Shown here: piece by piece, positions 1 through 35,878 of the stretch
Layout: each line of letters begins with the position of its first letter
How positions within the stretch are numbered: the first letter of the stretch is position 1
Source: a virus
Direction: 5' to 3' (one strand)
IMG/VR virus record: IMGVR_UViG_3300044720_000003
Coordinates: 1 to 35,878 of that record
Length of the DNA: 35,878 nt
Notes under the pieces: model-generated
What the model was told of the DNA's origin: nothing
Databases searched by the model: none
What the model saw: only the letters and a program-made list of their open reading frames with translations
Made by a program: the position numbers and the translations under genes

Positions 1-2
1 AC

Positions 3-50
3 TGGGACCGCGTACTCTCAGACTTGAAGAGGATCGCGGGAAGGGGCTGA
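3..50 (+). CDS. C-terminal fragment of an upstream gene (partial)
   Basis: Reading from base 3, the frame is open from the window edge to a TGA at 48-50 and gives 15 residues (WDRVLSDLKRIAGRG). It stops 2 bases before the ATG of the next gene, the tight spacing seen throughout this cluster. The piece is too short to identify. The frame of the next gene is also open back to the window edge, so the fragment could be chance. Confidence 0.35.
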   Translation, partial: WDRVLSDLKRIAGRG

Positions 51-52
51 CC

Positions 53-607
53 ATGGCGATGATCCACGACTCCGAGGACCCCGAGGGCGTCAGCGACGAC
101 GGCAGTGCTGTCGCCGCCCATGGGGAGTCCGATGACCTTGTCCGCGCTCGCGAGCGTAAGGGTATTGCGGCGATGGAACTCTTCATCCTCACCCGCTCAT
201 GGGAGCGTGCTGCCGAGGGCGCTGGCTACCCGACTGCTCGCGCTGCTCGTGTTGCTGCCGAGAAGGCTCTAGAGAAGGAGTTCAAGGAGTCCAGTCGGAG
301 CCAAGAGTTCATGCGCAAGTACGCGGCCAAGCATCTCGACATCCTGATGGGGTCGGTGGCTGTCAAGACAAGAGACCCCAACCACCCTGAGCACCTCGCC
401 GCCATCAAGGTGGCCCGCGAACTCCTCGTCACCCAGTCCAAGATTCTCGGCTACGAAGCCCCGCAGAAGTTGTCTCTCATCGACCCGACACAGGAGCAGA
501 TCGAGGAGTTCCTCAACGACAAGATCGGCCCACGCAGCACGGACGAGGAGGCCGACATCTTCGACGCAGAGTTCGAGGAAGTCGAGCCGCCCGCACTGGA
601 GGCGTGA
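53..607 (+). CDS. Terminase small subunit candidate
   Basis: This 184-residue protein lies two genes upstream of the terminase large subunit, where the small DNA-recognition subunit of the packaging motor usually sits. It is mostly helical and charged. Residues about 40-80 (LFILTRSWERAAEGAGYP and the following basic helix) could form a helix-turn-helix, and the C-terminus is acidic, as is common in small terminases that contact the large subunit. The ATG at 53 has AAGGGG a few bases upstream. The frame is open further upstream, so a longer start outside the window is not excluded. The assignment rests on position and general character, not on a diagnostic motif. Confidence 0.5.
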   Translation: MAMIHDSEDPEGVSDDGSAVAAHGESDDLVRARERKGIAAMELFILTRSWERAAEGAGYPTARAARVAAEKALEKEFKESSRSQEFMRKYAAKHLDILMGSVAVKTRDPNHPEHLAAIKVARELLVTQSKILGYEAPQKLSLIDPTQEQIEEFLNDKIGPRSTDEEADIFDAEFEEVEPPALEA

Positions 608-1071
608 TGTCCGGCAAGCGCAATCCCGGCACCGTCCAGTGGGAGGTGTGGGTCACCGTCGAGGCGTCCAACGCCATCAACACCGCAGCCAAGAAACTTG
701 GTATAACCCGGGGCGAGTATATGCAGGACGCGCTGTGGCGACTGCTCTGGGTGCACACCGGCAAGAGCCGTGAGGACCTGCTGCCCACACCGGTCCACAC
801 CAATCACCGCTTCACCCACCTCGCCCACCCCAAGCCCGGCTACAAGGGCCGCTGGTCCATGTGGGTCCGCGTCCGCTGCACGGTGCACAACTCGGTGCCG
901 ATGTTGCTCACTCGTCTCGCCACTGAGCAAGGTCTCGGCTCGGCGAGCGAGTTCACCCGCCGCGCTCTGGCTCTCGCGCTCAAGCGCGACACCGGCCTGA
1001 CCGTCCCGATGCCGTCGGGCCGCAAGCCAACTGACCTGTTCGGTGGCACCATCCACGAGGTCGTCCGATGA
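607..1071 (+). CDS. Protein with two tandem ribbon-helix-helix-like segments
   Basis: This 154-residue protein has a visible internal duplication. Residues about 10-52 (start WEVWVTVEAS, then a helix, LGITRGEYMQ, and a second helix) resemble residues about 82-130 (start WSMWVRVRCT, then a helix, LGSASEFTRRA, and a second helix). A short strand followed by two helices is the layout of ribbon-helix-helix DNA-binding proteins, so this may be a single-chain tandem version. The ATG at 607 overlaps the previous stop (TGATG); a GTG at 604 is an alternative. Its place between the terminase genes suggests a role in DNA recognition for packaging or local transcription control, which is inference. Confidence 0.6.
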   Translation: MSGKRNPGTVQWEVWVTVEASNAINTAAKKLGITRGEYMQDALWRLLWVHTGKSREDLLPTPVHTNHRFTHLAHPKPGYKGRWSMWVRVRCTVHNSVPMLLTRLATEQGLGSASEFTRRALALALKRDTGLTVPMPSGRKPTDLFGGTIHEVVR

Positions 1072-2504
1072 CAGCCCTGCCCGATCTGGACCAGTGGAGC
1101 GCCGAGGGTAAGGCTCGTCTCCTCGCCACTCTCAAGGATCGAGAGAGTCATACGTGGAAGCCCTTCTTCTGCCCCAACCCGATCTGTGACGGCAACCCTC
1201 ACCCTGACGGGACGTGGCAGCACTACCATGCCCGAGCCGACCAGCGGCTGCCCAAGTGGGAGGCCGACTGGCTCACCCTGCTCTGGTCGTCAGGACGAGG
1301 CACTGGCAAGACCCGAGGTGCGTCGGAGATCACCAACCGCATCGTCAAGAGGGTGCCCGAGATCGCCCTTGTCGGAGCCAGCGCGAGCGCGGTCCGCAAG
1401 GTCATGATCGAGGGACCGACCGGCATCCTCGCCACCGCGCCTCCGGACTTCCGTCCCAAGTGGGAGCCGTCGCGCAACCTGCTCACGTGGCCCAATGGAG
1501 CCATCGGCCACAGCGTCACCGCCGAGGAGCCCGACCGCGTCCGTGGCCTCAACATCGGCTTCGCATGGGGCGACGAGATGGCGTTCATGGCGCTCATCGA
1601 CGAGGTCTGGTCGAACCTACGGCTTGCTCTGCGTGTCGGTTCCAACCCGCACATCCTCGTCACCACCACGCCCCGGCCCACCAAGTGGATCAAGGAACTG
1701 ATCGCCAACAAGAGAACGATCACCCGGCGCGTCTCCACGTACATGAACCTGCACAACCTCTCGCCGGTCTTCCGTGAGCAGATTCTGGAGGAGTTCGAGG
1801 GCACCCGGATGGGCCGTCAGGAGTTGCACGGCGAGGTGCTCGAGGATGTCGAGGGCTCGCTGTGGAAGCCGGAGATGATCCAGCACATCGAGTGGGAGCG
1901 TGTCCCCGATCTGGTCCGCATCGTCGTCGCTGTCGACCCTGCTGGCTCGTGCAACACCAAGAGCGACGAGACGGGCATCATCGTGCTGGGCATCAGCGAG
2001 CACCGCAAGGTCTACGTACTGGCCGACCTCACCGGCAAGTACAGCCCCGCTGGCTGGGCTGAGGCGGCGCACAAGGCGCACGCCGACTGGAAGGCCGACG
2101 CGATCATCGCCGAGAAGAACTACGGTGGCGACATGGTGCGGCACACGCTGGAGACCACCGGCTACGAGGACGTGCGAGTCATCCTTGTCGACTCGCGCCG
2201 TGGCAAGGCCATCCGAGCCGAGTCGGTCGTCGGCGCATATGAGCGCGGCGTCTTCTGGCACGTCACCAACTCCGAGCGCACCGACTTGGCCAAACTGGAG
2301 ACAGAGATGGTCGAGTGGGTTCCCGGCGTCGGCGCATCCCCCAACCGTGTCGACGCGCTGGTCCATGGTGCGACCGACCTGATCCGGGGACTGGGTGGCC
2401 CGTCTGCCATCGCCAGCCCCAACGACATGTTCCGCGAGCGCATGAATGGACGCGACCCGATGAGTGTCGTGCGTGACCTGAACAAGACCATCCGCAATCC
2501 CTAG
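1068..2504 (+). CDS. terL: Terminase large subunit (packaging ATPase/nuclease)
   Basis: This 478-residue motor protein pumps phage DNA into the prohead and cuts the concatemer. The Walker A loop is GRGTGKT at residues 76-82. The Walker B-like stretch IGFAWGDE, with the catalytic acidic pair, is near 162-170. The C-terminal nuclease (RNase H-like fold) starts at VVAVDPAGS near 287 and has a late acidic motif at NRVDALVHG near 425-433. An N-terminal CPNPIC segment followed by histidines (residues 35-54) could bind metal. The length is usual for siphophage large terminases. The ATG overlaps the upstream stop (ATGA), indicating translational coupling. Confidence 0.95.
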   Translation: MTALPDLDQWSAEGKARLLATLKDRESHTWKPFFCPNPICDGNPHPDGTWQHYHARADQRLPKWEADWLTLLWSSGRGTGKTRGASEITNRIVKRVPEIALVGASASAVRKVMIEGPTGILATAPPDFRPKWEPSRNLLTWPNGAIGHSVTAEEPDRVRGLNIGFAWGDEMAFMALIDEVWSNLRLALRVGSNPHILVTTTPRPTKWIKELIANKRTITRRVSTYMNLHNLSPVFREQILEEFEGTRMGRQELHGEVLEDVEGSLWKPEMIQHIEWERVPDLVRIVVAVDPAGSCNTKSDETGIIVLGISEHRKVYVLADLTGKYSPAGWAEAAHKAHADWKADAIIAEKNYGGDMVRHTLETTGYEDVRVILVDSRRGKAIRAESVVGAYERGVFWHVTNSERTDLAKLETEMVEWVPGVGASPNRVDALVHGATDLIRGLGGPSAIASPNDMFRERMNGRDPMSVVRDLNKTIRNP

Positions 2505-2513
2505 AGGAGCATC

Positions 2514-2834
2514 ATGACTGATTTCCAGTGGGTGGCCGTGGCAGTTGTCACGGCCCTCTCCGTAGGCAGGATCACTCGTCTGGTGACGTGGGACGAGTTC
2601 CCTCCGTCAGTCTGGATCAGGGTGAAGTTTGCCGATCTGGTCAACGACAGGTGGGGAATCCTTGTCAATTGTGGCTACTGCTTTGCCGTCTGGGCGGCCT
2701 TTGGTGTCGTAGGCTGGGGCTACTGGAGCGACTGGGACGGCTTCTGGGGAACCATCTGGTGGATCGTGAACGGCTCCCTCGCGGCTGCATACGTCGGCGC
2801 GATAGTCATGGCGAACGACGGCGACGAAGGTTGA
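2514..2834 (+). CDS. DUF1360-like small membrane protein
   Basis: This 106-residue protein resembles the DUF1360 family of small phage and bacterial membrane proteins: an N-terminal hydrophobic helix, the GRITRLVTWDEFPP segment at 18-31, a C-x-x-C pair (C53, C56) in NCGYCFAVW, and hydrophobic stretches near 55-70 and 80-100. No biochemical role is established. GAGGAG lies just upstream of the ATG, 10 bases after the terminase stop. It sits between the terminase and an HNH nuclease rather than with the lysis genes, so a holin role is not implied. Confidence 0.75.
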   Translation: MTDFQWVAVAVVTALSVGRITRLVTWDEFPPSVWIRVKFADLVNDRWGILVNCGYCFAVWAAFGVVGWGYWSDWDGFWGTIWWIVNGSLAAAYVGAIVMANDGDEG

Positions 2835-2839
2835 GGAAC

Positions 2840-3325
2840 ATGGGCACTTTGGTCACCAAGACCTGTCGGACCTGCGAGGTCGACAAGCCGCTCGACGCCT
2901 TCCACCGGAACAAGAACGGCTCGATGGGCCGACTGAACCACTGCATCGACTGCCGACGCGAGAAGAAGAACCAGTGGGGACCGGCGAACCGGGACAAGGC
3001 CAACGAGTCCGCTCGTCGCTACCGCGAGGCCAACAGGGAGCGTGTCGAGCAGGCCCAGCGCAAGAGCAAGTTGATGCACCAGTACGGCCTCACCGTCGAG
3101 GAGTACGACGAGATGCTGGCCGCTCAGGGCGGCGTCTGCGCCATCTGCAAGAGCGACGACCCCGGTCACGGGAAGAAGAACTTCTGTGTCGACCACAACC
3201 ATGACACCGGGAAGGTGCGCGGCTTGCTCTGCAAGGACTGCAACACTGGCCTCGGGATGTTCGGTGACTCGATCACCGCGCTGATGCAGGCAGCGAACTA
3301 CCTGAACGACGGGGACGAGGGCTGA
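2840..3325 (+). CDS. HNH / recombination endonuclease VII-like protein
   Basis: This 161-residue protein has two metal-binding regions. The N-terminal zinc knuckle is C9/C12 with C35/C38. The C-terminal endonuclease VII-type HNH core is C100/C103, D118-H119-N120-H121 and C131/C134, as in phage T4 gp49-like nucleases, with a basic helical linker between. Such proteins cleave DNA, including branched intermediates. HNH proteins next to terminase genes often assist packaging cleavage in other phages, which is the likely job here. I chose ATG 2840 because GAGGAA precedes it and the reading frame upstream of it overlaps the previous gene with unrelated sequence. Confidence 0.9.
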   Translation: MGTLVTKTCRTCEVDKPLDAFHRNKNGSMGRLNHCIDCRREKKNQWGPANRDKANESARRYREANRERVEQAQRKSKLMHQYGLTVEEYDEMLAAQGGVCAICKSDDPGHGKKNFCVDHNHDTGKVRGLLCKDCNTGLGMFGDSITALMQAANYLNDGDEG

Positions 3326-3328
3326 TAG

Positions 3329-5170
3329 ATGGCACGAACGAAGCAGCAGGCACCGGAGATCACCCCGGTCATCCCCTCCAACTCTCTTGTCGCTTCGGCG
3401 GTGCGCTACCCCGGCACCGTTCCCCGCATCCACAACCACCTCAACCAGTCATGGCAGAAAGAGTGCTACCGACACTACGCGATCTGCGGCGAGGCTCGTG
3501 CCGCCGCACGCTTCTTCGGACGCGCCCTGTCCCGCTCCGTCCTCCGCGTCACCCGTGAGGTGCAGGACGGCGTGCGTGAGGTCGTCACCGACGGTGTGAC
3601 GTACGACTTGCTGGAGGACCTGTTCAACGGCAAGGACGGACAGGCCCAGATGCTGGAGTCCATCGGCATCCACCTCACCATCGCCGGAGAGTGTTATCTC
3701 ATCGGGCGCACCGTCACCGCCGAAGATGACGACGGCAACATCTACGAGCAGGGCGAGGTCTGGGAAGTCGTCTCCGTACTGGAGGTCAAGGTTCTGGGCG
3801 CGCAGTGGGCCATCTCCTACGGCGACGGCTACGCCGACATCCCGCTCAAGGACGACGACATCGTCATCCGCATCTGGCAGCCCAACCCGGCCAAGCGCAT
3901 CGAGGCCGACAGCCCCTTCCGTTCACTGCTCCCCATCCTCAGCGAGATCGAGTGGCTCACCCGCCACGTCTTCGCCCAACTGTCCAGCCGTCTGGCTGGC
4001 GCTGGCATCCTGTTCCTCCCCCAAGGCATGACGTTCCCGGCCCCTCCGGAGACTGGTGGCAAGGCCAGCGAGACCGCCAACGAGGCCGACCTGTTCATGC
4101 GCGTCCTCGGCGACGCCATGATGACTCCTCTGGAGGACCCGTCCAGCCCGTCGAGCCTGATCCCCATCATCGTCACCGCGCCAGCAGACGCCATCGACAA
4201 GGCGCAACTGATGACGTTCTGGACCGAACTCGATGCGAACAGCAAGGAGATGCGCGGCGAGGCGATCCACCGCTTCGCGGTCGGCATGGACCTGCCCAGT
4301 GAGCAGATCGAGGGCATGGCCAGCAACAGTGGAACGGGGGGCGGCACCTCCAACGGCGTGAGCCACTGGGGCGCGTGGCAGATCGAGGAGTCGACGATCA
4401 AGATGTACGTCGAGCCGATGGCCGAACTGGTCGTCAATGCTCTCGTCGTCTCGTACATCCGCACCAACGCGCCGAACGAGACCGACGAGGTCATCGCCGA
4501 CACCTCTGCCCTCCGTCTGCGCCCGGACCGCTCCAAGGAGGCCATCGAACTATGGCAGGCCGGAGCCATCAGCACCGCTCGGATGCTGCAGGAGAACGGC
4601 TTCGATCCTCACGACCAGCCCGATGAGGATGAGATCAAGAGGTACTTCCTGCGCAAGATCGCCTCGGGCTCGGCCACACCTGAGCAGGTGGAGGCGGCGC
4701 TGGAGGAGATCGGCATCGTGCTCAACTCGGGGCGTTACCAACTCGAGCAGGGACCCATTCGTGAGACCCGGCCCGACCCATCGCTCGAGGACCACCCCAC
4801 CCGCCCCCGGACTCCCGGTGACGACGAGCCTGTCATCCCTCAGCAGGACGCGGCACTGCTCGCGGCCTGCGACGGGCTCGTCTACCGGGCTCTGGAGAAG
4901 GCGGGCAACCGCGTGCTCAACGCTCGCACTCGTGGTAAGGATCGTCCCGTCGGGGTCGATCCTTTGTCGGTCCACTGTGACCACCAGATCAACGGGCAGG
5001 GGCCGAAGTTGCTGGCCGACGCCTTCACGTTTGCTCCACAGGTACTCGCCGGGATCGCCGATCCGGACAGGATCATCCCGACACTGCGGGCCTACTGCCT
5101 GCACTTGTTCGACGACCAGATGCCCCACTCCAAGGAGCGTCTGGCGGCATTCATGGAGGCATCAGCATGA
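3329..5170 (+). CDS. Portal protein
   Basis: This 613-residue protein follows the terminase and HNH genes and overlaps the MuF/protease gene by four bases (ATGA), the standard portal position. It would form the dodecameric ring through which DNA enters and leaves the head and on which the connectors assemble. Family-like features are the early helical segment (HYAICGEARAAARFFGRAL, about 50-68), the membrane-free mixed core, LAGAGILFLPQG near 227-238, and a helical stretch with SNSGTGGGTSNGVSHWGAW near 333-351 that resembles the portal wing/stem region. The C-terminal about 150 residues are less typical and may point into the capsid or bind the MuF protein. No signal peptide is seen. Confidence 0.85.
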   Translation: MARTKQQAPEITPVIPSNSLVASAVRYPGTVPRIHNHLNQSWQKECYRHYAICGEARAAARFFGRALSRSVLRVTREVQDGVREVVTDGVTYDLLEDLFNGKDGQAQMLESIGIHLTIAGECYLIGRTVTAEDDDGNIYEQGEVWEVVSVLEVKVLGAQWAISYGDGYADIPLKDDDIVIRIWQPNPAKRIEADSPFRSLLPILSEIEWLTRHVFAQLSSRLAGAGILFLPQGMTFPAPPETGGKASETANEADLFMRVLGDAMMTPLEDPSSPSSLIPIIVTAPADAIDKAQLMTFWTELDANSKEMRGEAIHRFAVGMDLPSEQIEGMASNSGTGGGTSNGVSHWGAWQIEESTIKMYVEPMAELVVNALVVSYIRTNAPNETDEVIADTSALRLRPDRSKEAIELWQAGAISTARMLQENGFDPHDQPDEDEIKRYFLRKIASGSATPEQVEAALEEIGIVLNSGRYQLEQGPIRETRPDPSLEDHPTRPRTPGDDEPVIPQQDAALLAACDGLVYRALEKAGNRVLNARTRGKDRPVGVDPLSVHCDHQINGQGPKLLADAFTFAPQVLAGIADPDRIIPTLRAYCLHLFDDQMPHSKERLAAFMEASA

Positions 5171-8100
5171 CGGCACTCTCTCTGTCACGTGAAGAGTTCG
5201 CGGCCAAGCGTCGCGGCGAGCAAGACAAAATCGTCGAGCGCCTCTCCGGGGTCATCGGCGCATCATTCAGCACCGGCGACATCCAGAATCTCAAGGCTGC
5301 GCTGGCGAACATCTACAAGGAGGTGTGGTCCGAGGAGAAGGGCGACACCGCTCCGATCCGCAATATCAACGTCTTCCTCGAAGCCGTCACCGACATGCTC
5401 AGCCACGCCAACGAGGACTCCTCGGTCGAGACAACCGCCCTCGCACTGGCGAACTACGTCTTGAACTACGCCACCAACGACGCCTACAAGCATCAGGGCA
5501 TCGAGATGGAGTGGGTCTCGATGAACGACGAGAACGTCCGCCACTCCCACAAGGAGGCGGACGGCCAGCGTCAACTGCCGGGCGAGAAGTTCACCGTCGG
5601 CGAGTCCAAGATGCTCATGCCCGGCGACGTCACCGCGCCCATCGAGGAGTGGATCAACTGTCGCTGCTCCCTCAAGCCGGTCCAGAAGCGTGAAGCGTCC
5701 GCTGCCCTGACCGCTGCACTCCAGCCCATGGCGTCCGAGGGATTCCTCAGCGTCTCTCGTGCACTGTTCGACGAGGCCATCGCCACCGGCATGGCCGTCC
5801 AGTCCGGCGTACGCGAGGAGGATGGTGTCGTGTTGTACGACCTCAAGCCTACGGCCCGCATGCACTCCAATGGCCTCGTCTTTGCGGCCGATGTCCCCGA
5901 GGATGCCCTCTCTGTCATGGCGATCCCAGCAGAGGGTGACTCAGCGCATGAGGTGTCCATCGAGGACACCCACGCGACGCTTCTCTACTTCGGCTCTGTC
6001 CCACCTACCGACGAGTCTGACGATGGGGCCATCGACGCTGTCAAGGCGTGGGCGCATCAGATCGCCGCCGACGCCCAGCCCTTCACCGCAGAGGTGCAGG
6101 GGGTGGAGCCTCTTGGTGACGGTGGTGCCATCGTCTGGATGCTCAAGGACTCTGATCTCAACGGATTGTTCGAGGGCATGCTCAGTGATGATCGAGTGCG
6201 TCAAGCGTATGAGGACTCGCCATCGGAGAAGTACGACACATACACTCCGCACGTCACCATCGGGTACGACATCCCCGCCAGTGGGGACATGATCGAGGCC
6301 GTGTCCGCCGTCACTGAAATCACCTTCGACCGCCTCGCCGTGTGGCATGGTAGTGAACGCACCGAGTACCCCTTGGGAGAGCCCATGACCGAAGCAGCAG
6401 CAGAGACCGAGCCGGTCATCGAGGAGACTCCCACCGAGGAGGCCCCCCCGGTGGACGACCGCATCCCGTGGCACGGCGTCCTCGCACCCGAGGGTGTGCG
6501 CTCCGGTGACGGACGCATGTTCAGCAACCTCGGTCGCACCCGCGACCTGCCACTGCCGCTGACATGGCAGGAGACCAGCGCGGACGGGCACGACCAGAAC
6601 ATCACGGTCGCCCAGATCGAGTGGGTCGAGATGCGCGACAACCTCATGTGGGGTGGCGGGCACTTCCTGTCCAGCGTGGACGAGGCTGACGAGGCCATCG
6701 GGCTCATCGCCGAGTTCGGTAAGTTCGGCGTCTCCGTCGACGCGGACGACATCGGCTCGGCCACCTACGACGAGGCCAGCGAGACCGAGACGTACGACGA
6801 CCCCCGCGTCTCGTCCGCCTGCATCGTGTCGATCCCGGCGTTCGCCGAGGCGTTCGTGGCCATCGGTCCCGACCCCCTGCACGACGAGGATCAGGCCAAC
6901 GGCGATGTCCCGCCCGAGGACCTGCCGGAGGAGGAGGCCCTCGCCGCTGCGGGTGTCCCCCTGCTGCAGATGGCAGGCGTCCCCGAGTCGTTCAAGCAGG
7001 CCGCGTTCGCCAAGGTCGAGGCCGAGCGCGAAGCCGCTGCTCGTCTCGCCGAGGACTGGGACTCCATCGAGCAGTTCAAGGACCTCGCCCCCGGCGTCAC
7101 CGAGGATGGGCCGGGCTGGCTCACCCATCCAGTGGACACCGACCGCCTGCGCGACTACTGGGTCCGTGGCCCCGGAGCGGCCAAGATCGGCTGGGGCGTC
7201 TCCGGCGACTTCAATCGCTGCCGCGTCAACGTGGCCGAGTACGTCAAGCCCCAGTACCTCAACGGCTACTGCGCCAACCGTCACTACGATGCGCTGCATG
7301 TCTGGCCCGGACAGGAGGCGGCGAACAGTGGTGTCTCCATGGCCGACCAGATCGCCCAGCGTCTGGCTGCTGGTGAGGAACTGCCTGCGCATGTCGTCTC
7401 TGAGCCCGCGCCGACCCTGACCCTCGTGGCCAGTGGTGGCAAGGCCCCGGGCTACTTCGCCCCGAGTGAGTTCTTCTCTGAGCCGCTCGAGTGCGACCCC
7501 GACGATGGTGTTGTCATCGAGGCTGCGAACGAGGACGGCCTCCTGCGCACCTTCGGCTACATCGCCGAGTGGGGTGTGTGTCACATCGGCTACGACGGCA
7601 TGTGCAAGGAGGCTCCTCCGAGCCCCAGCAACTATGCCTACTTCCGCAAGGGAGTCGTCAACACGCCCGACGGCGCGGTCCGGGTCGGCGCACTCACGGC
7701 TGCCACGGGACACGCCAACCCCCGGCTCAAGGCCATGCCCGCTGCTGCGCACTACGACGACACTGGTTCGGTCTGGGCTCTGGTCGCCACCGGGGAGAAC
7801 GCCCGTGGCATCTGGTTCAGCGGGCTGGTCAAGCCCGGTGCGGACGAGCAGTTGCTCAACGACGTGGTGGCCAGTGGCCGCCTCTCGGGAGACTGGCGAC
7901 CCATCGGCAACGATCTGGAACTGATGGCGGCCCTGACGGTCAACGTCCCCGGCTTCCCGATCGTGCCCACCACGACGGCGGCCCATGATGGACGTCAACT
8001 CTCGCTCGTCGCAGCAGGCGTGCCCGCACCCAAGATCGAGGAGAGCCCCGCCGTCACGTTGGACCTCAACGACACCGAGGGCCTGTCTCTCATCGCCTCA

Positions 8101-8178
8101 CTGGTGGTGGACGAGATGGAATCCCGCAAGGCACGGCGTGACCGGCTCGACGCACTCAAGGAGAAGGTGAACTCCTGA
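5167..8178 (+). CDS. MuF-like / 2H phosphoesterase-like / capsid maturation protease fusion
   Basis: This 1003-residue polyprotein has several recognisable parts. Residues 1 to about 190 are MuF-like, ending in WVSMNDENVRHSHKEADGQ and a Cys-containing EEWINCRCSLKP. Residues about 240-410 carry two H-x-T motifs, HATLLYFG near 269 and HVTIGY near 362, the signature of 2H phosphoesterases. Residues about 434-580 (WHGVLAPEG, LPLPLTWQ, GHD near 473, FGVSVDADD near 521) and about 757-935 (GYIAEWGVCHIG, GHAN near 847, AHYDD near 860, RLSGDWR near 906, VNVPGFP) match the two halves of actinophage prohead proteases. Between them, about 650-716 is a W/R-rich module (LTHPVDTDRLRDYW to WPGQE). MuF and protease parts fit head assembly and maturation. 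The role of the 2H part is unknown. Confidence 0.85.
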   Translation: MTALSLSREEFAAKRRGEQDKIVERLSGVIGASFSTGDIQNLKAALANIYKEVWSEEKGDTAPIRNINVFLEAVTDMLSHANEDSSVETTALALANYVLNYATNDAYKHQGIEMEWVSMNDENVRHSHKEADGQRQLPGEKFTVGESKMLMPGDVTAPIEEWINCRCSLKPVQKREASAALTAALQPMASEGFLSVSRALFDEAIATGMAVQSGVREEDGVVLYDLKPTARMHSNGLVFAADVPEDALSVMAIPAEGDSAHEVSIEDTHATLLYFGSVPPTDESDDGAIDAVKAWAHQIAADAQPFTAEVQGVEPLGDGGAIVWMLKDSDLNGLFEGMLSDDRVRQAYEDSPSEKYDTYTPHVTIGYDIPASGDMIEAVSAVTEITFDRLAVWHGSERTEYPLGEPMTEAAAETEPVIEETPTEEAPPVDDRIPWHGVLAPEGVRSGDGRMFSNLGRTRDLPLPLTWQETSADGHDQNITVAQIEWVEMRDNLMWGGGHFLSSVDEADEAIGLIAEFGKFGVSVDADDIGSATYDEASETETYDDPRVSSACIVSIPAFAEAFVAIGPDPLHDEDQANGDVPPEDLPEEEALAAAGVPLLQMAGVPESFKQAAFAKVEAEREAAARLAEDWDSIEQFKDLAPGVTEDGPGWLTHPVDTDRLRDYWVRGPGAAKIGWGVSGDFNRCRVNVAEYVKPQYLNGYCANRHYDALHVWPGQEAANSGVSMADQIAQRLAAGEELPAHVVSEPAPTLTLVASGGKAPGYFAPSEFFSEPLECDPDDGVVIEAANEDGLLRTFGYIAEWGVCHIGYDGMCKEAPPSPSNYAYFRKGVVNTPDGAVRVGALTAATGHANPRLKAMPAAAHYDDTGSVWALVATGENARGIWFSGLVKPGADEQLLNDVVASGRLSGDWRPIGNDLELMAALTVNVPGFPIVPTTTAAHDGRQLSLVAAGVPAPKIEESPAVTLDLNDTEGLSLIASLVVDEMESRKARRDRLDALKEKVNS

Positions 8179-8483
8179 TGGGACTGACCGACGACCGCAG
8201 TGACCCGGGCCTCAAGAAGATCGACGAGACCGGGATGCAGGAGTCCTACCTCGTCCTCAGCGCCGACGAGCGTGCCAAGGGGTTCGTCAGGCCTGTGCGG
8301 AGGAGTTACATCCACACCCTCTGCGGCGTCGTCACCACCATGGCGCTGCCGCTTGCCGAGACCTACGCCCGTGACCCGCACTTCTATGGTGGGACGTATT
8401 GTGCTGGGTGCAGGACTCACCTTCCGGTGGGTGAAAAGGGAGCGTTCCTCTGGGACGGCACTGACGAGAAGGTAGGGACCTGA
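8178..8483 (+). CDS. Small putative zinc-binding phage protein
   Basis: This 101-residue protein has candidate metal ligands H46/C49 and C75/C78 (YCAGCRTHLPVGE). The central stretch TLCGVVTTMALPLAETYARDP and the GTYCAGC motif are of a kind I recognise from many actinobacteriophage hypothetical proteins, but no function is established. The ATG overlaps the stop of the maturation protease gene (TGATG). It opens the run of small genes that leads to the lysis genes. Confidence 0.75.
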   Translation: MGLTDDRSDPGLKKIDETGMQESYLVLSADERAKGFVRPVRRSYIHTLCGVVTTMALPLAETYARDPHFYGGTYCAGCRTHLPVGEKGAFLWDGTDEKVGT

Positions 8484-8484
8484 T

Positions 8485-8634
8485 ATGGCATGCAACTGCA
8501 ACAAGGGCGGCAAGGCCTCTTCGTACATCTACCGTGCTCCGAATGGGACAACCAAGACCTACCGGACCGAGATCGAGGCGCAGGCTGCCAAGATCAGGAA
8601 CGGCGGCGGGTCGTACACCACCGTCACAAAGTAG
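8485..8634 (+). CDS. 49-residue conserved phage protein (CNC-type N-terminus, DUF7196-like)
   Basis: This short gene encodes 49 residues. It starts MACNCNKGG, continues with a tyrosine- and threonine-rich middle (YIYRAPNGTTKTYRTE), a short helix (IEAQAAKIRNGGG) and ends SYTTVTK. Closely similar short proteins occur in many actinophage structural or lysis regions; I associate them with DUF7196, from memory. The two early cysteines could bind metal. GTAGGGACC precedes the ATG at 8485, which follows the previous stop by one base. Its function is unknown. Confidence 0.75.
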   Translation: MACNCNKGGKASSYIYRAPNGTTKTYRTEIEAQAAKIRNGGGSYTTVTK

Positions 8635-8640
8635 GTATCC

Positions 8641-8853
8641 ATGATCTCCGATCGAGGAGCCACGATCATCGTCTATGTGGTCCTCGGCATCTGGGGGCTG
8701 GGCATGCTTGCCAGCATGTGGCCCCACTCGACCTACCGCATGGAGCCCACGGTCCACGGCATCTTCACAGCGACGGTGGTGGGCTCGCTCACCTATCGCA
8801 TGAAGAAGGACGCGGACAAGGATCGACAGGACGGCGGGAGTCATCGAAAGTGA
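8641..8853 (+). CDS. Small membrane protein
   Basis: This 70-residue protein has a strong hydrophobic helix at about 7-25 (ATIIVYVVLGIWGLGMLAS), a weaker one at about 37-52, and a charged Lys/Asp/Arg tail. It is the first of four consecutive small membrane proteins before the endolysin, so a lysis-related role (holin, antiholin or envelope modifier) is possible but cannot be shown. The ATG starts six bases after the preceding stop. Confidence 0.7.
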   Translation: MISDRGATIIVYVVLGIWGLGMLASMWPHSTYRMEPTVHGIFTATVVGSLTYRMKKDADKDRQDGGSHRK

Positions 8854-8990
8854 CAGCCGACTACATCAGCGACTCGCTCTGGTACGTAGTGATGGGCATG
8901 CCTATCGGTGCCGTACTGGGCTACGCTCTTGCAAGGTCAGAAGATTATTTCCATGCGCACCATCACCGGAGGCATCGTGACCACCCCTGA
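8850..8990 (+). CDS. Very small membrane protein (GTG start)
   Basis: Starting at the GTG that overlaps the previous stop (GTGA at 8850-8853), this frame encodes 46 residues with one hydrophobic helix at about 11-28 (LWYVVMGMPIGAVLGYAL) and a histidine/arginine-rich tail (HAHHHRRHRDHP). A CGGGAG element lies upstream. The coupling and the transmembrane character match its neighbours. The 3' end overlaps the next gene by 14 or 38 bases depending on that start. Confidence 0.55.
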   Translation: MTADYISDSLWYVVMGMPIGAVLGYALARSEDYFHAHHHRRHRDHP

Positions 8991-9396
8991 GAAGCAGCGC
9001 TTTCGCGAGTTCCTGTTCATCGGACTCGTCGGACTGGCCATGGCCACCTTCATCGGCTTGTCGTTCTACCAGAACCACCACGACGCGGTGCGTGAGCGGG
9101 AGTCGAAAGCCCGCGAGGACCGCCAGACCGCCCTCTTCCAGAAGTGCATCACCGATGTCGTCGGCGATCTGGTCGATGCGCTCACCACGCGTAGCAGTGT
9201 GACCACCAAGGATGCCAACTCGGTCACCACGCTCATCTCGGAAATCTTCGCCGCCAACGGCAATCAGGCCAAGGCCCTCAAAGCGGTCGACAAGTACAAC
9301 AAGACGCAGGCTGAGGTCGCGCAGACGCGCAAGGACAGCCCCTTCCCACCATTCCCTGACGGCAAGTGCGACTTCACGGAGGGAGCCTCTCCCTGA
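8977..9396 (+). CDS. Single-pass membrane protein with long soluble domain
   Basis: This is a 139-residue protein if it starts at GTG 8977, which has GGAGG four bases upstream. The in-frame ATG at 8953 would add eight residues but has a poorer ribosome site. A transmembrane helix lies at about 12-31 (FLFIGLVGLAMATFIGLSFY). It is followed by a charged helical domain with a cysteine (FQKCITDVVG), an Asn/Lys-rich helix and a Pro/Phe-rich end with a second cysteine. N-anchor plus helical external domain, next to an endolysin, is reminiscent of spanin- or LysZ-like envelope proteins, but that is only positional inference. Confidence 0.65.
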   Translation: MTTPEKQRFREFLFIGLVGLAMATFIGLSFYQNHHDAVRERESKAREDRQTALFQKCITDVVGDLVDALTTRSSVTTKDANSVTTLISEIFAANGNQAKALKAVDKYNKTQAEVAQTRKDSPFPPFPDGKCDFTEGASP

Positions 9397-9716
9397 TGGA
9401 TGCGCAGACCTTCTTCACGATCAAGGGCATTCTGGGTGCCGTTGGTACTGCGCTCCTGCTCATCCACATGAACCGCTCGTGGAGGGACTTCGACAAGGAC
9501 TGCGACGGCATCGGGACGGGGATCGGCCAGAGGATGCGCTTCCTCTGCATGTTCGGCTTCGCGGTGCTGGTCACCTCAGCGTCGTACGAGCAGATCAAGG
9601 ACGGCGTGAAAGTCCATCCTCACAACGTCGGCGCACTCCTTCTGGCCATCGCGCTGATCCTCACCACAGTCGTCTCGATCATCGAGTCCGAGCGCGCCAG
9701 TCACCGTAGGCACTGA
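9396..9716 (+). CDS. Three-helix membrane protein, holin candidate
   Basis: This 106-residue protein has three predicted hydrophobic helices at about 8-26 (TIKGILGAVGTALLLIHM), 48-65 (FLCMFGFAVLVTSASY) and 80-98 (VGALLLAIALILTTVVSII), with a charged Asp/Arg loop and a basic C-terminus. The ATG at 9396 overlaps the preceding stop (TGATG), and the gene ends 14 bases before the endolysin start. Size, topology and position are compatible with a holin or antiholin working with the later 11335 protein. Confidence 0.65.
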   Translation: MDAQTFFTIKGILGAVGTALLLIHMNRSWRDFDKDCDGIGTGIGQRMRFLCMFGFAVLVTSASYEQIKDGVKVHPHNVGALLLAIALILTTVVSIIESERASHRRH

Positions 9717-9730
9717 GAAAGAAGATCACC

Positions 9731-11308
9731 ATGGCAACCAAGACCGCACCACACACCATGACGGACGCTGGCAAGCGCGCCGCAGCCAAGGTCGGCAGGT
9801 CCAACAAGTTGGGCATGTGTCTGGCCGAGTGCATCAATCCGGCGTACGGCTCGCCCTACTCCATCCCCGGCCCATGGCGCTGGGGTGGCAATGGCAGGGC
9901 GTGGGCCATCAACTTCTGGCTCGCAGCGGTGGCGCACGGCACCGTCGTGAAGACCGCCGACCCGGCCAAGATTCCCAAGGGTGCTCTCGCGTTCATGGTC
10001 AAGAACGCCGACAAGGGCAAGGCCAAGCCCGGTGGTGCTGGGCACGTGTTCATCGGTGCTGGCGGTGGCTACGCCTACTCCACCGACCGGCCCAAGAACT
10101 ACAAGTGGGGCCGCGTCACCATCCGGTCCATCGAGTCCGCGTGGGGCATGACGCTGGTGGGCTACATCCTCGTCACCGCCGACGGCTACGACCTGCGTGA
10201 CGAGACCAGCACCAAGCCCCCGGTGGCCAAGTGGAGCGACCCGGACACGTTCGTGCTCGGTGCCACAGGTGCCGACGTGAAGCGTTTGGGCGAGCGGCTC
10301 AACGTCTGGGCCATCGTCTACGGTTACACCCCAATCGCCAAGCCCGGCTCCCCGTTCACCATCGTGGACCAGAAGGCAGTCAAGGCCTTCCAGATGGCGC
10401 AGGGCTGGGCCGGAGAGAATGCTGACGGCTTCCCCGGCAAGGAGACGCTCAAGCGTCTGGCCGCAGACCCCAAGCCTGTGCTCACTCCGGGCACTCCCAT
10501 CGTCTGGGACGAGCGTGTCCATGGCATCAACGCATGGGCCGACTACGGCGCGAGCACCTACCCCAGCCGAGTCGACGACCTCAACCGCGTGCGCGACACC
10601 ACTCGAGCCCGCAAGGTGCTGGTCTGCGAGCAGGGTGGCTACGAGGATGGCGAGTTGCTCGACAAGGCCTACGGCTGGGGCGGTCGGCGCGCTGGCACCG
10701 TGGCCAAGGACAAGGCCTCCTTTGTCGTGCACTCCGGCAAGGATGTGCGCATCGCCGGGGGTGTCCACTGGGACCCGGCCAAGAGCCTGCTCATCTCCGA
10801 GGACTGGTACTCCACCCTCCCCTCCTCGACCCACAACGGCCTGACCGCTGCGGTGCTGCAGGATCGTGAGACCGGGGGCCTGTCGGTCAACGGCGTGATC
10901 CACTGCGTGCCGTGGCCCATCGGACCCAACGACGTCAAGAAGTGGAACGACCAGCGGTACGAAGAGGTCGGCGCGGCGCTGGAAATCATGGACGAGATCC
11001 GCGCTGAGGTCGCCCGGGAGTTCAACGTCAAGATCGTCCCGGGCATCCTCGGGGAGGACTTCAACGGTCCGCGCACCGACAGCAAGTACCCCGGTGGCGA
11101 CGGTCCCGGTCGTGCCGCCAAGGACAACGGCTGGGTCGACGCATGGCAGATCGCGGCCAAGAGGCTCGGCATCACCACCGCGCAGATCGACCGCTTCCTC
11201 GTGTCGCTGGAAGGCGTCGAGGTGGTGGAGCACAATGTCGTGAAGACCAACGGGGCGACCGATCACCCCTACGCAGTGGGCGTCCTCCTGCGGCTGACGA
11301 ACGGCTGA
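9731..11308 (+). CDS. Endolysin fused to an endonuclease/exonuclease/phosphatase-like domain
   Basis: This 525-residue protein has three parts. Residues 1 to about 155 look like a Cys-His peptidase (CHAP or NlpC/P60-like): C30/C34 at the N-terminus and H105 in AGHVFIGAGGG. Residues about 168-246 resemble a peptidoglycan-binding domain (GATGADVKRLGERLN, VDQKAVKAFQMAQGW, FPGKETLKRL). Residues about 260-525 show the ordered motifs of the EEP (DNase I-like) fold: VLVCEQGG near 296, VIHCVPW near 393, GEDFNGP near 441 and TDHPYAV near 511. The first two parts would cut and bind cell wall during lysis. The third could hydrolyse nucleic acid or another phosphoester. GAAAGAAG lies just upstream of the ATG. 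Confidence 0.75.
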   Translation: MATKTAPHTMTDAGKRAAAKVGRSNKLGMCLAECINPAYGSPYSIPGPWRWGGNGRAWAINFWLAAVAHGTVVKTADPAKIPKGALAFMVKNADKGKAKPGGAGHVFIGAGGGYAYSTDRPKNYKWGRVTIRSIESAWGMTLVGYILVTADGYDLRDETSTKPPVAKWSDPDTFVLGATGADVKRLGERLNVWAIVYGYTPIAKPGSPFTIVDQKAVKAFQMAQGWAGENADGFPGKETLKRLAADPKPVLTPGTPIVWDERVHGINAWADYGASTYPSRVDDLNRVRDTTRARKVLVCEQGGYEDGELLDKAYGWGGRRAGTVAKDKASFVVHSGKDVRIAGGVHWDPAKSLLISEDWYSTLPSSTHNGLTAAVLQDRETGGLSVNGVIHCVPWPIGPNDVKKWNDQRYEEVGAALEIMDEIRAEVAREFNVKIVPGILGEDFNGPRTDSKYPGGDGPGRAAKDNGWVDAWQIAAKRLGITTAQIDRFLVSLEGVEVVEHNVVKTNGATDHPYAVGVLLRLTNG

Positions 11309-11334
11309 GCAGTACCCAACAAAAGGAGAAACAC

Positions 11335-11646
11335 ATGGAACACGTCATCACAGTCGATCAGGCTCTGTGGGGCCTGCTCGTTGCACAGATCCTTCCGCTT
11401 CTGGTGGGATTCGTCACCGACAAGGTGGCATCCAGCGGGCTCAAGGCATTCCTCCTGATGGCGCTGTCGGCTGTCGTGACGATCGCTGACGAGATCGCAT
11501 CGGTAGGGTCGTTCGAGGTCAAGGAGACGATCCTGCGCTTCGCCGCCCTGTTCTTCGCGGCGGTCCTTTCCTACTTCGGCTGGCAGCGCAAGACCATCGC
11601 GCCTCCGGTACAGGAGAGCGGTCTTTCGCTCGGCGCTCCGAGGTAA
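11335..11646 (+). CDS. Holin
   Basis: This 103-residue protein has three hydrophobic helices at about 10-28 (LWGLLVAQILPLLVGFV), 34-52 (SGLKAFLLMALSAVVTIAD) and 65-82 (ILRFAALFFAAVLSYFGW), and a soluble Pro/Ser-rich tail. The segment LLVGFVTDKVASSGLKAFLL is of a type often annotated as holin in actinophages. It follows the endolysin after 26 bases with a strong AAAGGAGAAA site. It would form membrane lesions that time lysis and release the endolysin. A terminator follows, closing the lysis unit. Confidence 0.75.
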   Translation: MEHVITVDQALWGLLVAQILPLLVGFVTDKVASSGLKAFLLMALSAVVTIADEIASVGSFEVKETILRFAALFFAAVLSYFGWQRKTIAPPVQESGLSLGAPR

Positions 11647-11660
11647 TCTGGAAGACGGAG

Positions 11661-11705
11661 CAACACCCCGGCCCCATCACAACATGGGTAGGAGCCGGGG
11701 TGTTG
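11661..11705 (+). terminator. Transcription terminator after the lysis unit
   Basis: A perfect 12-bp stem pairs 11661-11672 (CAACACCCCGGC) with 11694-11705 (GCCGGGGTGTTG). The loop contains a further CCCAT/ATGGG pairing. No real T-run follows on either strand, so efficiency is uncertain, but the stem is far too good for chance in a gene-free gap. Confidence 0.75.
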
Positions 11706-11779
11706 TGCGTTACGCTCGCCATGTCGGCACGGAGTCGACGCCCGCACAGAGCGGGAACCTCACAGAGAGAAGACCCCTC

Positions 11780-12013
11780 ATGGTCAGCAATCAGAAGTAC
11801 GTCTATGGCCCGACCTCGCTGGTCAAGATCGTCAGTTACCCGGGCAGCGTCCGAGTGAAGATCTGCCCCAAGATCGAGGAGGACGGTGACGGCCCCGACT
11901 TGTATGACGAAGTCGAGGGATATGTCTCGGTCGAACTCGACTGGTTCGGCGTCAACCTGCTCATGCGCGAACTCCGCGCCATGCGCGACAAGACGTTCGG
12001 CAAGCCTGAGTAG
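11780..12013 (+). CDS. Unrecognised 77-residue protein in its own transcription unit
   Basis: The protein starts MVSNQKYVYGPTSLVKIVSY and has an acidic centre (KIEEDGDGPDLYDEVEGY) and a helical, basic end (LLMRELRAMRDKTFGKPE). It has no transmembrane segment or known motif. I chose the ATG at 11780 because the frame upstream runs through the terminator hairpin. GAGAGAAGA lies upstream at somewhat long spacing. Terminators on both sides make it a single-gene unit, the pattern of a moron or a separately controlled gene. No clear promoter is visible in the 74 bases between the upstream hairpin and the start. Confidence 0.6.
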   Translation: MVSNQKYVYGPTSLVKIVSYPGSVRVKICPKIEEDGDGPDLYDEVEGYVSVELDWFGVNLLMRELRAMRDKTFGKPE

Positions 12014-12059
12014 GCTGTCCGCACAACACAGGTGAGTGGTCCCAACGTCTGCTCACTAG

Positions 12060-12100
12060 GACGGCTCGACTCCTTGGCGGGAAGTCGGGCCGTCTGTTTC
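12060..12100 (+). terminator. Transcription terminator upstream of the capsid unit
   Basis: GACGGC (12060-12065) pairs with GCCGTC (12089-12094) and, inside one T-G juxtaposition, CGACT (12067-12071) pairs with AGTCG (12083-12087). The stem is followed by TGTTTCT, a short T-rich tail that runs into the palindrome at 12096. It would end transcripts from the 11780 gene. Confidence 0.75.
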
Positions 12101-12111
12101 TGATCAGAAAC
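12096..12111 (+). promoter_or_regulatory. Palindromic operator-like site A
   Basis: GTTTCTGATCAGAAAC is a perfect 16-bp palindrome directly after the terminator and about 10 bases upstream of a weak promoter candidate for the capsid gene. It is followed by CTTTCCGAG-type flanking sequence. Near-identical sites recur at 23340 and 33519 with the flank on the downstream side relative to local transcription. It is likely a protein-binding site. Confidence 0.6.
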
Positions 12112-12121
12112 TTTCCGAGGA

Positions 12122-12151
12122 TTGCATCTCTTTGGTCTGGGTGTGTGTAAC
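12122..12151 (+). promoter_or_regulatory. Weak sigma-A-like promoter candidate for the capsid operon
   Basis: TTGCAT at 12122-12127 and TGTAAC at 12146-12151 are separated by 18 bases and lie about 87 bases upstream of the capsid start, after a terminator. Agreement with consensus is partial, 3 of 6 and 4 of 6 positions. A promoter is expected somewhere here because the upstream unit is closed by a terminator. Confidence 0.3.
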
Positions 12152-12237
12152 ATCATCCTCAGAACTACCCCGGTGGCCTTGGTGCCCGGATACCACGCGC
12201 AAAGCGCATGACGAACCGATACCAAGCAGGAGTCACC

Positions 12238-13965
12238 ATGAACCCCGAAGACCTCAAGGCACTCTCCCTCGAAGACCTCGCCGCGCTTGCGGCAGAGAAG
12301 CGCGAAGCACTCGACGTGCTGTTCGCCGTAGAGGGAACCCCCAGCGACGAGCAGATCACCGAGGCCGAGGCGCTCGCGTCCGACCTCGTCGCGATCGACG
12401 CCGAGTCCAGTGAGCGCGAAGTGGCTGCCGCTGCCAAGAACGAGAAGTTCGCGGCCCTCAAGGCGCAGTTCGCCGACGCCCCCCCGGAGGAGACTCCCGA
12501 AGAGAAGAAGAAGCGTCTGGACGAGGAGAAGGCCGCTGCCGACGAGGCCGAGCAGGCTGCTGCCGCTGAGGCCGAGGCTGAGGCTGCTGCTGAGGAAGAG
12601 GCTGCCGCCAAGGCTGCTGCCGAGGCAGAGGAGGCCGCACTCGTGGCCGCTGGCAAGCCCGTCCCGAGCAACATCAAGCAGGCTGCTCGCAAGACCCCTC
12701 GCCCCAAGCCCCCAGTCGTGGAGCCCACCAGCAAGGTGACCATCCTCGCCAGCGCCGACACGGGCTTCGCGTCCGGCACGCCGCTGACCATCGACGAGAT
12801 GGGCGTCGCCCTGCAGAACAAGGTGTCGGGCTTCTCCGCTCCGTCCCGTGCGATGCGCGGCGCGGACATCCCGATGCAGAAGATCCCGGTCGCCAAGATC
12901 AGTTTCGAGACCGACGACCAACTGGTCATCGACAACAAGACGACCGACCACATGGCCGTCCTCGCGTCGGCTGTGCAGGAGTCGCGTCTCCCCGAGGGCT
13001 CGCTCGTCGCCGCTGGTGGCTGGTGCGCACCATCCGAGACGATCTACGACCTCTGTGAGGGCGAGACGCTCGAGGGCCTGTACTCCCTGCCCGAGGTGAC
13101 GATCCGCCGTGGCGGCATCAACTACACCAAGGGTCCGCAGTTCTCCGACTTCTACGGCACGCCGTGGACCGGTGGAGCGGGCTTCAAGCAGACCGAGGCG
13201 CAGGCCATCGCTGGCACGACCAAGGACTGCTACACCATCTCGTGCCCCCCGTTCCAAGAGGTGCGGATGGACGCGGTCGGCCTGTGCATCAAGGTCCCGA
13301 TCCTCACCGAGGCTGGCTACCCGGAACTGATCCGTCGCATCACCAGCGGATCGCTCACGGCGCACCAGCACCGCCTGTCGGTCGAGAAGATCAACCGGGT
13401 CGTCGCGCTCTCGGGTGCGGCCAAGGACTACGCGGTCAATGGCGAGGGCCTCGGCTCCTCGATCAACGACTCGCTGGCGGGCCTCACGGTCATCGCCAAC
13501 AAGCGCCGCGAGCAGTTCCGGTTCGGTCTCAACTCGAGCATGGAGATCGTGCTCCCGTTCTGGACCAAGGACATGTTCAAGGACGACCTCGGTCGCCGTC
13601 AGGGCCGTGACACGCCCGCCTCGGACACCGAGATCATGGCCTTCTTCGCCGCACGCAACCTCGCGGTGCAGTTCGTCTACGGCTGGCAGCCGCTGGCCAC
13701 GGTCCTCACGGGCACTGGCTCGATGAAGTACCCGGCAACCTTCCAAGCGCTCATGTACCCGGCTGGCACGTTCGTCGCCGGAGTCGCGGACGTCATCAAC
13801 CTGTCGGCGGTGTACGACGCAGCCTCACTGCAGGTCAACACCTACACCGGCACCTTCATGGAGCAGGGTCTCCTCGTCGCCGAAATGTGCTACGACTCGG
13901 ACCTCGTCACCCTCCCGACCTGCAACGCCGGTCGCTCGGGTGCTGCGGACTTCACCTGCGCGTGA
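12238..13965 (+). CDS. Major capsid protein with N-terminal scaffold-like segment
   Basis: This 575-residue protein has a long N-terminal helical, Ala/Glu-rich coiled-coil segment (about 1-145), a linker rich in Pro/Lys (about 150-165), and then an HK97-type capsid body. Typical capsid segments include AAGGWCAPSETIYDLCE near 258-274, EVTIRRGGINYTKGP near 286-300 and the late hydrophobic region with LFMYP-like turns (ATFQALMYPAGTFVAG). The N-terminal part probably acts as a scaffolding delta domain removed by the upstream protease. ATG 12238 is preceded by AGGAG; an in-frame ATG at 12208 lacks such a site. A hairpin follows the gene. Confidence 0.9.
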   Translation: MNPEDLKALSLEDLAALAAEKREALDVLFAVEGTPSDEQITEAEALASDLVAIDAESSEREVAAAAKNEKFAALKAQFADAPPEETPEEKKKRLDEEKAAADEAEQAAAAEAEAEAAAEEEAAAKAAAEAEEAALVAAGKPVPSNIKQAARKTPRPKPPVVEPTSKVTILASADTGFASGTPLTIDEMGVALQNKVSGFSAPSRAMRGADIPMQKIPVAKISFETDDQLVIDNKTTDHMAVLASAVQESRLPEGSLVAAGGWCAPSETIYDLCEGETLEGLYSLPEVTIRRGGINYTKGPQFSDFYGTPWTGGAGFKQTEAQAIAGTTKDCYTISCPPFQEVRMDAVGLCIKVPILTEAGYPELIRRITSGSLTAHQHRLSVEKINRVVALSGAAKDYAVNGEGLGSSINDSLAGLTVIANKRREQFRFGLNSSMEIVLPFWTKDMFKDDLGRRQGRDTPASDTEIMAFFAARNLAVQFVYGWQPLATVLTGTGSMKYPATFQALMYPAGTFVAGVADVINLSAVYDAASLQVNTYTGTFMEQGLLVAEMCYDSDLVTLPTCNAGRSGAADFTCA

Positions 13966-13972
13966 GTCAGAT

Positions 13973-14014
13973 CTGGGGGTCGGCCAGCGCCGTCGGCCCC
14001 CAGTCTCTCTCTCC
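13973..14014 (+). terminator. Terminator or attenuator after the capsid gene
   Basis: CTGGGGG (13973-13979) pairs with CCCCCAG (13997-14003), extended inward by five more pairs including two G-T wobbles, around a seven-base loop. A pyrimidine run with alternating T (TCTCTCTCTCC) follows. It probably lets capsid transcripts exceed those of the genes downstream. Confidence 0.7.
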
Positions 14015-14032
14015 TGAAAGGGGGTGGCGCAC

Positions 14033-14869
14033 ATGGTGAACGTGAGCACACTCTGGGACACGACCCCGGTCGTCTCTCCGCTCAGCGGTGGCGTCCTCGA
14101 CCACGCGGACATCGTGGAGAACCTGTCAGGCCCAGTACCCCCCAGTGGGGCGTTCGGCCTGTCCTTCAACTGCTTGGAGACTGCGGTCCCTACAGCCCTG
14201 TGCCCCGAGGTCACCGAGCCCAAGGACTTCAACGGTCCGGGCACGATCGACGGGTTCGACTTCGCCGTCTATGGCGGCCTGTCCTGCAAGGGGTTCGGCT
14301 TCGATGAGGAGACGGGCCTGCAGGAGATCGAGCGGGTCTTCGCCCTCAAGGAGTCTCGCGGTGTGGAGCGCGCCCTGATGGAGACGCGCTTCACCCTCGG
14401 TCCTGACGACGACCCCGGTGCGGGCGTGGTCAACCGCTGGCCCGCCGCCACGGACATCACCCCTGCTGGTGGTGCCGTCCCGGCCAAGGTCGGCCTCGCT
14501 CTGCTGGAGGGCTTCGCAGCCGCCCAGTACAGCGGCCAGCCCACCCTGCACATCCCCTACTCGGTCGGCTCGCTCCTCGCGGGCGACCAGATCGTCGTGG
14601 CAGAGGGTGGGAAGTTCTACACCCGGCTCGGTGCCAAGGCTGCAGTCGGTCCCGGGTATGAGTTCCCCAACAACGACCCTGCCGGTGACGAAGCGGATGC
14701 TGGCACCCGCTGGCTCTACGCCTCCGGCGAGGTCATGGTGGCCCGTTCGGCCCTGCGGTCGTTCGCGCTGCCAGACCAGTACACGAACGACATCTACGCG
14801 CTCGCCGAGCGCCGTTACATCGTGGCCATCGACTGCTTCGCGGCAGCGATCCAAGTGAGTGTGGAGTGA
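14033..14869 (+). CDS. Conserved phage structural protein of unknown role
   Basis: This 278-residue protein directly follows the capsid gene and is soluble. It has four cysteines spread over the first third (FNCLETAVPTALCPEV, YGGLSCKG) and one near the end (VAIDCFAAAI). The middle has a conserved look (IERVFALKESRGVERALMETRF) and the end resembles a capsid-like strand/helix mix. Position suggests a minor head protein or connector. I chose ATG 14033 because AAGGGGG lies about eight bases upstream; a GTG at 14024 is an alternative that would overlap this site. I do not recognise a defined family. Confidence 0.65.
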   Translation: MVNVSTLWDTTPVVSPLSGGVLDHADIVENLSGPVPPSGAFGLSFNCLETAVPTALCPEVTEPKDFNGPGTIDGFDFAVYGGLSCKGFGFDEETGLQEIERVFALKESRGVERALMETRFTLGPDDDPGAGVVNRWPAATDITPAGGAVPAKVGLALLEGFAAAQYSGQPTLHIPYSVGSLLAGDQIVVAEGGKFYTRLGAKAAVGPGYEFPNNDPAGDEADAGTRWLYASGEVMVARSALRSFALPDQYTNDIYALAERRYIVAIDCFAAAIQVSVE

Positions 14870-14873
14870 GATC

Positions 14874-15314
14874 ATGAGCGACGTCTACATCAAGGGCGGT
14901 CTGACGCAGGAGAACGCGATCCTGCTCCTCGCCGCTGTCGAGGAACTGGGCGGCGACCCGAGCGAGGTCCGCACCACGCTCAAGGGCTTCGTCACCTCCA
15001 AGAAGATCGCCGACAAGGCCGGTGTGGAGTCCTACGACCCCGACGCCGACTTCAACGCCGAGATTGCGGAGGCCGAGAAGGAAGTCGCGGCCAAGCCCGA
15101 GCCCGAAGACGGTGTCATCGCTGCAGGCGAGGCACCCCCCGTGCTGGACGACGAGGGCAACCTCGTGGTCGAGAGCAACGAACCGCCCCGGAGTGGCAAG
15201 GGGTCCGGTGTGGAGGCGTGGCGCGACTACGCCAAGACGCAGGGCGCTGAGGACGACGAGGTCAAGGACGCATCCCGCGAGGAACTCATCGAGAAGTACG
15301 GAAACAAGGAGTAG
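14874..15314 (+). CDS. Head-tail region protein with SAP/Rho-N-like C-terminus
   Basis: This 146-residue acidic protein has a helical N-terminus (LTQENAILLLAAVEELGGDPSE), a Pro/Glu-rich low-complexity middle and a C-terminal SGVEAWRDYAKTQG plus ASREELIEKYG. That last part resembles short SAP- or Rho-N-like helix-extended-helix modules seen at the ends of phage connector proteins. The ATG at 14874 has GGAGTGAG a few bases upstream, and the gene follows its neighbour after four bases. It may be a small head-to-tail or decoration component; the exact role is unknown. Confidence 0.55.
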   Translation: MSDVYIKGGLTQENAILLLAAVEELGGDPSEVRTTLKGFVTSKKIADKAGVESYDPDADFNAEIAEAEKEVAAKPEPEDGVIAAGEAPPVLDDEGNLVVESNEPPRSGKGSGVEAWRDYAKTQGAEDDEVKDASREELIEKYGNKE

Positions 15315-15317
15315 ATC

Positions 15318-16208
15318 ATGGCCAACTACGCACTCATCCGAGGTCGTGCGCTCCGTGTGACGCGGCTCGACGGCTGCGGCAACCCCGTCACCGGTCCCGA
15401 CTCTGTCGTGGCCACCAAGGGCTTCATCTCGGTAGGTCTCACGGCCAACACCGAGGAGGGAGAGGCGATCAGTGTCCCGAACGCCAACGGCGACATCTGC
15501 ATCTCCGACACCCCGCCCCCGAAGTTCACGGGCTACGGTGTGGAGGTCAACCTCTGCGGCGTCAACCCCAACCTTGTCAACCTGCTCACCGGCCAGCCCC
15601 TCGTCTACGACGCAGAGACGGTCAACCCGGCAGTCATCGGCTTCCGTGTCAACAGCAAGGTCAACCTCGACGACTCGGGCTTCGCGCTCGAGATGTGGAG
15701 CGGTGTCCCGGCTGCGGCGTGCGAGCCCGGCACTGGCCAGCAGTACGGCTACCTCCTGCTCCCGTTCGTCAAGGGCGGCGTGCTGGGCGACCTCACGGTC
15801 GAGAACGGACCGGTCAACTTCATCGTCACTGGTGCACAGACCAAGGACGGCAGCGGCTGGGGCGTCGGACCGTACAACGTCACGCTGGACGCCAGTGATC
15901 AGGAGGCCCCCCTCACGGAGCCGATCACTGTGGGTGACCACCTGCACGTGCAACTCACGTCGGTGCCGCCGCCCAACACGGACGGCGATGTCGAGGCGCT
16001 GGGCGTCGAGGCCACCACGGGTGTCGCAGGCATCCCGGGCACCTACACCCCGGCCAACTCCTACGGACGCGCGAGCGTCGCGGAACTGATCGCCGACCCG
16101 CTGATCGCCTCGCCCAACACGGCGTGGACCACGGGCCAGTACATCACCAACCGCGATGGCAGCAAGGCTCACTGGAACGCCACCGCTTGGGTCGCCGGAC
16201 CGGCCTGA
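15318..16208 (+). CDS. Major tail tube protein with added C-terminal domain
   Basis: Residues 1 to about 210 resemble actinophage major tail proteins: RALRVTRLDGCGNPVTGPDS, GFISVGLTANTEEGEAISV, NANGDICISD and a later VEVNLCGVNPNLVNLLTGQP. These would stack as rings around the tape measure. Residues about 235-296 form a separate module (TYTPANSYGRASVAELIADP, then TAWTTGQYITNRDGSKAHW and WVAGPA) of the kind found as surface extensions on phage structural proteins. A terminator hairpin right after the gene supports a strongly expressed product. The position ahead of the adaptor genes is not the most common one, so a decoration or second capsid-type protein is the main alternative. Confidence 0.7.
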   Translation: MANYALIRGRALRVTRLDGCGNPVTGPDSVVATKGFISVGLTANTEEGEAISVPNANGDICISDTPPPKFTGYGVEVNLCGVNPNLVNLLTGQPLVYDAETVNPAVIGFRVNSKVNLDDSGFALEMWSGVPAAACEPGTGQQYGYLLLPFVKGGVLGDLTVENGPVNFIVTGAQTKDGSGWGVGPYNVTLDASDQEAPLTEPITVGDHLHVQLTSVPPPNTDGDVEALGVEATTGVAGIPGTYTPANSYGRASVAELIADPLIASPNTAWTTGQYITNRDGSKAHWNATAWVAGPA

Positions 16209-16228
16209 TCCTTCACAAGAGGCATGAG

Positions 16229-16264
16229 GGAGCCCCCACCTGATTCGGGTGCGGGGCTCCTTCT
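16229..16264 (+). terminator. Terminator or attenuator after the major tail gene
   Basis: GGAGCCCC (16229-16236) pairs with GGGGCTCC (16253-16260), followed by TTCT. It lies in the 77-base gap before the adaptor gene and probably reduces read-through into the connector genes. Confidence 0.7.
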
Positions 16265-16285
16265 CAATACAGAGAGGATGAACTC

Positions 16286-17132
16286 GTGAGCGTGACGCTT
16301 CCTGAGTACGGCGGCTGCCTGTGGCCCGCCGATCCGGCCTGCCTCGGAGAGAAGTGGGACGCGCTGGACCCCGAGATCAAGGAGCGCGCCCTCGCGCTGG
16401 CCAGCAGCACCCTGCGCCGCCTGACGGCCTACCGCGTGGGGGGTTGTCCGCCCGGTCACCGTGCGCCCCTGTGCTCCTCGAGGATTCTGTGGCTCGTTCG
16501 TCCCGTTCCAAGGATCGTTCGGACAGGACTGGATGCAGCCCGGCATCAACGTGTCGGGCCTGTGGGTGAACTCCTGCGGCTGCTCTGGCGACTGCGGCTG
16601 CTCAATCACCGATGGGGTCTGGCTCCCGAGCCCTGTCGGCGAGGTGTACGAGGTCAAGGTCGACGGCAACATCATCGACCCTGCTGACTACGCCGTCTCG
16701 CAGGGTGTCCTGTACTGGGTCGGCAACGGTCCCAGCCCCTTCCCCGCCACGCAGGACATGAACCTCCCCGACTCCCTCCCGGGCACCTTCTCCATCTCCT
16801 ACCTCAACGCCTACCCGGTCGACATGCTGGGTGCACAGGCGGCGGCATTCCTCGCCCTCGAGTTCGCGCAGGCCTGCAAGCCCAAGGGCAAGTGCGCACT
16901 GCCCCGTGGCGTCACCTCGGTGGTGCGCAACGGCGTGACGTTCGAGATCGAGGCTGGCTTCTTCCCCAACGGAGAGACCGGCATCGACGTCGTGGACGCC
17001 TACATCCAGATGTGGAACCCGGACCACCGCACCCGTCCGACCACGGTGTGGACTCCCAGTCAGGGCCGCTCCTCGCACGCCCGCTCTGGCGTCTCGGGTG
17101 CGCCGAGCATCCTCGACGGAGGTGTCATATGA
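16286..17132 (+). CDS. Head-to-tail adaptor, split by an apparent +1 frameshift
   Basis: The adaptor is encoded in two frames. From GTG 16286 the first frame gives about 54 residues (LPEYGGCLWPADPACLGEKW to RLTAYRVGGCP). Around 16448-16454 the sequence must shift by one base to continue as PVTVRPCAPRGFCGSF in the frame that ends at 17132. Together they make a protein of about 281 residues with adaptor-like features: the WVNSCGC/GDCGC cysteine cluster, VGEVYEVKVDGNIIDP, QDMNLPDSLPGTFSISYLN, QAAAFLALEFAQACKPKGKCALP and VDAYIQMWNPDHRTRP. It would bind beneath the portal. The extra C in CCGCCCGG may be a sequencing error, a mutation or recoding. GAGAGGAT precedes the start. Confidence 0.75.
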
Positions 17133-17509
17133 GCACGGAGTTCGTCTTCCGGTTCAAGCGTGGCACCCCCGAGCGATGGACCACGACCAACTACATCCTC
17201 GGTCCCGGCGAGCCCGGCGTCGAGGTCGTGCCTGATGGCCCGGACCTGCTCAAGATTGGTGACGGCGTCACGCCATGGAACAGCCTCACCTATGTCGGCC
17301 TCTCTCCGGACGACCTGACACAGGAGCAGTTGGAGGCCTATGTCCAGCAGGCGGTCGCCGACCTCGAACTCACTCCCACGGATGCCAGCATCACCAACCT
17401 GCTGGAGGATTCCGGCTCAACCGCACATGGGGCTGTCGTCGTCATCGTGCATGACGAAACAGACCCTCTAGTCGTCTTGAACACCTTGTTCGAGAACGCA
17501 CTCATCTGA
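17129..17509 (+). CDS. Tail protein with Mtd N-terminal-like module
   Basis: This 126-residue protein starts with a module of the kind found at the N-terminus of phage fibre and tropism proteins (Mtd_N-like): FRFKRGTPERWTTTNYILGP, then DLLKIGDGVTPWNSLTYVG, with IGDG at residues 43-46. A helical segment (LTQEQLEAYVQQAVADL) and a hydrophobic end (GAVVVIVHDETDPLVVLNTL) follow. The ATG overlaps the adaptor stop (ATATGA). It is the first gene of the fibre cassette and may anchor or trimerise a fibre. Two related modules lie at 20495 and 20692. Confidence 0.7.
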   Translation: MSTEFVFRFKRGTPERWTTTNYILGPGEPGVEVVPDGPDLLKIGDGVTPWNSLTYVGLSPDDLTQEQLEAYVQQAVADLELTPTDASITNLLEDSGSTAHGAVVVIVHDETDPLVVLNTLFENALI

Positions 17510-17522
17510 AAGGAACAGACCC

Positions 17523-18674
17523 ATGTCACTCGTCTCCCAAGTCTCCACCGCGCTCACGCGAGTGGGTACGGAGTTCAAGGCGATCCGCACCCTCATCGGG
17601 GGCTCGGGCACCGCCACCATCTCCGCTCTGACCACCACCGACAAGACGTCGCTCGTCGCTGCCATCAACGAGGTGAAGGCTGGATCGGCAGGAACGCCAC
17701 CTGACGCTTCGGCCACCGTCAAGGGCATCGTCGAACTTGCCACCGATGCAGAGGCCATCACCGGCACCGACACGGTGCGCGCCACGACCCCGGCCAACCT
17801 CACCGCTGCGATCAACAGCCTCGTCCCGGCGGCCTCGGAGACCGTGGTCGGCAAGGTGGAACTGGCGACCGCAGCAGAGACGGTCACCGGCACCGACAAC
17901 GTCCGTGCGACTCACGCTGCTGGCACCAAGGCAGCGATCGACGCACGCATCGACAACGGCGCGCTGGGCACCTCGACCACCAACGCCCCCTCGGCGAACG
18001 CGGTCAAGACCTACGCCGATGCGCTGATCGCGGCGAACGATGCGATGGTGTTCAAGGGCGTCATCGACGCCTCGGCCAGCCCCAACTTCCCGGCGTCCAA
18101 CCGTGGTGACACCTACCGCATCAGCGTGGCAGGCAAGATCGGTGGCGCGTCCGGTGACAACGTCGAGGTCGGCGACCTGCTCATCGCCCTCACGGACGGC
18201 ACCGCAGCGGGTACCAAGGCCGCCGTGGGCGCACAGTGGAACATCTCCCAGACCAACATCGACGGAGCCGTCACAGGCCCCGCGAGCGCGGTCTCGGCCA
18301 ACCTCACGTCCTTCTCCGGCACCTCCGGCAAGGTCGTGCAGGACTCGGGGTTCTCTCCGAGCAACGCGGCCATCGGTGCGGGCTCGGCCACCGTCCTGCC
18401 CACCAGTGCGGCGGTCAAGACCTACGCCGACGGCAAGCAGACCCTCGACGCCACACTGACGGCGCTCGCTGGTCTGACCACGGCAGCCGATCAGGTGGCC
18501 TACTCCACGGGTGTCGACGCCTTCTCCATGACGGCGCTGACCTCGTTCGGTCGCAGCCTGATCGACGACGCCGACGCCACCACCGCTCGTGCCACTCTCT
18601 CCACCTACTCGCAGACGGAGATCGGTGACCCCACGACGGACCTGCAAGCGGTCTTCGTCGCAGCCTTGGCGTAA
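17523..18674 (+). CDS. Tail fibre protein
   Basis: This 383-residue, Ala/Thr/Ser-rich, cysteine-free protein is typical of a phage side fibre. Two copies of a fibre repeat occur at about 66-91 (VKGIVELATDAEAITGTD) and 108-133 (VVGKVELATAAETVTGTD). The central AVKTYADALI and later AVKTYADGKQ are similar. Residues about 310-370 (LDATLTALAGLTTAADQVAY, FGRSLIDDADATTARATLS) form a common fibre repeat. The first 26 residues (MSLVSQVSTALTRVGTEF) match the start of the next protein, suggesting a shared attachment to the same baseplate partner. AAAGGAA precedes the ATG. Confidence 0.8.
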   Translation: MSLVSQVSTALTRVGTEFKAIRTLIGGSGTATISALTTTDKTSLVAAINEVKAGSAGTPPDASATVKGIVELATDAEAITGTDTVRATTPANLTAAINSLVPAASETVVGKVELATAAETVTGTDNVRATHAAGTKAAIDARIDNGALGTSTTNAPSANAVKTYADALIAANDAMVFKGVIDASASPNFPASNRGDTYRISVAGKIGGASGDNVEVGDLLIALTDGTAAGTKAAVGAQWNISQTNIDGAVTGPASAVSANLTSFSGTSGKVVQDSGFSPSNAAIGAGSATVLPTSAAVKTYADGKQTLDATLTALAGLTTAADQVAYSTGVDAFSMTALTSFGRSLIDDADATTARATLSTYSQTEIGDPTTDLQAVFVAALA

Positions 18675-18677
18675 CCC

Positions 18678-20480
18678 ATGAGCCTCGTTTCGCAGGTATC
18701 CGCCGCACTGACACGGATCGGGCAAGAGTTCGTCACGCTCCGGTCAGTGTTCGGCGACCCTCTGGACGAGGGGCGCGCACTGCGCACGTTCCGTGGGGCT
18801 TATCTGGGCGGCGTGGCCACGACACCGACGGACATTCTCATCGTCGGTGCTTCGACCGAGGAGGGCTACGGCACCACGCAGATGAACAATGCGTGGCCGA
18901 TGGTGTTCAGGGACGACCTGCGAGCCTACGCACAGCCGAAGGGCATGGCTGGAGGTGGCTCGATCTCCGGGTCGGTCACCCCTGCGCTGTATCAGGCTGG
19001 CGTGGGCAACTACTTCGGCTTCGGAGGCATCGGTCGCTACACAGGCGGTGCTGACGGCACCTACCCTGACACCCCGATGTTCGGCGTCTCCGGCACCTTC
19101 TCGGTCACGACCACGTTTGGTCTGGGCCTGCGAGGGATCGCGGCCCTGACCAACGGTGCGACATTCTCTCTGGAGTGGTTCGGCACCGGGATGGATCTGG
19201 TGTACTCGACCGATCCGACATTCGGGGCGTTCACTTGGGCGGTCGATGGGGGCAGCACCACCGCCGTCAACACCAACCCCGCCTCATCGAACGGCAACCG
19301 CGTACAGATCCGAGGCTTGGCTCGAGGGCGGCACACCGTTCAGGTCGTGGTGACCAGCCTCGGATCGGGTGGCGCGGTGGCATACGAGGGTGCTGCCTTC
19401 TACGACGGGGACGAGGGTGGCGGCATCCGTGTCTGGCAGGCCGCTCGTGCTGGCTACAGCGCCTTCAGTTTCGTCGCCACCACCGGGCAGACCGGCTGGA
19501 TCAACTCGATCCAGACGTGGAACCTGCCCGATCTGGTCATCATCAACCTCGGCTTCAACGATTGGACGCAGGGCCGCACCAGCGCACAGTGGAAGACCGA
19601 CACGTTGGCGATCATCGCCGCCATCAAGGCCCGCTGCAACACTCTCTCTGCCGGGTTCGTCCCTTCCTTCGTGCTCATGACGATGTTCGCCGCAACCCCT
19701 GCAGGTAGCGCGCACGTCGAGCCGTGGGCCAACTTCATCATCAAGGCCCGCGAGATCGCTCAGGCTGACGAGGAGGTGTGCCACTTCGACTTCCAGAAGT
19801 GGTTCGGGCGTCCGACCGAGACCGCCATCTCCACCCGTGGTGGCATCCTCGTCGCCGATGGGGTGCACGCCAGCGACAGCGGTGCGGCGATCATGGGCGG
19901 GGCACTCGCCGAGTTTGTCCTCGGCTCTGCTGAGCGCATGCGCGACTTGGTGCGGTACGGCACACAGGCCGCCAGCCCCACCTACAACGCGGCGATCACC
20001 ACGCCCGCTGCAGGCTTCGCCGCCGACACCTACGTGACGGGTTCGGCGGTGGCAATCCCGGTGGGCAGGATCAAGCCGGGTGCGATCTACCGCTGCAAGT
20101 TGAAGGTCAGCAAGACAGGTGCAGGCGTGGCGACCCCGATCGTGCAAGTGCGTCTCGGCACTGCAGCCACCACCGCTGACACATCGCGAGCGACCCTGAC
20201 GTTCGCCGCCCAGACGGCTGTGGCCGACGACGGATTCATCGAGGTGTTCGTGACCGTCCGCGCCACGGGCTCATCCACGGGCGTCATCCATGCCGTGGGA
20301 GTGCTGGATCACTCTCTCGCCGCCACCGGCCTTTCGACGGCCAACACCAGCATCAAGGAGGCGACCTCGTCCACGTTCGACACCACCACTCCCACGTTCA
20401 TCGGCATCTCTGTCAACGGCGGAACAAGCGCCGCGTGGACGATCTCGATGGTCCAAGCAGAACTCCAAGGCTGCGCCTAA
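18678..20480 (+). CDS. Fibre-anchored SGNH (GDSL-type) hydrolase
   Basis: This 600-residue protein has a fibre-like N-terminus (MSLVSQVSAALTRIGQEF) and then an SGNH hydrolase: block I nucleophile S59 in IVGASTEEG, block III N294 in LGFND, and block V D394/H397 in ADGVHASDSG. The order and the long insert between block I and III fit this enzyme class, which removes acyl or acetyl groups from carbohydrates and lipids. Residues about 440-600 are beta-rich (TYVTGSAVAIPVGRIKPGAI and on) and could be a carbohydrate-binding or trimerisation domain. It probably deacylates a host surface polymer during adsorption. The substrate is unknown. Confidence 0.8.
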   Translation: MSLVSQVSAALTRIGQEFVTLRSVFGDPLDEGRALRTFRGAYLGGVATTPTDILIVGASTEEGYGTTQMNNAWPMVFRDDLRAYAQPKGMAGGGSISGSVTPALYQAGVGNYFGFGGIGRYTGGADGTYPDTPMFGVSGTFSVTTTFGLGLRGIAALTNGATFSLEWFGTGMDLVYSTDPTFGAFTWAVDGGSTTAVNTNPASSNGNRVQIRGLARGRHTVQVVVTSLGSGGAVAYEGAAFYDGDEGGGIRVWQAARAGYSAFSFVATTGQTGWINSIQTWNLPDLVIINLGFNDWTQGRTSAQWKTDTLAIIAAIKARCNTLSAGFVPSFVLMTMFAATPAGSAHVEPWANFIIKAREIAQADEEVCHFDFQKWFGRPTETAISTRGGILVADGVHASDSGAAIMGGALAEFVLGSAERMRDLVRYGTQAASPTYNAAITTPAAGFAADTYVTGSAVAIPVGRIKPGAIYRCKLKVSKTGAGVATPIVQVRLGTAATTADTSRATLTFAAQTAVADDGFIEVFVTVRATGSSTGVIHAVGVLDHSLAATGLSTANTSIKEATSSTFDTTTPTFIGISVNGGTSAAWTISMVQAELQGCA

Positions 20481-20494
20481 CCGAAAGAGAGAAC

Positions 20495-20695
20495 ATGATC
20501 CGACGTAGTGAGTACCTCGTGGGGACGGAGGCCGACTGGGCCATCGTGAACCCGGTGGTCCAGAAGGGCCAACTGGCGGTGGTGACACCCATCAACGCCA
20601 TCAAGATCGGTGACGGGGTATCCCGTTTCGACACACTAGACTTCGTGACCACCGGCACGGGTGAGTACGACCAGATTGATGGGGGAACACCATGA
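20495..20695 (+). CDS. Short Mtd N-terminal-like tail protein
   Basis: This 66-residue protein consists almost wholly of the module seen in its neighbours: RSEYLVGTEADWAIVNPVVQ followed by AIKIGDGVSRFDTLDFV, with IGDG at residues 38-41. No fibre domain is attached. ATG 20495 follows AAAGAGAGAAC, and the gene ends in a four-base overlap with the next. It may be a capping or connecting subunit of the fibre complex. Confidence 0.7.
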   Translation: MIRRSEYLVGTEADWAIVNPVVQKGQLAVVTPINAIKIGDGVSRFDTLDFVTTGTGEYDQIDGGTP

Positions 20696-21285
20696 TCGTC
20701 CGCATGCAGCAGAAGCGGGGGTCCGTCGCTGAGTGGACCGCCGCCAACACCGTCCTCCTCGAGGGTGAGTTCGGCTGGGACGAGGAGAACGACATCCTCA
20801 AGATCGGCGACGGAGTCACACACTGGCTCGACCTCCCTATCCACAGCGGTGGCGCTGTCGGCAGGGTCGCCTTCGTGGAGAACCGCTCCGGCACGGTCAC
20901 CTACTCCACTGGTCCCGGCGCTCCGATCGAGGGCATGATGATCGCCGTCCCGCCGTCGTCTCGTGACCTGCGGGTCGAGTGGGGCGCGACCACCGGCATG
21001 GCCGTCGGTGGAGAGGGTGCGATCCAGACGCTGCTGATCGAGACCACGGGCGGCGGTGGCGTCGTCCAAGGAATCTGCGCCAAGAAGTACGAGTCCAACA
21101 ACCTCGCGTCGGCACAGGGCTTCACACATGAGGGTCGCGCCTCTGGCCTCGGGTCGTCTGCCGTGTGGCGGACGTTCCAACTCCTGCTCGGGCACTACTC
21201 CTCCACCGGTTCGTCCATCGTGGGGTACGTGACCAACGGCGACACCAACTACAGCAAGACCTACCTGTTTGGAGAGTACGTCTGA
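20692..21285 (+). CDS. Tail protein with Mtd N-terminal-like module and beta-rich C-terminus
   Basis: This 197-residue protein starts with MQQKRGSVAEWTAANTVLLE and ILKIGDGVTHWLDLPI (IGDG at residues 38-41). After about residue 52 it continues with a beta-rich, Gly-rich domain (TYSTGPGAPIEGMMIAVPPS, GGGVVQGICAKKYE, HYSSTGSSIVGYV). That part looks like a small receptor-binding or trimer-forming head. The ATG overlaps the previous stop (ATGA), with GGGGGAA upstream. It is likely a short fibre or fibre tip, inferred from architecture. Confidence 0.7.
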   Translation: MIVRMQQKRGSVAEWTAANTVLLEGEFGWDEENDILKIGDGVTHWLDLPIHSGGAVGRVAFVENRSGTVTYSTGPGAPIEGMMIAVPPSSRDLRVEWGATTGMAVGGEGAIQTLLIETTGGGGVVQGICAKKYESNNLASAQGFTHEGRASGLGSSAVWRTFQLLLGHYSSTGSSIVGYVTNGDTNYSKTYLFGEYV

Positions 21286-22043
21286 TGAGTTACTCGGCAA
21301 CCTTCAAGACGGGCCGCGTGCGTGCCGCCCAAACCGACGTGGCGTTCAAGCCCCGCACCATCCGTGGGGCCAGCAAGCGAGGTGTCATCCTCGTCCATGG
21401 CAAGGGCGTCCCGCGTGAGTGGCTCGATGGCGGCGGTGGCACCACAGCGTGGGCGTCCGCTGAGATCGGCCCTCGACTCGCCGCTGCTGGCATCCCCAGC
21501 GTCGCGGCAGAGATGAGCGGCGACTCCTTCGCCAACGACGCCTCTATGACCGACATGTCCGCGGCCCGCACCCTGCTGGGCACGATGGGCTGCTCGATCG
21601 ACAAGGTCCACCTGTTGGGTGTCTCCATGGGTGGTGCGGTTTCTCTGCGCTGGGCCGGAGCCAATCCGACACTGGTGGCCTCGATCGCTGGCGTCATGCC
21701 GCTGGTCGACGTCAAGGCGCTGTACGACAACAACACCGCTGGCCTGCGCGCTGCCGCTGGTACGGCGTGGGGCGTCACCTACCCCACGGCCATCCCGGCT
21801 GGAGCCAACCTGCCGACGAACTCCTACCCGGCGATCGTCTCTGCAGGCATCCCGTGGCGGGGCTACTACACCACCAGCGACACCACGATCCTCCCGGCCA
21901 CGGTCACCGCAGCAGCGACCGCGCTGGGCGGCACGGCCATCGACGTCGGTGGTGCACTCAACCACACGGAGTACACCATGAAGTTGTTCAACGACGGATG
22001 GTTCGACTCATACATCAACTGGATCAAGGGGCTGGGAGCATGA
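21285..22043 (+). CDS. Alpha/beta-hydrolase in the tail fibre cassette
   Basis: This 252-residue protein has the layout of an alpha/beta-hydrolase: GVILVHGKGVP near 37-47 (oxyanion HG motif), the nucleophile elbow LLGVSMGGA with S114, and a C-terminal histidine candidate H227 in LNHTEYTM. An acidic residue before it would complete a triad (candidate in YTTSDTTILP). No signal peptide is seen. Its place behind fibre genes suggests a virion enzyme acting on host surface esters, or an intracellular enzyme hitchhiking in the cassette. The ATG overlaps the previous stop (TGATG). Confidence 0.75.
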   Translation: MSYSATFKTGRVRAAQTDVAFKPRTIRGASKRGVILVHGKGVPREWLDGGGGTTAWASAEIGPRLAAAGIPSVAAEMSGDSFANDASMTDMSAARTLLGTMGCSIDKVHLLGVSMGGAVSLRWAGANPTLVASIAGVMPLVDVKALYDNNTAGLRAAAGTAWGVTYPTAIPAGANLPTNSYPAIVSAGIPWRGYYTTSDTTILPATVTAAATALGGTAIDVGGALNHTEYTMKLFNDGWFDSYINWIKGLGA

Positions 22044-22186
22044 CCGCCAAGAAGCCGAAGTTGCCCAAGAACGACTACGATCCGTCCGCGCTCACGCCGG
22101 AGGGATTCGCCCGTGTCAACGGAGAACTGCGGGCCATCGACCCTCACTCCGGTGAGGCGCAGGCTGCGCCCAACCCGGAGGACTGA
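22040..22186 (+). CDS. 48-residue hypothetical protein
   Basis: This gene encodes MTAKKPKLPKNDYDPSALTP and continues with a mixed charged, Pro-rich sequence ending APNPED. It has no hydrophobic segment or known motif. The ATG overlaps the hydrolase stop (ATGA) with GGGAG a few bases upstream, and the stop is two bases before the next ATG, so it fits the operon exactly. The product is probably small and unstructured; its function is unknown. Confidence 0.6.
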   Translation: MTAKKPKLPKNDYDPSALTPEGFARVNGELRAIDPHSGEAQAAPNPED

Positions 22187-22188
22187 GC

Positions 22189-22713
22189 ATGGCTGCCGCG
22201 ATCTTGGACAACATGGTCTTCTCCCAGATGGCCGCCATCGCGGAGTGCCTGTGCGGTCAGATCGCAGAGAACGAACTCCCTCCTCTGTGCTTCTGCGGGA
22301 TCATCGCTGGCGAGACGGCGTACGACGCCACCGGCATCGGCGAGGGCTGCGACGAGGACGATGACGACGCGGGCTGTGGTCAGGCATGGGTCCGTCTCGT
22401 CGCCGCCTACCCCAGCAGCAATGTGGGGCAGGCCGACGTCATGCCGGGCAACTGCGGCAATGGGTTCGGCTTCGATCTGGAGGTCGGTATCCTGCGCTGC
22501 ATCCGCATCGAGGAAGAGGGTGGAGTGCTCCCGGCTGAGGAGATGCTCGAGGCGGTGCAGTTGCAGATCGCCGACATGCTCACCATGCAGCAGGCTCTCA
22601 AGTGCTGCGGGAGCCTCAACAACGAGGACTTCGTGCTGGGCCAGTACGCACCGATCGGCCCCATGGGTGGGCTCGTCGGCGGCACATGGCTCATCAGCAT
22701 CGGACTTGTCTGA
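22189..22713 (+). CDS. Cys-rich head-tail connector protein
   Basis: This 174-residue protein has many cysteines in pairs (ECLCGQ, PPLCFCGII, GCDEDDDDAGCG, CCG). Its hydrophobic core includes GQAWVRLVAAYPSSNVG, a segment I recognise from actinophage connector or tail-terminator proteins, and the end GPMGGLVGGTWLISIGLV resembles a tail terminator strand. It is directly followed by an HK97 gp10-like protein, the order seen in neck modules. The specific role (terminator versus stopper) is not decided by the sequence. Confidence 0.65.
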   Translation: MAAAILDNMVFSQMAAIAECLCGQIAENELPPLCFCGIIAGETAYDATGIGEGCDEDDDDAGCGQAWVRLVAAYPSSNVGQADVMPGNCGNGFGFDLEVGILRCIRIEEEGGVLPAEEMLEAVQLQIADMLTMQQALKCCGSLNNEDFVLGQYAPIGPMGGLVGGTWLISIGLV

Positions 22714-23273
22714 TGCCGGGCAATCCTCCTGCGATCATCCGCAAGAAGGGCATCTACGGGTACATCGACACGTCCGGTCTGTTCTCCAAGGGCCACACCA
22801 TCTGGAACTGGCACAACAAGATCGGCGACGAGGCGGTGCTGGCCTCCAAGGCTGAAGCACCCGAGCGCACTGGCGCGCTGAAGCAGTCCATCGGCAAGGA
22901 CGGGCCCATCGCAGAGTTGGGCCGATACTCCGGCCTACTGGAGGTCAAGGTCTTCGCCCGCCGTCGCTACTCCATCTTCGTCCACGAGGGCACCACGGGA
23001 CCGATCAGGCCCAAGCGGGGCAAGTACCTGAAATTGGGCTCCACCCCCCTTGGCATCCCCGGCTACAACGAGCCTCGCGATCCCAGTGGCGGCAGTATGG
23101 GCGGCACCCGGGTGGGCAAGCGCCTGACCGGGGCGTCGGACTTCGTGCGCTTCCCCACTCACGCCACCTCGGTCGCCGGTCAGGACCCCAACCCCTTCCT
23201 GTCTCGGGGTCTGGGCATTGTCGGTGCGCGGCACCGCTGGCGCGGCAGCAGGCTGCGCACCTTCTCGGGATAA
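22713..23273 (+). CDS. HK97 gp10-like neck protein
   Basis: This 186-residue protein has the family pattern: a helical segment with EAPERTGALKQSIGKDGP (about 49-66), a strand LLEVKVFARRRYSIFVHEGT (about 75-94) and then a Gly/Arg-rich loop and the DPNPFLSRGL segment near the end. Such proteins complete the head-tail joint or tail end. The ATG overlaps the previous stop (TGATG). The gene is followed by a 107-base gap holding an operator-like palindrome. Confidence 0.75.
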   Translation: MPGNPPAIIRKKGIYGYIDTSGLFSKGHTIWNWHNKIGDEAVLASKAEAPERTGALKQSIGKDGPIAELGRYSGLLEVKVFARRRYSIFVHEGTTGPIRPKRGKYLKLGSTPLGIPGYNEPRDPSGGSMGGTRVGKRLTGASDFVRFPTHATSVAGQDPNPFLSRGLGIVGARHRWRGSRLRTFSG

Positions 23274-23339
23274 AAGTGACTTGCCGTGTCCGTGGGAAGT
23301 TACGTCTGTGGCCGCGACAACCTACTCTTGTCAGAGATA

Positions 23340-23355
23340 GTTTCTGACCAGAAAC
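23340..23355 (+). promoter_or_regulatory. Palindromic operator-like site B
   Basis: GTTTCTGACCAGAAAC occurs in the gap before the tail assembly chaperone genes, followed by TTCCGAGAGAAAGC. Its core differs from site A by one base, and its reverse complement is identical to site C. It lies 26 bases before the GTG start. I see no convincing promoter in this gap: candidates such as GATAGT overlapping the site have no matching -35 element. Confidence 0.6.
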
Positions 23356-23380
23356 TTCCGAGAGAAAGCACGGCGCTGAA

Positions 23381-23827
23381 GTGGCAACCCTGAAGGAATT
23401 CGAAGTAGCGGCATACACCCAGAAGGACGATGACGACGAGGGGGTGGCGATCCCTGTTCCCGACCTCATGACCCAGCGGCAACTCGACGCGGGCAAGGAG
23501 CAGACGTACACCAACGTCCTCGCCTACAAGCCCGACGAGGCCCAGTTCGCCGTCCTGATGGCGACGACGGGTCGAGGAACCAGCGACGCTGATCGCATCG
23601 CAGGCTTCATCAACTTCTTCGTCAACATCATGGACGAGAATGGAGCGGACTACCTCACAGGTCGCCTGCTCAACCGGCGCGACCCCTTCGGCATCGACGA
23701 TGTCGAGAAGATCATGGAGGACCTGTCAGGAGAGTGGACGGGAAACCCTACCCACGGGTCGTCCGCCTCTACACCATCGCCCTCGAGCGATGGGCCGAAA
23801 TCGACGGGGAGCAGCCTGCTGACGTAA
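23381..23827 (+). CDS. Tail assembly chaperone, short form
   Basis: This 148-residue product precedes the tape measure gene. Helical segments such as LMTQRQLDAGKEQTYTNVLA and RIAGFINFFVNIMDENGADY are in keeping with G-type chaperones that coat the tape measure during tail assembly. GTG is the start, with GAGAGAAA at long spacing upstream. A slippery sequence inside (23740-23746) lets some ribosomes produce the longer fusion. The sequence after the slip site (about residue 123 on) is low-complexity Ser/Pro/Gly. Confidence 0.85.
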   Translation: MATLKEFEVAAYTQKDDDDEGVAIPVPDLMTQRQLDAGKEQTYTNVLAYKPDEAQFAVLMATTGRGTSDADRIAGFINFFVNIMDENGADYLTGRLLNRRDPFGIDDVEKIMEDLSGEWTGNPTHGSSASTPSPSSDGPKSTGSSLLT

Positions 23828-24039
23828 ACATCCTGCGGCTGCCTTCGCAGAAGTTCCTCAACATCGTCTACACGTGGGCAGTGAAACGGATCGACCCAGA
23901 GAAAAGAGAACAGTGGGAGTTCGACCTCGACGCCCCGTTGCCGTGGCAGAAGGATCGAGCACCCTCACAGGAGCAGTTGGATCGTGAAGGGGCGGATTTC
24001 CTCAACTTCATGAACCAGTTCAACGCAGGACAGATATAG
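23381..24039 (+). CDS. Tail assembly chaperone, -1 frameshift fusion
   Basis: A -1 shift on GGGAAAC joins the first 122 codons (ending TGN) to the overlapping frame that begins PYPRVVRLYTIALERWAEID, giving about 219 residues in all, ending at TAG 24037-24039. The added part has VKRIDPEKREQWEFDLDAPL and DFLNFMNQFNAGQI, typical of the T-type extension that recruits tail tube protein onto the tape measure. The short to long ratio is usually set by slip efficiency. The downstream frame has no convincing ribosome site of its own, supporting frameshift-only expression. Confidence 0.8.
23740..23746 (+). other. Programmed -1 frameshift slippery site GGGAAAC
   Basis: GGGAAAC is phased exactly as G GGA AAC in the short chaperone frame, the canonical X-XXY-YYZ arrangement. 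A 7-bp hairpin (23774-23780 with 23787-23793) lies 27 bases after it, farther than usual stimulators, so its contribution is uncertain. Confidence 0.85.
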
Positions 24040-24055
24040 GAAGTGGGGGGACCCG

Positions 24056-27000
24056 ATGCCGATTCGCGGTGAGAATGTGGGCACGGCCTACGTGCGCATC
24101 CTTGCCGACGGCTCGGGTCTCTCCAAGTCCATCGCGGACGACCTCGACGACACTGACGGAGTCTTCTCCGAGAAGGGTCGCGAGCACGCGGAGTTGCATG
24201 ACAAGGAGTTCCGCAAGCAACTGCGCAAGGATCGCCCGGCGATGAAGAAGGACATCGAGGGCATCTTCGACGACCACAGCCGCAAGGCCAAGCAGATCGC
24301 TGCCGAGATGGGGACCAACTTCTTCAAGGAGTTGGAGCGCAGCATCATCAAGCAGAATGGTCGCGATCTCGGCGAGCGCATCATGCGCGACATCCGCAAG
24401 GGCTTCACCCTCAGCGGGGGGGACAAGAACTTCTTCGGCAAGGATTTCGAGAACCTGCTCGGTCGTCTGCCTGCCATGACCCGAACAGCGGCGATCGAGA
24501 TCAACCGCGAGTGGGACAAGATGTACGCCGACGCCCATCGGATGAACGTCAAGTTCGACGCTGAGCGTCTGCGGTCCATCACGACCCAGCAGCGCCAGAT
24601 CGAGATGTTGGCCAAGGCTGAGTCGCAGGCCTACGCCGAGCGTGATCGCCGGTTCGAGGCCTCAGCCGACCGTGCCGTCCGAGCCTTCCAGCGCATCCAG
24701 CGCGGCGAGGCGAACTCGGGCGAGAAGATCCGCGACTCGATCGACAAGACCATCAGCCACGTCAAGGAACTCCACCAAGAACTCGAGCGCAACCCCAACC
24801 TTGGGGGTGACCGGGATCATTTCCGGGGCATCCTCACAGACATGGAGGTCGGGCTCGCCCGTGTCTTCCCCGGTCTGCGCCGATTCAACGGGGCTCTGGA
24901 TCGCACCGGTCCTGCCATGGGTCGTGCATTCGGCAAGGAGTCGCGCAGTGAGAGCCTTCACTTCTTCGGCTCGGCGGTCGGCTTCTTCACGAGCATTCCG
25001 GCCAAGATTGGTGGGGCTGTAGAGAAGATCGCCACATTCGGCAAGACGTTCTCCGAACTCCGTGCTGCTGGCAACGGCGTCTTCGCCTCCCTGCGTGGGG
25101 CGTCGTCTGGCATGGCGGGGCTGGGCTCCAGTGCGGCTGCAGCGGCGGTGGCGATTCCTGTCGTCGTCGCGGTGGTCGGCGCACTCGTGTCGGCCATGTC
25201 CCTGTTGCTGGGCATCGTCGTGGCGTTGGCTTCTGCGTTGGCCAACGCCCTCATCGGTGCGCTCGCAGCAGTGGCTGGAGCCCTCGCTCCCGTCGCGCTG
25301 GGTATCGGCGTGCTAGTCGGGGCCATCGCCTCGATGTCGGACGCCCAGAAGAAGATGGTCAAGGAGGCCATCCAGCCCTTCGTGTCCGGCATCAAGGACA
25401 TTGGCAAGGCTGCCGCTGATGCGATCTTCGGTGGCAAGCAGTTCGAGGACACCGTCCACCGCATGACCAACGCCCTCACCTCCTCGAACATGAAGAAGTT
25501 CGTGGTGGAGATCGCCGACGCCATCGGCAACGTCGGGAACGCGTGGGCGAAGCAGTTGGACAGCCCCGGCTTCCAGCGATGGCTCACCGCCATGGGTAAG
25601 ACGATCCCCGGTCAGATCGAGGGCCTCGGTAAGGCATTCGGCAACATCGTCGGCGGCTTCGGCAACACCCTGCTGGCGATGCAGCCGCTGGTGACTGACT
25701 TTGTGAACTGGCTGGTGAAGATCACCGACGAGTGGGCCAAGTGGACCGGCTCCAAGGAGGGGCAGGAGGCGATGCTCTCCTTCTTCGAGCGCGCCAAGGA
25801 GTCCATCAGGTCCGTCGCGCACTTCCTCGGCGAGGTGGGTGGCCTGATGGCCGACCTGCTGTTCAACACCACAGGGCAGGAGACCGGCAACACCCTGTTC
25901 GACGACATGGCTGATGGGATCGCGAGGTTCCGCTCCTTCATCGCCGACGGTGGGCTGGAGAAGTGGTTCACGGATGCCAAGAAGTTCGCCGGGGACCTCG
26001 GTGACGCGATCGTGATGATCGGCAAGGTACTGGATGGACTCGACTCTCCGGGCTTCCGGGCCTTCGCCTCGTCGATGATCGACGGCTTCTCGCGGATGAC
26101 CAAGGTGATCAACGCTATCGTCGAGCCGATCGCCAAGTTCGCGGACGGGCTGGACAAGTTGCTCCATGGGGACTTCTCCGGAGCCTTCGACGTACTGCTC
26201 GACAACTTCCGGACCCTGCCCGGCAACATCTTCACCATCATGACACTGGGCTTCGGCGACGGGATCGTGGACTGGGTGCGGGGCATCTTCTCCAGCATGG
26301 GGGAGGCCATCGGCTCCATCGACTGGGGCAGCATCGGGAGCACGATCATCGACGGCATCACTGGTGCCTTCTCTGGTGTCGGTGACATCTTCGGCAACAT
26401 CTTCTCCGGCGCTGGAGACATCGCCAGTCAGATCGGCCAGTGGTTCGCTGGTGCGCCCGGTGCGATCGGTCAAGCACTCTCCAACATGGGTTCCCTGATC
26501 ATCGACTTCTTCAGCAACCTCCCCCGCAACATCGGCTTCGCACTGGGCTTCCTCGTGGGCTCGATCGTCAAGGCCTTCGTCGGCCTCGGTACTGCCATCG
26601 GGCATGCCCTCACCGATGCCGCGTCTGCCATCGGGGACTGGGTCAGTGGGCTGCCTGAGCAGTTCGGCGACCTCGCTGGTGTCATCGGTGATGCGCTCGG
26701 CGATGCCGCCAGTGCTGTCGGCGACTGGGTAACCGATGTCGGAACCCAGATCGGTGACTGGGCAGCGGGCCTGCCCGAGCAGATCGGCAGCGCTCTTGGT
26801 GACGCCGCCACTGCGGTGGGTGACTGGTTCGCTGGGCTCGGCCCGGCCATCGGCAATGGGTTGCTGACTGCTGGTCAGGCCATCGCTGACTGGGCCACGG
26901 CGCTGCCGGGTCAGATTGGTGGATGGTTCGCCGGTCTGCCGGAGCAGATGATGACCATCGGCACCGACATCATCAACGGGCTGTGGGGCGGCGTCACTGC

Positions 27001-27970
27001 CGCGTGGGATGCGGTCATCGGGGGAATCGGCGCGTTCGTCCAAGGCTTCATCGACGGCTTCAAGGCGGCGCTGGGCATCGCCTCTCCGTCCACCGTGTTC
27101 ATGAGCATTGGACGCGACGTCATCCTCGGACTGCTGCAGGGACTCGCAGAGATGGGGCAGCAGGTGGTGTCCTTCCTCATCGGGCTGGCAGGACAGATGG
27201 GGCAGGCGCTCATTGGTGGGCTTGGCTCGGCGTTCTCTCAGGTCAGTGCATTGGCCCAGCAATTCGGTGGCTTCCTGCGGAGCAGCCTCGGCTCGGCGCT
27301 GTCCTTTGTCGGCGACAAGGCGCGACAGGTGGGTGGATTCTTCTCCGGAGTGCTCTCCAGTGGGATGCAGGCTGGGCAGCGCGCGGCACAGGCGCTGGGC
27401 TCGCTCCTGCGAGGGGCGCTGTCCAGCGCCATGGAGGCGGCGCGAGGAGCGGCCCAGAAGTTGGGCTCGATGGCGTCGGGTGCCATGTCTACTGGTCTCA
27501 GGGCTGGAGCCAAGGCTGCGGATGCGGTCAAGAGCGCCATCTCTGGCATCGGCAGTGTCATCGGTGGCGTCATCTCCAAGGTGCAGTCGCTCATCTCGTG
27601 GATCGGCAAGATCCACATGCCGAGTCTGGGCGGGATTGCCAGCAAGTTCGGTCTCAAGACCGGTGGCTTGGTGGACATGTTCGGCGCATACCGGGTCAAG
27701 AAGATGGCCTACGGTGGCATGGCCAACTTTGCTCAGCACATTCAGGCCGGGGAGGCGGGGCGCGAGGCCATCGTGCCGCTGGACCGTCCTCTCGGTCAGG
27801 TCGATCCTGCGGTTCGTCTGCTCAGCGCCTTCGCGCAGGGCAAGTTGGGCAACCAGACCAGTCACAATGAGAAGAGTGTCGACATCAGCGGATGGCAGAT
27901 CGTCAGCCCCAACAATTCTGAGACTGTTGCCAAGGAAGTCCTTGACGCCCTGATCGCGAAACTGGTCTAG
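24056..27970 (+). CDS. Tape measure protein
   Basis: This 1304-residue protein sets tail length; at about 1.5 angstrom per residue it suggests a tail near 195 nm. Residues 1 to about 300 are charged and helical. About 355-430 is a long hydrophobic stretch (AVAIPVVVAVVGALVSAMSL and on), likely membrane-penetrating on DNA entry. About 745-965 has repeated segments with IGDW or similar (VGDWVTDVGTQIGDW, VGDWFAGLG, IADWATALP). Near 1009-1030 is SPSTVFMSIGRDVILGLLQG, and near 1240-1250 GEAGREAIVPLDRP, both common tape measure motifs. No peptidase motif is obvious. AAGTGGGGGG lies upstream of the ATG. Confidence 0.95.
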   Translation: MPIRGENVGTAYVRILADGSGLSKSIADDLDDTDGVFSEKGREHAELHDKEFRKQLRKDRPAMKKDIEGIFDDHSRKAKQIAAEMGTNFFKELERSIIKQNGRDLGERIMRDIRKGFTLSGGDKNFFGKDFENLLGRLPAMTRTAAIEINREWDKMYADAHRMNVKFDAERLRSITTQQRQIEMLAKAESQAYAERDRRFEASADRAVRAFQRIQRGEANSGEKIRDSIDKTISHVKELHQELERNPNLGGDRDHFRGILTDMEVGLARVFPGLRRFNGALDRTGPAMGRAFGKESRSESLHFFGSAVGFFTSIPAKIGGAVEKIATFGKTFSELRAAGNGVFASLRGASSGMAGLGSSAAAAAVAIPVVVAVVGALVSAMSLLLGIVVALASALANALIGALAAVAGALAPVALGIGVLVGAIASMSDAQKKMVKEAIQPFVSGIKDIGKAAADAIFGGKQFEDTVHRMTNALTSSNMKKFVVEIADAIGNVGNAWAKQLDSPGFQRWLTAMGKTIPGQIEGLGKAFGNIVGGFGNTLLAMQPLVTDFVNWLVKITDEWAKWTGSKEGQEAMLSFFERAKESIRSVAHFLGEVGGLMADLLFNTTGQETGNTLFDDMADGIARFRSFIADGGLEKWFTDAKKFAGDLGDAIVMIGKVLDGLDSPGFRAFASSMIDGFSRMTKVINAIVEPIAKFADGLDKLLHGDFSGAFDVLLDNFRTLPGNIFTIMTLGFGDGIVDWVRGIFSSMGEAIGSIDWGSIGSTIIDGITGAFSGVGDIFGNIFSGAGDIASQIGQWFAGAPGAIGQALSNMGSLIIDFFSNLPRNIGFALGFLVGSIVKAFVGLGTAIGHALTDAASAIGDWVSGLPEQFGDLAGVIGDALGDAASAVGDWVTDVGTQIGDWAAGLPEQIGSALGDAATAVGDWFAGLGPAIGNGLLTAGQAIADWATALPGQIGGWFAGLPEQMMTIGTDIINGLWGGVTAAWDAVIGGIGAFVQGFIDGFKAALGIASPSTVFMSIGRDVILGLLQGLAEMGQQVVSFLIGLAGQMGQALIGGLGSAFSQVSALAQQFGGFLRSSLGSALSFVGDKARQVGGFFSGVLSSGMQAGQRAAQALGSLLRGALSSAMEAARGAAQKLGSMASGAMSTGLRAGAKAADAVKSAISGIGSVIGGVISKVQSLISWIGKIHMPSLGGIASKFGLKTGGLVDMFGAYRVKKMAYGGMANFAQHIQAGEAGREAIVPLDRPLGQVDPAVRLLSAFAQGKLGNQTSHNEKSVDISGWQIVSPNNSETVAKEVLDALIAKLV
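26585..26950 (+). repeat. Gly-Asp-Trp repeat region in the tape measure gene
   Basis: In-frame repeats in the tape measure protein centre on IGDW, VGDW or IADW, each followed by a short amphipathic segment ending in a GLPEQ/ALPGQ-like turn. Copies include IGDWVSGLPEQFG, VGDWVTDVG, IGDWAAGLPEQIG, VGDWFAGLG, IADWATALPGQIG and a final FAGLPEQ. Spacing is mostly in multiples of about 11 residues. The repeats are degenerate at the DNA level. Confidence 0.7.
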
Positions 27971-27979
27971 GAGGCCGCT

Positions 27980-29407
27980 ATGTCTTGGGATGGCTACTAC
28001 CGCTACGGCGACACAGAGATCATCAACGCTGCCCGCGTGCGGGCCTACTCCGAGGCGCTGGGGATGTACTGGGTCAAGGAGGCTGGCACCGGGAAGAACG
28101 TCGGCGACCTCCCCGCGCTACTGGGAGACCAGCCGTACACCTTCCCCGTCATCGACGGCGCTCCGTGGTACGACCCAGACGCTCCTGAGTCGGGCAACTT
28201 CGCAGGGGTGCTGCCGTTGAAGATCTCGGGCATCGAGGACAGCACCCGAGAGAGCAGTGTCTTCGAGTTCACTCATGATGGAGGAAATCCGGGCACCCTG
28301 CGAGAGGGGACCAAGGCGGTCACCTTCTCGGTCGCGCTGGTGGGCACCAATGAAGCAGCGGTGGAGTATGGCTTCCGCTGGCTCAAGCGCGCTCTGCGGC
28401 GTCGGGACTGCACACCGGGCTCTACGGTCAACTGCAGGGGCGAACGGCTCACGTACGCCCGTCACGAGCCGCTCGACCTGCCTCCAGCCCTGACAGGCAC
28501 CCTGCTGGACGGGACCTCACCTGATTTCCTCGGCGGGGACATCTATGACGGCGGCTCCCCCAGCGACCTGATCGCCCCGATCATGGACGGCGCTTCTCCT
28601 GAGACCACACTAGAATATGTGCCCACCGCGACATGGAGCAACCACTACGAGCGCCACCTCAACGACGTGCTGATCAATCGTGGCCCGATCCCCAACAGCA
28701 AGCGGACCCTCGGCGGCTGCAATGGCGTGGTGTGGCTGGTCTCCTTCACCGCTGTGGCGGGTGACGCGTACGAGTACGGCAACGCCGTACCCGTGCTCGC
28801 CGAGATGATCTCCAAGATCGACACGGCACAGAGCCCGTACGTCGCTGGGCTGACTGGGGACTACGGCGAGGCGACCTACACGTACGCCACCTGCCCGGTC
28901 ACGGTCACATCGCCGATCTACGACCCCGATTTCTCTCCCTTCACGCCACCCCCGCAGGCACCTGACCTGATGCCGACGGGCTGGACGTACCCGGCAGGGA
29001 CGCAGAACCGGATGTACGCCGAGATCCCTGCCAGCGTGGTCCCCTTGTGGGACGAGGTGCGTCCTCTGATCGTCGTGGAGGGAGGAGCACTCGAGCATCG
29101 GATGATCCGCCTGCGCTTCTACCCCGAGGGCACCGACCCGGACACCAACTGTGGCGAGGTCGGGGAGTACGTCGTCTCCTACCTGCCGCAGGACACCACG
29201 CTCTACATCGACACCGCCCAAGAGGCGGTCTACGTGATCAGTGGAGATGCGGTGCGGCGTGCTGACTCACTGGTGTTCGGATGGGATGCTCGACCGGTCA
29301 CATGGTTCGGGCTGTCGTGTGGCGACGGTTACCTGATGACCGTCGACAGTGATGACCCGATCACCGACTTCGACGTGCACGTCTCTCTCGTCCCCCGGAG
29401 CGCCTGA
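27980..29407 (+). CDS. Distal tail-type minor tail protein
   Basis: This 475-residue protein follows the tape measure and precedes the hub, the normal place of the Dit-like ring that starts the tail tip. Family-like segments are SWDGYYRYGDTEIINAARVR at the start, GTLREGTKAVTFSVALVGTN near 102-121, the FRWLKRALRRRDC helix, and NHYERHLNDVLINRGPIPNS near 222 with GGCNGVVWLVSFTAVAGDAYEYG after it. The last about 130 residues are beta-rich and may be an added surface domain. GGAGG precedes the ATG. The 3' end overlaps the next gene (TGATG). Confidence 0.85.
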   Translation: MSWDGYYRYGDTEIINAARVRAYSEALGMYWVKEAGTGKNVGDLPALLGDQPYTFPVIDGAPWYDPDAPESGNFAGVLPLKISGIEDSTRESSVFEFTHDGGNPGTLREGTKAVTFSVALVGTNEAAVEYGFRWLKRALRRRDCTPGSTVNCRGERLTYARHEPLDLPPALTGTLLDGTSPDFLGGDIYDGGSPSDLIAPIMDGASPETTLEYVPTATWSNHYERHLNDVLINRGPIPNSKRTLGGCNGVVWLVSFTAVAGDAYEYGNAVPVLAEMISKIDTAQSPYVAGLTGDYGEATYTYATCPVTVTSPIYDPDFSPFTPPPQAPDLMPTGWTYPAGTQNRMYAEIPASVVPLWDEVRPLIVVEGGALEHRMIRLRFYPEGTDPDTNCGEVGEYVVSYLPQDTTLYIDTAQEAVYVISGDAVRRADSLVFGWDARPVTWFGLSCGDGYLMTVDSDDPITDFDVHVSLVPRSA

Positions 29408-32400
29408 TGGCAACATTCACCGATGTCAAGATCACCAACATCAGTGGCACCACCGGCACGGCCTCAGCCACTGGCGACATCGGTGGCGTGGGGGATGACG
29501 AGTTCATCTCCCGGTGGATGACAGGCAAGGCTGCTCCGCACATCACTGGCACCCTGACCACTGTGTCGGGCGACCATGCCAGTGGCTGGCGGCACCGTGC
29601 CCTCATCGCCATTGCGCCGTGGGACACCAGTGATGCGGGCGACTGGAGCGACGGTAGCCGGTTCTTCACTTCGAACTACCGCACCACCGCAGGCGCACTG
29701 GTCTTCGACTTCGCCATCCCGACCACACTCCTCGCAGCGGGCACCAAGTACCGGGTCGGCATCTGGGTCGCCAAGGGTGACCCGAGCATCACCAGTCCGT
29801 ACCAGTCCGGCTGGGTGACGTATGGTCCGACGCTCCAGACCTCGTTCTGGACCAACCGCACACCTGATGCGCCGGTCATCACCGACCCCCCGACTGGTGT
29901 GTCGATCCCTTACAACGCTGGGGTCACCTCCGAGTTCGACTTCTCGTGGACGTTCCACGACGACGACCTCGTGGCGGGCACGACGCCAGCGCTGAAGGAC
30001 TACTACGGCTATGAGGTCCAGTATCGGGCCACGCCGACACCGCTCGACCCCAACCCGTCGTGGCAGAACTTCACGTTGGATGCCTACTACTCCGGCTACC
30101 GGCACCACACCTCATGGGTGCTGGACGACGCCACGGAGCCCGGCGGCTGGCAGTTCCTTCTCGAAATGACCAACGGCAACCAGAACACCATCAAGATGGC
30201 GGCCCAGCCGGGTGAGTGGGTGGCTCCACCGACCACTCCGGCTGATCGCATCCTCGGGCGCATCGGGGTAGGCACGTGGCAGTTCCGCATGCGCATCTTC
30301 GACCGCAGCGACACGACAGCGACCACCCCCGCAGCAGTTCCGGCCTACGGCACGTCCGCATGGTCCAACACGATCACCATCAACATCACCGCCGCGTTCC
30401 TCCCACCTCTCCCGGTCTACCCGATCAACGATGTGGCCGTACAGAAGGACGTGGTCAGGTTCGAGTGGGTGTTCCGCGACCCTCGAACGACCGGCGGCAC
30501 ACAGATCAAGCGTCGCCTGCGCATCCGCAAGGTGGGCGACGCGGCATGGACCGAGATCATCCCACTGAACGCTGCCATCACCTCCTGGCCCACGGGCCTA
30601 GCCCTCGCCCAAGGCATCACTGTCGCGCCCGACGGTTCTGCCATCTTCGTTCCCGACTTCACCACCAGCACCCTCCATAAGTACGACGCGGCAGGCACTC
30701 CGGTGGCCTCATGGTCGACCACTGGCGTCCCTCGTGACGTCGTGCGCGACTCGGCAGGGAACCTATATGTCGCCGACTACACGAACAAACTGGTCCGCAA
30801 GTACAACTCGGCTGGTGTCGCTGGAATCACGTGGTCCACGGTAGGCAACCCGTCGGGTCTCGCCATCGACTCGGCCAACAACATCTACGTCGCTGACTCC
30901 ACCAACCTCCTCGTCCGCAAGTTCTCCTCGACCGGTGTCGCCGGGATCACCTTCGGAACCACCAACCAGCCCGTGAATCTCGCTGTTGACTCGGCGGGCA
31001 ACATCTACGTCTGTGACGCCTTCGCTGGTCTGATCCGCAAGTACAACTCAGCGGGCACTGCCGGGATCACGTGGGCGTACACCGGCGTGGCAACCATCGC
31101 CATCGACTCGGTCAACAACATCTACGCCACCAGCGGTGCCGAGATCGTCAAGAAGTACAGCACCACCGGAACCCTGCTGCAGACGTGGAATGCGTCTGAG
31201 GCTTCGATCACCGGTCTGGCCACCAACGCAGCGGGCAATGTCTACGTCACCGGCATCACCGATGACACGGTGTATGTCTTCGACCCGCCCAACATTCCCG
31301 CCGACACTGGAGGCGAGCAGTTCTACGAGTGGATCAGCGGCACTCATGGATTCACCCTGCAGGCGGGCGAGCAATACGAGTGGCAGCCCCGCACCGTCTC
31401 CTCGCCCGGCAACTTCGACAGTGACTTCTCCGGGCCGTCTGGTTTCTTCTGGGCCATCCCTCTGGAGAACTCCGGTCCGGTGTTCCCCGATCCAGTTGAC
31501 ACGCTGCCCGATCCGGGGCTGGGCTGCGGGGACAACCGCCCCTACCTCTACACCCGAGGAGGGCTGGAGCGTCTCGGAGAGATCACCCAGACCTCTCTGG
31601 TGCGGTGGGGTCGCACTCGTGACGGGATCAGCACCGCCACCATCCGCATCGTGGGATGGAGTCAGGACTGCGGTGAACTCCTGAAAGCGATGCGCTGCTG
31701 GATGAACGAGATCGTCATCTACCGCGACAACGGGAACGGGGCCAAGCGGGTGTGGGAGGGGCCGGTCACCCGCATCACGTACGCCACCGACTACGTCGAG
31801 ATCGAGGCTCAGGACGTGTGGGCCTATGTCTACCGGCGCATCCTCCGGCAGGGCTTCAACGACGCCTACCGCCGAGTGGGGTGGAAGTACGGACCGGGAG
31901 GTGTGGTGCTGGTGCAGGGGCAGGAGTACGGCCTCACTCCCGTCACCCGCCGCTCAGCAACCATCGTCCAGAACGCGCTGGCCTACGACGACCCCAACCT
32001 CCTCGCCTACCTCACAGTGCTCGAGCAGCCCGACGATGCCCGGCAGAGCCGGACGGTGGCCGACTTCTCGACCACGGCATGGCAGCAGGTGGACGACTTC
32101 GCGGCCAAGAGTGGGCTGGACTACACGGCCATTGGTCGCAGGATGATGTTGTGGGACACCCACAACCCGATCGGCATGCTGCCAGAGATGCGCGACGATG
32201 ACTTCGGAACGCCCCCGATCGTCACCGAGTACGGCATGCAGTTGGCCAACTTCTACGGCGTCACCAACAACGCCGGGGTGTATGGCACTGCTGACCGACT
32301 GACCAGTGGGCTGCCGAAGTACTACGGCTGGATCGAGATGCTCTCCAGCGCCTACGGGGAGAGCGAGGAGGGTGCGGGGACCGTCACCCTGACCGCCGCT

Positions 32401-32712
32401 GCACAGGCTGCGCTCGAGGAGGCCTTGACGGAGCAGGCTGAGCGCAACATCGCCAGCCGCTGGCCGACGCCGCTGATCGTGCGGGTGCCGGACAACACGA
32501 CCCTCAATCCGGAGTTGAACATCAGCATCAACCACCTCGTGCCGGGTGTCTTCATCCCGGTGCGGGCCACCGGTACGCTGCGTGAGGTGGTGCAGATGCA
32601 GAAGTTGGACTCGATGCAGGTCTCACAGACCGACAGCGGGGAGTCGATCACCGTCACCCTCTCACCTGCACCTCGTTCTCGTGACGAGGACCCGGACGAG
32701 GGAGGTGTCTGA
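29407..32712 (+). CDS. Tail hub / minor tail protein with inserted NHL beta-propeller
   Basis: This 1101-residue protein has beta-sandwich-like N-terminal domains (about 1-390, fibronectin type III-like segments such as PVITDPPTGVSIPYNAG and PVYPINDVAVQKDVVRFEW). A propeller at about 393-628 has blades like GNLYVADYTNKLVRKYNSAG and NNIYVADSTNLLVRKFSSTG repeating about every 41 residues. The hub part from about 690 on contains LLKAMRCWMNEIVIYRDNGN, RVWEGPVTRITYATDYVEIE and VYRRILRQGF, the typical actinophage minor tail core. The hub closes the tube and contacts the cell. The propeller is probably a surface-exposed binding domain. The C-terminus (PGVFIPVRATGTLREVVQMQ) is also hub-like. Confidence 0.85.
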   Translation: MATFTDVKITNISGTTGTASATGDIGGVGDDEFISRWMTGKAAPHITGTLTTVSGDHASGWRHRALIAIAPWDTSDAGDWSDGSRFFTSNYRTTAGALVFDFAIPTTLLAAGTKYRVGIWVAKGDPSITSPYQSGWVTYGPTLQTSFWTNRTPDAPVITDPPTGVSIPYNAGVTSEFDFSWTFHDDDLVAGTTPALKDYYGYEVQYRATPTPLDPNPSWQNFTLDAYYSGYRHHTSWVLDDATEPGGWQFLLEMTNGNQNTIKMAAQPGEWVAPPTTPADRILGRIGVGTWQFRMRIFDRSDTTATTPAAVPAYGTSAWSNTITINITAAFLPPLPVYPINDVAVQKDVVRFEWVFRDPRTTGGTQIKRRLRIRKVGDAAWTEIIPLNAAITSWPTGLALAQGITVAPDGSAIFVPDFTTSTLHKYDAAGTPVASWSTTGVPRDVVRDSAGNLYVADYTNKLVRKYNSAGVAGITWSTVGNPSGLAIDSANNIYVADSTNLLVRKFSSTGVAGITFGTTNQPVNLAVDSAGNIYVCDAFAGLIRKYNSAGTAGITWAYTGVATIAIDSVNNIYATSGAEIVKKYSTTGTLLQTWNASEASITGLATNAAGNVYVTGITDDTVYVFDPPNIPADTGGEQFYEWISGTHGFTLQAGEQYEWQPRTVSSPGNFDSDFSGPSGFFWAIPLENSGPVFPDPVDTLPDPGLGCGDNRPYLYTRGGLERLGEITQTSLVRWGRTRDGISTATIRIVGWSQDCGELLKAMRCWMNEIVIYRDNGNGAKRVWEGPVTRITYATDYVEIEAQDVWAYVYRRILRQGFNDAYRRVGWKYGPGGVVLVQGQEYGLTPVTRRSATIVQNALAYDDPNLLAYLTVLEQPDDARQSRTVADFSTTAWQQVDDFAAKSGLDYTAIGRRMMLWDTHNPIGMLPEMRDDDFGTPPIVTEYGMQLANFYGVTNNAGVYGTADRLTSGLPKYYGWIEMLSSAYGESEEGAGTVTLTAAAQAALEEALTEQAERNIASRWPTPLIVRVPDNTTLNPELNISINHLVPGVFIPVRATGTLREVVQMQKLDSMQVSQTDSGESITVTLSPAPRSRDEDPDEGGV
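30586..31290 (+). repeat. NHL-type propeller repeats in the hub gene
   Basis: About six in-frame repeats of roughly 41 codons share the pattern (N/G)-N-(I/L)-Y-V-(A/C)-D, then (L/V)-(V/I)-R-K-(Y/F), a Gly turn, and a hydrophobic strand ending at (L/V)-A-(I/V)-D-S. The first blade (DGSAIFVPDFTTSTLHKYD) and last blade (GNVYVTGITDDTVYVFD) are more divergent, as expected for the ends of a closed propeller. Confidence 0.8.
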
Positions 32713-33440
32713 TGGGAGATCAGAACTGGGTCATCGCCACCAATGCGCTGGAGTATCTCTCCCAGCAGAACCGGCGCATCGGGCAGGAGGAGCGCCGCCC
32801 GTCGATCAGTAAGGCGTCGGACCTACTCGGCCCCGGCATCGCCCCCTTTGCGGTCACCACCGATGACCTCGATGGGGACATCGCCGCATTCAACGGACTC
32901 TGGCTCATCGAACCCGGCGCGCTGGGAGGGCCTGATGACACGAAGTATTGGATCGGGCAGACCATCGCCGACCAGTTCACCGGAGGGTGGCAGATGTTCT
33001 CCACCTTCAAGCCCACTGACGCCATCGGTGGTGAGCACACTGTCATGATGCGCACCTTCTCGGTGGCCCCAGACTCACCGGCACGGTTCTACTCCGCATG
33101 GCAGCAGGTCGCACCCATCCCGACAGTGGCAGCACCAATCATCTCCGGCACGCTGGCAGGCGACGACTACTACGAGAAGTACGACGACGGACGGCTCATC
33201 TGCGCAGGGACGCATTCGTTCCCGTCCAGCGCGAACGTGGTGCAGACCCTCACATGGACGTTCCCGGTGACGTTCGTCGGCAGGTTGCCGATGGTCACGA
33301 CGACACCCCAGACGACGGTGCCCCAGAACGTCAGCATGGGCATCAACACGCTGGCGCTGGGCAGTGTGATCATCGAGTTCCTCCGCACCACCGCTGCGGC
33401 CACCACGACCTACTATCAGGCCGAGGGACGCTGGAAGTAA
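32712..33440 (+). CDS. C-terminal tail-module protein, unrecognised
   Basis: This 242-residue protein ends the rightward tail module. The first about 35 residues are charged and helical (ALEYLSQQNRRIGQEERRPS). The rest is beta-rich and resembles a fibre or baseplate wedge (LDGDIAAFNGLWLIEPGALG, ADQFTGGWQMFSTFKPTDAI, SVAPDSPARFYSAWQQVAP), with a Thr-rich last third. The ATG overlaps the hub stop (TGATG) with GGAGG upstream. A role as minor tail or receptor-binding protein is inferred from position. A convergent terminator follows. Confidence 0.7.
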   Translation: MGDQNWVIATNALEYLSQQNRRIGQEERRPSISKASDLLGPGIAPFAVTTDDLDGDIAAFNGLWLIEPGALGGPDDTKYWIGQTIADQFTGGWQMFSTFKPTDAIGGEHTVMMRTFSVAPDSPARFYSAWQQVAPIPTVAAPIISGTLAGDDYYEKYDDGRLICAGTHSFPSSANVVQTLTWTFPVTFVGRLPMVTTTPQTTVPQNVSMGINTLALGSVIIEFLRTTAAATTTYYQAEGRWK

Positions 33441-33449
33441 ACGACGAAA

Positions 33450-33487
33450 AGCCCCCACCTCTCGACTAGCAATGAGAGATGGGGGCT
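33450..33487. terminator. Bidirectional terminator between convergent units
   Basis: AGCCCCCA (33450-33457) pairs with TGGGGGCT (33480-33487), continued by CTCTC/GAGAG inside one mismatch. AAAA precedes and TCGTCTT follows, so the minus-strand reading has a clear T-run (TTTT) and the plus-strand reading a short one. It stands between the stops of two convergent transcription units. Confidence 0.85.
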
Positions 33488-33518
33488 CGTCTTCTGGCCG
33501 CTTCCCCACGGCGCAGAA

Positions 33519-33534
33519 GTTTCTGGTCAGAAAC
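33519..33534 (-). promoter_or_regulatory. Palindromic operator-like site C
   Basis: On the minus strand this reads GTTTCTGACCAGAAAC, identical to site B, followed by TTCTGCGC. It overlaps the last codons and the TGA of the leftmost minus-strand gene and lies just before the convergent terminator. Position at a transcript end and orientation with local transcription match sites A and B. Confidence 0.6.
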
Positions 33535-34024
33535 CTTCGTCGGTCAGGATGGCGTCGACGATGTCGCGCTTCTTGTCGCTGGGTCCGAACGTGGTCCCGT
33601 CCTTGAGGCTGTACCCCTCGCGCAGGGTGTCGACGCCGATCTTGTTCAACTCCGCACGGCGCTCCTTCAACTCCTCGCTCTCGACATGGTCCTCCTCGTC
33701 AGTGATGATCTGGTCGACCCGCACTCCGCTGTCGTCGTTCAGCACGTCCAGCGCCTTGTCGAGGTAGAACGGTGTGGCGTCGTCGGCACGGTGGTCAGCG
33801 ACGAACTGGACCGTGTACCGCCCATCGTCGTCGACATCCTTGCGCGAGATGCGCTTGTCGATGAGTTCGTCGAGCAGGACGGTGTAGGTCTCGCTCGTCT
33901 CGGGGTCGATCAGGAGGGTGCGCCACACGCCGAAGCCGTCGGGGTCACGGGTCTCAAAGACCGCGTCCTCGTGCGATTTGGCGATCTCGTCGATCATGGC
34001 TCGCATTGCGTAGGGAATCCTCAT
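33527..34024 (-). CDS. Unrecognised acidic protein with SAP-like C-terminus
   Basis: This 165-residue protein is the last gene of the leftward chain. It is acidic and mainly helical. The final about 50 residues (LKERRAELNKIGVDTLREGY, then PSDKKRDIVDAILTDEGF) resemble a helix-extension-helix SAP or HeH motif that can bind nucleic acid, although the match is loose. The ATG overlaps the stop of the neighbouring gene (ATGA). The stop codon lies within the palindromic site at 33519-33534. Function unknown. Confidence 0.65.
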   Translation of the reverse strand: MRIPYAMRAMIDEIAKSHEDAVFETRDPDGFGVWRTLLIDPETSETYTVLLDELIDKRISRKDVDDDGRYTVQFVADHRADDATPFYLDKALDVLNDDSGVRVDQIITDEEDHVESEELKERRAELNKIGVDTLREGYSLKDGTTFGPSDKKRDIVDAILTDEGF

Positions 34025-34455
34025 GGTGTCTCTTTCTCTGGGTCGAACAGGCTGAGTTGCCCATCCAGTATCTTAGGTGCTTTCTCTGTTGGCGAGCGGT
34101 AGACGACAGTCTTGATGCCTCGGTGTCGAGCCTTGCGCACACAGTCGTGCGTGCCCACGGACTTCTTTCCGGGGAACGCGATGCAGATGTCGGCGTTGAG
34201 TTCGACCATCTCGGCGTTGCGGATCGGCCCTGCTTTCATGCCGTACACATTCCACTTGGCAGGGTGTGGCTCGACCGGACGCTTCATCTTCTTCCAGTAG
34301 TGGGCGGCCTGCAGGTCCACACCCTCGGCTGCACCGTGGACCAGCATGACCTCTTGCCCATACTGGGACAGTTCTGCGTACCACTCGTCCAGCACCTGCG
34401 TGAGATGCTCGGGGTCCCACCCCTCGCGGGTGCCGGTGATGAGGAGGCGCTTCAC
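34021..34455 (-). CDS. SLOG / DUF2493-like nucleotide-binding protein
   Basis: This 144-residue protein has the ordered motifs of the YspA/DUF2493 branch of the SLOG superfamily: LLITGTREGWD at the N-terminus, VMLVHGAAEGVD in the middle, AGPIRNAEMVE, and IAFPGKKSVGTHDCVRKA near the C-terminal third, followed by GIKTVVY. This Rossmann-like fold binds nucleotides or nucleotide-derived ligands. I prefer GTG 34455 because it overlaps the upstream stop (GTGA) as in the rest of the chain; GTG 34464 is an alternative adding three residues. The phage role is not known. Confidence 0.8.
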   Translation of the reverse strand: MKRLLITGTREGWDPEHLTQVLDEWYAELSQYGQEVMLVHGAAEGVDLQAAHYWKKMKRPVEPHPAKWNVYGMKAGPIRNAEMVELNADICIAFPGKKSVGTHDCVRKARHRGIKTVVYRSPTEKAPKILDGQLSLFDPEKETP

Positions 34456-34631
34456 CGCAACCACAACTTGATGCCGTGCGGTCTGGCGTAGTCAGCGATG
34501 AGATGCTGCTTCACCTCGGGACAGTCCTGCTGAAGACGCAGCACGCCCTCCTCGATCGCCACGGCAGTGATCTCGTCACCATTGGGCAGCACGAGGATGA
34601 CTGGGTGCTCGGTGATCTTGACGCGCCTCAT
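34452..34631 (-). CDS. 59-residue hypothetical protein
   Basis: It starts MRRVKITEHPVILVLPNGDE and continues with ITAVAIEEGVLRLQQDCPEV and a basic end (ARPHGIKLWLR). A longer reading from 34754 is open but overlaps the next gene. The ATG at 34631 overlaps the upstream stop (ATGA), fitting the operon. It is a small alpha/beta-like protein with no recognised motif. Confidence 0.65.
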   Translation of the reverse strand: MRRVKITEHPVILVLPNGDEITAVAIEEGVLRLQQDCPEVKQHLIADYARPHGIKLWLR

Positions 34632-35032
34632 GGGTTGAGCCTGAACTCGAGGCCATCCCAGCAGGGGTGGGTGCCGAGGTGGATGGCGTAGAGGCGACCC
34701 GAAGCGATCTCCATGGTGTGGTTGTCGTCGGAGTAGTGCATGTCTCCCCAGCACAGGTCGTCGAGGTCGATCTCCATGTAGTGCTGCTCGGCCTCTAGCA
34801 CGGGGATTGCCCAGTCCTCGGTGATCTCGACGGCTGCGTAAGCCGCATCTGGGAACACCTCGACGAGAGTCACCCTGCCGATCAGTGTCGATCCACCTGT
34901 GAGGTTGGCGGCCTCAAAGGTGGGTTCCATCGTGAGAGGGAGTGGCGTGTCACGCACTCGCAACTCCTTGATGAGCCGTCCATCACTGGTCACTCGGTCG
35001 ATGTAGGCACACCGCCCGCTCCCGGTCCTCAT
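34628..35032 (-). CDS. 134-residue hypothetical protein
   Basis: The protein starts MRTGSGRCAYIDRVTSDGRL. It has a beta-rich centre (GGSTLIGRVTLVEVFPDAAY, VEITEDWAIPVLEAEQHYME) and an acidic, Trp/His-containing end (DLCWGDMHYSDDNHTM). There is no transmembrane segment. ATG 35032 was chosen because it overlaps the preceding stop (ATGA); the longer open frame upstream is antisense to nothing but overlaps the neighbour in a different frame. Function unknown. Confidence 0.65.
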   Translation of the reverse strand: MRTGSGRCAYIDRVTSDGRLIKELRVRDTPLPLTMEPTFEAANLTGGSTLIGRVTLVEVFPDAAYAAVEITEDWAIPVLEAEQHYMEIDLDDLCWGDMHYSDDNHTMEIASGRLYAIHLGTHPCWDGLEFRLNP

Positions 35033-35328
35033 GTGAGCACGTCTTCCATCAGATGCCACACCAGTCGTGCGCCGATGTCGACGGCGGTGCCGACATGTTG
35101 TGGGGACATGGTGCGACTGAGTCGGGTGTCGTATCGAGGGATCGGATGGCCGGTTCCGTATACCCGCAACCTGCGCTCGGGAAGTTTCTGGAGTTTCTGG
35201 CCAGAGACGCTGTCCAGCCACCACACGCTCACGAAGCCGAACGTCTGGTAGCCGACGTGGACGATGTCGCCCATCGGGTAGTCGCTCCATGTGGCGTCGA
35301 CCGGCACATCAGTCTTGAGGATCCTCAT
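35029..35328 (-). CDS. DUF7352-like phage protein
   Basis: This 99-residue protein starts MRILKTDVPVDATWSDYPMG and has DIVHVGYQTFGFVSVWWLD, then LRVYGTGHPIPRYD and QHVGTAVDIGARLVWHLME. That pattern (basic strand, hVxHV, V-x-x-W, V-x-GTGHPIP, VGTA, VWHL) resembles DUF7352, small proteins found in actinophage early regions, from memory. The ATG overlaps the upstream stop (ATGA). A CAGAAACT duplication in its coding sequence overlaps operator-like site D. Function unknown. Confidence 0.7.
   Translation of the reverse strand: MRILKTDVPVDATWSDYPMGDIVHVGYQTFGFVSVWWLDSVSGQKLQKLPERRLRVYGTGHPIPRYDTRLSRTMSPQHVGTAVDIGARLVWHLMEDVLT
35172..35208 (-). promoter_or_regulatory. Degenerate operator-like site D inside a gene
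   Basis: On the minus strand GTCTCTGGCCAGAAAC (one mismatch to a perfect palindrome) is followed by TC and a second half-site CAGAAAC with the flank TTCCCGAG, close to the flank of site A. It lies in the coding sequence of the DUF7352-like gene, so codon repetition (two Gln-Lys-Leu units) could explain it. Confidence 0.3.
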
Positions 35329-35618
35329 GATTTCACCTTGGGATGTAGGGCCTTGAGTGCTCGACCAACCTTTATGTACCGAGCAATGACAGCCTGCACT
35401 CCAGCCTCCGTCGCATTGCCCTCATCATCGACCCATGCTGGGTCGAGAAAGCCGAGATAGATTTCGTCAGCCCTTGCCATCCAGTCGGGCCGCGTCCCGG
35501 TGCGGTCGACGTAGATCACTCGGCCCCATGCGTCGTCGACGGGGTAGCGATGGATGCCATCGGGGGCCATTGCCATGTCATGCGTGATCTCGATCTTGGG
35601 GTTGAATCCCTCTTTCAT
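35325..35618 (-). CDS. 97-residue hypothetical protein
   Basis: The sequence starts MKEGFNPKIEITHDMAMAPD and has VDDAWGRVIYVDRTGTRPDW, LGFLDPAWVDDEGNATEAGV and a basic, helical end (IARYIKVGRALKALHPKVKS). It is soluble, with no known motif. The ATG at 35618 has AAAGGAG upstream on the minus strand and overlaps the stop of the previous gene (ATGA region). It is part of the leftward chain of small genes. Confidence 0.65.
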   Translation of the reverse strand: MKEGFNPKIEITHDMAMAPDGIHRYPVDDAWGRVIYVDRTGTRPDWMARADEIYLGFLDPAWVDDEGNATEAGVQAVIARYIKVGRALKALHPKVKS

Positions 35619-35842
35619 GGTTGCTGCTCCTTTCTCTTGAGACCGGAGTAGGTGTACGTGAATACGCCGGGGCTGACATTGCGCTCCAGCGTGTAGATCG
35701 CGAGGTCGTACTCCAGCGCCTCGTCTTCTCTGCGGTGCCGACCATCGGGCTGGATCATGACCTCGATGACAGGCTTCGGCTCCACGATAGAGAGGACTTC
35801 TCCGTCACGGGGGCCAAGCATCAGGCGTGCCTCTTGTGCCAT
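35615..35842 (-). CDS. 75-residue hypothetical protein
   Basis: The sequence starts MAQEARLMLGPRDGEVLSIV and has EPKPVIEVMIQPDGRHR, a basic/acidic turn and a beta-rich end (LAIYTLERNVSPGVFTYTYS). The segment LMLGPRDGEVLSI resembles a common start of small phage proteins with an LxGPxDG motif, but I cannot name a family. AAGGAG lies upstream of the ATG on the minus strand. It is the first gene of the chain visible in the window; the promoter must lie beyond base 35878. Confidence 0.7.
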   Translation of the reverse strand: MAQEARLMLGPRDGEVLSIVEPKPVIEVMIQPDGRHRREDEALEYDLAIYTLERNVSPGVFTYTYSGLKRKEQQP

Positions 35843-35878
35843 CAGGAATCACGCTCCTTCTGAGCGAGGGCATATCCG

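What the first reader, a model, noticed from the sequence alone, without database searches (positions are those of the whole stretch)
9731..11308. Endolysin with a C-terminal EEP (DNase I-like) domain
Seen: after a Cys-His peptidase-like part and a peptidoglycan-binding-like part, residues 260-525 carry the ordered E, H, D-F-N and D-H motifs of the endonuclease/exonuclease/phosphatase fold. Known: that fold includes DNases, phosphatases and phospholipases; endolysins usually end after a binding domain. Inference: the extra domain could clear host DNA at lysis, or attack a phosphoester in the envelope such as teichoic acid or a phospholipid.
Basis: partly seen in the sequence, partly recalled or inferred. 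Interest (0 to 1): 0.7.

Follow-up and report, generated by a model that had tools for sequence, protein, structure and literature searches.

The report
Phage endolysin carrying EEP phosphoesterase domain
This phage's cell-wall-cutting lysis enzyme carries a second enzyme domain, from a family that cuts phosphate bonds, and distant relatives keep the same partner fused to or right beside quite different lysis enzymes, so it looks like an overlooked component of phage lysis whose target is still unknown.

Summary
ORF 9731-11308 (525 aa) encodes a CHAP-like peptidase (C30, H105), a peptidoglycan-binding part (~156-245) and a C-terminal domain (~258-525). No family library recognises that domain, and its motif order alone is no better than chance. 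But an AlphaFold model built with 14 relatives is clearly of the EEP (DNase I-like) fold (best VIA Z 18.3; 81 PDB matches at E<=1e-3), and the six EEP catalytic positions (E300, H391, D443, N445, D511, H512) are the only invariant columns.

Beyond the finding: counting the window, 17 distinct phages have an EEP fused to, or directly beside, an endolysin, and the endolysins are of four catalytic types. Two are in-frame fusions, six overlap the lysin gene by 1-4 bases, and seven lie in the lysin's +1 frame; two of these seven have no start codon of their own, which suggests programmed +1 frameshifting. A holin gene follows directly in the window.

Function is inferred, not shown. I favour a phosphoesterase acting on the envelope together with the endolysin (about 0.5) over clearance of host DNA (about 0.33). 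No INPHARED phage matched the family members searched, and no paper found describes this pairing.

The parts
9731..11308 (+). endolysin-EEP fusion gene, 525 aa
   Evidence: translation; PHROGs endolysin match to its middle part
9731..10195 (+). CHAP-like peptidase part, residues 1-155; C30, H105, T118-D119
   Evidence: invariant with L012, L057, L100, L016; phmmer E 2.7e-4 to the L016 CHAP-like lysin
10196..10465 (+). peptidoglycan-binding part, residues ~156-245
   Evidence: phrog_17214 endolysin E 1.4e-11; PG_binding_1 E 0.015; tblastn to Streptomyces phage endolysins
10505..11305 (+). EEP (DNase I-like) domain, residues 259-525; E300, H391, D443, N445, D511, H512
   Evidence: (only invariant columns)
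11335..11646 (+). holin, 103 aa, directly downstream
   Evidence: phrog_8269 holin E 1.4e-7; coordinates; hydrophobic segments
9396..9716 (+). membrane protein, 106 aa, just upstream of the lysin; possible second lysis membrane protein
   Evidence: hydrophobicity, coordinates; no family match
8953..9396 (+). protein of 147 aa with one N-terminal membrane segment; role unknown
8641..8853 (+). membrane protein, 70 aa; role unknown

Best explanation
The gene encodes a two-enzyme lysis protein. After the holin opens the membrane, the CHAP-like part cuts peptidoglycan peptides, the middle part holds the protein on the wall, and the C-terminal EEP domain is a metal-dependent phosphoesterase that helps dismantle the envelope. 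The most likely substrate is a phosphoester of the envelope: wall glycopolymer backbone or its phosphodiester link to peptidoglycan, or a phospholipid. This would be a second envelope cut beside the peptidoglycan cut, similar in logic to LysB beside LysA in mycobacteriophages. Steps shown: gene, domain order, EEP fold by prediction, conserved catalytic positions, holin next door, recurrent linkage to endolysins in other phages. Steps inferred: enzyme activity, place of action, substrate.
For: EEP fold of the domain with the six catalytic positions as the only invariant columns in 15 divergent sequences. The lysis setting is real (holin). In 16 further phages an EEP protein is fused to, or is the gene next to, an endolysin. 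The endolysin differs (M23, M15-like, CHAP, amidase_2) while the EEP partner stays. EEPs found by EEP-based searches regardless of position (L008, L022/L023, L098, L099, L100, L102, L139, and as weak hits L103, L104, L105) are all beside an endolysin. In the window the domain is tethered to a wall-binding module, and the pI of the family ranges from 4.5 to 9.7 with no common basic charge, which fits an envelope substrate at least as well as DNA. LysB as a precedent for a second envelope enzyme: PMC7246905.
Against: No activity data. The closest folds include DNA-processing enzymes (TDP2) as well as sugar phosphatases, nocturnin and sphingomyelinases, so the fold does not name the substrate. 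The host and its envelope chemistry are unknown. Most relatives carry the EEP as a separate reading frame without a wall-binding module of its own. Phage EEPs also occur away from lysis genes: Streptomyces phage Yosif gene 5 lies near the terminase.
Confidence: 0.5

Rival explanations
1. The EEP domain is a DNase that degrades host chromosomal DNA as the cell opens, lowering viscosity and freeing virions. Packaged phage DNA is protected in capsids.
For: The fold family includes DNases, and TDP2 is among the nearest structures. Delivery together with the endolysin puts the enzyme where DNA spills out. H391 is present, as in the DNase I group (from general knowledge of the family).
Against: An active DNase made with the endolysin would threaten unpackaged phage DNA before lysis, unless it needs extracellular Ca2+. 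In the window it is tethered to the wall. No common basic charge is suggested by pI.
Confidence: 0.33
2. The EEP domain hydrolyses small phosphoesters (nucleotides, sugar phosphates, signalling molecules), for example against host defence or for nutrient recovery, and shares the lysin gene only for late expression.
For: Nearest folds include nocturnin (NADPH), a mannosyl-6-phosphatase and other EEP phosphatases.
Against: It does not explain why EEPs found independently of position are always beside an endolysin, or why the window and L003 fuse them covalently.
Confidence: 0.12
3. The C-terminal region is not an EEP domain, or is a dead one kept for binding only.
For: Pfam and PHROGs do not recognise it. 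The 16-member profile did not recover it (P 0.12). The AlphaFold alignment was made of sequences chosen as EEP, which can bias the model.
Against: pTM rose from 0.19 to 0.71 with the alignment. VIA Z 18.3 over 211 residues. The 11-member profile ranks it above all 400 decoys. All six catalytic positions are kept.
Confidence: 0.05

Closest known systems
Endolysins of Streptomyces phages (PHROG 17214; Paedore, Janus and relatives)
   Same: peptidoglycan-binding part, 38-49% identical within residues 148-263
   Different: the match stops at about residue 263; no match to the EEP domain
EEP superfamily enzymes: Bacteroides EEP proteins 3mpr and 3g6s, mannosyl-6-phosphatase 4c1r, TDP2, nocturnin, bacterial sphingomyelinase C
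   Same: fold and catalytic residue set
   Different: to my knowledge none of these is part of a phage lysis enzyme; sequence identity 8-17% in the structural alignments
LysB of mycobacteriophages (PMC7246905)
   Same: a second, non-peptidoglycan envelope enzyme working beside the endolysin (analogy only)
   Different: LysB is a mycolylarabinogalactan esterase; here the fold is EEP and the chemistry would be phosphoester cleavage
Streptomyces phage Yosif EEP protein (A0A2Z4QBQ6; gene 5 by length and motifs)
   Same: a phage EEP of similar size, structural match to the model
   Different: lies upstream of the terminase, far from its endolysin gene 28

Membership tests
EEP (endonuclease/exonuclease/phosphatase) superfamily | four-layer alpha/beta EEP fold | tested here: met
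   AlphaFold model: Foldseek E 2.3e-9, probability 1.00; VIA Z 18.3 to 3mpr, 211 residues, rmsd 3.4; top 50 entries all of this fold. It is a predicted model.
EEP (endonuclease/exonuclease/phosphatase) superfamily | catalytic set E, H, D-x-N, D-H | tested here: met
   E300, H391, D443, N445, D511, H512 invariant in 15 sequences
EEP (endonuclease/exonuclease/phosphatase) superfamily | match to the curated Pfam model PF03372 | tested here: inconclusive
   no match for the window domain; relatives L008 (37.2 bits), L104 (31.1) and L003 (25.2) pass the 24.5 cut-off
EEP (endonuclease/exonuclease/phosphatase) superfamily | divalent-metal-dependent phosphoester hydrolysis | not testable with these tools
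   needs protein
Phage endolysin | peptidoglycan-cutting catalytic domain | tested here: inconclusive
   CHAP-like C30/H105/TD pattern conserved, but no Pfam match for the window part itself
Phage endolysin | wall-binding module | tested here: met
   phrog_17214 endolysin E 1.4e-11 at residues 156-245
Phage endolysin | lies in a lysis cassette with a holin | tested here: met
   holin gene 11335-11646, phrog_8269 E 1.4e-7
DNase I / sphingomyelinase / ExoIII subfamilies of EEP | substrate-specific loops and assignment to one subfamily | tested here: inconclusive
   nearest structures mix phosphatases, TDP2, deadenylases and sphingomyelinases within about 3 Z units
LysB | mycolylarabinogalactan esterase activity | not tested
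   functional analogy only; the predicted fold is EEP

The most novel reading that the evidence does not exclude
EEP phosphoesterases are a further class of phage lysis enzyme: fast-evolving partners that travel with endolysins of any catalytic type, attached by gene fusion, by translational coupling, or by programmed +1 ribosomal frameshifting at the endolysin stop codon, and that open a phosphate-linked layer of the host envelope.
Probability: 0.4. Interest if true: 0.85.

Novelty: new variant of a known kind. Interest (0 to 1): 0.7.

Why it matters
Phage lysis of Gram-positive-type hosts is described as holin plus peptidoglycan hydrolase, with LysB-type esterases in mycobacteriophages. A phosphoester-cutting partner, recurrent in uncultured phages and not matched in the cultured collection searched, would add an enzyme class to lysis. 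It would suggest that some hosts have a phosphate-linked envelope barrier, or that DNA release limits virion escape; both can be tested directly with the purified domain. If the +1 frameshift is real, it would be a way to make a lysin in a short and a long form.

Tried and rejected
Motif regex as evidence: rejected, no better than shuffles. Structure from the single sequence: useless (pLDDT 34). Close relatives of the window domain in IMG/VR, GTDB genomes, plasmids and INPHARED: none; relatives of the L003/L008 pair in GTDB genomes: none. Seven further family members against INPHARED by tblastn: none. Two-sequence profile A3 against the window: no signal. A 16-member profile did not recover the window, so sequence evidence alone would be weak. 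The PF03372 hit in the L016 record lies in the head protein and was set aside as chance. RNA folds downstream of the putative frameshift sites show no consistent structure (z from -2.2 to +1.2, and a control without EEP scored -2.8), so no stimulator is claimed. Literature on EEP domains in endolysins: none found; the library is open-access only and slashes cannot be searched. The Yosif accession was a guess from memory, confirmed by the record's own title; one other guess was a different phage.

Full report
OBSERVATION. The ORF 9731-11308 encodes 525 aa. The N-terminal part resembles CHAP peptidases of phage lysins: C30, H105 and T118-D119 are invariant with L012, L057, L100 and L016. Residues 156-245 match endolysin PHROGs. 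Residues 258-525 match nothing in Pfam, PHROGs, PDB sequences or INPHARED. The observation therefore had to be tested by comparison.

RELATIVES. The window is a 35.9-kb IMG/VR record. Its capsid protein belongs to a group known mainly from phages of Actinobacteria. Two scans with capsid alignments gave two overlapping sets of 80 related contigs. In the closest found first, L003, the interval between the MuF-type head protein and the capsid gene holds a 539-aa protein on the opposite strand: an M15-like peptidase (by motif), a peptidoglycan-binding part, and a C-terminal domain that Pfam calls Exo_endo_phos above its cut-off. L008 has an amidase_2 lysin followed by a separate EEP gene (37.2 bits). 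Further cases: L012, L014, L015, L017; L019; L022/L023; L098, L099, L100; L102, L103, L104, L105; L139, where the EEP precedes an M15-like lysin. With the window this makes 17 distinct phages, L022/L023 counted once. The lysin classes are CHAP (window, L012, L100, L105), M15-like (L003, L014, L015, L139), M23 (L017, L022/L023, L098, L099, L102, L103, L104) and amidase_2 (L008, and L019 by resemblance); Pfam support is, the rest rests on similarity or motifs.

LINKAGE. In all 17 the EEP is fused to or directly beside an endolysin. Some were found by reading the lysis interval (L003, L012, L014, L015, L017, L019), so they do not count as independent. Those found by EEP-based search regardless of position (L008, L022/L023, L098, L099, L100, L102, L139, and as weak hits L103, L104, L105) are also all beside a lysin. 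L022/L023 have it outside the usual interval, and the L099 and L100 records show no capsid gene of this group (both are fragments). Lysins without an EEP also occur in the group (for example L011, L013, L016, L057, L114), so the partner is optional.

HOMOLOGY. Leave-one-out profile tests recover most family members (hmmsearch E 1e-5 to 1e-74), but the window, L014 and L019 only weakly. With an 11-member profile the window scored above 250 real-ORF decoys and 150 shuffles. In a 15-sequence alignment the only invariant columns are the six EEP catalytic residues. The AlphaFold model built on it (pTM 0.71, pLDDT 66) matches EEP structures: nocturnin E 2.3e-9, TDP2, Bacteroides EEP proteins; VIA Z 18.3 over 211 residues, top 50 entries all EEP fold. 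The family profile matches EEP chains by sequence too (3l1w E 3.3e-5, then 4ruw, 4c1r, 3mpr). Caveat: the alignment was composed of chosen EEP sequences, and no decoy fold could be run.

HOW THE EEP IS ATTACHED. Window and L003: in-frame fusion. L008, L014, L015, L019, L100: 4-base stop/start overlaps, and L104 a 1-base overlap, which suggests coupled translation. L012: new start 6 bases after the stop. L139: EEP first, lysin after it. L017, L091 (L022/L023), L098, L099, L102, L103, L105: the EEP lies in the +1 frame of the lysin, opening before the lysin stop. The first five share TAC TTT TGA (TAG in L098) at the stop. L102 and L105 have no ATG, GTG or TTG between the preceding stop and the first EEP strand, and run through a Pro/Gly/Ser-rich linker. 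This looks like programmed +1 frameshifting, as in prfB (CUU UGA C, from general knowledge), but it is inference. A non-standard start is the alternative. No consistent downstream RNA structure was seen.

FUNCTION. A PHROGs holin (11335-11646, E 1.4e-7) follows the gene directly, so this is a lysis cassette. The EEP fold and intact catalytic set predict a metal-dependent phosphoesterase. I favour an envelope phosphoester as substrate because the domain is tethered to a wall-binding module here and is kept with lysins of four catalytic types. DNA clearance at lysis is the main rival. Nearest structures mix phosphatases, TDP2 and sphingomyelinases, so fold does not decide; nor does charge.

KNOWN OR NEW. 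No paper found pairs an EEP with an endolysin (open-access library only). No INPHARED phage matched any of eight family members by tblastn. Streptomyces phage Yosif has an EEP protein, but near its terminase. The finding is a new variant of endolysin and, if function is confirmed, a new class of lysis enzyme.

Noticed in passing
L017, L091, L098, L099, L102, L103, L105: lysin stop codons: The EEP gene lies in the +1 frame of the lysin; five share TAC TTT TGA/TAG at the stop, and L102 and L105 have no ATG, GTG or TTG start codon for the EEP. Possible programmed +1 frameshift.
   Followed up: partly
window 5167-8178: A 1003-aa MuF-type head protein contains a 2'-5' RNA ligase-like (2H phosphoesterase) domain (PF13563 E 1.2e-7; weak Acb1 anti-CBASS match E 0.01). 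A 2H enzyme carried in a head protein could act on cyclic nucleotides after injection.
   Followed up: no
L003 6916-8535, L008 5691-7503, L017 6617-8541, L102 7771-9692: The lysis genes lie on the strand opposite to the capsid gene in some relatives, and on the same strand in others (window, L012, L014, L015).
   Followed up: no
L164 1675-2373 (MH248947, Streptomyces phage Yosif gene 5): An EEP-like protein annotated hypothetical, upstream of the terminase and not near the endolysin.
   Followed up: partly
window 29407-32712: A 1101-aa protein has NHL/beta-propeller repeats (PF01436 E 6.6e-16).
   Followed up: no
window 18678-20480: A tail-like protein (phrog_15881 E 4.2e-29) has a GDSL lipase domain.
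   Followed up: no
window 16892-17509 and 20692-21285: Two proteins carry the N-terminal domain of the major tropism determinant (Mtd_N; E 0.0026 and 2.2e-6).
   Followed up: no
L011 3330-5708, L013 4203-5660, L016 6502-8217: Lysins of relatives without an EEP share another long C-terminal domain (VSYLQG..RVDAMT motif) of unknown role, perhaps an alternative partner.
   Followed up: no
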